DNA of 64,000 nucleotides. Source: Cinnamomum chago. Its lineage: Eukaryota; Streptophyta; Magnoliopsida; Laurales; Lauraceae. The stretch spans positions 41,199,501 through 41,263,500 of the forward strand of contig CP142458.1 in the NCBI GenBank assembly GCA_038049695.1. Direction: 5' to 3'. Positions within the stretch are counted from its first letter, which is position 1. Each line of letters begins with the position of its first letter. Made by a program: the position numbers and the translations under genes. Shown piece by piece: positions 1-64,000 of this stretch. The notes beneath the pieces were generated by a model that was given only the letters and a program-made list of their open reading frames with translations, did not search any database and had not been told where the DNA came from.

Positions 1-1450
1 ATCCTTTTGGGGATACGCCTTGGATACTACAATGTACATACTAAATCTCTACCATCTAAGTCTGTATCTAAGACTCCCCGAGAGTTGTGGTCCGGGCGAA
101 AGCCTAGTCTACAACATTTATATATTTGGAGTTGTCCTGCACATGTGCTAAAGGTTAAGACGGATAAGTTGGAAACGAAGTTAGAAGTGTGCATGTTTGT
201 AGGATATCCTAAAAGAACTAAAGGTTGGTTATTCTATAATCCCAGAGAGCAGAAAGTGTTGGTGAGCACTAATGCAGTTTTTCTGGAGGAAGATTATATG
301 ATGGACCGGAAATCTTTAGAAAAGGTGATCTTGGAAGAAATTCAAGAGCAAACAATTCCAAATCCAAGTATGACCGAACCTGAGGAAGAAACGCCCTTAC
401 TGGACCCAGTAGTTACACCAGTACCTCGTCGTAGTGGGAGGATTGTCAGACCCCCTGACAGGTTCTCGTTCTTGGGAGAGTCTTACGAGGCAGTCCCGGA
501 AGAACCGGAACAAGATCCCTATAACTATGATGAAGCAATTAATGACATAGATTCGGGGCGTTGGGAAGATGCTATGAAAGCTGAGATGGAGTCTATGTAC
601 TCCAATCAGGTCTCAACACTTATGGACTTGCCTGCCAATATTAAACCTATTGGGTGCAAGTGGGTCTACAAGAGAAAGAGAGGACCAGATGGTAGAGTGG
701 AGACCTTTAAGGCCAGGCTTGTTGCGAAAGGGTATACTCAGAAAGAGGGTATCGATTATGAGGAAACCTTTTCGCCGGTAGCCATGCTCAAGTCCATCAG
801 GATACTCTTATCCATTGCGGCTCATCTCGATTATGAGATTTGGCAAATGGATGTCAAGACGGCGTTTCTCAACGACCTTCTTGAGGAAGACATCTATATG
901 ATGCAGCTAGACGGTTTTGTAGCTAAAAACCAAGAGCAAAAGTTTGCAAGCTGCAGAAGTTTATTTATGGACTGAAGCAGGCATCCCGAAGCTGGAACAT
1001 CCAGTTTGACTAGGCAATCAAGTCATTTGGTTTTTGTCAAAATCCGGATGAGTCATGTGTGTACACGAAAAGTGAAGGTGATAGGGTAGTCTTTCTAATT
1101 TTATATGTCGATGACATCCTACTCCTTGGGAAAGACGTGGGAATGTTATCAACGGTAAAAGTTTGGTTGGCCAAGACTTTTGATATGAAGGACTTGGGAG
1201 AAGCTAGCTACATCCTAGGGATCAAACTCCATCGAGACCGGAAAAATAGGATGATTGGCTTATCCCAAGCTTCATACATAGATAAGGTACTAGTACGATT
1301 TGCTATGCAAGACTCCAAGAAGGGTATTACACCTTTCAGACATGGAGTGCACCTTTCCAAGGATCAGTGTCCTAAGACACCCGAGGAAAAGGAGCAAATG
1401 AGGTCAATACCAAACACTTTGGCTATTGGTAGCCTCATGTATGCTATGCT
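1..1450 (+). pseudogene. Copia element A: integrase C-terminus and reverse transcriptase remnant
   Basis: This is the central part of a Ty1/copia polyprotein entering from the left edge. The frame at 7-975 first shows the end of the integrase region (WSGRKPS, VCMFVGYPKRTKGWLFYNP), then an acidic linker. The reverse transcriptase follows, with the GCKWVYKRKRGPDG, ARLVAKGYTQKEGIDYEETF and QMDVKTAFLN motifs. A one-base shift near 938-944 ends that frame. The RT resumes in another frame, with an in-frame TAG near 1011, and at 1059 reads on through the catalytic YVDDILLLG and DLGEASYILGIKL motifs to GSLMYAML, where element B cuts in at 1451. The continuation of the same pol lies at 28248. The motifs fit the BARE/Angela-like group; that assignment is from memory of family motifs. 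The shift makes it a pseudogene. Confidence 0.9.
1446..1450. repeat. Target site duplication of element B, left copy
   Basis: The five bases atgct lie directly before the first LTR base (TGTTGACACC). They recur directly after the last LTR base at 25982-25986. Joining the flanks restores the copia reading across the site, so 1451-25981 descends from one insertion event. Confidence 0.9.
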
Positions 1451-3150
1451 TGTTGACACCAAAAATGTCACTTTGCCTCCTCACATCAAAAGCTACACGG
1501 AGCCGCATCCTACCAAAAATAGGCAGGCGCTACTTCAAGCATCAGATCTTGTCAGAATCAAACAAAAACTGCAAGGTCATTCAAAACAACCAAAAGAGAG
1601 GTGCACATGAAGTTTCGGGCCATTCCAACATCATTCGACCGAAAGGCGGCCAAAAAAATGGGCCAAGGCCCATGGTCGCCGGCGACCATGGAGGTCCGGG
1701 CCGCCGGACCTCGCCCAAAAACCCCATTTTTCGGGTATTTTTCGCGTTTCGAGTTGATTGGCCCCTGTGATTTTTCCAAAATCTAATTTTTTGTGCATGA
1801 TATCCGTCGATCTTCATCAACATCACGGATCCATCACTGGAATCATTAGATCATCATCGGACGCCTTAAGATCGTCAAACGGCTAACCAAGAAAGCACCC
1901 TTTCTGCCCGCCCGATCGCGAAATCGACTGGACAGATGTTGCTGGCCCGCTGACATCAACCAATGTTTGACATTGGATCACCATCCGACATCAAATGGTA
2001 TGTGGGTCCATTGGTGATCATCGCAAGAAGAATCCCAAAGGACGCGGCACGGCCCGCGACTCTTCAAGCGCCCAGGCAATCAATTAATGAAGTTAAATGA
2101 CCCGTTTATGGCAAGTTAATGCGGTCATTAACTCATTATTTTGAACGGCCCAATCAGAAGCAAGCAAATGGGAGTTACAAGTCCAAGTAATCATGACATT
2201 AAAATTATGAAACTCCCGTCGTCATGGAGATTAAAGGCGATTAAATGCCCACTACTCTCCATCGGCCAATCAAATTCAAGGAAAAAGGAGTTACAAAACA
2301 AGTAATTAAAAACTTGTAACTCCTCCCATCATGAGCATTAATACCATAAATGCTCATAAACTCTCCTAAATGGCTACCAAATGTCTATAAATAGGAGGCC
2401 ATTCCAAGGGAAACAGATCCAGAAAAATCGCCAGAAAATCATTCAAAGATCCAGAGAAAAATCGCCAGAAAATCATTCAAAGATCCAGAGAAAGATCGCC
2501 AGAAAATCATTCAAAAATCCTCGGAGAAATCTCTACAACTCTGCTCCTTCAAGAAAACTCTGCTACAACAAGCACTACAAGGTGATCAAAGCCCCTTGGG
2601 GGGCCACCCCCCCCCAAAGGCCACCTCTCCTTCTATCCAACATGGCTAGATGCGGCTTTTCAGCCCGTCTACTCGGCTTTTTACCGGATATAGGACCTTA
2701 CCTTGGTCCTTATCCTCTAAAAATCTGAGGTTGGAGCCAAGCCAAGAAATCAAGCATTAAAGTTCTCATCTGAAGGACGATGGCGGAGTCCATACATAAC
2801 TCGCGACCGTCGATCTGAACGGGTCCCCCACAATCGCATGAGAAGTTAGATTCATTTTCTTTCTTTTCTGTTGCATTGTATTTTTTTATAAAGAGACAAA
2901 AAAATCACATCTCTTGTCTTTCATTATTGATAAGATTTGTAAATCGCCTTTCACGGCAAACAAAGAAAACCGCCTCTCACGACATTCAAAAAACAAACCT
3001 TGTCTCTTTTCTTTAAAAATATGTGTGCAATGGAAAGATGGAAAAAAGTTGATTTCTTTTCTACTTGTGAAGGTGAATCTCCGGATCACCACTCTAAATT
3101 CCAAGTAGAATAGAAAATCTGGCATACCCGTACAAAAAAAAACTGATGCA
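1451..3150 (+). repeat. Element B extra 5' LTR copy (LTR1), internally and terminally deleted
   Basis: The copy starts TGTTGACACC like the other two. It lacks about 830 bp of U3: it jumps at 1636-1646 from the early U3 to the sequence that in LTR2 begins at about 4170, with ccgaaaggcgg at the joint. It keeps the TATA box at 2386-2393. It ends at 3150 in actgatgca, without the last 90 bases (gcccgcttttcc to gggaccatca) of the other copies. LTR2 starts at the next base. Confidence 0.9.
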
Positions 3151-3460
3151 TGTTGACACCAAAAATGTCACTTTGCCTCCTCCCACCAAAAGCTACACGG
3201 AGCCGCATCCTACCAAAAATAGGCAGGCGCTACTTCAAGCATTAGATCTTGTCAGAATCAAACAAAAACTGCAAGGTCATTCAAAACAACCAAAAGAGAG
3301 GTACACATGAAGTTTCGGGCCATTCTGACATCATTCAGCCTAACTTCACTTCTCCAACAGCTGAGCAGCAGCTCCCGGCGGCGACAGTGTCGAAGATTTC
3401 AAATCTTCGATCATAGCCTACGGATGGTTACAAAATACCTCCAAAAGGCTCCATGTCAAG

Positions 3461-3960
3461 TTTCAGGTCAATCGGACATCGTTTGACCGGAAGTCAAAGC
3501 TCGGGATTTCCCTCGCGGTGAAATCAAGGCAAGCGTTTGCATGACTCCAAACGGCTTCAAAACTCAAACAAAAGCCTATGGTTGGTCTTATCTACTGATG
3601 AGGGAGTCACACGTCGAATTTCAGGTCAATCGGACATCGTTTGACCAAAAGTCAAAGCTCGGCATTTCCCTCGCGGTGAAATAAAGGCAAGCGTTTGCAT
3701 GACTCCAAATGGCTTCAAAACTCAAACGAAAGCCTATGGTTGATCCTATCTACTGATGAGGAAGCTACCCATCAAATTTCAGGTCAATCGGACATCGTTT
3801 GACCGAAAGTCAAAGCTCGGCATTTCCCTCGCAGTGAAATCAAGTCAAGCATTTGCGGGCCCCCAAACGGCTTCAAAACCTGCACAAAAGCCTATGGTTG
3901 GTCTCGTCTACTGCTCAAGAAGCTACACGTCGAATTTCAGGTCATTCCGACATCGTTTGA
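3461..3960 (+). repeat. 158-bp tandem repeat in LTR2 U3
   Basis: The marker tttcaggtca begins at 3461, 3619 and 3777, and the related tttcaggtcatt at 3935. The period is therefore 158 bases for three full units plus a partial one. Each unit holds a cggacatcgtttgacc core and tgaaat(c/a)aa(g)gcaagcg. The same array recurs in LTR3 at about 23691-24190. It is missing from LTR1 because of the deletion there. Confidence 0.85.
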
Positions 3961-4199
3961 CCTAGTTTCGACGCTTGACAAAAAAATCGGCAGTTCTCCA
4001 TAGCAAAGTCTTCGGCTTTTCAGAAAATGGGAAACTTTGCGATCCGATTTGCACGGCTTCTCGTCAAGTTTTCTTGAGGGAAATCCAGCCAATAAATGAG
4101 AGGAAATTCCAAGAAAAATGCAGGAGAAAACAGAAGCAAAAACGGACGAAAAACGGCGAAGAAAAAGCAACCGAAAGGCGGCCAAAAAAATGGGCCAAG

Positions 4200-4243
4200 G
4201 CCCATGGTCGCCGGCGACCATGGAGGTCCGGGCCGCCGGACCT
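4200..4243. other. Adjacent strong palindromes in LTR U3
   Basis: A perfect 22-base palindrome (ccatggtcgcc and its complement) is followed at once by an inverted repeat with aggtccgg / ccggacct arms and a gccg loop. Both also occur in LTR1 near 1669-1712. LTR3 near 24429-24473 has one base changed in the first palindrome. They could form cruciform or RNA hairpins or bind dimeric factors; function is unknown. Confidence 0.8.
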
Positions 4244-4917
4244 TGCCCAAAAACCCCGTTTTTCGGGTATTTTTCGCGTTTCGAGTTGATTGGCCCCTGT
4301 GATTTTTCCAAAATCTGATTTTTTGTGCATGATATCCGTCGATCTTCATCAACATCACGGATCCATCACTGGAATCATTAGATCATCATCGGACGCCTTA
4401 AGATCGTCAAACGGCTAACCAAGAAAGCACCCTTTCTGCCCGCCCGATCGCGAAATCGACTGGACAAATGTTGCTGGCCCGCTGACATCAACCAATGTTT
4501 GACATTGGATCACCATCCGACATCAAATGGTATGTGGGTCCATTGGTGATCATCGCAAGAAGAATCCCAAAGGACGCGGCACGGCCCGCGACTCTTCAAG
4601 CGCCCAGGCAATCAATTAATGAAGTTAAATGACCCGTTTATGGCAAGTTAATGCGGTCATTAACTCATTATTTTGACCGGCCCAATCAGAAGCAAGCAAA
4701 TGGGAGTTACAAGTCCAAGTAATCATGACATTAAAATTATGAAACTCCCGTCGTCATGGAGATTAAAGGCGATTAAATGCCCACTACTCTCCATCGGCCA
4801 ATCAAATTCAAGGAAAAAGGAGTTACAAAATAAGTAATTAAAAACTTGTAACTCCTCCCATCATGAGCATTAATACCATAAATGCTCATAAACTCTCCTA
4901 AATGGCTACCAAATGTC

Positions 4918-4925
4918 TATAAATA
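4918..4925 (+). promoter_or_regulatory. TATA box of element B (LTR2)
   Basis: TATAAATA sits in a ctataaatagg context, identical in LTR1 (2386-2393) and LTR3 (25148-25155). It is the only strong TATA in the LTR, so U3 would be about 1.8 kb and R would begin near 4950. Confidence 0.75.
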
Positions 4926-5755
4926 GGAGGCCATTCCAAGGGAAACGGATCCAGAAAAATCGCCAGAAAATCATTCAAAGATCCAGAAAATCATTCAAAG
5001 ATCCAGAAAAAATCGCTGGAAAATCATTGAAGAAGGAGGACAGATCCGAAAAACTCTCCGAAAAATTCAAGAAAAATCCAGAACCTCTGCAACAAACTCT
5101 CCTCTATTGAAGAAAACTCTGCTGCAACAAGCACTACAAGGTGATCAAAGCTCCTTGGGGGGGCCACCCCCCCCAAAGGCCACCTCTCCTCCTATCCAAC
5201 ATGGCTAGATGCGGCTTTTCAGTCCGTCTACTCGGCTTTTTACCGGATATAGGACCTTACCTTGGTCCTTATCCTCTAAAAATCTGAGGTTGGAGCCAAG
5301 CCAAAGATGCAAAGCACTATGTTCTCATCTGAAGGACGATGGCGGAGCCCATACATGACTCGCGACCGTCGATCTGAACGAGCCCTCCCTCAATCGCATG
5401 AGAAGTTAGATTCCTTTTTCTTACTTTTCTGTTGTAAATTGTATTTTTTAAGAGACAAAAAAAAATCACAATTCTTGTCTTTTCATTTTGATGAGATTTG
5501 TAAAATCGCCTTTTACGGCACCAAATCACCTTTTACGGCAAAATCGCCTTCAACGGCACCAAACCGCCTTCTACGGCACAAAAACGCCTTTCACGGCATT
5601 CAAAAATTGTCTCTTTCCTTAAAATATATTTGCAATGGAAAACTAGAAAAAAATTTCATTTCCCTTTTTACTTGTGAAGGTGAATCTCCGGATCACCATT
5701 TCTAAATTTCAGGTATAAAAGAGAAATTGGCATACCCGTACAAAAAAAAAACTGA

Positions 5756-5936
5756 TGCCCGCTTTTTCCTTTCTTTCCCTCCACCGTACCCCGTCAGCCC
5801 CGGGGCGGAGGCAGCTTTGGAAAAAGAGAAAAGCCGGGACCATCAATGCCCGCTTTTCCTTTCTTTCCCTCCACCGTACCCCGTCAGCCCCGGGGCGGAG
5901 GCAGCTTTGGAAAAAGAGAAAAGCCGGGACCATCAA
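5756..5936 (+). repeat. Tandem duplication of the LTR2 terminus
   Basis: Two copies of a 90-91-base segment starting tgcccgctttt and ending gggaccatcaa stand head to tail. LTR3 has one copy and LTR1 none. The joint shares atgcccgc with the parent site, which suggests slippage or recombination at short homology. Confidence 0.85.
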
Positions 5937-5938
5937 GC

Positions 5939-5957
5939 TGGCACACCCGGTGGGACC
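5939..5957 (+). other. Primer-binding site of element B
   Basis: TGGCACACCCGGTGGGACC begins three bases after the LTR end. Its complement ends in CCA as a tRNA 3' end should. I could not assign the tRNA species by eye. Confidence 0.7.
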
Positions 5958-6121
5958 TAGTTCATTTGAGAACACGATGCTTGGATTCTTTGGCTCCTTT
6001 TTAGTTGGTGGCTTATGTTGGATCTTGCATCTAAAAAAAAAACCACATGAGATGGGATTCTTGGAAATTTCTTCTTTTGAGTTTATTTCCAGTCTTTCTT
6101 GTTTCTAAAATTTTTTTTTCT
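5958..6121 (+). other. Untranslated leader, nothing recognised
   Basis: This is AT-rich sequence between the primer-binding site and the tandem array. I see no conserved motif. Confidence 0.5.
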
Positions 6122-7140
6122 CAAAAAGAAACAAAATCTGATTTAGAAAAAAAAATTCAGATTTTCCTCTTTTGGGTTTAAGTTTAGAAACTTTGGCTTC
6201 TTCCTTTTCGGACTTCGAGATCGCAGAAATGTTGAACTCATTTTCGGAATGGAACACCATTCACTCTCTTCTATGAATCCATAAAAAAAATCAAAAAAAA
6301 AAATCTGATTAGAAAAAAAATTCAGATTTTCCTCTTTTGGGTTTAAGTTGAGAAACTTTGGCTTCTTCCTTTTCGGACTTCGAGATCGCAGAAATGTTGA
6401 ACTCATTTTCGGAATGGAACACCATTCGCTCTCTTCTATGAATCCAAAAAAAAAAAAAATCAAAAACAAAATCTGATTTAAAAAAAAAATAATTCAGATT
6501 TTCCTCTTTTGGGTTTAAGTTGAGAAACTTTGGCTTCTTCCTTTTCGGACTTCGAGATCGCAGAAATGTTGAACTCATTTTAGGAATGGAACACCATTCG
6601 CTCTCTTCTATGAATCCATAAAAAAAAAAAAAAAAATCTGATTAGAAATTTTTTTTTTAGATTTTCCTCTTTTGGGTTTAAGTTGAGAAACTTTGGCTTC
6701 TTCCTCTTCGGACTTCGAGATCGCAGAAATGTTGAACTCATTTTCGGAATGGAACACCATTCGCTCTCTTCTATGAATCCATAAAGAAAAAAAAATCAAA
6801 AAAAAAATCTGATTAGAAAAAAAAAATTCAGATTTTCCTCTTTTGGGTTTAAGTTGAGAAACTTTGGCTTCTTCCTTTTCGGACTTCGAGATCGCAGAAA
6901 TGTTGAACTCATTTTCGGAATGGAACACCATTCGCTCTCTTCTATGAATCCATAAAAAAAAATATAAAAAAAAATCTGATTTTAAAAAAAAATTCAGATT
7001 TTCCTCTTTTGGGTTTAAGTTGAGAAACTTTGGCTTCTTCCTTTTCGGACTTCGAGATCGCAGAAATGTTGAACTCATTTTCGAAATGGAACACCATTCG
7101 CTCTCTTCTATGAATCCATAAAAAAAAAATTTCAAAAAAA
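6122..7140 (+). repeat. Six-unit tandem array, about 167 bp per unit, between PBS and gag
   Basis: The marker ttcagattttcctctttt recurs at about 6156, 6321, 6493, 6657 (variant), 6827 and 6993, giving spacings of 164-172 bases. Each unit ends in an A-rich stretch of variable length, while the 125-base core is nearly identical (gatcgcagaaatgttg, ggaatggaacaccatt). Reverse-strand reading frames across it are a by-product of the repeat. Tat/Ogre elements are known to carry internal tandem repeats that can seed satellites. Confidence 0.92.
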
Positions 7141-7317
7141 AAAAAAAAAAAACCACTAAGGTTGCACCAATTGCATTCTTTGACCAAAGTGGATCTAAGA
7201 AAAGCCTTGTCCAGAGTGTGGAGACAGCTAGACTGTTCTAGGCAAGGATCACAAAAATCTGCAAAGCCAGCCTACCTGGCACCTCTCAAGGAGAACCGGT
7301 TCTACCCTCTTGCTTAC

Positions 7318-10300
7318 ATGAAAGAGGAGAAGCCTACCCTCCGCCAAACAAAACCAACTCAGCACGAGCCGGCCTGCTCATACAAGCCCAAAATCAAATC
7401 GTGCATCATAAAGCCTCCGCAAGAACCTGCCAAGGCCTGCACACCTGCGAGTCGACCTTTCCTCTCAACAGGAGCCGAACTCGCCAAATTCAAAGCTTCG
7501 CTGCAACAGGCAAAGGACCGCGTCCAGATTCTGTCCCTGCCCGTCTTCAAAGAAGACAAGCTCGGCTGCTGCGCACCAGGGACTACGTCCTTCATTGCCA
7601 GAGCACAGCCAGAGCTAACCGAATCTCAAATCGCTCGTCGTATGCGCCGCCGCACGGCATATCGACAAAAGAGACTAGAGAAGCAAAGAACCCAGGATTC
7701 TGCACTTCAGGTCTCCCAAAAATGGGTCGAAAAAGAAAGACCCGACCAAGTTGTTGCTGTTCATATGGTTGGCAAAACCAGAAAACGCCAGAAGTCAGCA
7801 ACAAAAATCCATGTCAGGCGTCCGGTGACTCGCAGCGTCTCCCGGACACAAAGACATAAAGAAAACTCTCCCGCTCCTTCAAGCCAAGGACATCGGAGTG
7901 ACCACTCTTCGAGCTCTTCATCTAAAAGGATGAGCTCCAGCTCAGTCACCAAGACTGTATCCTCTTTCGACTCTCGAAGAATGAACGTCTTGGTCACAAA
8001 TGCTGAGCAACCTCCGCCGCATGATGACGTAACCGCACGCATCCAGCAGCTGGAGCAAGGGCAGCAAAGGATAGAGACTCTAATAGAGAACCTAATTCTC
8101 AATCTTCAGCGTCTACAAAACAATGAAGCTCCTCCGAGCCATCAAGGCGACGAGGAAAATGCGGAAAACAGTGAGTCACGCGCCCTTACCAAAAAGGACG
8201 TTGACGATATCCTCGCCAAAGCAAAAGAAGAGGATACACTAAAGGAGCAGGGGATCAAGCCACCATATCCCTTGTGGATGGACTCGGTCCCGTTCCCTAC
8301 AAAATTCAAGCAACCTACTCTCCAAACATATACGGGGAAGGGTTCGGCCAGACAGCACGTGATCCATTTCAAGATCCTGACGGGAGCTATTGTGGACCAA
8401 GATGCCCTCAAAATCCGCCTCTTTGCAAGTACCCTAAAAGGTACGGCCTTTGATTGGTACTCCACTCTGCCGGAGGACTCCATTCAAAATTGGGCCATGC
8501 TGGAGACACGCTTCCTAACCCACTTCAAAGGTGAGGATCATCCTGTTACTATGGCTCAGCTCTGCAGCCTAAAACAGGGAGAGAATGAGTCAACATATGA
8601 CTTCATTCACAAGTGAAAGGCAATGGCATACAAATGCTCCGATGTACTGCCACAAGCGTCACTGGTCGACATCTGCCGAAACAACATGAGAGCAAGAATC
8701 CGCTCCATGATCATCGGCAACAAATCAAAGAACCTGGGAGAACTCCTGGAAGCAGCTATGGAAGCTGAAACGGTGATCAAAGACCTCAACAGTCAGAAGT
8801 CATCAAAGAAAGAGCCGACTGCCATTGCAACCTCAAAACCAAAGAAAAAAGAGGTTCTCAATGTGCAAACCAAGTCAGCTCCTCAGCAGCCAAGGAAAGT
8901 TGAAAACAAAGCTGCAGGTAAAAAGCATGAACTCTCTGATGCCTTCAAAGAACGAGTAGAGAAGAAATACTCGTTCGATGAAGATGTTGAAGAAATCTTT
9001 GGGGCACTTCTCGCAAACGGTAAACTCACCTTGCCTGACCCCAAAAGACCAGGAGATGTTGGCAAAACCAACGATCCTCGGTACAGTCCATACCATCAGA
9101 TGGTCTCGCATCCTCTCAGTCAATGCTTTGTTGTGAGAGAGAAGATAAATGAGATGTGGAAAAACGGAGTCATTACCTTCGACAAGAACTATGGGTCTGC
9201 CTCCGTCAACATGGTGTCGTGTGGACAAAAACAAAAATCACCAAAAGAGAAAATCACTACTTCCTTCAAGGTAATAAAGATGACCCAAACGTCTCAAGAG
9301 TTGATTCCATAACCAACATCAGACGGAAAGCCCATATGGGTACACCCCGATATCCTAGAAGATGAAAATTGGGAGGTCGTCAAAACAAAGCCAACCGCTC
9401 GACAGCGAAGGCAAACCAGGAGACAACTCCGCAAGCTCAAACAGCAGGAGAAAGCTCCGAAAAAGCAAGAAGTCGCTGAAAAGGCAGAAACCTCCTCTAC
9501 CGCTTCACTGGGGGCAACAGAAGAGTCCTCTCCTAAGGCTTCAAAGGCAACAAGAAAATTCACTCTTGGTGATTTCATGCCACCACACCTCAGAGATGAA
9601 ACTATGCAAGGGGCATCATACTCTTGCAACTCGGTGGTCGGATTCCCCATGGATGGATACGAGTCCAGTGACACCGCCAGTGACATCGATGAGTGGGAGG
9701 AATCCCTCGAAACAGGAGAATATCTCTCCGACGAGGAATGGATCCCTGAATCTCATCTTATGCCAGTAATCTGGTATAACTCATTACAGCCGCAAGGATC
9801 CTGGTCTGATGATGAAGAAGACCAAGAGGCTGTCCAAGAAAATACTCCAGTGGAACCCAACCATGTTGAACCACAAGGAGCAGACGAAGAAGAAGATTTG
9901 GCTCCCGTGCCTGATCTCGATGAATACGCAAGGATCTTGCAGCACCTTGCTATAGAGCAAGAACAAGGTCGCATCAATCAGCTTCGTCACAACCCAGCAC
10001 CGGAAGTTCCTGAAAATCTACAGGAATATCCTTCGGTAACCCCGAAAAATGAAGAAAGTTGTTGGATCGATGATCCTCTTACATCTGAGGACGAATCTGA
10101 TTCCCAATAGTTCATCTTGGAGGCATCTTCCGTCAAAGTTACTTGCAATGCAATAGCTCAGGATGATAATTCCTCACCTTCTCAGGCTTCGTCTCCTGGA
10201 ACAGTGACATCGGAACTCAAACCTTTTCCGACTGATCACCATGAAGAAATTCCAGCCGGTGAAATCTTCTTCAGAGAAAATCCGGTCAATTGGTTCCAAA

Positions 10301-10416
10301 TGCCCGATCTCATCGGTGATGTCTGGACCGACAAAATATTCGATAAAGAAGGAAAGTTTGCTGGATGCTGTTCAGGACTTGCTCCCGGAAAATGCTCCAT
10401 GCAACACAATTACTGA
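7318..10416 (+). pseudogene. gag: Element B gag (capsid) region, interrupted
   Basis: The frame opens at 7162 after poly-A; the first in-frame ATG is at 7318, which I take as the start. A basic N-terminal stretch is followed by a serine-rich part and a short coiled coil (ITARIQQLEQGQQRIETL; the displayed first base is uncertain). The retrotransposon gag core follows (LRIRLFASTLKGTAFDWY-like, FLTHFKGEDHP, LKQGENESTYDF). The frame meets TGA at 8614-8616, TAA at 9310-9312 and TAG at 10108-10110, yet the codons between read sensibly in the same frame (for example WVHPDILEDENWEVVK after 9313). These are therefore late nonsense changes in one long gag. No CCHC knuckle was seen, as is common in Tat gag. 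A one-base shift near 10345-10360 moves coding into the pol frame. Confidence 0.85.
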
Positions 10417-13400
10417 AGATGGCAATGCTGACACAGAGACATCTTCAGCAAATGAGAAGGAACAACCCCTCGATCTCGAGGGTGATCTTCTAAACAAAGA
10501 CCCTTCTCCAGAAGCTCTTGAAGTTGGTAGAGGTACCCGTTCTGGCCGGGATTACCACAAAAACTACAACCAACCTTCTGCTTCTTATGTAAATCCTTCA
10601 GGAAAACAAGCTGTAAACACCCCTAGTGGCAAGAATAATGAAAATGCAGGCCCCAAGGAGGCTTTCAAGTACGACTTGATTCAGCACTTCAAACACATAC
10701 CTGCACGTCTGCACATCCTAGACTTATTACGAATGTCACCACAGACTCGTGATAGTCTCATTTCAGAACTACAAATGCTGGATGCGGATGTCGACAAACA
10801 TGCCCCACAAGTCCTACAAATTGAAATGGACTATAGGGTCAAAAAATCAAAAAGTCCCTCAAAAGGAGAAAAGAAGAAAACTGAGGGATCCTGCATCGAA
10901 TGCCTCTCGGTTCAAAAAGCAGCAAGTGCAACCATCGCCTTCACTAAGGAAGACCTCCTGCTAGGCGAAACAAAGCACAACCGACCCCTGTACTTCACCG
11001 GGTACATCAAAGAGGTACCACTACGCAGAATCCAGATCGATCCAGGTTCTGCACTCAACCTCATCTCCACTTCGGCCCTCGAAGAACTAGGCATTCCGCC
11101 TAGCAAGCTGAGCCACACATCTGTGTCCATCTTTGGATATGATGGCAGCGCTCAAAGGCCGATCGGCAAAATCAGGTTCAAGTTGCAAATCGGTGATCTT
11201 ATCTTCGAGGTCACTGTCTATGCAATAAAGACCCCTTCATGCTACAACATCCTTCTCAGACGTCCCTGGATACACGAGAATGGTGTTGTCCCTTCGACTT
11301 TACATCAGTGCATCAAGTTCGTTGGCAATGACGACTTGATACATCGAGTGTTCGCAGACAAAAAGCCCTTCAAAAGTAAAGAAGTCTATTTCACAGATGC
11401 TCAGATGTACAATGATGAAAAAGAAGAAAAGGAGGAAGAAATAGCACCCTTTGCCAAAAATCTCCAGAAAGACAAAGGCAAGGCTCCTCAGCAATCACCG
11501 GAAGAAAACAAACCCTCTATCAAAACCGAAGAGAATAATCAATCTCCCTTCATGGTCTCCCTCAAGTCTTCAAAGCCTCTGGTGATCACCACCAAAGCAA
11601 AGAAGATAAAACAAAAGGCTGGGGGCAAGTTTGCTGTCTCCTTTGTGACTATCTTGCAAAACACGGATTCGGACTCAGAGCCAGAAGACGATACATCGTC
11701 AAGCCAAGCTGATGATCAACAAGTTCAGCCTGCTCTCACTCCGATGGAGACAACCGTTGACATAGAAGATCCGGCATCTGCTTCCTTCGTTGTTCCAGCA
11801 ACATCAGCAGAAGAAAAGCCAATCTTCTTCCATAAATCGGGAGTTTCTTCATCAAATTCTTGGCTTGAACCTTTCCAAAATGAAGGTATGCCTCAACTAT
11901 CCCTGTATAGTCCAATGGCGCAAGCTATCATGAAGAAAATGGGCTACGACGCTCAGAACCCAATCGGTTTGGGAGATGGTCGTGGTATTATCACGCCATT
12001 GGAACCAACCCTGACCAAAAGTCAACTGGAAGGTTGGAAACCCCACCGCCACATAGAAAAGTCTTCACATGGGCTAGGGTATGATCCTGATGCCTCCTTG
12101 AGACAGTTGACACAAAGGCCGCAAAGTGATCTTGTCGACCAAGCCTCAACATCTCATATTAATGAAGACATTGATCTCCCTGGATATCTCTTTGAAGAGT
12201 TGACCGTCAAGGATCCAGGAAGTCTATCCAATTGGTACGATTCCTCTGATGATGAAGAAGAATTGTCCGATAATACAGACACACGGTTCTTTAACCCAGA
12301 AGAACCACTGTCTCCAAAGGAAGTGCCCTACTTCGACCTAGTTTCAACAGGTGATTGGGACCACCTCATAGCAAATCTTGAGAAAAGTACCAATCAAGAA
12401 GACCCATGGACAAAAGCAGAGCCGTGGTCTGTAGATACCTTTGGAACTCCAGAAGGCTTTGTTGGGTTGGAAGCCTTCAAAAATATTGTGGAGGAACCAC
12501 CTTCAAACCTTCCAACTGAAGATTCTGTTCAAAAGATAGACTTGGGAACACCTGATAACCCACGTCCTGTATTCATAAGCAAGAATATAAAGGATGATGA
12601 GTTACCTGAGTATATCGCGTTTCTTCATGAGTTTGTTGATTGTTTTGCATGGTCTCACGCTGAGATGCCTGGCTTAGACCCCAAAATAGCAGTCCACAAA
12701 CTCAATCTTCAAAAAGATATCAAGCCTGTCAAACAAGGCCAAAGAAGGTTCCGTCCTGACGTGATGGACAAAATTGAACAAGAAGTTCAAAAACTCAAAA
12801 GCGTTGGCTTCATCCGTGAGGAACAGCATCCTGAATGGTTGGCCAACATCGTCCCCGTGACAAAGAAAAATGGGCAAATCAGGATCTGCATTGATTACAG
12901 AGACCTGAACAATGCATGCCCAAAAGATGAATTCCCGCTCCCTATACCGGAGGTGATGATCGACAACACCTGTGGGTTCGAGCTAATGACATTCATGGAT
13001 GGCTTCTCTGGCTACAATCAGATAAAGATGCATCCTGAAGATGAAAAACACACAGCATTTCAGACCCCGTTTGGCGTGTATTGCTACACTGTCATGCCAT
13101 TCGGTCTAAAGAATGCCGGCGCTACATATCAGAGGGCTATGATGAAGATATTCCAAGATATGCAGCACAAGACGGTCGAATGTTATGTCGACGACCTCGC
13201 CGTTAAAAGCAAAAGAAAAGAAGACCATCTCAAAGATCTTCGAGAAGTCTTCCTCCGACTTCGCAAACACAAACTGCGAATGAATCCCCTCAAATGCTTC
13301 TTCGGTGTTTCATCGGGTAAGTTTCTCGGATTCGTAGTACGGAAAGCTGGGATAGAGCTTGACCCCATCAAAGTCAAGGCTATCCTAGAAATGCCATCTC

Positions 13401-15862
13401 CAAGAACCCTAAGACAATTAAAAGGGCTCCAAGGAAGATTGGCATACATTCGACGGTTCATCTCCAATCTATCAGGGAAGTGCCGTCCATTCTCTCGGTT
13501 AATGAAGAAAGGTGTCAATTTTGTCTGGGATGCTGAATGTGAAGCCGCGTTTCAGGACATCAAGTCATACCTGACTAAACCTCCAGTGTTGGCTGCCCCC
13601 ACAACTGGAAAACCATTCCTCTTGTACACAAGAGCCCTTGACTGTTCTTTAGGCGCTCTACTCGCACAAAAGAATGACGAGGGAAAAGAAGCTGCTCTAT
13701 ATTACCTTAGTCGCATGTTGATAGGTGCAGAGCATCGCTACTCTCCAGTCGAAAAAGAATGCTTGGTAGTGATGTTCGCCGTACAAAAACTGCGTCACTG
13801 CCTCCTATCCAACACAGTGTACCTGATTTCGAGGATCAACCTCCTAAAGGTCCTTGTCACAAAAGCAGGTTCTCTCAATGCCCGACTGGCAAAATGGTCC
13901 ATCCTCCTGTCACAATTTGACATTAGGTATGTACCACAAAAAGCAATCAAAGGCCAAGCTCTAACAGACTTCCTCGCGGAGCATCCATTGCCTAAAGATT
14001 CTCCACTCAGGGATGACCTCCCAGACGAATCGGTCTACAGTGTGGAGACTTCCTTATCAAATGCTTCCTGGCACATGTACTTCGATGGCGCAACCAGGAC
14101 AAATAAAAAGGGAAATCAAATATCGGGAATTGGCATTCTCTTTGTTAGTCCCGACAAAAACATGACTCCACACGCATTCTCGTTACTGGAACCATGTTCA
14201 AACAATGCAGCTGAGTACCAAGCCCTCATCGTAGGATTGGAGCTCGCCCTTGAATCCGGCATCACTACGCTGGAAGCTTTTGGAGACTCTCAACTGATCG
14301 TCAACCAGATGAATCAGAAATTTGAAGTCAGGAAGCCCGATCTGTTGCCTTACTACAACAAGGCACAATCGCTTCGACAAAAGTTCGACATCTGTCACAT
14401 CACCCACATCCTCAGAGGTGAAAACATTCGTGCTTATGCCCTAGCTGGACTTGCTGCGTCTATGGCAATCCAAGAAGGGGAAAACATGCAAGTTACAGTG
14501 TGTCAAAAAAGGATTCTCCCTCCTCTCAACACACATCAAGCAGTTGCTGAATGCCACCAAGTGGTTGGAAGTCGGATCTCCGTCCTTAAACCTCTGATCA
14601 GCGACTGGAGGGATCCGTTCATTGATTACATCATGTTCGGAATCCTACCTGAAGATCCAAAAGAACGGGTAAGCATCCAAAGACGAGCCCCAAATTTTCA
14701 TTTGGATATTCCTTTAAAAATGCTGTATAGAAAATCCTACAATGGAGTACTTCTACGCTGCTTGTCACAACAAGAGGCTGAGGAAACACTCAAAGAAGTA
14801 CATGCTGGTCTTTGTAGAGCCCATCAGGCTGGGCCTAAGCTCTACGATCAGATAAAAAGGTTAGGTTATTATTGGCCTACCATGGTGGCTGATGCAATGC
14901 AATTTGCTAAGCGCTGCCAACAATGCCAAGTTCATGGAGATTATGTCCACATGCCTCAGGAATGGCTACATCCTACAGCAATCTCGTGGCCTTTTGAAGC
15001 CTGGGGTATGGACATCATAGGTCCTATCTCCCCTCCATCGAGCAAAAGTCATCGCTTCATCTTCGCCGCTACGGATTATTTCTCCAAGTGGTCAGAAGCA
15101 TTCGCGCTTAGTGAAATGAAGACCTCATCAGTCCTTCAGTTCTTGCGCACCAACATCATTTGTCGCTTTGGCATACCTAAAAGATTTGTCCATGATAACG
15201 GACCACAGTTCCGCGATCACCAATTCTACAGGTTCTGCGACAAATACAAAATCCAAAGTTGTCCTTCAACTCCGTACAATCCGGCAGCGAATGGACTAGC
15301 AGAGGCTTTCAACAAAATGCTCTGCAAAATCCTCAAGAAAATGGTCTCTAGTCACAAAAGAGATTGGGGCGACAAACTGCTTGAAGCTTTGTGGGCCTAT
15401 CGAACCACCGTTCGAGGACCAACCCATAGCACACTATTCTCCTTGGTCTATGGATGCGAAGTTGTTGTCCCTTTGGAAGTTCAAATTCCTTCCTTAAGGG
15501 TATCTCTGCAAAATGACATGACGCAAGAAAGTAATATCAAATTGAGACTCCAAGAGCTGGATAACCTCGATGAGAGACGGCTCGAAGCTCTACAAAGCAT
15601 TGAACTCTACCAAGCACGCATGGCAGGATCTTTTGACAAGAAGGTCAGGCAACGCGCCTACAAAAAGGGAGACTTGGTTCTTACAGTAAAAAGACCAATG
15701 GTTTTTGCCAACAAATCCAAAGGCAAATTTGAACCAAAATGGGAGGGACCTTTCGTCATTGACAAAGTCTTCTCCAACGGCGCATACGCTCTTCTAAACA
15801 TGGAGGGTGACAGATGTATGCTGCCCATCAATGGAAAGTTCTTGAAGCGGTACTACCCTTGA
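10241..15862 (+). CDS. pol: Element B pol: protease, G-patch, RT, two RNases H, integrase
   Basis: This is an uninterrupted frame of 1873 codons; genuine coding begins near 10350, where gag shifts into it. The aspartic protease has IDPGSALNLIS at residue about 266. A G-patch (MKKMGYDAQNPIGLGDGRG) lies near 560-580. The RT spans about 830-1050 with FMDGFSGYNQI and the catalytic YVDD near 981. The first RNase H (about 1125-1250) keeps LDCSLGALL and EKEC, but the usual later Asp is replaced by ISRINLLK. The archaeal-type RNase H (about 1280-1406) has FDGATR, NAAEYQAL and GDSQLIV, but Tyr stands where the last catalytic Asp is expected (ENIRAYALA). The integrase has a zinc-binding region from about 1520 and intact D, D, E (GMDIIGP, HDNGPQF, GLAEAF). 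It ends KFLKRYYP, with no chromodomain. Confidence 0.93.
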   Translation: MKKFQPVKSSSEKIRSIGSKCPISSVMSGPTKYSIKKESLLDAVQDLLPENAPCNTITEDGNADTETSSANEKEQPLDLEGDLLNKDPSPEALEVGRGTRSGRDYHKNYNQPSASYVNPSGKQAVNTPSGKNNENAGPKEAFKYDLIQHFKHIPARLHILDLLRMSPQTRDSLISELQMLDADVDKHAPQVLQIEMDYRVKKSKSPSKGEKKKTEGSCIECLSVQKAASATIAFTKEDLLLGETKHNRPLYFTGYIKEVPLRRIQIDPGSALNLISTSALEELGIPPSKLSHTSVSIFGYDGSAQRPIGKIRFKLQIGDLIFEVTVYAIKTPSCYNILLRRPWIHENGVVPSTLHQCIKFVGNDDLIHRVFADKKPFKSKEVYFTDAQMYNDEKEEKEEEIAPFAKNLQKDKGKAPQQSPEENKPSIKTEENNQSPFMVSLKSSKPLVITTKAKKIKQKAGGKFAVSFVTILQNTDSDSEPEDDTSSSQADDQQVQPALTPMETTVDIEDPASASFVVPATSAEEKPIFFHKSGVSSSNSWLEPFQNEGMPQLSLYSPMAQAIMKKMGYDAQNPIGLGDGRGIITPLEPTLTKSQLEGWKPHRHIEKSSHGLGYDPDASLRQLTQRPQSDLVDQASTSHINEDIDLPGYLFEELTVKDPGSLSNWYDSSDDEEELSDNTDTRFFNPEEPLSPKEVPYFDLVSTGDWDHLIANLEKSTNQEDPWTKAEPWSVDTFGTPEGFVGLEAFKNIVEEPPSNLPTEDSVQKIDLGTPDNPRPVFISKNIKDDELPEYIAFLHEFVDCFAWSHAEMPGLDPKIAVHKLNLQKDIKPVKQGQRRFRPDVMDKIEQEVQKLKSVGFIREEQHPEWLANIVPVTKKNGQIRICIDYRDLNNACPKDEFPLPIPEVMIDNTCGFELMTFMDGFSGYNQIKMHPEDEKHTAFQTPFGVYCYTVMPFGLKNAGATYQRAMMKIFQDMQHKTVECYVDDLAVKSKRKEDHLKDLREVFLRLRKHKLRMNPLKCFFGVSSGKFLGFVVRKAGIELDPIKVKAILEMPSPRTLRQLKGLQGRLAYIRRFISNLSGKCRPFSRLMKKGVNFVWDAECEAAFQDIKSYLTKPPVLAAPTTGKPFLLYTRALDCSLGALLAQKNDEGKEAALYYLSRMLIGAEHRYSPVEKECLVVMFAVQKLRHCLLSNTVYLISRINLLKVLVTKAGSLNARLAKWSILLSQFDIRYVPQKAIKGQALTDFLAEHPLPKDSPLRDDLPDESVYSVETSLSNASWHMYFDGATRTNKKGNQISGIGILFVSPDKNMTPHAFSLLEPCSNNAAEYQALIVGLELALESGITTLEAFGDSQLIVNQMNQKFEVRKPDLLPYYNKAQSLRQKFDICHITHILRGENIRAYALAGLAASMAIQEGENMQVTVCQKRILPPLNTHQAVAECHQVVGSRISVLKPLISDWRDPFIDYIMFGILPEDPKERVSIQRRAPNFHLDIPLKMLYRKSYNGVLLRCLSQQEAEETLKEVHAGLCRAHQAGPKLYDQIKRLGYYWPTMVADAMQFAKRCQQCQVHGDYVHMPQEWLHPTAISWPFEAWGMDIIGPISPPSSKSHRFIFAATDYFSKWSEAFALSEMKTSSVLQFLRTNIICRFGIPKRFVHDNGPQFRDHQFYRFCDKYKIQSCPSTPYNPAANGLAEAFNKMLCKILKKMVSSHKRDWGDKLLEALWAYRTTVRGPTHSTLFSLVYGCEVVVPLEVQIPSLRVSLQNDMTQESNIKLRLQELDNLDERRLEALQSIELYQARMAGSFDKKVRQRAYKKGDLVLTVKRPMVFANKSKGKFEPKWEGPFVIDKVFSNGAYALLNMEGDRCMLPINGKFLKRYYP

Positions 15863-16239
15863 AGGCTTCTTCCATCGGGTCAGAGCGACGCCTGCACGGC
15901 CAAAGCCTATTCCTAGGTATCTGCTCATCAAACCCACTCCTTTTGGAATTTTCATCCTCTTGTTGAAATTTCTAAAAAAAAACCCCTCAAAACAATGTTT
16001 CTTTCATCGTTTCATTTAAAAAAAAAAAAAAAAAAAGCAGATCCAAAAATCCAAGTTTAGGAGCCTCTTCCCAAACTTGACCAAAATTTTCGATCCTTGA
16101 AACCAAAATTAATGGTTTGAAACAAAATCAGGACCTAGGGATTTCAGCCCTAGTCCACCCCGACTTTCACCACCAAAATGGTTTTGAGTCAAAATTTACG
16201 ACCCTCGTGTCTTTAAACAAAAAAAATGGTTTTTCAAAA
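15863..16239 (+). other. Post-pol spacer, nothing recognised
   Basis: This is AT-rich 3' non-coding sequence with an A-run near 16018-16036. I see no gene or array in it. Confidence 0.5.
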
Positions 16240-16650
16240 ACCGCAGGGAAGCGACGTTCAGTCGATACTTGCAAAACCCAAAACCGGAAGGATGCAAACC
16301 CCATTCGATACTTCCAAAACCCCAAAATTTCAAAAAATCGTGGAGACGCAACGTTCCAGTTGATATCCACAACCCAAATTTCAAAACAAACAAAAAACAA
16401 AACAAAGGTTCGAAAAAACCTCAAAATTCAAAAATCGTGGGGAAGCGACATTCCATCGATACCCACAAAACAAAATTTTTGAAGAAAAAAAAAGCAGGGA
16501 AGCGACGCTTAGTCGATACTTGCACCCAAATCCGCGGGGAGGCGACATTCCATCGATACTCGCAACCGAATGAGCAAGGAAGCGACATTCCATCGATACT
16601 TGCAAAACCATTCAGCAGGGAGGCGACTTTTAGTCGATACTTGCATTTTT
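16240..16650 (+). repeat. Degenerate tandem repeat around gaagcgacattccatcgata
   Basis: About eight diverged units alternate a core like gggaagcgacgttcagtcga with short A-rich spacers of variable length. It is a non-coding repeat field between pol and the antisense gene. Confidence 0.8.
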
Positions 16651-16654
16651 GAAA

Positions 16655-17240
16655 ACCAAAAACCTGGCTTTCACGCCAAAAAACCCGGCTTCCATGCCAA
16701 AAATCCGGCTTTCACGCCAAAAAATCAAAAATACGGCTTTCATGCCAAAAATCCAAATTCGGCTTCCATGCCAACAAAACAAAACTCGGTTTTCAAAAAA
16801 AAAAATCTGGCTTTCATGCCAAAAACAAAAAATCTTTGGCTTCCATGCCATCTCAAACTCGGCTTTCATGCCATTTTTTTTTTAAAAAAAAAATCGGCTT
16901 TTACGCCACAAAAAAACGGCTTTCATGCCACTCCAAAAAATCGGCTTTCATGCCACCTCAAAATTCGGCTTTCATGCCATCTCAAAAAAAAATTGGCTCT
17001 CATGCCATCCCAAAATTTGGCTTTCACGCCACCAAAATCGGCTTTCATGCCACCTCAAAAAATCGGCTTTCATGCCACCTCAAAATTTCGGCTTCCACGC
17101 CATCCAAAATTTTGGCTCTCATGCCATAAACCCAAATTTCGGCTCTCATGCCATTTCAAAACTCGGCTTTTCAAGCCATAAAAAAAAAAACCCCTGGCTT
17201 TTGCCGCAAAATCTGGCTTTCATGCCAAAACAACCCTTTC
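16655..17240 (+). repeat. Minisatellite of GGCTTTCATGCC units
   Basis: About two dozen copies of ggcttt/cca/ctgcc-type units (consensus GGCTTTCATGCC) are separated by A-rich linkers. Single-base variants such as ggctctcatgcc and ggcttccacgcc show decay. Translations full of repeated AFMP-like words are artefacts. The field lies downstream of pol and just beyond the poly(A) signal of the antisense gene. Confidence 0.9.
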
Positions 17241-17420
17241 GACAAAAGATTTTCACAAAATGATAACCTTTTGATCAAAATTTTCAAACAAACACTCTCA
17301 TCCAACCTTTGCTTATTTTCATCAAAAAGAATTTAAGTAAAAGGTACACAGAGTACCAAAAATGTTTTACATAGAGGTACCAAAAAAAAAAAAAAAAAAG
17401 GAGAGAAAAGAAGAAAAGAG

Positions 17421-17426
17421 TTTATT
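17421..17426 (-). terminator. Poly(A) signal of the antisense gene
   Basis: On the minus strand AATAAA occurs about ten bases after the last stop codon (17438-17436), in an ATAATAAACTC context. The position fits a plant near-upstream element for cleavage. Confidence 0.65.
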
Positions 17427-17435
17427 ATAGAGAGC

Positions 17436-20400
17436 TCAGTCTAGCATGGTCTTCAACCAAAGATCCAGTTCCTCAAGCAGACTCTTGGCCTTAACCTCCA
17501 AAGCTTCAAGACCGCGCTTCTTCAAGATCTTGCCATAAAACGCGGCAGAACGCCGCAACCCATCTTCAGCACGAGGAAGCTCTTCCTAGAGAATTTGCCA
17601 CTGCTCATACTCCTGAGTCTTTCTCTGAAGGCTGCTACCGGCTTCTTCAACTTGGCGAATCAGAGTTCCCTCTTTAGCACGGGCTTCTACAATGGCAGTC
17701 CATTTGGTAGCATTTTGTTCTTGCAATTGCTCAAGGCGCTGCCTAGCTTCTGTGACCTCCCTATCAAGACGGCGCAGGTCCTGTGTTAGCTCGATGATAG
17801 CCAACTCGGTAACGTTCCTCTCCCGAACGAATTGCTTCCGAGCCCGTGAGATCTTATCCATTTCAGATTTGATCTTACCGGATGGCTGCAAAAACATCTC
17901 ATTGAAAAAGTCACTGCTTGGGAAATTCTTGGTCTCAGTCCATTTGTCGCCTAAAGCAATGACTTCATCAACAAAGGCCTTGGCACTTGCAATGTCCAGA
18001 CCGACCTCTGCACTGTCAGCAAGGATGTCCTGTACATGCTTGACCATGCCAAAACCAGCTTCCAAATGGCCAGAAGAGAGAGTTTCAACCCATGAGCTCA
18101 GCACACTCTTCAACACCTTCTTTGCATATTAAAGGGATGGTCCGGATGGAGATTCACCACGCTCTGTTGGTTGACTGCCCACGTCAGGCCGTGGTGGAGA
18201 AGAAATCAAAAGGCTCTTTCCAAGCGGAGCCACTGAAGAAGCAATATCACCACAAAGTCCCGCCTCTGCCGTGACGAGACTGGTAGAAGAAGCCCCTACT
18301 TCTGGATCGGCTGCTGGCATCTCCTGCTCTGTCCCTGAGGAAGGCGAAGGAACTTCTCCTGTTGCTTCACAACCTGCTGGCAAAAACACAAGAAAAGGTA
18401 TGAATATGATCTTGTGAAAAAAAAAATCAATGTCAAGATTATCACTATGGAATACCTTCTTCCATGATGGGTGGAGTACTTTCTGTCTCCATTTGCTCAT
18501 CTGAGGCATCGTCAAAAGCTATATCCATAGATGGCTCGAAGTCGGAATCCTCTGGCAAGTCAGCTGTCAAGAAAACAAAAATATGTGTCAGCAAATTCAA
18601 AAAAAAAAAAAAAATCATCATCCTCATACCAGGTGGAGATTCTGGGTCCTCCCCAGAGTCCCTCAATTCTTCTTCAGATGCCGCAACTGGATCCATCACC
18701 GCCTCATCGACAGGAACCTCGGGCATCACCAAGTTTTCATCTTTTGCAAAAGAAAGAAAACAGCAGATCAAAAAAAAATTCCCTCATAAAAGGAAAGAAG
18801 CGGAAATAGAAAAGAAGGAGAATCATACCAACATCGGCGGTCTCTTCTTCACGACTCCTCTTCTTTGGAGGCTCACCAGCATCTCCTGATACCTCCTCAA
18901 CAATAGTAGGAGGGACTTCCAGATCAGGAGAGTCTTCGTGACGTCTCTCAATGCGACGCTGTCCTCTCCTCCTCTTTTTTCTACGAGCCGGTCTACTTGA
19001 AGTACCTGCCTCACTGTCAAAGTCAGGACTTCCACTTGGCTCCTCACTGGATGGCCCGCTCCTACCAGTAGACCCCATGGAAGCCTTCATTTTCTCTGCT
19101 TGCATCCAAGTGTCGATCTCGGTTTCCTCCTCCGCGAGCAGTCTCAAGACCTCAACAGGTATCTCTTGTGCGGCCCCGGATCTGATGACATCCTGTTCCT
19201 CGAGAAAGCCTATCCTATGCTTCTCTCCAGAAAGGAAGAACAAAACTTCCTCTCGACGGACGCCATCTGATCTACCAAGACCCTTCCCAGGAGATTGCTT
19301 GACATTCAGCTCCTTCTCGGAAAGCCCTCGGTACACAGCAAAGCTCTCCACGAACCACTTCGTGAAGCCAGCAGTCCGGAAAGTGGGCAACTCAGGATAG
19401 GAAATCATGGCAGTAGTGTCCTCCGCACTATAGAAAGCCCATGCATTTCTCCCGTCCTGCAAACCTCCAAAACGCTTCACCATGCTCGAAGGCGCTCCAA
19501 CAACGCCTTGAGAGAAGCCTAACTGCAACGCAAAACGCGAAGGGACATACGGCTGGATGTCAACAAAAATATGTCTGCGGTACACCATCGTGCCAACACG
19601 TATGTTTAAAAGCCACCTCTTCTCTGCGTTGGTCAAAGAATAGTGTCTTCCCGATCCTGCCCTGGTGGAATCACGGGAGACACCAAAATCAAAAGCCTTC
19701 TTCCGCAAATCTGGAGAAAGCTTTACTGAAGATTGCCCAATCTCGACATCCCTGAATCGTCGGATTCTCAAGCGGGTGGACAGAAGTGAATCGGAAACGG
19801 CTTTTCCCCTAGCCAACCGAATCATAAAAGGGTCATCATCCTGTGCAACGCCTAAACGGTGAAAGCCAGGACAGTGGTACACATACCACGAATAGAAAAT
19901 ATGGGCTGAAAATACTCTGTTCATGGGGAGCCCAAGCCGGACCAAGAAAGCAGCAGCCTGAAGTTTGGTACATAAATAGGAGTAAAGAGCCGGCACCAAA
20001 GCTAGCTGCTCTCCAAACGCCATCTGACAAGCCGGAAAAATACAATGCGGCCTGATGTGCGTCCCATCTCCTCCAGCAAAAACAGCCTCACCTAGCCAGT
20101 AAGTGAGGTACATAGCGAGATCTCTTCGCAGCGCAATGTCGGAACAAATGGCTCTTGTGCTTGCAAAGAATTCCTTCAGATTTTCTCGCATAACGGAGAT
20201 CTTCTTCGAAGCCAGATTCTTATCAGAAGATTCTCCACTGCCAAAGAAGTTGGGACATAAAGAGCCAAAATTCTTCCAACTGCTGCACCGGACTTTCAAG
20301 CCCTCCTTCTCCTTCAAAAAATCATAGAAGGCGACAAGCTGAAAGTACAAAAGCCTGAACTCCTCGGACTGTTCCTCAAGGACGCTGTCGATCGGCATAA

Positions 20401-22215
20401 ATTCCTCATAGAGTTTGCCGAGGATGGGCAACCCGGTAATGGCACTCAGCTCCTTCAAAGAAAAACCAATCTCACCATTCGTAACAATGAAGGTGTTGGT
20501 TTGTGGAAGGAAGGACTCCAGCATGGCCATAAAAGCCTCATCGGAGAAAACTACGGTTTGCCTAAAAGAGCGAACCGCATCAAAAATCTCGGCCTCCTTC
20601 AGAATGGCACCGTCGATCTGCAGGATGTGATCAGTCCACGACTCCCAGCCTGAGTCTGCACTGAAGCGGCCACGAAGCCAAAATGGCTTTACCCAATTGC
20701 TGCCATCACCCGTGAAAATGCCAAGGCCCACCGGTCTCAAATCAACCGATGGATGATCAGATCCTTGGTAGCCGCTGGCCGGAATCAACATGTCTAGACG
20801 GACAAGCGACTTCTCTGCATAACCAGAAGGACCGCCAACAAAAACCCCGGTCTTGACCACATTGGTCCTCTTCACCCAGCTTGGAGGATCTTCTCTCTTA
20901 GAGCATGTGGGAGAAAGACTCATGATCGAAATAGTACGATCAAAAGGCGATCGGGTAGAAATGGTTCTCTCCTCACCATCAGCTGTGTAAGAGAATTGAA
21001 AACATCTCCTTTGGTATGACGAGTCATCAGGGGCTGCATCACCAAAGAAAAAAGTAGGCTTGGGCACAACGCTCTGATCGTCCATGACCCAAGGACGATT
21101 GCTTGCCATAATCTTGTAGAACTCCTCATCCTTGAAAGCGATCAGTCGCTGTCTCATCTCATCTCGGTTGAGCGAGTCACACTCTTCCAAGTTTCTCTCC
21201 ACATACTGGACCTTCTCCCAGGCCTGCTGTACGGCCGCATTGGAAGATTTGGCAGATCGACGAGATGCATTGGTAACTGGTTCCTTACCCTTGTTCGGTC
21301 TGGAGGAACTGCCTGCAAAGATTGAAAGAAAGAAATCAATCAACAGAATGACTGAATTTTGCTAAAAAAAAAATCCTAGCGAAATTTTGGCATGACTCCG
21401 GGGCAATTCCGAAGAAAAGGGAATCACCCCGAAAAGAAAGGAAGCCTGAAGATGAGCTCAACATCGCCGCGAGCTCATGATCAATGAAGGATTCTCAAAG
21501 AAGACGTGAAGTCAAACATTGCTGTGAGATCAAGACAGTCTTCTCAAATTTCCGCAAGAACCGGAAAAGAGCTCAACATTGCTGCGAGCTTCAAATCCCA
21601 AAACTTGCAAAAAGCTCCTTGAAACCCCCGCAAGACTAAAGAAAGAGCTCAACATTGCTGCGAGCTTCAAATCTCGAGACTTGCAAAAGATTTCCAGGTG
21701 TGCATCATCATCATGCTCCCAATTCAATTTACCAAAAATCATGCATAAAAGAAAATCATCATGCACTAGATGCTAGGAAAACCTTGACAAAATTTGACCA
21801 ATTCCAACCCAATTTGGTCAAAATCAAACTTTGTCTAAGTCAAAATTCATGTTGGCTTAGCATAGAAATTCTAGCCTTCTATCTTGATGCATAAAAAAAA
21901 AAAAACGGGAATGCATGAGCATCTTGGATTGCATAAATCTCATTATCATGGAGAGCAAAAAGAGGGGAAAAGAAAGTTTTCTTTCCTAAAAAGAAAGAGA
22001 AAAAAAAAGAAAAAAAAAAGAGAAAAGAAAATTTCTGGCCTGGCCCACAAGCCGAGGCCCACAGGCCGTGGCACATGGGCCACGTGGTCGTACGGACATG
22101 TCCGTACAGCAGTAAAAAAAAAAGAGAGAAGAAAAAAAAAAGAAAAGGGCGTGTAAAAAAAAAAGGACAACAACACGTGCAAAAAAAAAAGAAAAAAAAA
22201 CTTACTTGAAGCCAT
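17436..22215 (-). CDS. Spliced antisense gene in element B: PMD-like, NLS-rich, coiled-coil protein
   Basis: Minus-strand exons are 22215-22206, 21312-18829, 18740-18630, 18563-18456 and 18376-17436. Every intron is GT-AG, all joints are phase 1, and the spliced frame is 1218 codons. Exon 1 gives ATGGCTTCAA before GTAAGT. Residues about 263-630 resemble the plant mobile domain: NGEIGFSLKELSAITGLP, a helix-rich RRDLAMYLTYWLGEAVF block and YVPSRFALQLGFSQ. Basic clusters RPARRKKRRRGQRR (from 778) and PPKKRS (818) look like nuclear signals. Exons 3-4 are acidic; the last exon has a heptad-type coiled coil (about 1050-1165). TAA at 18131-18129 (codon 987) and TAG at 17588-17586 (codon 1168) break this copy. 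PMD proteins such as MAIN and MAIL1 act in plant gene silencing. A role here in regulation or anti-silencing is inference. Antisense extra ORFs are known in Tat-type elements. Confidence 0.85.
18377..18455 (-). other. Intron 4 of the antisense gene, with a NAGNAG acceptor
   Basis: The donor reads AGAAG|GTATTC and the acceptor TTTTTGCCAG|CAG. The second AG three bases on (CCAGCAG) is also usable in frame and would drop one residue. Confidence 0.75.
18564..18629 (-). other. Intron 3 of the antisense gene
   Basis: The intron is 66 bases and T-rich, with donor CCTG|GTATGAGG and acceptor TTCTTGACAG|CTG. The two flanking acidic exons join in frame. Confidence 0.8.
18741..18828 (-). other. Intron 2 of the antisense gene
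   Basis: The intron is 88 bases and very T-rich, with donor GTTG|GTATGATT and acceptor TTTGCAAAAG|ATG. Splicing restores an acidic reading frame in exon 3. Confidence 0.75.
21313..22205 (-). other. Intron 1 of the antisense gene (893 bases)
   Basis: The donor is TCAA|GTAAGTTT. The acceptor follows a pyrimidine tract, TTTCAATCTTTGCAG|GC. The intron contains short repeats of agctcaacattgctgcgagc (about 21560-21670, a diverged copy near 21455), long A-runs, a CACGTG G-box near 22081 and an 18-base perfect palindrome at 22090-22107. No sense-strand gene is seen in it. Confidence 0.8.
22090..22107. other. Perfect 18-base palindrome
   Basis: GTACGGACATGTCCGTAC equals its own reverse complement. 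It sits nine bases from a CACGTG G-box inside intron 1 of the antisense gene, about 110-125 bases downstream of the antisense ATG. Confidence 0.85.
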
Positions 22216-22335
22216 GGATGGAGAAGAAAGAAGAACTTGAAGACTCTTGAAGAAGGAGGATTCTTGATCTTAGAGCAACTCTTGAAGACTTTTGCAAAAA
22301 GAAAGCAATAGGAGCAAGAGATCCCACCTCCCTTG

Positions 22336-22343
22336 CTTTTATA
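22336..22343 (-). promoter_or_regulatory. TATA box of the antisense gene
   Basis: On the minus strand TATAAAAG lies about 120 bases before the ATG. No ATG occurs between the expected start site (about 22305-22312) and the ATG at 22215, so the first AUG of the predicted mRNA is the one that splices into the long frame. The start context is tccATGG. Confidence 0.7.
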
Positions 22344-22399
22344 GAAGAAAGCAAACCAAAAGAGGAAAGAGAAGAAAACTAAGGAGGTAAGTGCTAAAA

Positions 22400-22620
22400 A
22401 TTAGCAACCTTCCCAAAAGAAAAGGAAACTTGGGATATTCTCTCTCAAAACAAAGATTCCTTGAGAAATTCTCTCCAAAAAGAAAGGGAATGATAGATAT
22501 TCTCTCCCAAAGAAATATTCCTTGAGAATCTCTCCCAAAATCAAGGAAACTTGAAAAAAATCTCTCAAAGTAAAGATATTTTTAGATATTCTCCACCCAA
22601 AAGAGATATCTTTAGATATT
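22400..22620 (-). repeat. Short direct repeats upstream of the antisense TATA box
   Basis: Variants of gatattctctcccaaagaaa and attccttgagaatctctc recur four or five times. They occupy the position of a promoter-proximal region for the minus-strand gene; any regulatory role is inference. Confidence 0.55.
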
Positions 22621-22959
22621 CTTTATGAAAATGACACCATATGAGATCTAAGCCATCTTCAAAGCTTAAGGTCCCATGGGTTTGCCCATATGAACCAGGT
22701 TTGACCACCTAGGCACTAAAAGTGGCTTTTAGTCCAAATTCCTCTTACCAAGAGCATACAAAAAAAAAAAATGGTCCCATGCCTCTTTTGAGTTGATTGG
22801 ACCATACAAAAATCCAAGCTTCATGAGTTTCCAAAATTCCAAACCATCCCACCTCATGAACCAAATTAAGCCAAAATCTTGAAATTGACATTCCACAAAA
22901 GCCCAAACCACTCCAATGGACCCAAAATTGTCCCAAAGAGTGAACCAAAAAACCAAACC
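22621..22959. other. Non-coding spacer
   Basis: I see AT-rich sequence without a gene or clear repeat. Confidence 0.45.
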
Positions 22960-23150
22960 ATGGTCCCCTAACTCGCCACATACAGCTTGTTAGGTCACAA
23001 GACCAAAACCAAAAATCAAAACCCGACCCCCTAACTTGCCACATACAGCCTGTTAGGTCACAAGGTCAAAACCAAAACCAAAAACCTGACCCCCTAACCT
23101 GCCACATACAGCTTGTTAGGTCACAAGATCAAAATCAAAACCAAAAAACC
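22960..23150 (+). repeat. Three-unit repeat of about 62 bp before the 3' LTR
   Basis: Three copies start cccctaac(t/c)(t/c)gccacatac and contain agc(t/c)tgttaggtcacaag, each followed by an A- and C-rich tail such as accaaaaccaaaa. Confidence 0.85.
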
Positions 23151-23369
23151 AAAACCAAATCCAAATCCAAATGTCATTCTCAAAATCTTGCCTTGAGATG
23201 GTACGTGATCCCTCTCACTACCATAAAATCCCCTGGAAGCTCAAAAGGTTACTAAAAAAAAAAAAAAAAGAAAAAAAAAGCTCAAAGACTCCTGGTCAAG
23301 TCAGAAGCTCTTCTTCAAAATTCTCTTCAAGGCACATCGACTGCAAAAACCATATCGTCACTGTACCTC

Positions 23370-23380
23370 GAGGGGGCATT
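23370..23380 (+). other. Polypurine tract of element B
   Basis: The sequence gagggggcatt abuts the 3' LTR start TGTTGACACC. This is the expected plus-strand primer position. Confidence 0.8.
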
Positions 23381-25981
23381 TGTTGACACCAAAAATGTCA
23401 CTTTGCCTCCTCACACCAAAAGCTACACGGAGCCGCATCCTACCAAAAATAGGCAGGCGCTACTTCAAGCATCAGATCTTGTCAGAATCAAACAAAAACT
23501 GCAAGGTCATTCAAAACAACCAAAAGAGAGGTACACATGAAGTTTCGGGCCATTCCGACATCATTTGACCTAACTTCACTTCTCCAACAACTGAGCAGTA
23601 GCTCCCGGCGGCGACAGTGTCGAAGACTTCAAATCTTCGATCAGAGCCTATGGATGGTTACAAAATACCTCCAAAAGGCTCCATGTCAAGTTTCAGGTCA
23701 ATCGGACATCGTTTGACCGGAAGTCAAAGCTCGGGATTTCCCTCGCGGTGAAATCAAGGCAAGCGTTTGCATGACCCCAAACGGCTTCAAAACTCAAACG
23801 AAAGCCTATGGTTGGTCTTATCTACTGATGAGGGAGTCACACGTCGAATTTCAGGTCAATCGGACATCGTTTGACCAAAAGTCAAAGCTCGGCATTTCCC
23901 TCGCGGTGAAATAAAGGCAAGCGTTTGCATGACTCCAAATGGCTTCAAAACTCAAACAAAAGCCTATGGTTGGTCCTATCTACTGATGAGGAAGCTACCC
24001 ATCAAATTTCAGGTCAATCGGACATCGTTTGACCGAAAGTCAAAGCTCGGCATTTCCCTCGCAGTGAAATCAAGTCAAGCATTTGCGGACCCCCAAAAGG
24101 CTTCAAAACCTGAACAAAAGCCTATGGTTGGTCTCGTCTACTGCTCAAGAAGCTACACGTCGAATTTCAGGTCATTCCGACATCGTTTGACCTAGTTTCG
24201 ACGCTTGACAAAAAAATCGGCAGTTCTCCACAGCAAAGTCTTCGGCTTTTCAGAAAATGGGAAACTTTGTGATCCGATTTGCACGGCTTCTCGTCAGGTT
24301 TTCTTGAGGGAAATCCAGCCAATAAATGAGAGGAAATTCCAAGAAAAATGCAGGAGAAAACAGAAGCAAAAACGGACGAAAAACGGCGAAGAAAAAGTGA
24401 CCGAAAGGCGGCCAAAAAAATGGGCCAAAGCCCATGGTCGCCAGCGACCATGGAGGTCCGGGCCGCCGGACCTCGCCCAAAAACCCCGTTTTTCGGGTAT
24501 TTTTCGCGTTTCGAGTTGATTGGCCCCTGTGATTTTTCCAAAATCTGATTTTTTGTGCATGATATCCGTCGATCTTCATCAACATCATGGATCCATCACT
24601 GGAATCATTAGATCATCATCGGACGCCTCAAGATCGTCAAACGGCTAACCAAGAAAGCACCCTTTCTGCCCGCCCGATCGTGAAATCGATTGGACAGATG
24701 TTGCTGGCCCGCTGACATCAACCAATGTTTGACATTGGATCACCATCCGACATCAAATGGTATGTGGGTCCATTGATGATCATCGCAAGAAGAATCCCAA
24801 AGGACGCGGCACGGCCCGCGACTCTTCAAGCGCCCAGGCAATCAATTAATGAAGTTAAATGACCCGTTTATGGCAAGTTAATGCGGTCATTAACTCATTA
24901 TTTTAAACGGCCCAATCAGAAGCAAGCAAATGGGAGTTACAAGTCCAAGTAATCATGACATTAAAATTATGAAACTCCCGTCATCATGGAGATTAAAGGC
25001 GATTAAATGCCCACTACTCTCCATCGGCCAATCAAATTCAAGGAAAAAGGAGTTACAAAACAAGTAATTAAAAACTTGTAACTCCTCCCATCATGAGCAT
25101 TAATACCATAAATGCTCATAAACTCTCCTAAATGGCTACCAAATGTCTATAAATAGGAGGCCATTCCAAGGGAAACAGATCCAGAAAAATCGCCAGAAAA
25201 TCATTCAAAGATCCAGAGAAAGGTCGCCAGAAAATCATTCAAAAATCCTCGGAGAAATCTCTACAACTCTGCTCCTTCAAGAAAACTCTGCTACAACAAG
25301 CACTACAAGGTGATCAAAGCCCCTTGGGGGGCCACCCCCCCCAAAGGCCACCTCTCCTTCTATCCAACATGGCTAGATGCGGCTTTTCAGCCCGTCTACT
25401 CGGCTTTTTACCGGATATAGGACCTTACCTTGGTCCTTATCCTCTAAAAATCTGAGGTTGGAGCCAAGCCAAGAAATCAAGCATTAAAGTTCTCATCTGA
25501 AGGACGATGGCGGAGTCCATACATAACTCGCGACCGTCGATCTGAACGGGTCCCCCACAATCGCATGAGAAGTTAGATTCCTTTTCTTTCTTTTCTGTTG
25601 CATTGTATTTTTTTATAAAGAGACAAAAAAATCACATCTCTTGTCTTTCATTATTGATAAGATTTGTAAATCGCCTTTCACGGCAAAATCGCCTTTCACG
25701 GCAAACAAAGAAAACCGCTTCTCACGGCATTCAAAAAACAAACCTTGTCTCTTTTCTTTAAAAATATGTGTGCAATGGAAAGATGGAAAAAAGTTGATTT
25801 CCTTTTCTACTTGTGAAGGTGAATCTCCGGATCACCACTCTAAATTCCAAGTAGAATAGAAAATCTGGCATACCCGTACAAAAAAAAACTGATGCCCGCT
25901 TTTCCTTTCTTTCCCTCCACCGTACCCCGTCAGCCCCGGGGCGGAGGCAGCTTTGGAAAAAGAGAAAAGCCGGGACCATCA
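23381..25981 (+). repeat. Element B 3' LTR (LTR3)
   Basis: The LTR is 2601 bp from TGTTGACACC to GGGACCATCA. It is very similar to LTR2 by eye, with scattered substitutions, and is followed by target copy atgct (25982-25986). It has the 158-base U3 array, the TATA box at 25148-25155 and a single terminal segment. Confidence 0.92.
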
Positions 25982-25992
25982 ATGCTATGTAC

Positions 25993-28242
25993 TGTTAGGG
26001 TTTTTATAGATTGCAATTTGATGGATGCATATCATTCAAGCATCATTTGATTTACACACATGCATTGTTTTAGATAAACTTGAAATCTTGATTTATTCAT
26101 GCATTACTTTTAAGAGTTATAAACATTTTGATTTAAGCATGATTTGTTTTTAAATCTTGGATGCATTTGTTTTAGAAAAGAGTTTTCAAGAAATCAAGCA
26201 AGCCTTTGTTTTAAAAGTTTTGAATCTTTTTAGGCTTTTTATGTCATGTTTTAAAATCCATTAGAATCTTTAAAACATGTTTTCCAAGCTTGATTTAGTA
26301 GGCAAAAAGGTCCCCCAAGCAAAACCTTCATATATGCAAAAGTTGCATTTTTTGCAAAAAGGGGGGAGTCCCGGCAGTGTCGCCGGTCGACCGAGAGGCA
26401 GGTCTCGGTCGACCGAGACAACTGGAGGTAAAACTGCAGTTTTTGAACTGAAACCTCCAACGGTCAGAAATCTGACCGTTGTGCCTTCCCGGTCGACCGA
26501 GACCTCTTTGTCGGTCGACCGAGAACTAGCCGTTGGGCACTTTTTGCTATAAATATGAGTTCTTTCCCTTGCCAAAAGTTGGGAATTTTTAACCCCTCCT
26601 TGAGAGGATTTGAGGCATATCAAAAGGGAAAAGAACCAAGGGATGAAGGGGAAGATTAGGAAAGCTAAAGCTTGGATTAATGAAGTTAAACCACCAAGTA
26701 GGCTCTTCCTTTCTTAATCATATGTTTGCATGCTTTTGTTTTATTTTTGGTAAATCATTTCTAGCATGTTAAACTATGTTTGTGTTGTGTCCTTAACATA
26801 TTTTATGTTTTGAGTTGATTTATTGTTTTGGATACAACACCATATGATTCAATCCAAGTAGTACTTGAATTGGTAAATCAAAGTAGATCATGTTAATGAA
26901 AGAAACTTGGTAAATCATATGTAACATGATTCCTATACTTGGTTGAATCTTTGGTTGTTGTTTTCCATCATAAGAAAATCACTTTCAAAAGTATCTTATG
27001 TTTTGGACTCAACTTCTTTACAAATCATATGTTTTCATGTTTTGTTTTATCATTGGTAAATCTTGTAACATGTTAACCTATGATGTGTTGTATCCTTAGC
27101 ATGTGTTATATTTTGAATAGATCTATTGTTTTGGATACATCACCATTGATTCATCAAAGTAGTACTTTATCTTTGGTAAATCTAAGTAGATCATGTTAAT
27201 GAAATATGTAACATGATTCATATACTTTGTTGAATCATTGGTTGTTGTTTTTCCATCATAAGAAAATCTCTCTCAAATGTATCTTATGTTTTGGATCCAA
27301 CATCATTACAAATCATATGTGTATTATTGTTTTAATGCTTCACAACTTGCCTTACTTTGATTGGTAAATCTTTTTCAAGTTGTCCTTATAATTACATATG
27401 ATTTGTCCCCTCTTTTCAATCAAATCTATTTTTATGTTTTGAGCTTCATGTTGATTTGATTGACATCCCTATGCATCACATGTTTAGAGCTAATCCATTT
27501 CATACAACTTGTGTAACTTTGATATCATTAACAAGTTGTTACTTTTAACATGTGATTGCATTACACCCTCAATCATAAATGTTTTTGAGCTAAAACTTTC
27601 AAAAGCCTTAGGCTTACATTTATGAGCTTTCATTTTCTAAATGATTGAGGACCACACACACACACTTCATTTGTTTTCATCTTTGCATCCATAGTGTGAG
27701 TGTGTATTAGTTTTTCACTTCCATATCCGCCTATTATAAGAGGCATTGTAATGAGCTTAATAGAATCTCCATCAAGTGTATTAAAGACACTAATTTAGTG
27801 AGATAACCAACCTATGGTTGAAGAGGTTATTGCTTAGCCTATAAAAGCATAGTGTATAGGTTGATGTTAAGCCTTGAAAAACATCATTGTAAGGTTATTG
27901 CTAAGCCTTGGAAAGCATATTGTAAAGGTTATTGCTAAGCCTTGGAAAGCATATTGTAAAGGTTATTGCTTAGCCTATTGAAAAGCATAAATAGTGGAAA
28001 TCCGGTGGGGTGTTGGTTCACAAGCCGGTAGTGGATGTAGGCATTGAGGCCGAACCACTATAAATCCTTGTGTGATGGTGCTTGCTTTGTGGTGATTGTT
28101 TATATTAGCTTCCGCATATTGTTTGATAATCATCACTTATGACTAGTTTGTTTTAAAGAAGTTAAAATTGTTAAAATTGGTCATAAAAGAAGCTCACCCT
28201 ATTCACCCCCCCCTCTAGGGTTCGGATCCCCATGGACTTACA
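25993..28242 (+). mobile_element. Solo LTR X1
   Basis: The element is 2250 bp, starts TGTTAGGG and ends CTTACA. It is flanked by tgtac at 25988-25992 and 28243-28247. It has no primer site, polypurine tract or protein, so it is a solo LTR left by LTR-LTR recombination. It contains a TATA box at 26548-26555, a four-site GTCGAC cluster before it, a two-copy segment of about 300 bp (about 26719-27310) and about five copies of a 37-base repeat around aaggttattgctaagcc (27820-28000). The family is unassigned. Confidence 0.88.
26383..26522. promoter_or_regulatory. GTCGAC cluster and AACGG inverted repeat in X1
   Basis: Four GTCGAC hexamers, mostly within tcggtcgaccga, lie 25-170 bases before the TATA box. 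Between the pairs is a perfect inverted repeat (caacggtcaga, two bases, tctgaccgttg; 26458-26481). Its left arm sits in tccaacggtca, an exact match to the published MSA consensus YCYAACGGYYA of plant G2/M promoters. X3 keeps four sites and the repeat; X2 keeps four sites and a decayed repeat. Confidence 0.6.
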
Positions 28243-28247
28243 TGTAC

Positions 28248-28806
28248 TAGACCGGATATTTGTCATGCAGTGGGCCTAGTCAGCAGATATTAGTCTAACC
28301 CAGGACCCGAACATTGGATTGCCGTAAAGTGTATTCTTAAATACATGAGAAGGACTAGAGATTGCATGTTGATTTATGGCAGTAATGAGTTGATTCCAGT
28401 CGGTTACACAGATTCTGACTTCATGTCGGATAAGGATTCCAAGAAATCAACTTCTGGGTATGTGTTTATGGTATAGCTGCTTGAGAAGCAGGTAAAGAAG
28501 CAGATTGGCTCAAGAGATTCCTTATGGAACTCGAGGTGGTACTTTTGGCACGACAGCCACTCAAAGTTTACTGTGACAGCAGCGGGGCAGTCGCTCAGTC
28601 CAAGGAGCCCAGAAGCCATAAAAGCCAAAAGCATGTATAAGGGGAATATCATTTAGTCAGAGAGATTGTGCAGAGAGGTGATACTGCTATCACCTAGATA
28701 GACTCTACAAACAATATGGGAGATCCCTTTACTAAGCCTTTGACTACAAAAGTCTTTGAGCAACATGTAAATGGGATGGGCATGAGATGCAACCCTGACT
28801 GGCATT
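28248..28806 (+). pseudogene. Copia element A: RNase H remnant and polyprotein end
   Basis: This continues the reading broken at 1450. It shows an RT-RNase H junction (SRY.SNPGPEHW-like), VGYTDSDFMSDKDSKKSTSG, then a deletion and a TAG near 28474. It goes on with MELEVV, RQPLKVYCDSSGAVAQSKEP, LVREIVQRGDTA and DPFTKPLTTKVFEQHVNGMG. It stops just before the polypurine stretch cccaagtgggagat. The catalytic-core deletion and stops make it non-functional. Confidence 0.85.
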
Positions 28807-28823
28807 GAGCCCAAGTGGGAGAT

Positions 28824-29228
28824 TGTTAGATTGTATGGACTCAATCTAGCAGTTGATGTAATAAATTGATTAATCTCTTTATTTATCAATGAAATCATGC
28901 TTTCCTTTCATGAGATAATTGGTATTTTACTACTTAATGTACGTAACCATTACATATGACATAATGGTTCATGAGATGAACCGGGTCCCATTAGTATATT
29001 AGATGTGATATATGTATATGGATGAGATCCACATACGGGAGATATGTGTTGCAAATCTTATATTTAAAAATATCTTCACAACCATTGATGAGACTGGGCA
29101 TCTCATCTGGTAAGGTTGCAGCACTTTGATCACTATGAGATAGTGTGATTTGTCTCGATCATCAGAATGTAAGATTCTGGATCATAGTGCTGGTACATTG
29201 GATGTATTGAAGGACCATGAGAAGCACC
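28824..29228 (+). repeat. Copia element A 3' LTR, truncated
   Basis: The LTR starts TGTTAGATTG directly after the polypurine stretch. It matches the first 400 or so bases of the copia LTR at 44014 and, reversed, at 41446. It breaks off at gaagcacc where chromovirus C's truncated LTR begins. Confidence 0.85.
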
Positions 29229-29702
29229 ACATTCAAGGGCTGAAATCTTGGCTTTCGGGGCTTCTAATGAATTCGACGAAGAAGAGAAAAGTGATCGTCG
29301 AAATATCTAGTTTGTAAAAGGTATATATTCCGCTGGTTTCGGGAATATCAAGTTTTGGGTATAGATATTGTGCACAATGACTGTTTTGCCCTCAAGGCTA
29401 TGAAATCGGGTTTCGGGATCTCGAACGGGGACGGAATCGACATGAAAGTTGTATGGATTAACAATACCAATAAAACGAGATTAAAACAATGAATGCAAAA
29501 TCTCCGATAAATCCTCAAGAGCTTGCAAGGGCATAAAAAGGAACCCCCAAAGGGCCCCACTAATCACAAAGCATTCAAAATTCCCCAAAACTATTTCAAA
29601 AGCTAATCCAAGCCCAACTTAACCAAAATCCACTAAACACGCTTTGAACTAAAACACAACTTAATTAACACTAATATAGTTCACTCGGGTCGGGGTCTTA
29701 CA
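29229..29702 (-). repeat. Element C 3' LTR fragment
   Basis: It is similar to 37426-37900, the first 474 bases of the 5' LTR read on the minus strand. The remaining 2.8 kb is missing at the joint with copia A. Confidence 0.88.
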
Positions 29703-29714
29703 TCCTCCACCCCT
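29703..29714 (-). other. Polypurine tract of element C
   Basis: On the minus strand aaggggtggagga precedes TGTAAGACC. Element D has the same at 53096-53108. Confidence 0.75.
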
Positions 29715-32700
29715 TAGGGCATTTGGATCTCCAAATGAAATATAAAACTCACATCAGGTAGTAGATGTGGATACTTCGTCTGAACTTGATCTTGTATTTC
29801 CCATGTGGCCTCTTCCGGTCCATGATTCTCCCATAGTACTTTTACCCACTGAATAGTCCGTGTCCTCAACTCTTGTTCCTTCGTATCGATGATCTGAATG
29901 GGCTTCTCAACATAGGTAGCATCCTCCCTGATCTCCAATAGCTCGTGCCGGAGTACATGTGAAGGATCGGGGACATACTTCTTCAACATAGACACATGGA
30001 AGACGTTGTGTATAATGGATAGCTTGGGTGGTAAGGCTAACCTATAAGCCACATCACCAATCTTGCTCACAATGTCATATGGTCCAATGTATCTCCGTGA
30101 TAACTTGCCCTTTTGTCCAAATCTCAATGTTCCTCTAGTAGGTGACACCTTCAGGAAAACTTTGTCCCCTTCTTTGAACTGTAAATCCCTTCTATGGGAA
30201 TCTACATAGTTTTTCTGTCTACTCCAGGCTACTTTCAGTCGTTCTTGGATCAACTTCACTTTGTCGCTGGTTTCACTCACTATAGTCGGTCCATGGAAAC
30301 TGCGAATTCCGACCTCTTCCCAACAAACCGGTGTCCTACACCTCCTGCCATACAAAGCCTCAAAAGGAGCCATCCCAATGCTCGAATGGTAACTGTTGTT
30401 GTAAGCAAACTCACACAACGGTAGAGTCTCATCCCATTGAGTCTTGAAGTCTAACACACAAACACGGAGCATATCCTCAAGAGTTTGAATCGTTCTCTCT
30501 GATTGACCATCTGTCTGTGGGTGATAAGCCATGCTAAACTGTAGTTTCGTGCCCATAGACTCATGTAGCATCTTCCAAAACCTTGAGACGAATTTGATGT
30601 CCCTGTCAGAAGTGATAGAAACGGGTTGTCCATGTCGATTGACGATCTCGTTGACAAACAACTCTGCTAAAGGTAGCATGTGCATCTTCTTCCCTGTCAT
30701 CATATGAATGAAATGAGCTGACTTGGTGAGACGGTCCACAATGACCCATATCGCATCGTTGCCTCTGCTAGTCCTCGGTAGTCCCGAAATAAAGTCCATA
30801 GTAATGTGCTCCCATTTCCATTCCGGGATCTCTAACGGTTGAAATAATCCCGGAGGCCTATGATGTTCTGCCTTTATCAATTGGCAAGTCATACAACGAG
30901 AGACAAATGTTGCAATCTCTCTTTTCATGTTGTTCCACCAAAATCTGCCCTTCAAATTCTGATACATCTTCGTGCTGCCTGGATGCATAGAGTACTTCGT
31001 ACTGTGAGCTTCGGTCATGATATTATTCCTCAAATCTTCAATATTTGGTACACATAGACGGTCATTGTAGTACAAAACTCCATCAATAATACAGAAATCA
31101 GGACATTCTGCTATATGCTCCGAAATCTTGGCCAACTCTGGATCTTGCAACTGACTATCCTTGATCTTCTGAATAAAAGAAGGTTCTGACATTGACATGT
31201 TAGCTAACAAAACACCCTTCCTTAGTGGCTGCAGGTCTATACTCAACTCTTCAAATTGCTCAAAGATACAAGTACCACTTAGATTTGCCAAGCCTACTGA
31301 TTTTCTGCTTAAGGCATCGGCAACAACATTAGCTTTCCCCGGGTGATACTTGATTGGAAAATCATAGTCCTTGATATATTCCATCCATTTTCTCTGCCTC
31401 ATGTTCAATTCTTTCTGTGAAAACAAGTACTGTAAGCTGCGGTGGTCGGAGTGGACTTCGAACTTCTCTCCATAGAGGTAATGTCTCCACATTTTCAACG
31501 CGAAAACAACCGCTGCTAACTCAAGATCATGGGTGGCATAGTTCTTCTCGTGATCTTTCAACTGTCGGGATCCATATGCAATCACTTTTCCTTCTTGCAT
31601 CAACACACAACCAAGTCCAACATTCGAAGCATTGGTAAAAATGGTAAAACCGCTGCTTCCGGATGGTAAGGTAAGGACTGGTGCTATAGTCAATCTCTTC
31701 TTTAGCTCTTGAAAACTATCTTCACACTGTTCTGTCCACACATATGGCACATTCTTCCTTGTCAACTTCGTCAAAGGTGACGTAATCGACGAGAATCCCT
31801 GCACAAACCTCCTGTAATAACTAGCTAAACCCAGAAAACTCCTGATTTCTGACGCATTCTTCGGTCTTTCCCAACTCATAACTGCTTCAATCTTGGACGG
31901 ATCCACTGATAATCCTTCTTTGGAGATGATGTGCCCCAAAAATGCTACTTGCTCCAACCAAAATTCACACTTGTTGAGCTTTGCATACAACTGGTTCTCT
32001 CTCAAGAGTTGCAGTGCTATCCTCAAATGCTCTTCATGCTCTTCTCTGGTCTTGGAGTACACCAAAATGTCATCTATGAATACTACAACAAACTGATTTA
32101 GATACTTTGCAAATATCTTGTTCATCAACGCCATGAACACCGCCGGTGCATTAGTCAACCCAAATGGCATCACTAAGAACTCATAGTGGCCATATCTTGT
32201 CAGGAAAGCTGTTTTCAACACATCTGATTCTCTGACTCTTAGCTGATGGTAACCGGATCTCAAACCAATCTTCGAAAAGTATGATGCACCTTGCAATTGA
32301 TTAAACAATTCATCTATCCTTGGCAATAGGTATTTGTTCTTGATGGTCACTTGATTCAATCTTCGGTAATCTATACACATTCTCATTGAACCATCCATCT
32401 TCTTGACAAACAAGACTGGAGCTCCCCAAGGTGAAATACTCGGTCTCACAAAACCCTTGTCTAACAACTCTTGCAATTGTATCTTCAACTCTCACAATTC
32501 TGCTGGAGCCATTCTATATGGTGCAATAGATATCGGAGCGGTCCCTGGTAACAACTCGATAGTGAAATCAATCTCTCTGATGGGTGGTAAACCTGGGATC
32601 TCCTCCGGAAAAACATCCGGGAATTCCCAAACAATTGGGATCTCCTCCACCTCTTGGGACCATTTATCCTCCGTGATAAACGCCAAATATGCCTCACAAC

Positions 32701-33130
32701 CACTTCTCAAAAGTCTATCAGCCTTCAATGCTGAGACAAACCCTGTACGAGGATTTCTCCTCTCTCCCTGAAACAACACCCCTGCTGGTGTCTCATCTAA
32801 CTTGAAAGTCATGGTCTTATGGAAACAATCCATTGTGGCATGGTATCCTACCAGCCAATCCATCCCTAGGATGACATCAAAATCAAACATCTCTAATAGA
32901 ATGAGATCTGCGGTTAAAACCACTTCTCCTATCTGAACTGTGCAACTAGGGTAATATGTTCTACAAATAACTTGTTTGCCTACTGGGGGTTGCCACAGTC
33001 AAAATGAACTCAAGTTCTCTAGCATGCATATCAATCAACTTAGAAAATTCATGGGATAAAAATGAATGTGTAGAGCCAGGGTCAAATAAAATCCTAACTT
33101 TTATCCCACAAACAAGAAGTGTACCTTCCA
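29714..33130 (-). pseudogene. pol: Element C pol (protease to chromodomain)
   Basis: Reading leftwards, the protease (LFDPGSTHSF) lies near 33080. A one-base gain near 32985 and a TGA at 32494-32492 interrupt the frame; from there 924 codons are open to 29714. The RT has [10 protein letters not shown] and [12 protein letters not shown], but motif A reads [10 protein letters not shown], with Gly where catalytic Asp is expected. The RNase H begins IFTNAS, with Asn for the usual Asp, and keeps SDHRSLQY. The integrase keeps a zinc-finger HPGST...CMTC region and D, D, E (TMDFISG, TSDRD, GQSERT). The C-terminus ([18 protein letters not shown]) resembles a chromovirus chromodomain, which in the family targets heterochromatin. 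Confidence 0.9.
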
Positions 33131-34486
33131 CTATATTTCCTACTGCCTCTGCATCAGCTCTATTGACCGCATAGATTTGTCCTTGATGTTGTGGCCTATT
33201 TGGAGCTTGTTGTGGCTTGCCTTGTTGTGCATTCCTATGCTACTGCGGTGCACGCTGATTTTGGTTCTGTCCCTGCTGACGAGCCTGTTGTTGTTGCTGT
33301 TGTGGTCTATGCTGCTGCTGTTGTGGTGCTTGTTGCTGTAGTGGCCTTGCCTGATTCTGGACAATGATTGCATTCTGTGGTGGAGCTGGACACTGTGCCC
33401 CTTGCTGCTGCTGAGGATTCTGTCTATTCTGCCTTGGACAGTCTCTCATTTGATGGGTCATGGAACCACATCTGAAATACGCTCCTGTCAGTGTACGGCA
33501 CTGTGCACTCTCATGGTTCTTCCCACAGTGGGTGCAAACCAATGGACCTTGAGCATTCTGTTCTGTCCTCTGCTTCTTGTTCTGATGATTCCTATGCTGG
33601 TAGTTCTGTTGATGAGCTTGTCCCTTGCCTTGAACTCTAAGGATCTTGTTGTGAAAGTTCTCAAACTTATAGGCCCTCTTGACCGCTTCATCGAAAGTTG
33701 CAGGTGGCACTACTCCGGTAGCATCTCTCTCAATGAAAGGGTTAAGTCCCTCAAAGAACTTGGCAATCTTCTTCTCAACTGTGTCCACTAACTCCGGAGC
33801 ATATCTGGATAGCCTCTCAAACTTAGTGAGGTACTCTAGGACTGTCATACTCCTTTGTACAAGCTGCTGGAATTCTATGGCATTGTGTCTCTTGATGTGG
33901 GCGGGTACATACTTATCATGGAATTGCCTCTTGAAGTTTGCCCAAACCTCTGTATCAGCCATGGTCCTGTATTCTTCCCTAACCGTCTTCCACCATCTGT
34001 CCGCTGTACCGTTAAAGAGGGATGATGCTAGTTTTACTCTTTCTCCTCCGGTGCACTGGAAGATCTCAAAGATGTTCTCCGTATGTTCTAGCCAGTCATC
34101 TGCAGCTAATGGATCTTCTATCCCAAGAAACTCTTTCGGAACTCTCTTCCGAAACCGCTCAAATAATGCATTTGGGTCATGTTGTCTCTGATTGATGACG
34201 ATAGCGGGTTGGGGTTGAACCGGTTCGGGCCTTCTCTGTAATACTTTTAGAATTGTCTCTACATCCCTGCCAATTCTCTTGCATGATCTTCCTCTCTTTT
34301 AAGCATTTGCTCTTGCAGTCTAGCCTGATTCTCATTAGCCTGACGCTGTTGGTCAAGCATTGCCTACATCATTTGTTGGAATTGATTTGGTGTGTTGTTA
34401 TCAACCCTATCCTCTTCAAGTGGCCCTGTGTGATCACTATTGCTTGCAGAAGGGTTTCCATTTATCTGTCGCTTACGAGGTTGCAT
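33131..34486 (-). pseudogene. gag: Element C gag, with nonsense codons
   Basis: The ATG at 34486-34484 starts MQPRKRQINGNPSASNSDHT. TAG codons and a frameshift interrupt the N-terminal third. From 33962 leftwards the capsid core is open (VWANFKRQFHDKYVP, FERLSRYAPELVDT, ERDATGVVPPATFDEAVKRA). A first zinc knuckle (CTHCGKNHESAQC) is intact; the second has lost its first Cys (YFRCGSMTHQMRDC). A Gln-rich linker follows, and TAG at about 33242 (CAG in the family) separates it from the protease in the same frame. It was therefore one gag-pol polyprotein. Confidence 0.85.
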
Positions 34487-34630
34487 GATGCTGCAAAACA
34501 AATTGTTAGCACATAATAATCAAATAAAGCTCACACATTGCTCACACGATACTAGCTAACGAAGAGTCTAACGAATCCTCGCCACGTCCTTAGGATTTCT
34601 AGTTTCTTTTAATTGCTTGAAACACGTCTT
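34487..34630 (-). other. Element C leader
   Basis: This is the short untranslated stretch between primer site and gag; no features seen. Confidence 0.6.
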
Positions 34631-34642
34631 GCTCTGATACCA
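34631..34642 (-). other. Primer-binding site of element C (initiator tRNA-Met type)
   Basis: The minus strand reads TGGTATCAGAGC three bases after the LTR end. This is the usual plant initiator-Met primer site. Confidence 0.88.
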
Positions 34643-35077
34643 GTCTGTCGTGACCCTAGACCGGGCCCGAGGTCCTAATCCGGGATCGGGACACTAATGA
34701 TGGTGATAGTGACAGTGAATGGTTAATATGTAGAGTGTGTCAACAAGGTGCACACACTTATTTAATTTCCCACAGGTGTCCGCGGTGAGGATATCACAAC
34801 CATATATGAACATTTCTATTAAGTGCGGAAGCGTGTAGCGAATCAAATATTCAGTCCATCTCGAATCATAAAGATAATAACACAATTATAGTACTGTATC
34901 AGAATGAGCAATGATCATTAGCATGTTACCCAAAAGTAAGTTAAAATTTATACAAAGATCATTTAATTACATTTCCCAAAAATAGAGGCCAACAAAGGCC
35001 AATATAAACAAAATACCAATCCAAAGAATGGTTAAACAGTTTCCCAAAATATTAAGTTTCTAAAAAAAACCAAACGT

Positions 35078-35169
35078 CTAAATGACGTCATCAGCCCACC
35101 ACTCAACTAACTGATGCGGTTCTCCGACCGCCTCCTCATACTCCTCCTTGGGATAACCAACAGCGGGAC
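35078..35169 (-). other. LTR micro-exon of element C
   Basis: Following minus-strand TTTGGTACTCAG is a 92-base stretch that reads, after two bases, 29 codons ending EEAVGEP..LVEWWADDVI and TAG. It corresponds base for base in length to 57929-58020 and 43463-43554. It could be the terminal exon of an unrecognised LTR-encoded peptide. Confidence 0.5.
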
Positions 35170-36159
35170 CTGAGTACCAAAGAGTGGGTCAAACACGACG
35201 GTTTGGCAAATGGGTAAAATACAAGGACAATATGATAATAAATGAATTTACCTTCAAAAGCATTTAAACCTGTTTAAATAACAATCTCTATAAACAAGAT
35301 AAAACATTTATTCAAATGTAAGTAGACGTTGTAAAACATGTAAGGTAACCAAGGAAACGGGAAAACAAGCAAGATGGCAACCACACGAAGCTAAGTCCTC
35401 TATCACTAAAGCGATAGAGCAATAACTAGGCACTGATCTCAGTCACTCGAGGTGAGGAGAAACAGTGGATCTTATAAATACATATACATATACTATACAT
35501 GACCACGGTAGCGAGCCGGGCATCGGGAACCACAGTAGCAATCTGCGGCATCGGGACAAGACCACGGTAATAACCGGGTAGCGGGATCCAAACTGCAGCT
35601 GGCCGGAAAAGAGGGGGATCTCCAAGTCGGTGGATCAGACCAACATGGTTATCCAAGCTTAGTGGTGCTGACTAATAGGTCAAATAACAAATCGAGACAT
35701 GTGCAAGTAAATCAAGTACAAATAAATAAACGGGTAGGACGGGGGTGCTTAAGGGCACACTGTCGTTCCATGTGGTGTAATGCACTACAAGACAAGTAAC
35801 TATTTCAAGTGTAAATCAATGCTTTCGGGAAAACAAGGCATGTAGTTTAAATCTCGGGATCGATAAAGTACAAGAAAAAGTTGAAATTTCGGGAAAAGTA
35901 TCGGTTCAAGATTTGTTTGAAGTAAATAGGGATCCCGTATGTCGATCTAATAATAATTTGGTACTCTTTGAGTTTGGGGACATTCCGGGCTCTATATATA
36001 CTTTGAATTTTCCAAACTTCGAATGACATCTTAGTGATATGGTTTCTTTCTCGAATGGCCTCTTACATTGCCTAGTGAATCTCCTTTGACCGACAAAGCT
36101 CATCGCTCGAGCGAGGAGCTCTCTGGAATGGTTGTCTGGGTAATTTCGGCTACCTAGCG

Positions 36160-36545
36160 GTCATATGGTGGTTAGCCGCCGTTGGGTTAGGCGGTTAGCC
36201 ACTGGCTAACCGCACAACTGATCGTGGTTGGCCTGACAGAATGACAAGTTACTGGAATTGTAACCGAAACGGTTCGGTTGGCTGGCGGTTAGCCACCAAT
36301 GTATTTGGCGGTTAGCCACTTGCTAACCGTGAGGCTGACTGTATTTTTAGGAGAAAATGTTGCTCTCTGGAAAAGCAACCGAATGGGTCGGTTGGCTGGC
36401 GGTTAGCCGCTGGCTAACCGTGAGGCTAACAGTGTTTTCAAGAGGAAAAGGTTGCTCTCTGGAAAAGTAACCACGACTGTTCGGTTAGCTGGCGGTTAGC
36501 CGCCAGTCACCAGTCGGCTGGCCGACAAGTTACCGTTGGCTGACC
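36160..36545. repeat. GGTTAGCC / GGCTAACC motif cluster in element C LTR
   Basis: At least six ggcggttagcc copies and three ggctaaccg copies, in both orientations, fall within 385 bases, with related gttggctggcggttagc strings between. It occupies about the same relative LTR position as the GTCGAC cluster of element D. Confidence 0.75.
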
Positions 36546-37900
36546 GCCAGGTGCGGGAGACACCCACTGTGTTCAGATTTGAGCTATTTTTCCTCCTCAA
36601 AACCATTCTCCTCACTTCCATTTAATCCTTGCAATAAAACTGAGCTAAAAGCTCCCCCAATGCAACTATCTACACTTCTCCACAACTCCAATATGGGTTC
36701 ATTCCATCACTTCCTCCATCAATATCAAATCCCATACAAAGAAAGAAATAAGGAAACCATTTCACAATAGGGTACATTTGGTACAAACAAGAAGGAAATA
36801 AAAGCCATTCACCAATACACTTATAAGCCAAAAATGCACTACCAAACTCTATCATAAACATTCTTTTCAAACCAATGCAATAAATAGGCATGAGTGGAAA
36901 ATACCAAAATCATTGAAAGCTTATAAAAATCAAATCTTCCCCTTGCCTTAGGTCTTCTAATAAGCAAATCAAGCTCTAATACTCTTCTAACCCAAAGATT
37001 CAAGCTATGAACAAAATCCCCAAAACAAACAAACCCTAAAATGGTCAAACAATGAAATAGAAAGGAAACCTTGCAATAATGAAGATGAAGCTTCTATAGG
37101 GCTAGAAGAATACAAATCTAGAAGAAGGGAAGGATTACTCACTTGTAAGGTCCTCTAATGGCAAGAGTAAGCTCAATGAAGATCTTAGAATGGAGGGTTT
37201 TCTTCACAAATGGTATCAATGGAGAGCCATGGTGATGAGGAAGAAGATGATGATCTCCATTTTGATGTTGGTGCTAGATTAGTAGGAGATTGAGATGGAG
37301 AGAGCAAGAAGAAGAAGAGAAAAGTTTCCAAACAAACCCTAGGCTTCCTTTTGTGCTGGAAAAAGGGAATGAGGAAGATGGGTTGTCCTTATATAAGCAA
37401 ATGGAAATGGGTCCCACTACTTAAGACATTCAAGGGCTGAAATCTTGGCTTTCGAGGCTTCTAATGAATTCGACGAAGAAGAGAAAAAGTGATCGTTGAA
37501 ATATTTAGTTTCCAAAAAGTATATATTTAGCGAGTTTCGGGAATATCAAGTTTTGGGTACAGATATTGTGGACAATGACTATTTTGCCCTCAAGGCTATG
37601 AAATCGGGTTTCGGGATCTCGAACGGGGATGGAATCAACATGAAAGTTGTATGAATTAACAATACCAATAAAACGAGATTAAAAAAATGAACGCAAAATC
37701 TCTGATAAATCCTCAAGTGCATGGAAGGTCATAAAAAGGAACCCCCAAAGGGCCCCACTAATCACAAAGCAATCAAAATTCCCCAAAACTATTTCAAAAG
37801 CTAATCCAATACCAACTTAACCAAAATCTACTAAACACGCTTAGAACTAAAACATAACTTAATTAACAGTAATCGAGTTCACTCGGGTCGGGGTCTTATA

Positions 37901-37972
37901 ATTCTATTTTGAATGGAAGCTCCATCACCTGTCTTGTAAGTGGTTTTGTTTTAGTGTAATATGGGTTGTTGA
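37901..37972. other. 72-base unassigned spacer between elements C and E
   Basis: It matches none of the repeat families recognised here. It may be a remnant of older flanking DNA. Confidence 0.4.
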
Positions 37973-40900
37973 TGTTGGAAAATAGGTGGGCCATTCAAAC
38001 AGGTTTCAAAAACTTTTGACCCACTTGATGCAGGGATCAACTATCTAGAAGGCAACAAACCCAATCCAGGATGCAATCCCTCAAACTCATAAATCATGTA
38101 TAGCAACACAACCTATCTAGAAGATAGAAAACAACACCTAAACATGCAACCACGAAATCTACAACATACAAGGATGTAGATTATACCTTTGGAGCTTTGT
38201 AGTGCTCTAATGGAGAAGTTGATCCCTTTCTTTGATGATGAACACCTTCACTAATCAAATCAGAATCTCCAACACCTTTTGATTTTCCACGCTATGACCC
38301 ATATCGGATTCTCTTTTCTCAAGAAGATGGTGGAATCTCCAAGAGAAAACCCTAAAGGAAACTAGAAGAGGAACTAGAAGAGGGAAAAAGAGAGATGGGC
38401 GTGTGCAACACTTACACTCTTTTGGGCTTGGCATGAATCTCCTCAATGCATGTTGGACGTCCAAAGCCCCTTCTCTATCTCCTTTTATAGATGCATATAA
38501 CCCCCTCTTGTTAACTAATTGAAATAGAAGTCTCACTTCCATAATAATTAGTTGCTTACTAAATCACAATTAGAAGTCTCACTTCAAATATGATTAGTAA
38601 CTTCCTCTTTTTCTAATTAAAATAGAAGTCTCACTTCCATTAATAATTAGTAACTTACTATTACCACTATTAGAAGTCTCACTTCAAATAGAGATAGTAA
38701 CTTTCTATTTCCTTTTAGAGTTCTACTATAATTAGTATCTTTCTAATATCTTGGGCTAGTGTGGGGACCACTAGGGATTCCTTAGAAAGCTGGCTTCAGC
38801 TGGGACACGCGACCCCACATCTCATGTGCAATCCGGGCCCACAGTTAATTGCAAATAACTCCACTATATAAATGCAATTGAACTCCAGTCTTAGGAATAT
38901 ATTACAATCAAGACCATAAACTTCCACAGTACCACAAGTAGGCCCCTCCATCTATATCCATGGATCAATTGGACCTGTCCACCAAAATAGATCCATATCT
39001 TATTATCCTTGAGCCCAAATTAATTATAGTGATCATTTGGTATCGCTCCAATTAACTCTTAATTGGAATGGGTGCGCACTTACCAATGATAAATCCATTA
39101 ATTGGCACAAGGGGATATTAAAGATAGATTTCATCTTGACAATTGAATGTTCCCACAGCTCTACTACCACGTACCCAAATCACCAAGGTGTTGACCTACA
39201 ATTGGCCTCACTCATTGGTGACTCAAAGCAAATGAATAGATAGAAACTTGTGTTCATTAATGTCTCAGGATTATGAGCCTATTGCTAGGGAATTATGAGA
39301 GCAGACCTTAAAAGTAAAGACAGTGTATATAAGGTGCTTCTCACGATCCTTCAATACATCCAATGTACCAGCACCATGATCCAGAATCTTACTTCTGATG
39401 ATCGAGACAAATCACACTATCTCATAGTAATCAAAGTGCTGCAACCTTGTCAAATGAGATGCCCAATCTCATTACTGGTTGTGAAGATATTTAAGTATAA
39501 GATTTGCAATACATGCCTTTTGTATGTGGATCTCATTCATACACATGTATTACATCTAGTATACTTGTGGACTCCGATGTTAGGAATTTTGTGTATTGCA
39601 ATTTGATGGATGCATTATCATTCTAGCACCATTTGAATTTTCACACATGCATTGATTTAGAAAATCTTGAAATCTTGATTTATACATGCATTGGTTTTTA
39701 GACTTGCAAAAATATTGATTTATGCATGTTTTGATTTTAAACTTGGATGAAATTAGTTTTGAAAAGAAATTTTAGAAATCAAGCAAGCCTATGTTTTAAA
39801 TCTTTCATATCATTTTAGGCTTTTTGTGTTTCATGATTTTAAGCCTCTTAGTTTGATTTAAATCATGATTCAAAGCTTGATTTAATGGCCCAAAAGTGAA
39901 AATACTTTGAAAAATACAATTTTAGGGAATTTTGGTCCCAGGCCCGGGTCGACCCACAGTGTGGTCGGTCGACCGGGAAAGAGCCGTTGGGGCTCATGTC
40001 AAACGGTCAGTTTTATGACTGTTGTGTACCAGGTCGACCGGGCACGGGGGCAGGTCGACCGGGGACTAGCTGTTGGGCAGTTTTAGGCTATAAAATGAAG
40101 TTCATTCCTTTGTCAAAGTTGGATATTTTTAAGACATTATTGAGGTGTTTGGAGACAAGACAAAGGGGATGAACTAAAAGAGACCAAAGGGTCTTTTGGA
40201 GAGCTAAAGCTTGGATTAATGAAGTTAAATCTCTAAGTAAGCTTTACCTTTCTTAATCATATGTTATATGCTTTGTTTAAATTATTGGTAAATGAATTTT
40301 AGCATTTTAACTATGATGTGTTGAATCCATTCTTATTTTAATCTTTGATCTAAGTTGGATTGGATTCTTCACTTTGATTTCAAACCAAGTTTTGTTTTAA
40401 AATCTTCATTAATCATGCTTAGCCTAAATCTTTGATTTCTTTTATAAGCATGATTCATTTACTTGGTTGAAACATTATTTGTTGTTTTCATTCATTTAAA
40501 CCTTAGTCAAATTTGTTTAGTTTTTAAAACAACATTGTATATGCATCACATGTTTTAAGTTAGACATTTTCATACAACTTGTGAGTCTTTGATTTTCATA
40601 TCATTAACAAGTTGATATTCATACATGTGATTTGCATTAAACTTCAATCAAATCTTTTATGTGCCTTAAACTTTGAAATGCTTTAAGCATATATTAATTG
40701 AGCTTTGTTTTTAACTTGATTGAAGTTATCACACACACACATCATGAGCATACATCTTTGCACTCATTTAGTGTTTGTGTGAGTTAGTTTTTCACTTTCA
40801 TATCAGCCTATTTTAGAGGCAAATATATTGAGCTTAAATTGTATCTCTTTGAGTGTTTTGGTAGACACTTATTTAAGAGAAATCTTTTTCTTGTAAAGGT

Positions 40901-41446
40901 TATTGCTCAGCCTAAGAAAAGCATTGTGTAAAGGTTATTGCTTAGCCTTGGAAAAGCATCTTGTAAAGGTTGTTGTTTAACCTAGAAAAACAACATTGTA
41001 AAGGTTATTGGTTAACCTATTGAAAAGCATAGATGGTAGAAATCCGGTGGGGTGATTCGATCACAAGCCGGTAGTGGATGTAGGCATTGAAGCTGAACCA
41101 CTATAAAACATTGTGTGGTGGTGGATGCGTTGTGGTAATTCTTTTTAGCTTCCGCATTTTGTTTGTTTATCATCACTTGTGACTAGTTTATTTTTAAGAA
41201 GTTAAAATTTGTCATAATTGGTCACTTATTGTAGCTCACCCTATTCACCCCCCCTCTAGGGTTAGGATCACAGGACTTTCATCCGGTTCATCTCATGAAC
41301 CATTATGTCATTTGTATTAGTTATGTGCAAAGAAGCAATAAAACACCATTCATCTCATGAAAGGAAAACAATAATATATATTGATAAATAAAGAAATTAA
41401 TCAGTTTATTACATCATATACTGGTATTGAGACCATAAAACTAACA
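37973..41446 (-). repeat. Copia element E LTR (3' LTR on minus strand), split by X2
   Basis: The minus strand starts TGTTAG at 41446 and ends in the ACA preceding 37973 (plus strand begins TGTTGGAAAA). It is about 1765 bp without X2. A tatata box is near 39328. It is homologous to the F LTR at 44014-59158. Confidence 0.85.
39578..41281 (+). mobile_element. Solo LTR X2
   Basis: It starts TGTTAGGAAT and ends CTTTCA, and is flanked by tccga / tccgg (four of five bases; the homologous copia LTR predicts tccgg). At 1704 bp it is shorter than X1 and X3 because it has only one copy of the segment that is doubled in them. It keeps four GTCGAC sites (39947-40062) and about four units of the aaggttattgctta repeat near 40890-41030. 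Confidence 0.85.
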
Positions 41447-42390
41447 ATCTCCAACTTGGGCTCAATGCCAGTCAGGGTTGCATCTCATGCAGATCCCATC
41501 TACTTACTGCCCAAATACTTTGGTAGTCAAATGCTTAGTAAAGGGATCTCCCAGATTGTCTGCAGAGTCTATCTGGTTGATAGCAGTATCACCTCTCTGC
41601 ACAATCTCTCTGACCATTTGTTATAACCTCTGTACATGCTTTTGGCTCCTGGGTTCCTTGGACTTATCGACTGCCCTGCTGTTATCACAGTAAACTGTGA
41701 GCGGCTGTCCTGCCAAAAGTACCACTCCAAGTTATATAAGGAATCTTTTGAGCCAATCTGCTTCTTTGGCTGCTTCTCAAGCAGCTACAACATAAACACA
41801 TACCCAGAAGTTGATTTCTTAGAATCCTTATCTGACTGGAAGTCAGTATCTATGTAACCGACTCATTACTGTCGTAAATCAACATGTGATATTTAGTCCT
41901 TCTCAAGGATTTGAGAACACATCTTATAGCAGTCCAATGGTTAGGACCTGGGTAAGACTGATATCTGCTGACTAAGCCCAATGCATGACAGATATCCGGT
42001 CTAGTATATAGCATAGCATACATGAGGCTACCAACACCCGAAGCGTATGGTATCGACCTCATCTGCTCCTTTTCCTCAGGTGTTTTGGGACACTGATCCT
42101 TGGAAAGGTGCACTCCATGCCTGAAAGGTGTAATACCCTTCTTGGAGTCTTGCATAGCAAACCATACCAGCACCTTATCTATGTACGCATATTGGGATAA
42201 GCCTATCATCCTATTTATTCGGTCTTAATGGAGTTTGATCCCTAGGATGTGGCTGGCTTCTCCCAAGTCCTTCATATCAAAAGTCTTAGCCAACTAAACC
42301 TTTTACTATTGACAACATCCATATACCACTCTCTAGGAGAAGGATGTCGTCGACCAGAAAAATTACCCTGCCTCCTTTACTTTTCAGGCC
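41447..42390 (-). pseudogene. Copia element E pol fragment (RT end and RNase H)
   Basis: Next to the LTR is the reversed polypurine stretch atctccaacttgggc. Leftward-reading coding remnants include RNase H sequence. At 42209-41850 an open stretch runs MIGLSQYAYIDKVLVWFAMQ, KDQCPKTPEEKEQMRSIPYA, GSLMYAMLYTRPDICHALGL to YGSNES-like ends. Beyond 42210 the RT continues with lesions to a VDDILLL-like motif near 42345 and stops near 42390. Confidence 0.85.
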
Positions 42391-43944
42391 CAATTTCTGA
42401 GTTGTTTTGCAACCCATTTCAGGGCTGATTTCTACCCCATTTCTGGGCTGTATTCCAGCCCATTTCAGCCCCTTTCCAGCCCATATCAGACTTTATTTCC
42501 AGCCCCTTTCCCCCCATTATTGGAAGCCCATTTAAACCCATTGAAGCATAGTAGTATGAGATGTATACATTGAATCGAATTACCTTAAATCGTGAAATTT
42601 AAATGGGAAAAATGATGGAATTGTTTGATGTTAGAATTACCCGAGAAATTTATTCAAGTCTTAAATACACTTTACATCTTTAATTGTCGGAGATCTTCAG
42701 TGACACCAAGCTTTACATATATTATTGACATTAAGGGTCTAAGTGTATGTCAAGACGACCCGGGGTAAGCCATTAAACCACTACACGTTAATTCATTCCT
42801 AGTTATGAAAATTTGTATATTTTCTACAAATTGTTTTGAAATAGATTTGAGTGGTTTGCCACGTTCGAAAACATCGGTAAGGCTACTCATCTGTTTCGTT
42901 CGAATTTGTCAGTATGTATTTCTCTGGAGTAGTTCCTTTTATCGATTTTGGAAATGTAAAACTATGATTTGATTTGTATCAATTCAAGTTTTGGTTTTGA
43001 ATGGCACCACTAAGCTTAGGTCACCTAGTTGGGTTGATCACCCAGCTTGGTATCTTAAAATTATTTGCCAACTGCAGTTTGGATTCTGTTTGTTTGCTCC
43101 GGCCATGGCAACGTTCTGTATTCCAATCCCACGAGTAGTGGCAACAGCTTCTGTCTGTCTGTTCCGGCCATTTTATATGGCAACGATTATTTGTCTGTGT
43201 GCTCTTGTTACTTCAGTAATAGGAGAATATAGCTACATGTGGTTTGCCAATATTTCGATTATTTGTCAGTGAGTTTGAAACATTTAAACTATGAAATTCT
43301 TTCATTTGTATAGATTTGGTTCATTTGGTTTACTCTTTAAATATGTTTCGTTTCAATTGTATTTTTATGATTTTAAACATGACATTTATAAAACTTGTAT
43401 ACCTTATTTGCTTTATTAACTTGTCAGACTGTCGTGTCTGATACTCTTTTGTTTGGTGTCAGATGTCAGACCCGCAGATTTTGAGGCGAAGCACGCGGTT
43501 GAGGCTGTGGAGCCGCTAGTGGAGCCCAAGTGGCAGCCCAACGATGTCATGTAGACGTCGTGTTGGATTTTGAGCTGGGATAACATTTTGGGAACTTAGT
43601 TTATGACCTCATCGGTCTTCTTTTGGGATGTATAAATTAAATATACTTTTGTGATCCTCACAACTTTAACTAACTTTGGGTTATACCATTTATATATTTA
43701 TCTTTTGATACAGAGTTTGTGTAATTATCTTATATCTTGTTTGGTTTTTATTTTACTACAAGCTTCCGCATATTATTATTTGTTGTGAATTTGATTAATT
43801 GGTTGTGATGGATCGTCTGGAATCCTCACCGCGGAATCCTGTAGGAAAATAATTAGCGTGTGCGGACGGAATTTTCTGACCCGTCGTGCCATGTACCCCG
43901 GATTAAGGACTTGATTATTATGGCCTTGATCCAGGGGCGTGACA
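42391..43944 (+). repeat. Diverged, 5'-truncated chromovirus-type LTR (LTR4)
   Basis: The first part (to about 42548) is an imperfect repeat of cccatttcagggctg-like words. The rest aligns in order with the 3' half of the D and C LTRs: ctaagcttagg, ctgcagtttggat, an acceptor with micro-ORF (43463-43554), taacattttggga, gcttccgcatat, cctcaccgcgga, and the end aggggcgtgaca. No primer site follows, so it is a solo or broken LTR. It is much more diverged than D from C. Confidence 0.7.
43463..43554 (+). other. LTR micro-exon in LTR4
   Basis: After TTTGGTGTCAG a 92-base stretch reads, from its third base, 29 codons with no stop until TAG at 43552. Ending EPKWQPNDVM, it keeps Glu7, Glu16-Pro17, Trp23 and Asp27-Val28 in register with the C and D copies. 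Confidence 0.5.
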
Positions 43945-44013
43945 GTTAGTACGTGTGTAGATGGTTGTGAAGCCACGAGTTTCACAGGTTTGTTGTGTCA
44001 GTGATGTCATATA
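43945..44013. other. Short spacer before copia element F
   Basis: I recognise nothing in these 69 bases. Confidence 0.4.
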
Positions 44014-45535
44014 TGTTCGTTTCTATAGACTCAATCCATCAGATGATATAATAAATTGATTAATTTCTTTATTTATCAATAAAATCATGCTTTCCTTTCA
44101 TGAGATGAATGGTGTTTTATTACTTTATGCACATAACCAATACATATGACATGATGGTTCATGAGATGAACCGGGTTCCATTAGTATATTAGATGTGATG
44201 TATGTGTATAGATGAGATCCACATACGGGAGACATGTGTCACAAATCTTATACTTAATTATCTTCACAACCAGTGATGAGACTGGGCATCTCATCTGATA
44301 AGGTTGCAGCACTTTGATCACTATGAGATAGTGTGATTTGTCTCGATCATCAGAATGTAAGATTTTGGATCATGGTGTTGGTACATTCGATGTATTGAAG
44401 GACAATGAGAAGCACCTTATGGAATACTGTCTTTATTTTAAGGTCTGCTCTCATAATTTCCTAGCAATAGGCTCTCAATCCTGAGACATTGATGAACTCA
44501 AGTTTCTGTCTATTCATCTGCTTTGAGTCACCAATGAGTGAGGTCAACTGTATGTCAATACCTCGGTGTCTTGGGTACGTGGTAGTAGGACTGTCGGAAC
44601 ATTCAATGGTCAAGATGGAATCTATCTATATTATCTCATTGTGCCAATTAATGGATTTATCATTAGTAAGTGCACACCCATCTCGATTCAGAGTTAATTG
44701 GATCGTACCGATGATCATTGTGATTAATTGGGTCTTAAGGATAATAAGATGTAGATCTAAGATTGGAAGGGAAATGTTTATTCCAATTAATCCATAGATA
44801 AGGATAGAGGGGCCTAGTTGTGGTCATAGGGGAAGTTTAGGGTCTTTTTTGTAATTTATTCCTATGACTGGAGTGCAATTGTATTTATATAGTGGTGTTA
44901 TTTTCAATTAACTGTCGGCCCAGATTGCACATGAGATGTGGGGTCGCGATGTCCCAGTTGGAGCCAGCTTTCTATGGAATCCCTAGTGGTCCCCACGCTA
45001 GCCCAAGTTATTAGAAAGTTACTAATCCTACTTGTAAGACCCCGACCCGAGTGAACCCGATTAGTGTTAATTAAGTCGTGCGTTAGTTCTAAGCTTGATT
45101 AGTGATTTTGGCTAAGTTGGGTTTGGAATAGCTTTCGTTATAGTTTCGGGGAATTTTGAGTGTTTTGGTGACTAGTGGGGCCCTTTAGGGGTTCCCTTTT
45201 CGACTTTGCGTTTGCTTAAAGGATTTTTCGGAATTGTTTTGATTTGCGTTCTTATCTCGTTTTATTTATCTTGTTAATCCCTACAACTTTCATATTGATC
45301 CCGTTCCCATTCGAGACCCTGAAACCTGATTTCCTAGCCTTGAGGGCAAAATAGTGTTTTTACACTAAACTTGTACCAAAAACTTGATATCCCCGAAACC
45401 CGCGAAACATATACTTTTTGGAATCTAGATATTTCGGCGATCATTTCTTCCTTCTTCGTCGAATTCATTTGAAGTCCCAAAACACATGATTTCAGCCCAA
45501 AGAGTTCTTAAGTGGTGGGGCCCATCCTCATTACT

Positions 45536-45542
45536 TATATAA
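45536..45542 (+). promoter_or_regulatory. TATA box of element D
   Basis: TATATAA in cttatataagg recurs in the 3' LTR near 53612-53619 and on the minus strand in C near 37392. Confidence 0.7.
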
Positions 45543-46243
45543 GGAGAAACCCATCTTCCATTTCCCTTTTCCAGCACAAAAGAGAACCTAGGGTTTGCTT
45601 CGGCAACTTTCTCTTCTTCTTCTTGCTCTCTCCATCTCAATCTCCCACCAAGCTTGTACCAACATCAAAATAGACTTCACCATTCTCTTCCTCATCTTGA
45701 AGGCTACCTATTGATACCATTTGTGAAGGAAACCTCTCATTCCAAGATCTTCTTTGAGCTTACTCTTGCCATTTGAAGGTCATCCAAGTAAGCAATCTTC
45801 TCCATCTTCTAGATTTGTGTTCTTCTAGTCCTTGAGAAGCTCCATTTTCATTATTGTGAGTTCTATCTTCTTCATTCATTGTTTGACCCATTTTAGGGTT
45901 TGTTTTGGGGGTTTTTGCTTGTAGCTTGGAATTGAGCTTAAGAGGTGATTAGAGGCTTGGTTTTGCTAGCTTGGACCTAAGGCAAGTGGATGATTAGGTG
46001 TTTTGAGTTTTAAATGATTTGGTGAAATATTAATGATTTACTCATGCTTTTATTGATTTGCATTGTTGAAATAAATGCTCATAAAGCATCTTGCTACCTT
46101 ATTTAATGCCTTGGAAACATTTGTTTATAGTTGTCTTTATCTCTAGTGGTGTGTTGGTTGTATAAGTGTTGAAAGGAGGAAAATAAGGGAAAGGTCCAGC
46201 TCACTGCAGAATAGAACCTGGGTTCTGTTCCGCAGTTCAAGCG

Positions 46244-46454
46244 GTCGACCGGCACGCGGGCTCGGTCGACTGGAGACACAAGGTCAGGTTCCCTAGAACC
46301 TGACCAAAACACTATTCTCCCATTTCAGTTACAACTGCCGGTCGACCAGCCATGGGCTCGGTCGACTGGGCACATAGGGACCAGGTCGACCTGACCTTCT
46401 CAGGTCGACCGAGGCTGCTGTGTACGGGGTCGACCGGGCCTTGACCAGGTCGAC
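46244..46454. promoter_or_regulatory. GTCGAC cluster in element D LTR (eight sites)
   Basis: Eight GTCGAC hexamers sit in 211 bases, mostly as cggtcgacc or aggtcgacc. The 3' LTR copy (56538-56755) keeps most of them with point changes. They lie downstream of the TATA box, so they would be transcribed. Confidence 0.7.
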
Positions 46455-47646
46455 CGGGCCAATTGCAAATTCCTTGCTGGAAGGGATTTTTACCCTATTT
46501 TTGGATGGACTTGAGTGGGACTTTGGCTACCCTTTTTGGACTCATTTGACTGTATGTTAGGATGTCTTGAGCCGACGTCCTTCACGGTTAGTCTGGTTGC
46601 ATCGGACTCCAATCTATTTCAATCTTGAACGGTATGGGACAACGAGGTACCTTCTTTAAATCTATGTACGAAGTCTATTTCTTTGGGTATCGCAAATCCC
46701 ATCCCTTTCGGTGATTGAGTAGGTTACCCGACGCTTCAGGATTAACATTGTACTTAGAATTGAATTGTCTATAGTTTTGACTTTAATCATACCGTCTGGT
46801 ACTATCATAAGTTCATTTAAAGTTTTGAAAACCCTAAAGTGTATAAGGAGCCCGAAATGTCTTCAAACTCAAGGAGTACCAAGTCATTATTACAATCGAC
46901 ATACGGGACCCCTATTCACCTTAAATAAATCTTGGAATAACTATTTTACCCGAAATTGTAGTAGTTCATTGTATTTCCTTATTTTCGAGATTTGTATTAC
47001 ATGACTTGTTTTCCCGAAAGCATTGAAGTTATACTAGTAACAGTTACTTGTCCTGAAAAGTATTGCACCACATGAAATGAAAGTTATGCCTTGCGCATCT
47101 TTACCCCGCATGTTCATTTACTTGCATTTGATTTACTGGTTCATGTCTCGATTGGTTATTTGACCTATGAATCGGCATCACTAAGCTTGGATAACCTTGT
47201 CGGTTTGATCCACTGACTTGGAGATCCCCTTCCCGTCCCCATAGCTGCAGTATGGATCCCGATGCCCGGTTTATTACCGTGGTCCCGTCCCGATACCTGG
47301 TTCGAGACCGTGGTCTCGTCCCGTATATTTATATTGTATATATATGTTTCATTGAATCTCCTCACCTTGTGTGACTGAGATCAACGTCCCGTTACACTCT
47401 TGTCACTACGGTGATAGAGGACTTAGCTTTGTGTGATTGTCATCTTGCTAGTTCCCGATTCCTTGGATACCTTACATGTTTTATATTGCTTATTTGTTTT
47501 CCAGTAAATGATTTATCTCTTTTATGAAAGTTATTGCTTAAACAAATTTTTTATGCTTTCCAAGGTATTTCGTTTGTTATATGTTGTTGTATCTTTTCAC
47601 CCTCTTGCCAGACCGTTGTGTCTGACCCATTTTCTTTGGTACTCAG

Positions 47647-47738
47647 GTCCCGTTGCTAGTTATCTTGAGGAGGAGCTGGAGGAGGCGGTTGGTGAACAAC
47701 AGCATCAAGTTTAGTGGCATGCTGATGATGTCATTTAG
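47647..47738 (+). other. LTR micro-exon in element D 5' LTR (with a stop)
   Basis: This is the same 92-base unit after TTTGGTACTCAG. It has an early TAG at 47710 where the 3' LTR copy has GAG. Confidence 0.5.
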
Positions 47739-48173
47739 ATATCTGGTTGCTACGAGAGATGTAACATTTTTGGAAACTGTTAACCATTCTTTTGGGTTAT
47801 TGTTTTGTTTATATTGGCCTTTGTTGGCCTCTATTTTTGGGGAATGTAACTAAATGATCTTTTGTATAAACTTTAACTTACTTTTGGGAAACATGCTAAT
47901 GATCATTGCTCATTCTGATATAATATTTTATACTTGTGATATTGTCTTTATGATTAGAGATGGTTTGCCTATTTGATTTGCTACACGCTTCCGCACTTAA
48001 AAGAAATATTCATTTATGGTCGTGATATCCTCACCGTGGACACCTGTGAGAAATTAAATAAGTGTGTACACCCTGTTGATACACTCCACATGTTAACCAT
48101 TCACTCACCACTCCACATTACCATCCCCGATCCCGGATCAGTCCCGTAGGCCCGGTCCGGGGTCGCGACAGAC

Positions 48174-48184
48174 TGGTATCAGAG
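48174..48184 (+). other. Primer-binding site of element D (initiator tRNA-Met type)
   Basis: TGGTATCAGAG begins three bases after the LTR. Confidence 0.9.
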
Positions 48185-48329
48185 GAGACGTGTTTCAAGC
48201 AATTAAAAGAAACTAGAAATCCTAAAGACGTGGCGACGATTTATTAGACGCTTCGTTAGCTAGAATCGTGTGAGCAATGTGTGACCCTTTATTTGATTAT
48301 TATGTGTTAACAACTTGTTTTGCAGCATC

Positions 48330-49640
48330 ATGCCACCTCGTAAGAGATCGGTAAACGGTAACCCCTCCGCAAGCAATAGTGATCATACAAGGCCGGTTGA
48401 TGAAGACCTAGTTGAGAACATCATGCCCAATCAATTCCAACTGATGATGCAAGCAATGCTTGACCAACAGCGTCAGGCCAATGAGAATCAAACTAGGCTA
48501 CAAGAACAGATGCTTAAGAAAGATGGGGACCATGCTAGTGAAATGGCAGAGATGCAAAGGCAACTATTAGAAGTGTTACAGAGAAGGCCCTGGTCAGTTC
48601 AACCTCAACCTGCTATTGTCATCAATCATAGGCAACATGATCCGAACACTTTGTTTGAGTGGTTTTGGAAGAGAGCTCCAAAGGAATTCCTAGGCACAGA
48701 GGATCCATTAGCGGCAGATGATTGGTTGGACCATATGGAGAACATCTTTGAGATTTTCCAATGCACCGAGGAGAAAGAGTGAAACTAGCATCATGTCTCT
48801 TTAGCGGTACAACGGACAGATGGTGGAAAACGGTTAGGGAGGAATACAGGATTATGGCTGATGCAGAGGTTTGGGCAAACTTCAAGAGGCAGTTCCATGA
48901 TAAATATGTACCCACTCACATCAAGCGACAGAAAGCAGTGGAATTCCAGCAGCTTGTTCAAGGGAACATGATAGTCCTCGAATACCTCACAAAGTTCGAG
49001 AGATTATCTAGATATGCTCCAGAACTAGTGGACACGGTGGAGAAGAAGATTGTTAAGTTTCTAGAGGGATTTAACCCTTTCATTGAGAGGGATGCTACCG
49101 GAGTAGTACCACCTGCCACTTTTGAAGAAGCCGTCAAGAGGGCCTATAAGTTTGAGAACTTCCATAACAAGATCCTCAGAGTTCAGGGAAAGGGTCCAGC
49201 TAACCAACAGAACCACCTGCACTAGAGAAATCAGCAAAACAAGAAGCAGAGGCCAAAGCAGAATGTTCAGAATCCAGTGATTTGCATCCATTGTGGAAAG
49301 AATCATGTGAGTGTTGAATGTCGTACCATTACAGAAGCATGCTTCAGGTGTGGTGTGATGAACCATCAAATGAGAGATTGCCCAAGACCGAATAGGCAGA
49401 ATCAGCAACAACAAGGACCACAGAGTCCAGCAGCATCACAGAATGCAATGGTTGTCCAAAATCAGGCAAGATCACTCCAGCAACAAGCACCACAGCAACA
49501 ACAGCATAGACAGCAGCAGCCACAACAGCAGGCCCGTTATCAGCAGGGACAACCAAAATCAGCGTGCACCGCAACAAAATAGGAATGCACAACAAGGTAG
49601 GCCACAACAAGCTCAGAATAGGCCACATCATCGAGGACAA
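48330..49640 (+). pseudogene. gag: Element D gag
   Basis: The ATG at 48330 follows ttgcagcatc, the same start as in C (MPPRKRSVNGNPSASNSDHT). The first 150 residues are open. A frameshift near 48775 moves the capsid core to another frame (VWANFKRQFHDKYVP, FERLSRYAPELVDTVEKKI), ending at TAG 49222-49224. Both zinc knuckles remain (CIHCGKNHVSVEC and CFRCGVMNHQMRDC near 49285-49380). A Gln-rich linker and a further shift near 49560 lead into protease. Confidence 0.85.
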
Positions 49641-52600
49641 ATCTATGGGTTAAGAGAGCTGATGCAGAGGCAGCAGTCAATGTCGTGGAAGGTACACTCC
49701 TTTTTTATGGGATTAAAGCTAAGATTTTATTTGACCCTAGCTCTACACATTTATTCGTATCCCATAAATTCTCTGAGTTGATTGATATGCATGCCAGAGA
49801 GCTTGAGTTCATTTTGATTGTGGCAACCCTAGTAGGTAAACAAGTTATTTGTAGAACCTTTTATCCTAGTTGCACAGTCCAGATAGGAGAAGTGGTTTTA
49901 ACAGCAGATCTCATTTCATTGGAGATGTATGATTATGATGTCATCCTAGGGATGGATTGGCTGGCAGGGTACCATGCCACGATGGATTGTTTCCATAAGA
50001 CCCTTACTTTCAAGTTAGATGAGACACCAGCAGGGGTGTTATTTCAGGGAGAGAGGAGGAATCCTCGTGCAGGGTTTGTCTCAGCGTTGAAGGCTGATAG
50101 ACTTTTGAGAAGTGGATGTGAAGCCTATTTAGCGTTTATCACGGAGGATAAACGGTCCCAATGGGTGGAGGAGATCCCAATTGTTTGGGAATTCCCGGAT
50201 GTTTTTGCGAAGGAGATCCTAGGTTTACCACCCATCAGAGAGATCGATTTCACTATTGAGTTGTTACCAGGGACCGCTCTGATATCTATTGCACCATATA
50301 GAATGGCTCCGGCGGAATTGAGAGAATTGAAGACTCAGTTGCAAGAATTGTTAAACAAAGGTTTTGTGAGACCGAGTATTTCACCATAGGGAGCTCCAGT
50401 CTTGTTTTTCAAGAAGAAGGATGGTTCGATGGGAATGTGTATAGATTACAGAAGATTGAATCAAGTGACCATCAAGAACAAATACCCATTGCCATGGATA
50501 GATGAATTGTTTGATCAGTTACAAGGTGCTTCGTATTTTTCGAAGATTGATTTGAGATCCAATTACCATCAGCTGAGAGTCAGAGAATCATATGTGTTGA
50601 AAATACCTTTCCGGACGAGATATGGCCACTATGAGTTTTTAGTGATGCCATTTGGGTTGACTAATGCACCGGCAGTGTCCATGGCGTTGATGAACAAGAT
50701 ATTTACAGAGTATCTAGATCAGTTTGTAGTAGTATTCATTGACGACATCTTAGTGTACTCCAAGACCAAGGAAGAGCATGAAAAGCACTTGAGAATAGCA
50801 TTGTAACTCTTGAGAGAGAATCAGCTATATGCAAAGCTCAACAAGTGTGAATTTTGGTTAGACCAAGTAGCATTCTTGGGGCACATCATCTCCAAAGAAG
50901 GATTGTCAGTGGATCCGTCCAAGATTGAAGCAGTAGTGAATTGGGAAAGACCAAAGAATGTGATAGAAATTAGAAGTTTTCTGGGATTGGCAGGCTATTA
51001 TCGGAGGTTTGTGCAAGGATTTTCGTCGATTGCGTCACCATTGACGAAGTTGACAAGGAAGAATGCACCATATGTATGGACAAATCAGTGTGAAGTGAGT
51101 TTCCAAGAGTTGAAGAAGAGATTGACTACAACACCAGTCCTTACTTTGCCATCCGGAAGCGGCAGTTTCACCATTTTTACCGATGCTTCGAATGTGGGAC
51201 TTGGTTGTGTGTTGATGGAAGAAGGAAAAGTTGTTGCATATAGATCTCGACAGTTGAAAGACCAAGACAAGAATTATGCCACCCATGATCTTGAGTTAGC
51301 AGTGGTCGTCTTTGCATTGAAGATGTGGAGACATTACTACTATGGAGAGCGTTCGAAGTCCACTCCGACCACTGCAGCTTACAGTACTTGTTTTCGTAGA
51401 AAGAATTGAACATGAGGTAGAGAAGATGGACGGAATATATTAAGGATTACGATTTTCCAATCAAGTACCACCCGGGGAAAGCTAATGTAGTTGCCGATGC
51501 CTTGAGCAGAAAATCAGAAGGCTTGGCAAATCTAATTGGCACTTGTATTTTCGAGCAATTTAAAGAGTTGAGTATAGACTTGCAGCCACTAAGGAAGGGT
51601 GTTTTGTTAGCTAACATAACAATTTCAGAGCCTTCTTTCATTCAGAAGATCAAGGATAGTCAGTTGCAAGATCCAGAATTGGCCAAGATTTCAGAGCATA
51701 TAGCGGAACGTCTTGACTTCCGTATTGTTGATGGAGTTTTGTACTACCGTGACCGTCTATGTGTGCCTAACATTGAAGATTTGAGAAATGACATCATGGC
51801 CGAGGCTCACAGCACGAAATATTCTATGCATCAAGGCAGCACAAAGATGTATCAGAATTTGAAGGGCAGATTTTGGTGGAACAATATGAAGAGAGAGATT
51901 GCAGCGTTTGTCTCTCGTTGCATGACCTGTCAGTTGATTAAGGCAGAACGTCAGAGGCCTCCAGGGTTGTTGCAGCCATTAGAGCTCCCGGAATGGAAGT
52001 GGGAGCAAATTACCATGGATTTTATTTCTGGATTACCGAGGACCAGCAGAGGCAACGATGCAATATGGGTCATTGTGGACCGTCTCACCAAGTCAGCTCA
52101 TTTCATTGCTATGAGGACAAGAAAGAAGATGCACATGCTACCTTTGGCAGAGTTGTTTGTCAACGAGATTGTCAGTCGACATGGACAACCAGTTTCTATC
52201 ACATCTGACAGAGACGACAGATTTGTCTCGAGGTTCTGGAGGACGCTACATGAGTCTATGGGCACAAAACTACAGTTTAGCACGGTTTATCACCCGCAGA
52301 CAGATGGTCAATCAGAGAGAACAATTCAGACTCTTGAGGATATGCTCTGTGCTTGTGTGTTAGACTTCAAGACTCATTGGGATGAGACATTACCGTTGTG
52401 TCAGTTTGCTTACAACAACAGCTACCATTTGAGCATTGACATGGCGCCTTTCGAGGCATTGTATGGCAGAAGGTGCAGGACACCTGTATGTTGGGAAGAA
52501 GTCGGCATTCGCAGTTTCCATGGACCTATTGTAAGTGAGACCAGCGACAAAATAAAGTTGATTCAAGAACACCTGAAATTGTCCCGGAGTAGACAGAAGA

Positions 52601-53095
52601 GCTATGCAGACTCCCACCATAGAGACTTATAATTCAAGGAAGGAGACAAGGTTTTCTTGAAAGTGTCACCTACGAGAGGAACATTGAGATTTGGACAGAA
52701 GGGAAAGTTATCACAGAGATACATTGGACCATATGACATTGTGAGCAAGATCGGTGACGTGGCTTATAGGTTAGCCTTACCACCTGAGCTATCCGGCGTA
52801 CACAACGTCTTCCATGTGTCTATGTTGAAGAAGTATGTCCCCGATCCTTCACATGTACTCCGTCATGAGCCATTGGAGATAAGAGAAGATGTTACCTACG
52901 TTGAGAAGCTTGTACAAATCATCGATACAAAGGAACAAGAGTTGAGGACACGGTCTATTCAGTGGGTAAAGGTACTATGGGAGAATCATGGATAGGAAGA
53001 GGCAACATGGGAATTACGAGATCAAGTGCAGAAGAAGTATCCACATCTACTACCAGAGGTGAGTCTTATATTTCATTTGGAGGACCAAATGCCCT
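49641..53095 (+). pseudogene. pol: Element D pol (protease to chromodomain)
   Basis: The protease motif reads FDPSSTH, with Ser where the active-site Gly is expected. Stops are TAG at 50387 (TGG in family), TAA at 50804 (CAA), TAA at 52630 (CAA) and TAG near 52993; a frameshift lies near 51350-51420. Between them RT ([24 protein letters not shown]), RNase H ([14 protein letters not shown]), integrase ([28 protein letters not shown]) and the chromodomain-like end ([11 protein letters not shown]) are clear. RT and RNase H catalytic Asp residues that are lost in C are kept here. Confidence 0.9.
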
Positions 53096-53108
53096 AAGGG
53101 GTGGAGGA
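53096..53108 (+). other. Polypurine tract of element D
   Basis: aaggggtggagga abuts the 3' LTR start TGTAAGACC. Confidence 0.8.
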
Positions 53109-53858
53109 TGTAAGACCCCAACTCGAGTGAACCCGATTAGTGTTAATTAAGTCGTGTGTTAGTTCTAAGCTTCATTAATGATTTTGGCTAAGTTGGGTTT
53201 GGAATAACTTTCGTTATAGTTTCGTGGAATTTTGAGTGTTTTGGTGACTAGTGGGGCCCTTTGGGGGTTCCCTTTTCGACTTTGCATTTGCTTAAAGGAT
53301 TTTTCGCAATTTTTTTGATTTACGTTCTTATCCCGTTTTATTTATCTTGTTAATCCCTACAACTTTCATATTGATCCCGTTCCCATTCGAGACCCTGAAA
53401 CCTGATTTCCTAGCCTTGAGGGCAAAATAGTGTTTTTACACTAAACTTGTACCAAAAACTTGATATCCCCGAAACCCGCGAAACATATACTTTTTGGAAT
53501 CTAGATATTTCGGCGATCATTTCTTCCTTCTTCGTCGAATTCATTTGAAGTCCCAAAACACATGATTTCAGCCCAAAGAGTTCTTAAGTGGTGGGGCCCA
53601 TCCTCATTACTTATATAAGGAGAAACCCATCTTCCATTTCCCTTTTCCAGCACAAAAGAGAACCTAGGGTTTGCTTCGGAAACTTTCTCTTCTTTCTTCT
53701 TCTTCTTGCTCTCTCCATCTCAATCTCCCACCAAACTTGTACCAACATCAAAATAGACTTCACCATTCTCTTCCTCATCTTGAAGGCTACCTATTGATAC
53801 CATTTGTGAAGGAAACCTCTCATTCCAAGATCTTCTTTGAGCTAACTCTTGCCATTTG

Positions 53859-56068
53859 TGTAATTCCATGGGGATCCGAACCCTAGAGGGGGGGGTGAAT
53901 AGGGTGAGCTTCTTTTATGACCAATTTTAACAATTTTAACTTCTTTAAAACAAACTAGTCACAAGTGATGATTATCAAACAATATGCGGAAGCTAATATA
54001 AACAATCACCACAAAGCAAGCACCATCACACAAGGATTTATAGTGGTTCGGCCTCAATGCCTACATCCACTACCGGCTTGTGATCCAACACCCCACCGGA
54101 TTTCCACTATTTATGCTTTTCAATAGGCTAAGCAATAACCTTTACAATATGCTTTCCAAGGCTAAGCAATAACCTTTACATTGATGTTTTTCAAGGCTTA
54201 ACATCAACCTATCCACTATGCTTTTATAGGCTAAGCAATAACCTCTTCAACCACATGGTTGGTTATCTCACTAAGTTGTGTCTTTAATACACTAGATGGA
54301 GATTCATTTTAGCTCATTACATTTGCCTCTAAAATAGGCGGATATGGAAGTGAAAATCTAATACACACTCACACTATGAATGCAAAGATGAAAACAAATG
54401 AAGTGTGTGTGTGTGGTCCTCAATCATTTTGAAAATGAAAGTTCATAAATGTATGCCTAAGGCTTTTGAAAGTTTTAGCTCATAAAACATTTATGATTGA
54501 GGATGTAATGCAATCACATGTTAAAAGTAACAACTTGTTAATGATATCAAAGTTACACAAGTTGTATGAAATGGATTAGCTCTAAACATGTGATGCATAG
54601 GGATGTCAATCAAATCATCAATGAAGCTCAAAACATAAAAATAGATTTGATTGAAAAGAGGGGGCAAATCATATGTAATTATAAGGACAACTTGAAAATG
54701 ATTTACCAATCAAAGTAAGGCAAGTTGTGAAGCATTAAAACAATAATACACATATGATTTGTAAAGATGTTGAATCCAAAACATAAGATACATTTGAAAG
54801 AGATATTCTTATGATGGAAAAACAACAACCAATGATTCAACAAAGTATATGAATCATGTTACATATTTCATTAACATGATCTACTTAGATTTACCAAAGA
54901 TAAAGTACTACTTTGATGAATCAATGGTGATGTATCCAAAACAATAGATCTATTCAAAATATAACACATGCTAAGGATACAACACATCATAGGTTAACAT
55001 GTTACTAAGATTTACCAATGATAAAACAAAACATGAAAACATATGATTTGTAAAGAAGTTGAATCCAAAACATAAGTTAGTTTTGAAAGAGATGTTCTTA
55101 TGATGGAAAACAACAACCAAAGATTCAACCACGTATATGGATCATGTTACATGTGATTTCAAAGATTTTTCCATTAACATGATCTACTTAGATTTACCAA
55201 AGTTAAGTACTACTTGGATTGAATCATATGGTGTTGTATCCAAAACAATAAATCAACTCAAAACATAAAACATGTTAAGGACACAACACAAACATAGTTT
55301 AACATGCTAGAAATGATTTACCAAAAATAAAACAAAGCATGAAAACATATGATTAAGGAAGGAAGAGCCTACTTGGTGGTTTAACTTCATTAATCCAAGC
55401 TTTAGCTTTCCTAATCTTCCCCTTCATCCCTTGGTTCTTTTCCCTTTTGATATGCCTCAAATCCTCTCAAGGAGGGGCTTAAAATTCCCAACTTTTGGCA
55501 AGGGAAAGAACTCATATTTATAGCAAAAAGTTGCCAACGGCTAGTCCTCGGTCGACCGGCAAACAGGCCTCGGTCGACCGAGAACACACAACGGTCATAT
55601 TTCTGACCGTTGGTGCTCCCAGGCAAATTTTGCCTGCAGTTGTCTCGGTCGACCGAGACCTGTATCTCGGTCGACCGGCGACACTGCCGGGACAACCCCC
55701 TTTTGACAAAAAATCCAACTTTTGCCATTTCAAAGTTATTTCTTTGGGGGACCTTTTGGCAACTAAATCAAGCTAGGAAAACATGTTTTAAAGATTCTAA
55801 TGGTTTTTAAAACATGACATAAAAAGCCTAAAAAGATTCAAAACTTTTAAAACAAAGGCTTGCTTGATTTCTTGAAAACTCTTTTCTAAAACAAATGCAT
55901 CCAAGATTAAAAAACAAATCATGCATAAATCAATACTTTTACAAATCTTAAAAGCAATGCATGAATAAAACAAGATTTCAAGTTTATTTAAAACAATGCA
56001 AGTGTGTGAATCAAATGATGCTAGAATGAAATGCATCCATCAAATTGCAATCTAGAAAATTCCTAACA
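53859..56068 (-). mobile_element. Solo LTR X3 (reverse)
   Basis: It is 2210 bp with perfect atttg duplications at 53854-53858 and 56069-56073. The minus strand starts TGTTAGGA and ends AATTACA. It has four GTCGAC sites and an inverted caacggtca / tgaccgttg repeat at 55589-55612, plus the doubled segment of about 300 bp and 37-base repeats seen in X1. It interrupts the D 3' LTR about 15 bases before the donor-like GTAAGC. Confidence 0.92.
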
Positions 56069-57928
56069 ATTTGAAGGTCATCCAAGTAAGCAATCTTCTC
56101 TATCTTCTAGATTTGTGATCTTCTAGTCCTTGAGAAGCTCCATTTTCATTATTGTGAGTTCTATCTTCTTCATTCATTGTTTGACCCATTTTAGGGTTTG
56201 TTTTGGGGGTTTTTGCTTGTAGCTTGGAATTGAGCTTAAGAGGTGATTAGAGGCTTGGTTTTGCTAGCTTGGACCTAAGGCAAGTGGATGATTAGGTGTT
56301 TTGAGTTTTAAATGATTTGGTGAAATATTAATGATTTACTCATGCTTTTATCGATTTGCCTTGTTGAAATAAATGCTCATAATGCATCTTGCTACCTCAT
56401 TTAATGCCTTGGAAACATTGGTTTATAGCTGTCTTTATCTCTAGTCTTGTATTGGTTGTATAAGTGTTGAAAGGAGGAAAATAAGGGAAAGGTCCAGCTC
56501 ACTGCAGAACAAACTTGGGTTTTGTTCCGCAGTTCACGCGGTCGACCGGCACGGGGGCTCTGTCGACCGGAGACACAGGGTTAGGTTCCAAACACTATTC
56601 TCCCAGTTTAGTTACAACTGTCGGTCCACCGGCCATGGGCTCAGTCGACCGCGCACACAGGGACCTGGTCGACCTGACCTTCTCAGGTCAACCGGGGCTG
56701 CTGTGTACGGGGTCGACCGGGCCTTGACCAGGTCGACTCCCGGTCGACTGGGCCAAAAGCAAATTCCTTGCTGGAAGGGATTTTGACCCTATTTTTGGAT
56801 GGACTTAAGTGGGACTTTGGCTACCCTTTTTAGACTCATTTGACTGTATGTGAGGATGTCTTGAGCCGACGTCCTTCACGGTTAGTCCGGTTGCATCGGA
56901 CTCCAATCTAATTCAATCTTGAACGGTATGGGACGACGGGATACCTTCTTTATATCTTTGTACGAAGTCTATTTCTTTGGGTATCGCGAATCCCATCCCT
57001 TTCAGTGACTGAGTAGGTTGCCCGATGCTTGAGGAATAACATTGTACTTAGGATTGAATTATCTATAGTTTTGACTTTAATCGTATCGTCTGGTACTATT
57101 TATAAGCTCATTTAAAGTTTTGAAAACCCTAAAGTGTATAAGGATCCTGGAATGTCTTGAAACTCAAGGAGTACCAAGTCATTATTACAATCGACATACG
57201 GGACCCCTATTCACCTTAAATAAATCTTGGAATCACTATTTTACCCGAAATTGTAATAGTTCATTGTATTTCCTTATTTCTGAGATTTGCATTACATGAC
57301 TTGTTTTCCCGAAAGCATTGAAGTTATACTAGTAACAGTTACTTGTCCCGAAATGTATTGCACCACATGAAATGAAAGTTATGCCTTGAGTATCCTTGCC
57401 CCGCCTGTTCATTTACTTGCACTTGATTTACTGGTTCATGTCTCGATTGGTTATTTGACCTATGAGTCGGCAACACTAAGCTTGGATAACCTTATCGGTT
57501 TGATCCACCGACTTGGAGTCCCGCCAGCTGCAGTTTGGATCCCGATGCCCGGTTTATTACAGTGGTCCGTCCTGATACCCGGTTCGCTACCGTGGTCCCG
57601 TCCTGTATATTTATATTGTATATATATGTTTCGTTGAATCTCCGCACCTTGTGTGATTGAGACCAACATCCCGTTATACTCTTGTCACTACGGTGATAGA
57701 GGACTTAGTTTTGTGTGATTGCCATCTTGCTAGTTCCCGATTCCTTGGATACCTTACATGTTTTATATTGCTTATTTGTTTCCTAGTAAATGATTTATCT
57801 CTTTTATGAAAGTTATTGCTTAAACAGATTTTTTATGCTTTCCAAGGTATTTCGTTTGTTATATGTTGTTGTATCTTTTCACCCTCTTGCTAGACCGTCG
57901 TGTCTGACAAATTTTCTTTGGTACTCAG

Positions 57929-58020
57929 GTCCCGTTGCCGGTTATCTTGAGGAGGAGACGGAGGAGGCGGTCGGTGAACCGCAACACCTAGTTGAGTGGC
58001 ATGCTGATGATGTCATTTAG
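57929..58020 (+). other. LTR micro-exon in element D 3' LTR
   Basis: After TTTGGTACTCAG, two bases then 29 codons read PVAGYLEEETEEAVGEP through LVEWHADDVI to TAG. It is open and matches C in length, frame and most residues. Confidence 0.5.
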
Positions 58021-59160
58021 ATATCTAGTTGCTATAAGAGGCGTAACATTTTGGGAAATTGTTAACCATTCTTTTGGGTTATTGTTTTGTTTATATTGGC
58101 CTTTGTTGAGTTCTGTTTTTGGGGAATGTAACTAAATGATCTTTTGTATAAACTTTAACTTACTTTTGGGAAACATGCTAATGATCATTGCTCATTCTGA
58201 TACAGTATTTTATACTTGTGATATTGTCTTTATGACTAGAGATGGTTTGACTATTTGATTTGCTACACGCTTCCGCACTTAAAAGAAATATTCATTTATG
58301 GTTGTGATATCCTCACCGCGGACACCTGTGGGAAATTAAATAAGTGTGTACACCCTGTTGATACACTCCACATGTTAACCATTCACTCACCACATCACAT
58401 TACCGTCCCGATCCCGGATCAGTCCCGTGGGCCCGGTCCGGGGTCACGACACTACTTGAACTGTAAAAGGAAGGAATTAGGAAGTTACTATTTCTATTTA
58501 AAGTGAGACTTCTAATTGTGGTAATAGTAGGTTACTAATTGTTGTGGAAGTGAGACTTCTATAATAATTAGAAAGGAGATAGATACTAATTCTTAATGGA
58601 ATTAGGACTTCTATTTTAATTAGTAAGAGAGGTTGCTTTGAAGTAATAAATAGAGGAGCAAAAGGGCTTGGACGTCCACTACGATTCCAAGGAGAATCAC
58701 GCCCAGCCTTTGTGCAAGTGTAAGCCCACTTCTCTCTCTCTCTTTTTTAGTCTCTACTTCTAGTTCCTTAAGAGCTTCTAGTTGGTTTTCTCTTGAAGAT
58801 CACACCATTCTTCTTAAGAAAAGAGATCTGAAAGTGGATCATAGAATGGAAAACATCAAGGTCTTAGAGATCCTAATTTGCTACAAGAAGATTTCTTGTT
58901 CAAGCTAATTGTCTTCTTCTCCATTAGAGCACTACCGGGCTCCAAAGGTATAATTTATTCCTTGTATGTTGTAGATTTTTGGTTGCTTGATTGTTGCTGG
59001 TTTCTATTTTCTAGATAGAGTTTATTGCTGTACATGGTTGACAAGATTGAGTGATTGCATCCTGGATGTGGTTTATGACCTTATGGGTACTTGATCCCTA
59101 AGTCAAGTGGGTCAAAAAGTTTTGAAAACCTATCCACGAGGCCCACCTACTTCCAACAAT

Positions 59161-59171
59161 TGGTATCAAAG
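59161..59171 (+). other. Primer-binding site of copia element F
   Basis: TGGTATCAAAG, two bases after the LTR end CCAACA, is an initiator-Met-type site with changes. Confidence 0.85.
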
Positions 59172-60889
59172 ACATACCTCATCTCTAATCATGTTATATC
59201 AGCAATCTAGATCTAATCTTTGCATGAGATGAGAAGAGGATAGACCTAGGGCTATGTAAGGAACAATTTTTGATTGAGTTTGCTTACTTTTTATAGTAGA
59301 TCCATATTTGGAATGTCACAAAAGGGTTTAACTATGATAGAAGGATGGTAGGAAACCATTAGATGGTGTTTGGAATCATTAGAGAGAGTTTGGGATCAGT
59401 TAGCCAAGGTCTGCAAAAACCAAAATTTTGGGTGTTTGTGAGGTCGGTTAATTGACTTGGACAGGTCGGCTAGCCGACTGCAGACTTGGATATTTTCTAT
59501 TTTGATCTGAATTTTCTTTTGGCATCTTATCTTTCCACTATTGTTTGGCATCCTGGTTTTGTGAGATGTTTGGTTGTAGGTGATACTAACCATGCAGGTC
59601 ATTATGTCCTCTCCATGTGGCCCATAAGTCTTTTACTTTCTATTTATGGTTGATGGTTTATTTTGGGCAACTTGTAAAGGGCATCATGGTTTCTTTGGTT
59701 TCCCGTGAAAGGGCAAGGCATGGTGAATTTCCCTACAGCCTTTTTTATTTCCATGTTTAGATTACCATGTAAGTCTCATCATCGGGGCATGAGAATTTAT
59801 GTAATTTTCCTAAATTTGTAAATTCTGGCGATGTCCGAGACGAAGAAGGAAAGTGAAGTTGGACTACTAATCAAAGAGTTTGAAGATTACCAAAAGCTTT
59901 TTGCAGATGTCCAAAGAGTTTAAGGAATCCCAAAGTTTTGGAAAGTCTAGAAGTCCAAGAAGTCTATTCCGCTTGGGCCATGTGGAGGAGAGAACTAGTT
60001 TCTATTTTTGCACTTTCTATTTGCGGATGGTTGCTTTTATAGAATGTTTTCCAAATCTGATCCGAACACGGCAATTCCCATAATTGGTCAAATCAAATTA
60101 ATTTTTAGAAAGAGATCTAATTAGTGTTAGTGGACCCATGAGATGGATCCATTGGTAACACTAGTCTTAGAAACTGGACTTTTCTTAAAATAACTTGACT
60201 TGGAACCAAACATTGGTCATATCATGAGATGATTTGATGTCTATATATGTGGGCCCATATACCTATAAGGAAATCCTCAATTCTAAAATATTAAGTGAGA
60301 GCGGGACATTTAAATTGAGAAATCCCCATGGTTTTCCACCATAGGTCCATTGTAAAGAAAGTATTAGCCTCGCACCATCTTGAGAATGGTCGTTCCCCAC
60401 GGAGGGCTTTTATTTGTTTGGTTACTAGATATGGATCTCCTATGGATATTGTTGGTGAGACGGGGTGGGGTGGGGGCCCACTCCCCAAGGAGGAGCTGCC
60501 CACAACGGTTGTCATGCAATGCTAGTTGGTGGGTCACATTTAACTAAAATAAAGATGTAGTATCCCCAAGGATTTGTCTCATGTATTTTAGAAACCGAAG
60601 CTAATCGGGAGTCATACATTATTTGGTATGAGATACCTAGATGATAATGACTGATGGGGGATCATGGATAGTTAGTCTTAATGCTAATTTTGACCAACTT
60701 TGATCCGCACCAATCTAGGTGGTATTCGCACTCCCCAAGGAGGCATACCCCAAGGGATTGGGATTCCGATGTATTCTGAATTTAGTGGTTATGAGGATTC
60801 CCACATAAATTTGGTAGAATACTAAACCCTAATGTTATTTATATTCTTTAATTGAATGTATGGTTATGTGCTACAATTTTTCAAGCATG
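59172..60889 (+). other. Copia F untranslated leader
   Basis: This is 1.7 kb without a credible long frame. Near 59432-59480 it contains gaggtcggtt and aggtcggctagccgactg, palindromic words akin to the LTR clusters. Long leaders are normal in BARE-like elements. Confidence 0.65.
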
Positions 60890-61820
60890 AATTTGAATAC
60901 TGTCAATCCACTTGCGAGCATCCTCAACCAGAATAAGTTGGTGGGATCCAACTATATTGACTTGAAACGGAACCTGGATATTGTCCTGACTGCTTCAGGA
61001 TATAAGTATGTCCTTACCAAACCACCACCCCGCCTCGTGATGAGCCTGGGTAGGATTCATCACAGGAAAAAAAGGAACTTTACACGAAATGGGCCAAAGA
61101 CGATGAGATGACCAGATGTTACATACATGCATCCATGTCTAGCGTTTTACAACACCAACATCAATCTTATAGCTGAGCTGTCTAGCGAGCTGGTGGTGAC
61201 TGAGGGGATCATGAAAAAGAAACCAACTGCCTTGATGACAGAAAAGTCAGTTGCCAAGTCTAAGCCGAAAGGCAAAGTGCAGAAAGGTAAGAAGAAATCA
61301 GTTTCCAAGGGTCATAAGGTGGAGAATGGCCCTAATGGTGGTTTGGCCAAGGCTAAGGGTTCAGAAACAAGAGGAATGTGTTTCCATTGTGGTATTGTCC
61401 AGATAGGACATTAGAAAAGAAATTGTCCAGATTTTTGTCTAAGAAGAAGACCTCAGGTATGATTGAGTTACTAATTTCTGAAGTTAGTTTTGCAACTGGT
61501 ACTTCAGAATCTTGGTGTTTTGACTCCGGTGCAACTAATCACATTGTAATACGTTACAGGGGTTCAGGGAAACCAAGAGGCTTAGTGACGGAGAAATTAT
61601 TGTCAACCTAGGATCTGATGCTAAGGCGGAAGCGGTTTCAGTGGGAGTTATTACTTTATGTTTTCCAGATAATAAATTAGTTTTGTTAGACACTCTATAT
61701 GTACCGTCTTTAAGATGAAATTTAATTTCACTTTCTAGTTTGGTGAATAAAAGTTATTCTGTTATTTTTGGTACTGAAGTTGTCATAAAGAGGAACGATA
61801 CTTTTATATATTCTAGCAAG
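60890..61820 (+). pseudogene. gag: Copia F gag-protease remnant with internal deletion
   Basis: It starts MNLNTVNPLASILNQNKLVG, a typical copia gag N-terminus. Lesions follow near 61010-61170, with the central gag missing. It resumes at LSSELVVTEGIMKKK, a Lys-rich stretch, a partial zinc knuckle (CFHCG) and the protease motif WCFDSGATNH. It ends in the pre-integrase region (LVNKSYSVIFGTEVVIKRN) and is cut at about 61820 by the inverted LTR piece. Confidence 0.85.
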
Positions 61821-62128
61821 GTAACCGTGGGGACCACTAGGGATTCCATAGAAAGCTGGCTCCAACTGGGACTCACGACCCCACATCTCATGTGCAATCC
61901 GGCCCACAATTAATTGCAAATAACTCCACTATATAAAAGCAATTGAACTCCAGTCTTAGGAATAAATTACAATGAAGACCCTAAACTTCCCGATTACCAC
62001 AAGTAGGCCCCTCTATCTATATCCATGGATCATTTGGACCTATCCACCAAATTAGATCTATATCTTATTATCCTTGAGCCCCAATTAATTATAGTGATCA
62101 TTAGTACCTATCCAATTAACTCCAGAAA
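61821..62128 (-). repeat. Inverted copia LTR fragment
   Basis: It matches E LTR sequence at about 38760-39060 in the same orientation (ggggaccactagggattcc, cccacatctcatgtgcaatc, a tatataaaa box). Both ends are abrupt: left to F pre-integrase, right to G integrase. Confidence 0.85.
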
Positions 62129-64000
62129 AACCGCATTGGTGCTGACAAGCACTTTCTGCTCTCTGGGATTATAGAATAACCAACCTTTTGTTCCTTTAGG
62201 ATATCCTATAAATGTGCATACTTCCGACTTTTATTCCAATTTATCTTTCTTAACCTTCAGCAAGTGTGCTGGACAACCCCAAATGTGAAAATGTTGTAAA
62301 CTAGGCTTTCGCCCAGACCACAACTCCCGGGGAGTCTTAGCTACAGACTTAGATGGTACGAGGTTTAGTATGTACATGGCAGTGTCTAAGGCATGTCCCC
62401 AAAAGAATATCGGTAATCCTCAGAAACTCAGCATAGACCTAATCATATCTAGAAGAGTCTGGTTCCTTCTTTCCACTACTCCATTCTATTGAGGCATACC
62501 AGGAGCAGACAACTGGGATATAATCCCATTTTCTGAAAAGTATCCCATAAAGTCAGCAGAGAGATATTCTCCTCCTCGATCTGATCGAAGAGTCTTGATA
62601 CTTTTACCTAATTGCTTTTCCGCTTCTACTCGAAACTCCTTGAACTTTTCAAAAGTCTCGGACTTACGGTTCATAAGGTATATGTATCCATATCTTGAGT
62701 AGTCATCTGTGAAAGTGATGAAGTACTCATATCCTCCTCTGGCTCTGACATTAATGGGTCCACACACATCAGTATGCACTAATTCCAATAAATCTTTGGC
62801 CTTGTTGCCCTTTGATGAAAAGGGTCTTCTGGTCATTTTGCCTTCTAGACAGGACTCGCAGACAGGCATTGGTTCTACCACCAATGAAGGCAAGATACCA
62901 TCTTTCACTACCCTGTCAATCCTATTTAGGTTTATATGACCTAGCCTCAAGTGCCAAAGTTTTGTTGGATTAGATGAAGGTGACTTCCTCTTTAATGATG
63001 GTCTATTAATTGTTTCAGTATCATGTATCTCATACATTGTGGGAGTTAACAAATAAAGCCCATTGGTTGCCTTGCCAGAACGTACAAAAGTACCATTCCT
63101 CTTTATGACAACTTCAGTACCAAAAGTAACGGAATAACTTTTATTCACCAAACTAGAAACTGAAATTAAATTCCACCGTAAAGACGATACATATAATGTG
63201 TCTGAGAAAACCAATTTATTATTTGAAAAACATAAAGTAATGACTCCCACTGAAACAACCTCCGCCTTAGCGTCAGATCCTAGGTTGACAATGATTTCGC
63301 CATCACTAAGCTTCCTGGTTTCCTGGAACCCCTACAACGAATTACATATGTGATTAGTTGCACTGAAGTCAACACACCAGGATTCTGAAGTGCCAGCTGC
63401 AAAACTAACTTTAGAAACAAGTGACTCAATCATACTTGAGGTCTTCTTCTTAGACAGAAAATCTGGAAAATTCCTTTTCCAATGTCCTATCATACCACAA
63501 TGGAAACACTTTCCTTTTATCCCCGACCCCTTAGCCTTGCCAACACCACCATTAGGACCATTCTCCACGTTAGGACCCTTCGGAACTGATTTCTTCTTGC
63601 CTTTCCGCCCTTTGCCTTTCAGCTTGAACTTGGTAAATGACTTTTTTGTCATCAGGGCAGTTGACTTCTTCTTCATAATCCCTTTAGTCACCACCAGCTG
63701 GCTAGACAACTTGGCTAGAGTAAGATTCATCTTATTCATGTTATAATTGACCTTGAAATTATTGAATGACTCTGGTAGTGACTCAAGGATTATGTCAATC
63801 TGCGATTCTGCATCAATCGCAGCCCCCAGTACATCTAACTCATTCAATGGGTCCATCATTTTCAGCATGTGATCCTGTACTGGTGTGCCTTCAGCCATCT
63901 TGGTGCTTATCAGCACCCTCATAGCAGCCTGTCTAGCAGGCCTACCCTATTCCGCAAGCATCTCCTTTAAGTTTGATATAATATCATATGCAGTCTTATA
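62129..64000 (-). pseudogene. Copia element G: gag to integrase, reverse, runs off window
   Basis: Reading leftwards from the edge, the gag end (LNELDVLGAAIDAESQIDII, MNKMNLTLAKLSSQLVV) is followed by a Lys-rich stretch. The zinc knuckle CFHCGMIGHWKRNF has Phe for the last Cys, and the protease WCVDFSATNH has Phe-Ser for Ser-Gly. After a stop near 63332 the pre-integrase (WHLRLGHINLNRID, CESCLEGKM) and integrase (HTDVCGP, LRSDRGGEY) are open to a TGA-like break at 62486; the Glu-bearing region and cell-size C-terminal part continue to 62130. RT and RNase H are missing, replaced by LTR. Confidence 0.88.

Follow-up and report, generated by a model that had tools for sequence, protein, structure and literature searches.

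Ty3/gypsy retrotransposons encoding a plant mobile domain (PMD) have been described as the clades PMD-A1 and PMD-A2 (Ikeda et al. 2017, PMC5418596), and Neumann et al. 2019 (PMC6317226) report the domain for 57% of Ogre elements, while a further survey finds it in Gypsy elements as well (PMC9289625). Extra open reading frames in antisense orientation are likewise known from plant elements (Vicient and Casacuberta 2020, PMC7264820; Vicient 2025, PMC11963269). Among these, gene23 of the maize element Grande is antisense, has its own promoter and encodes a nuclear protein, according to a review which also recommends that antisense and spliced transcripts be sought (PMC7264820). In the host, MAIN and MAIL1 cooperate with PP7L to silence transposons (PMC5418596, PMC7156037), and it has been proposed, as speculation, that transposon PMDs counter this silencing (PMC5418596, PMC8616336). 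Whether the host PMD genes originated from Gypsy elements or the reverse is treated as an open question (PMC5418596).

The window analysed here, a stretch of 64,000 nucleotides from Cinnamomum chago (contig CP142458.1), contains what is likely to be an accessory five-exon PMD gene of a giant angiosperm Tat-clade LTR retrotransposon, placed antisense between pol and the 3′ LTR and apparently having a promoter and a poly(A) site of its own (Table 1); this confidence attaches to the identity and architecture of the gene, not to its role. The gene (22215-17436, minus strand) sits between the end of pol at 15862 and the start of the 3′ LTR at 23381, and the antisense position inside the element proposed in an earlier sequence-only reading is thereby borne out.

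Table 1. Coordinates of the retrotransposon and of its antisense gene in the window
Feature	Position	Strand	Remark
Whole insertion with 5-bp target-site duplication	1446-25986	+	ATGCT at 1446-1450 and 25982-25986
Truncated extra LTR, just upstream of the 5′ LTR	1451 to about 3145		inside the same target-site duplication
5′ LTR (inner)	3151-5935	+	
Primer site	5939		
gag frame	7114-10110	+	Retrotrans_gag, E 2.3e-10
pol	10208-15862	+	1884 open codons: RT, RNase H, second RNase H, integrase
AATAAA, putative poly(A) signal	17421-17426	-	
Exon 5	17436-18376	-	two premature stops; the family's final TGA at 17438-17436
Intron 4	18377-18455	-	79 bases as first drawn; 82 (to 18374) if the second CAG is used
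Exon 4	18456-18563	-	108 bases
Intron 3	18564-18629	-	66 bases, phase 1
Exon 3	18630-18740	-	111 bases
Intron 2	18741-18828	-	88 bases, phase 1
Exon 2	18829-21312	-	2484 bases (828 codons): plant mobile domain and basic stretches
Intron 1	21313-22205	-	893 bases, phase 1
Exon 1, coding part	22206-22215	-	10 bases; start peptide same in 2 of 10 N-terminal relatives
TATAAAAG, putative promoter of the antisense gene	22336-22343	-	
3′ LTR	23381-25981	+	

The assignment of the element follows from the order of domains in pol, where Pfam places RNase H at residues 1107-1237, RVT_3 at 1293-1414 and integrase from 1521. The best NCBIfam matches of the second RNase H are archaeal RNase HI (E 1.7e-18, under the cut-offs of those models), and a second, archaeal-type RNase H between RNase H and integrase is the mark of angiosperm Tat elements, Ogre or Retand (Neumann et al. 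2019, PMC6317226). The Tat type named in the sequence-only reading is upheld by this arrangement, and by its domain order the element is a Ty3/gypsy retrotransposon of the angiosperm part of the Tat clade. A protease-like stretch heads the pol domain order at E 0.001, below the Pfam cut-off, and the gag frame is interrupted by two in-frame stops (8614, 9310). A G-patch-like stretch was also noted at 11909-12022 (pol residues 568-605; E 0.07, below the Pfam cut-off); this domain is known in LTR retrotransposons (PMC9289625).

Retand elements carry an antisense TRP28 (PF04195) gene in 97% of clusters and have LTRs of 315-1194 bp (PMC11963269), whereas the LTRs here measure 2.6-2.8 kb in an element of 22.8 kb, and neither exon 2 (E up to 1) nor 17592-18128 of exon 5 (E up to 0.5) gave a match to PF04195. 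The PMD and the long LTRs point rather to Ogre than to Retand. Nevertheless, the element is filed under neither, because the frame layout expected of Ogre is ambiguous, with gag ending at 10110, pol starting at 10208 and the protease-like stretch (below cut-off, as above) lying within the pol frame, and because no TRP28 domain was found in the parts scanned. The criteria named for Ogre are the position in an RT tree and a tRNA-Arg-type primer site.

A single insertion is marked by the LTR pair, by a purine-rich tract 5′ of the 3′ LTR (identified by eye) and by the 5-bp duplication ATGCT. Its 5′ end bears two tandem LTRs, the outer of which is truncated and lacks the 158-bp repeats. Over the first 1841 aligned bases the 5′ and 3′ LTRs differ at 39 sites (2.1%; K2P 0.0216), but identity is only 86.9% over another 763 aligned columns, in which there are 56 gap positions; the fall from 97.9% identity implies that the LTRs are of mixed history or origin. 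With a substitution rate of 1.3e-8 per site per year, the first 1841 bases place the insertion at perhaps 0.83 My, an age that is rough because of the lower identity of the second stretch. Tandem repeats accompany the element: about six copies of a 166-bp unit between the primer site and gag (6123-7143), minisatellites of mostly 20-27-base units carrying the motif GGCTTTCATGCC in the interval that separates pol from the antisense gene's 3′ end (16316-17187), and three copies of a 63-bp unit between the antisense promoter and the 3′ LTR (22943-23147). Elsewhere in the window, two gypsy-like stretches of one kind and one copia-like stretch were recognised by eye from their frames (29714-34298, minus; 49622-52632, plus; 62486-63946, minus).

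The signals that the sequence-only reading had assigned to the antisense gene are in place. The TATAAAAG TATA-like site lies on the minus strand at 22343-22336, no ATG occurs in the 120 bases from there to the start codon, the ATG at 22215 has the context ccatccATGG, and nine bases separate the final stop from AATAAA. However, TATAAAAG alone is weak evidence for a promoter, since it is found 9 times in the window against 3.1 expected. Further upstream, AAAATATCT occurs at 22574 as one of two in the window, and AATATCT occurs four times in 22344-22744, one of the four being AAAATATCT, and 19 times in the whole window, the stretch being repetitive with a 59-bp repeat. AAAATATCT may be a circadian evening element, a resemblance from which no conclusion is drawn. 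As for the four phase-1 GT-AG introns, which read CT...AC on the plus strand, the positions and lengths as first drawn (893, 88, 66 and 79 bases) hold, except perhaps at the end of intron 4. Its acceptor reads CAGCAG, and the relatives' proteins join VVEE to GCE, which fits the second CAG and suggests that the intron has 82 bases rather than 79.

The identity of the encoded protein is given by exon 2, where the proposed check against PF10536 returned a match of 56.1 bits against a curated cut-off of 34.9 (E 4.4e-15). Three protein searches yielded at least 49 distinct relatives, 45 of them labelled Persea americana; the others among the matches listed are P0001 and P0011 (ENA contigs), P0002 (labelled Yersinia pestis) and P0049 (Colocasia). 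The predominance of avocado proteins makes a host in or near the Lauraceae probable, and the collections searched may not include that host. P0001 is 92% identical and P0049 is distant at 26%, and 48 of the 49 relatives listed share at least 56% identity over the aligned part. An exon of 828 codons with such a Pfam match and 49 listed relatives is beyond chance. P0002, a 79% identical PMD protein deposited under Yersinia pestis on a 4.3-kb contig, is probably plant contamination. P0011, a PMD protein on a 2.1-kb ENA contig, represents 102 member sequences, against 1-3 for all other relatives. No relatives were found in plasmids or viral contigs; none of the six pattern matches obtained from GTDB genomes could be confirmed, and tblastn at E 1e-3 revealed no second copy of the gene in the window.

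All 49 relatives listed were scanned for the exon junctions, which in these proteins are predictions of gene models, not reads. Exons 3 and 4 join at the same residue in all 15 models that show both sides (a stricter pattern leaves 13), and so do exons 4 and 5 in 8 of 8 (5 with the stricter pattern). The pattern of the exon 2/3 junction occurs in 14 of the 49 listed, including P0020, which falls several residues short. These common junctions are present in both locus-tag sets, AAC387 and MRB53. BRAKER with RNA-seq was used for two published avocado genomes (PMC11220182, PMC9531333), although neither tag set could be traced to a publication. The models also differ among themselves: four skip exon 4 and pass from exon 3 straight to exon 5, P0008, P0013, P0017, P0020 and P0021 leave exon 4 for other points in exon 5, P0007 and P0021 arrive at exon 3 from other points, and both exon 3 and exon 4 are missing from P0022. 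The conservation of exon structure that was to be checked in relatives is supported for the positions of introns 2-4, which are common to many protein models, and exon 1 as drawn is used by two of the ten N-terminal models but not by the other eight.

These differences raise the question as to whether the intron structure, exon 1 and intron 1 in particular, is to some extent an artefact produced when consensus sites were drawn, so that the true start lies elsewhere or the gene is a single long exon. Such an artefact would accord with the nine occurrences of TATAAAAG and with those eight N-terminal models, three of which read through the acceptor while five start with a peptide that, by eye, is intron-1-like. 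Yet the two remaining models, P0039 and P0012, have the start expected from exon 1 and intron 1, MASSSSSR or MTSSSSSR. Furthermore, introns 2-4 recur in many models, and in the unspliced P0002 the similarity continues through the intron 2 donor and stops after it. An artefact of this kind is thus unlikely, and the five-exon structure is retained. The annotated avocado relatives show largely the same arrangement of exons, which, provided that their genes belong to similar elements, suggests that retrotransposons of this kind preserve an intron-containing gene.

Besides the PMD, the protein has basic stretches (residues 780-786 and 820-822), a linker of acidic character and a C-terminal region in which charged residues abound. 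The basic stretches suggest a nuclear protein. The C-terminal region looks coiled-coil; within 17592-18128 no Pfam family exceeded its cut-off, with DUF724, CENP-H and DUF6027 below threshold. An AlphaFold2 model of exon 2, built from an alignment that included 40 of the 49 relatives, reached a mean pLDDT of 42.1, too low for a usable fold, and the one match to a solved structure (E 0.18) was taken as chance.

Identity to the window protein was pooled, region by region, over those proteins among the matches listed that cover at least 60% of the region, leaving out P0049; since the relatives share ancestry, the rows of this comparison are not independent. It amounts to 82.5% for residues 4-130, 82.0% for 131-393, 87.0% for the PMD (398-650), 72.2% for 651-760, 58.1% for the linker (761-985), 75.0% for 990-1165 and 83.3% for 1170-1217. 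The difference between PMD and linker is as expected under selection at the protein level, as the regions should be alike in its absence. The share of conservative replacements, compared with a neutral simulation, is mildly above expectation in the PMD (0.347 vs 0.264, sd 0.064) and in residues 990-1165 (0.441 vs 0.334, sd 0.073). The linker shows no such excess (0.229 vs 0.245), and as a sign of selection this test is weak.

The gene of the window copy is decaying. The sequence-only reading had taken it to be complete, with a spliced frame of 1218 codons, and while the length is correct (3654 bases), the frame is not open, being broken at codon 987 (18131-18129) and codon 1168 (17588-17586). 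The copy thus encodes at most 986 residues, which cover the PMD, basic stretches and acidic linker but leave out the C-terminal region. A pattern scan of the relatives listed shows the frame continuing past the first stop position in 16 of 49 and past the second in 8 of 49, with 5 ending at the same C-terminus, counts to be read in the light of the many other models too short to tell and of the preference of gene predictors for open frames. From the LTR age, 1.04 new stops would be expected in the antisense gene (at least two in 27% of runs; two observed), 1.79 in pol (none in 17% of runs; none observed) and 1.15 in gag (at least two in 32% of runs; two observed). The two stops therefore fit ordinary decay, after insertion, of a once-open gene. 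The idea that they prove a frame that never coded was dropped, as relatives are open at these positions and the LTR age predicts about one stop.

More generally, the gene might be a dead relic without function, captured, carried along and decaying in most copies. The two stops in the antisense gene and the two in gag would agree with this, as would the avocado models that are often short or missing pieces. Nonetheless, pol remains open over its 1884 codons, the stops fit decay after insertion, and identity is uneven between PMD (87%) and linker (58%). A functionless relic is hence quite unlikely.

How such a gene could persist and be expressed is suggested by its orientation. The antisense introns appear in genomic RNA as CT...AC, and by the known rules of splicing they would be left unspliced there and would persist through reverse transcription, whereas introns in sense orientation would be lost. 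The antisense placement would thus allow the introns to outlast retrotransposition. Host RNA polymerase II would transcribe the gene from the internal TATA promoter independently of the LTR, and the antisense mRNA would be spliced and translated by the host, so that the protein could be produced while the LTR is silent. It is conceivable, and we advance it only tentatively, that the protein works in trans within the nucleus and there affects chromatin or transcription; the most plausible route would be mimicry of, or competition with, the transposon-silencing PMD proteins of the host (MAIN/MAIL with PP7L).

Conversely, the antisense RNA and not the protein may be what matters, transcription across the region from pol to the 3′ LTR giving rise to double-stranded RNA or to interference with the sense RNA and so tuning the activity of the element. 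A role of this kind has been discussed for antisense extra ORFs (PMC7264820), and the window copy is unable to make the full protein. However, an RNA role alone predicts neither the uneven protein identity along the domains nor the open frames in relatives, and RNA and protein roles can coexist. That the RNA matters in place of the protein is accordingly very unlikely.

Several parts of this picture are already known, namely PMDs in Gypsy and Ogre elements, antisense extra ORFs and the self-promoted gene23. The newness that the sequence-only reading had seen in the whole architecture is narrowed accordingly: a self-promoted antisense nuclear gene is already published (PMC7264820), and what appears to be new is the multi-intron structure, as no antisense, intron-containing PMD gene of a retrotransposon was found in the literature searched. 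Intron structures may be contained in Steinbauerova et al. 2011, Gomez-Orte et al. 2013 and Kejnovsky et al. 2006, and spliced models may exist in the supplement of Ikeda et al. 2017, who ran Fgenesh around transposon PMDs (PMC5418596). The extra ORFs of Neumann et al. 2019 (PMC6317226) were predicted as unspliced frames of at least 250 codons, whereas the gene described here has four introns, and surveys built on unspliced frames may have missed or shortened such genes. Antisense placement would be a simple way for a retroelement to retain a spliced gene. As PMD proteins belong to a poorly understood silencing pathway, the exon structure also offers a character for comparing element-borne with host PMD genes, in which common intron positions would favour common descent at the DNA level. 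A wider generalisation, which we regard as doubtful, would hold that Gypsy-encoded PMD genes as a class are multi-exon antisense genes with introns kept unspliced in genomic RNA and shortened by unspliced-frame surveys, and that their protein is the element counterpart of MAIN/MAIL, interfering with that host pathway, itself derived from or copied into such elements.

Among the closest described systems are the PMD-encoding Ty3/gypsy elements, which are likewise Tat-clade elements with an extra PMD gene. The host proteins MAIN and MAIL1 carry a PMD by Pfam, as does the window gene, but they are products of clade PMD-C host genes that are not borne by retrotransposons. With antisense accessory genes of the Grande gene23 kind, the gene has its position, its antisense orientation and the nearby tandem repeats in common; a promoter of its own and a nuclear protein are reported for gene23, whereas their counterparts here are a TATA-like site and basic stretches. 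Finally, while the antisense accessory genes compared here encode TRP28, SMC-like or unnamed proteins, the gene in the window combines a PMD with several introns.
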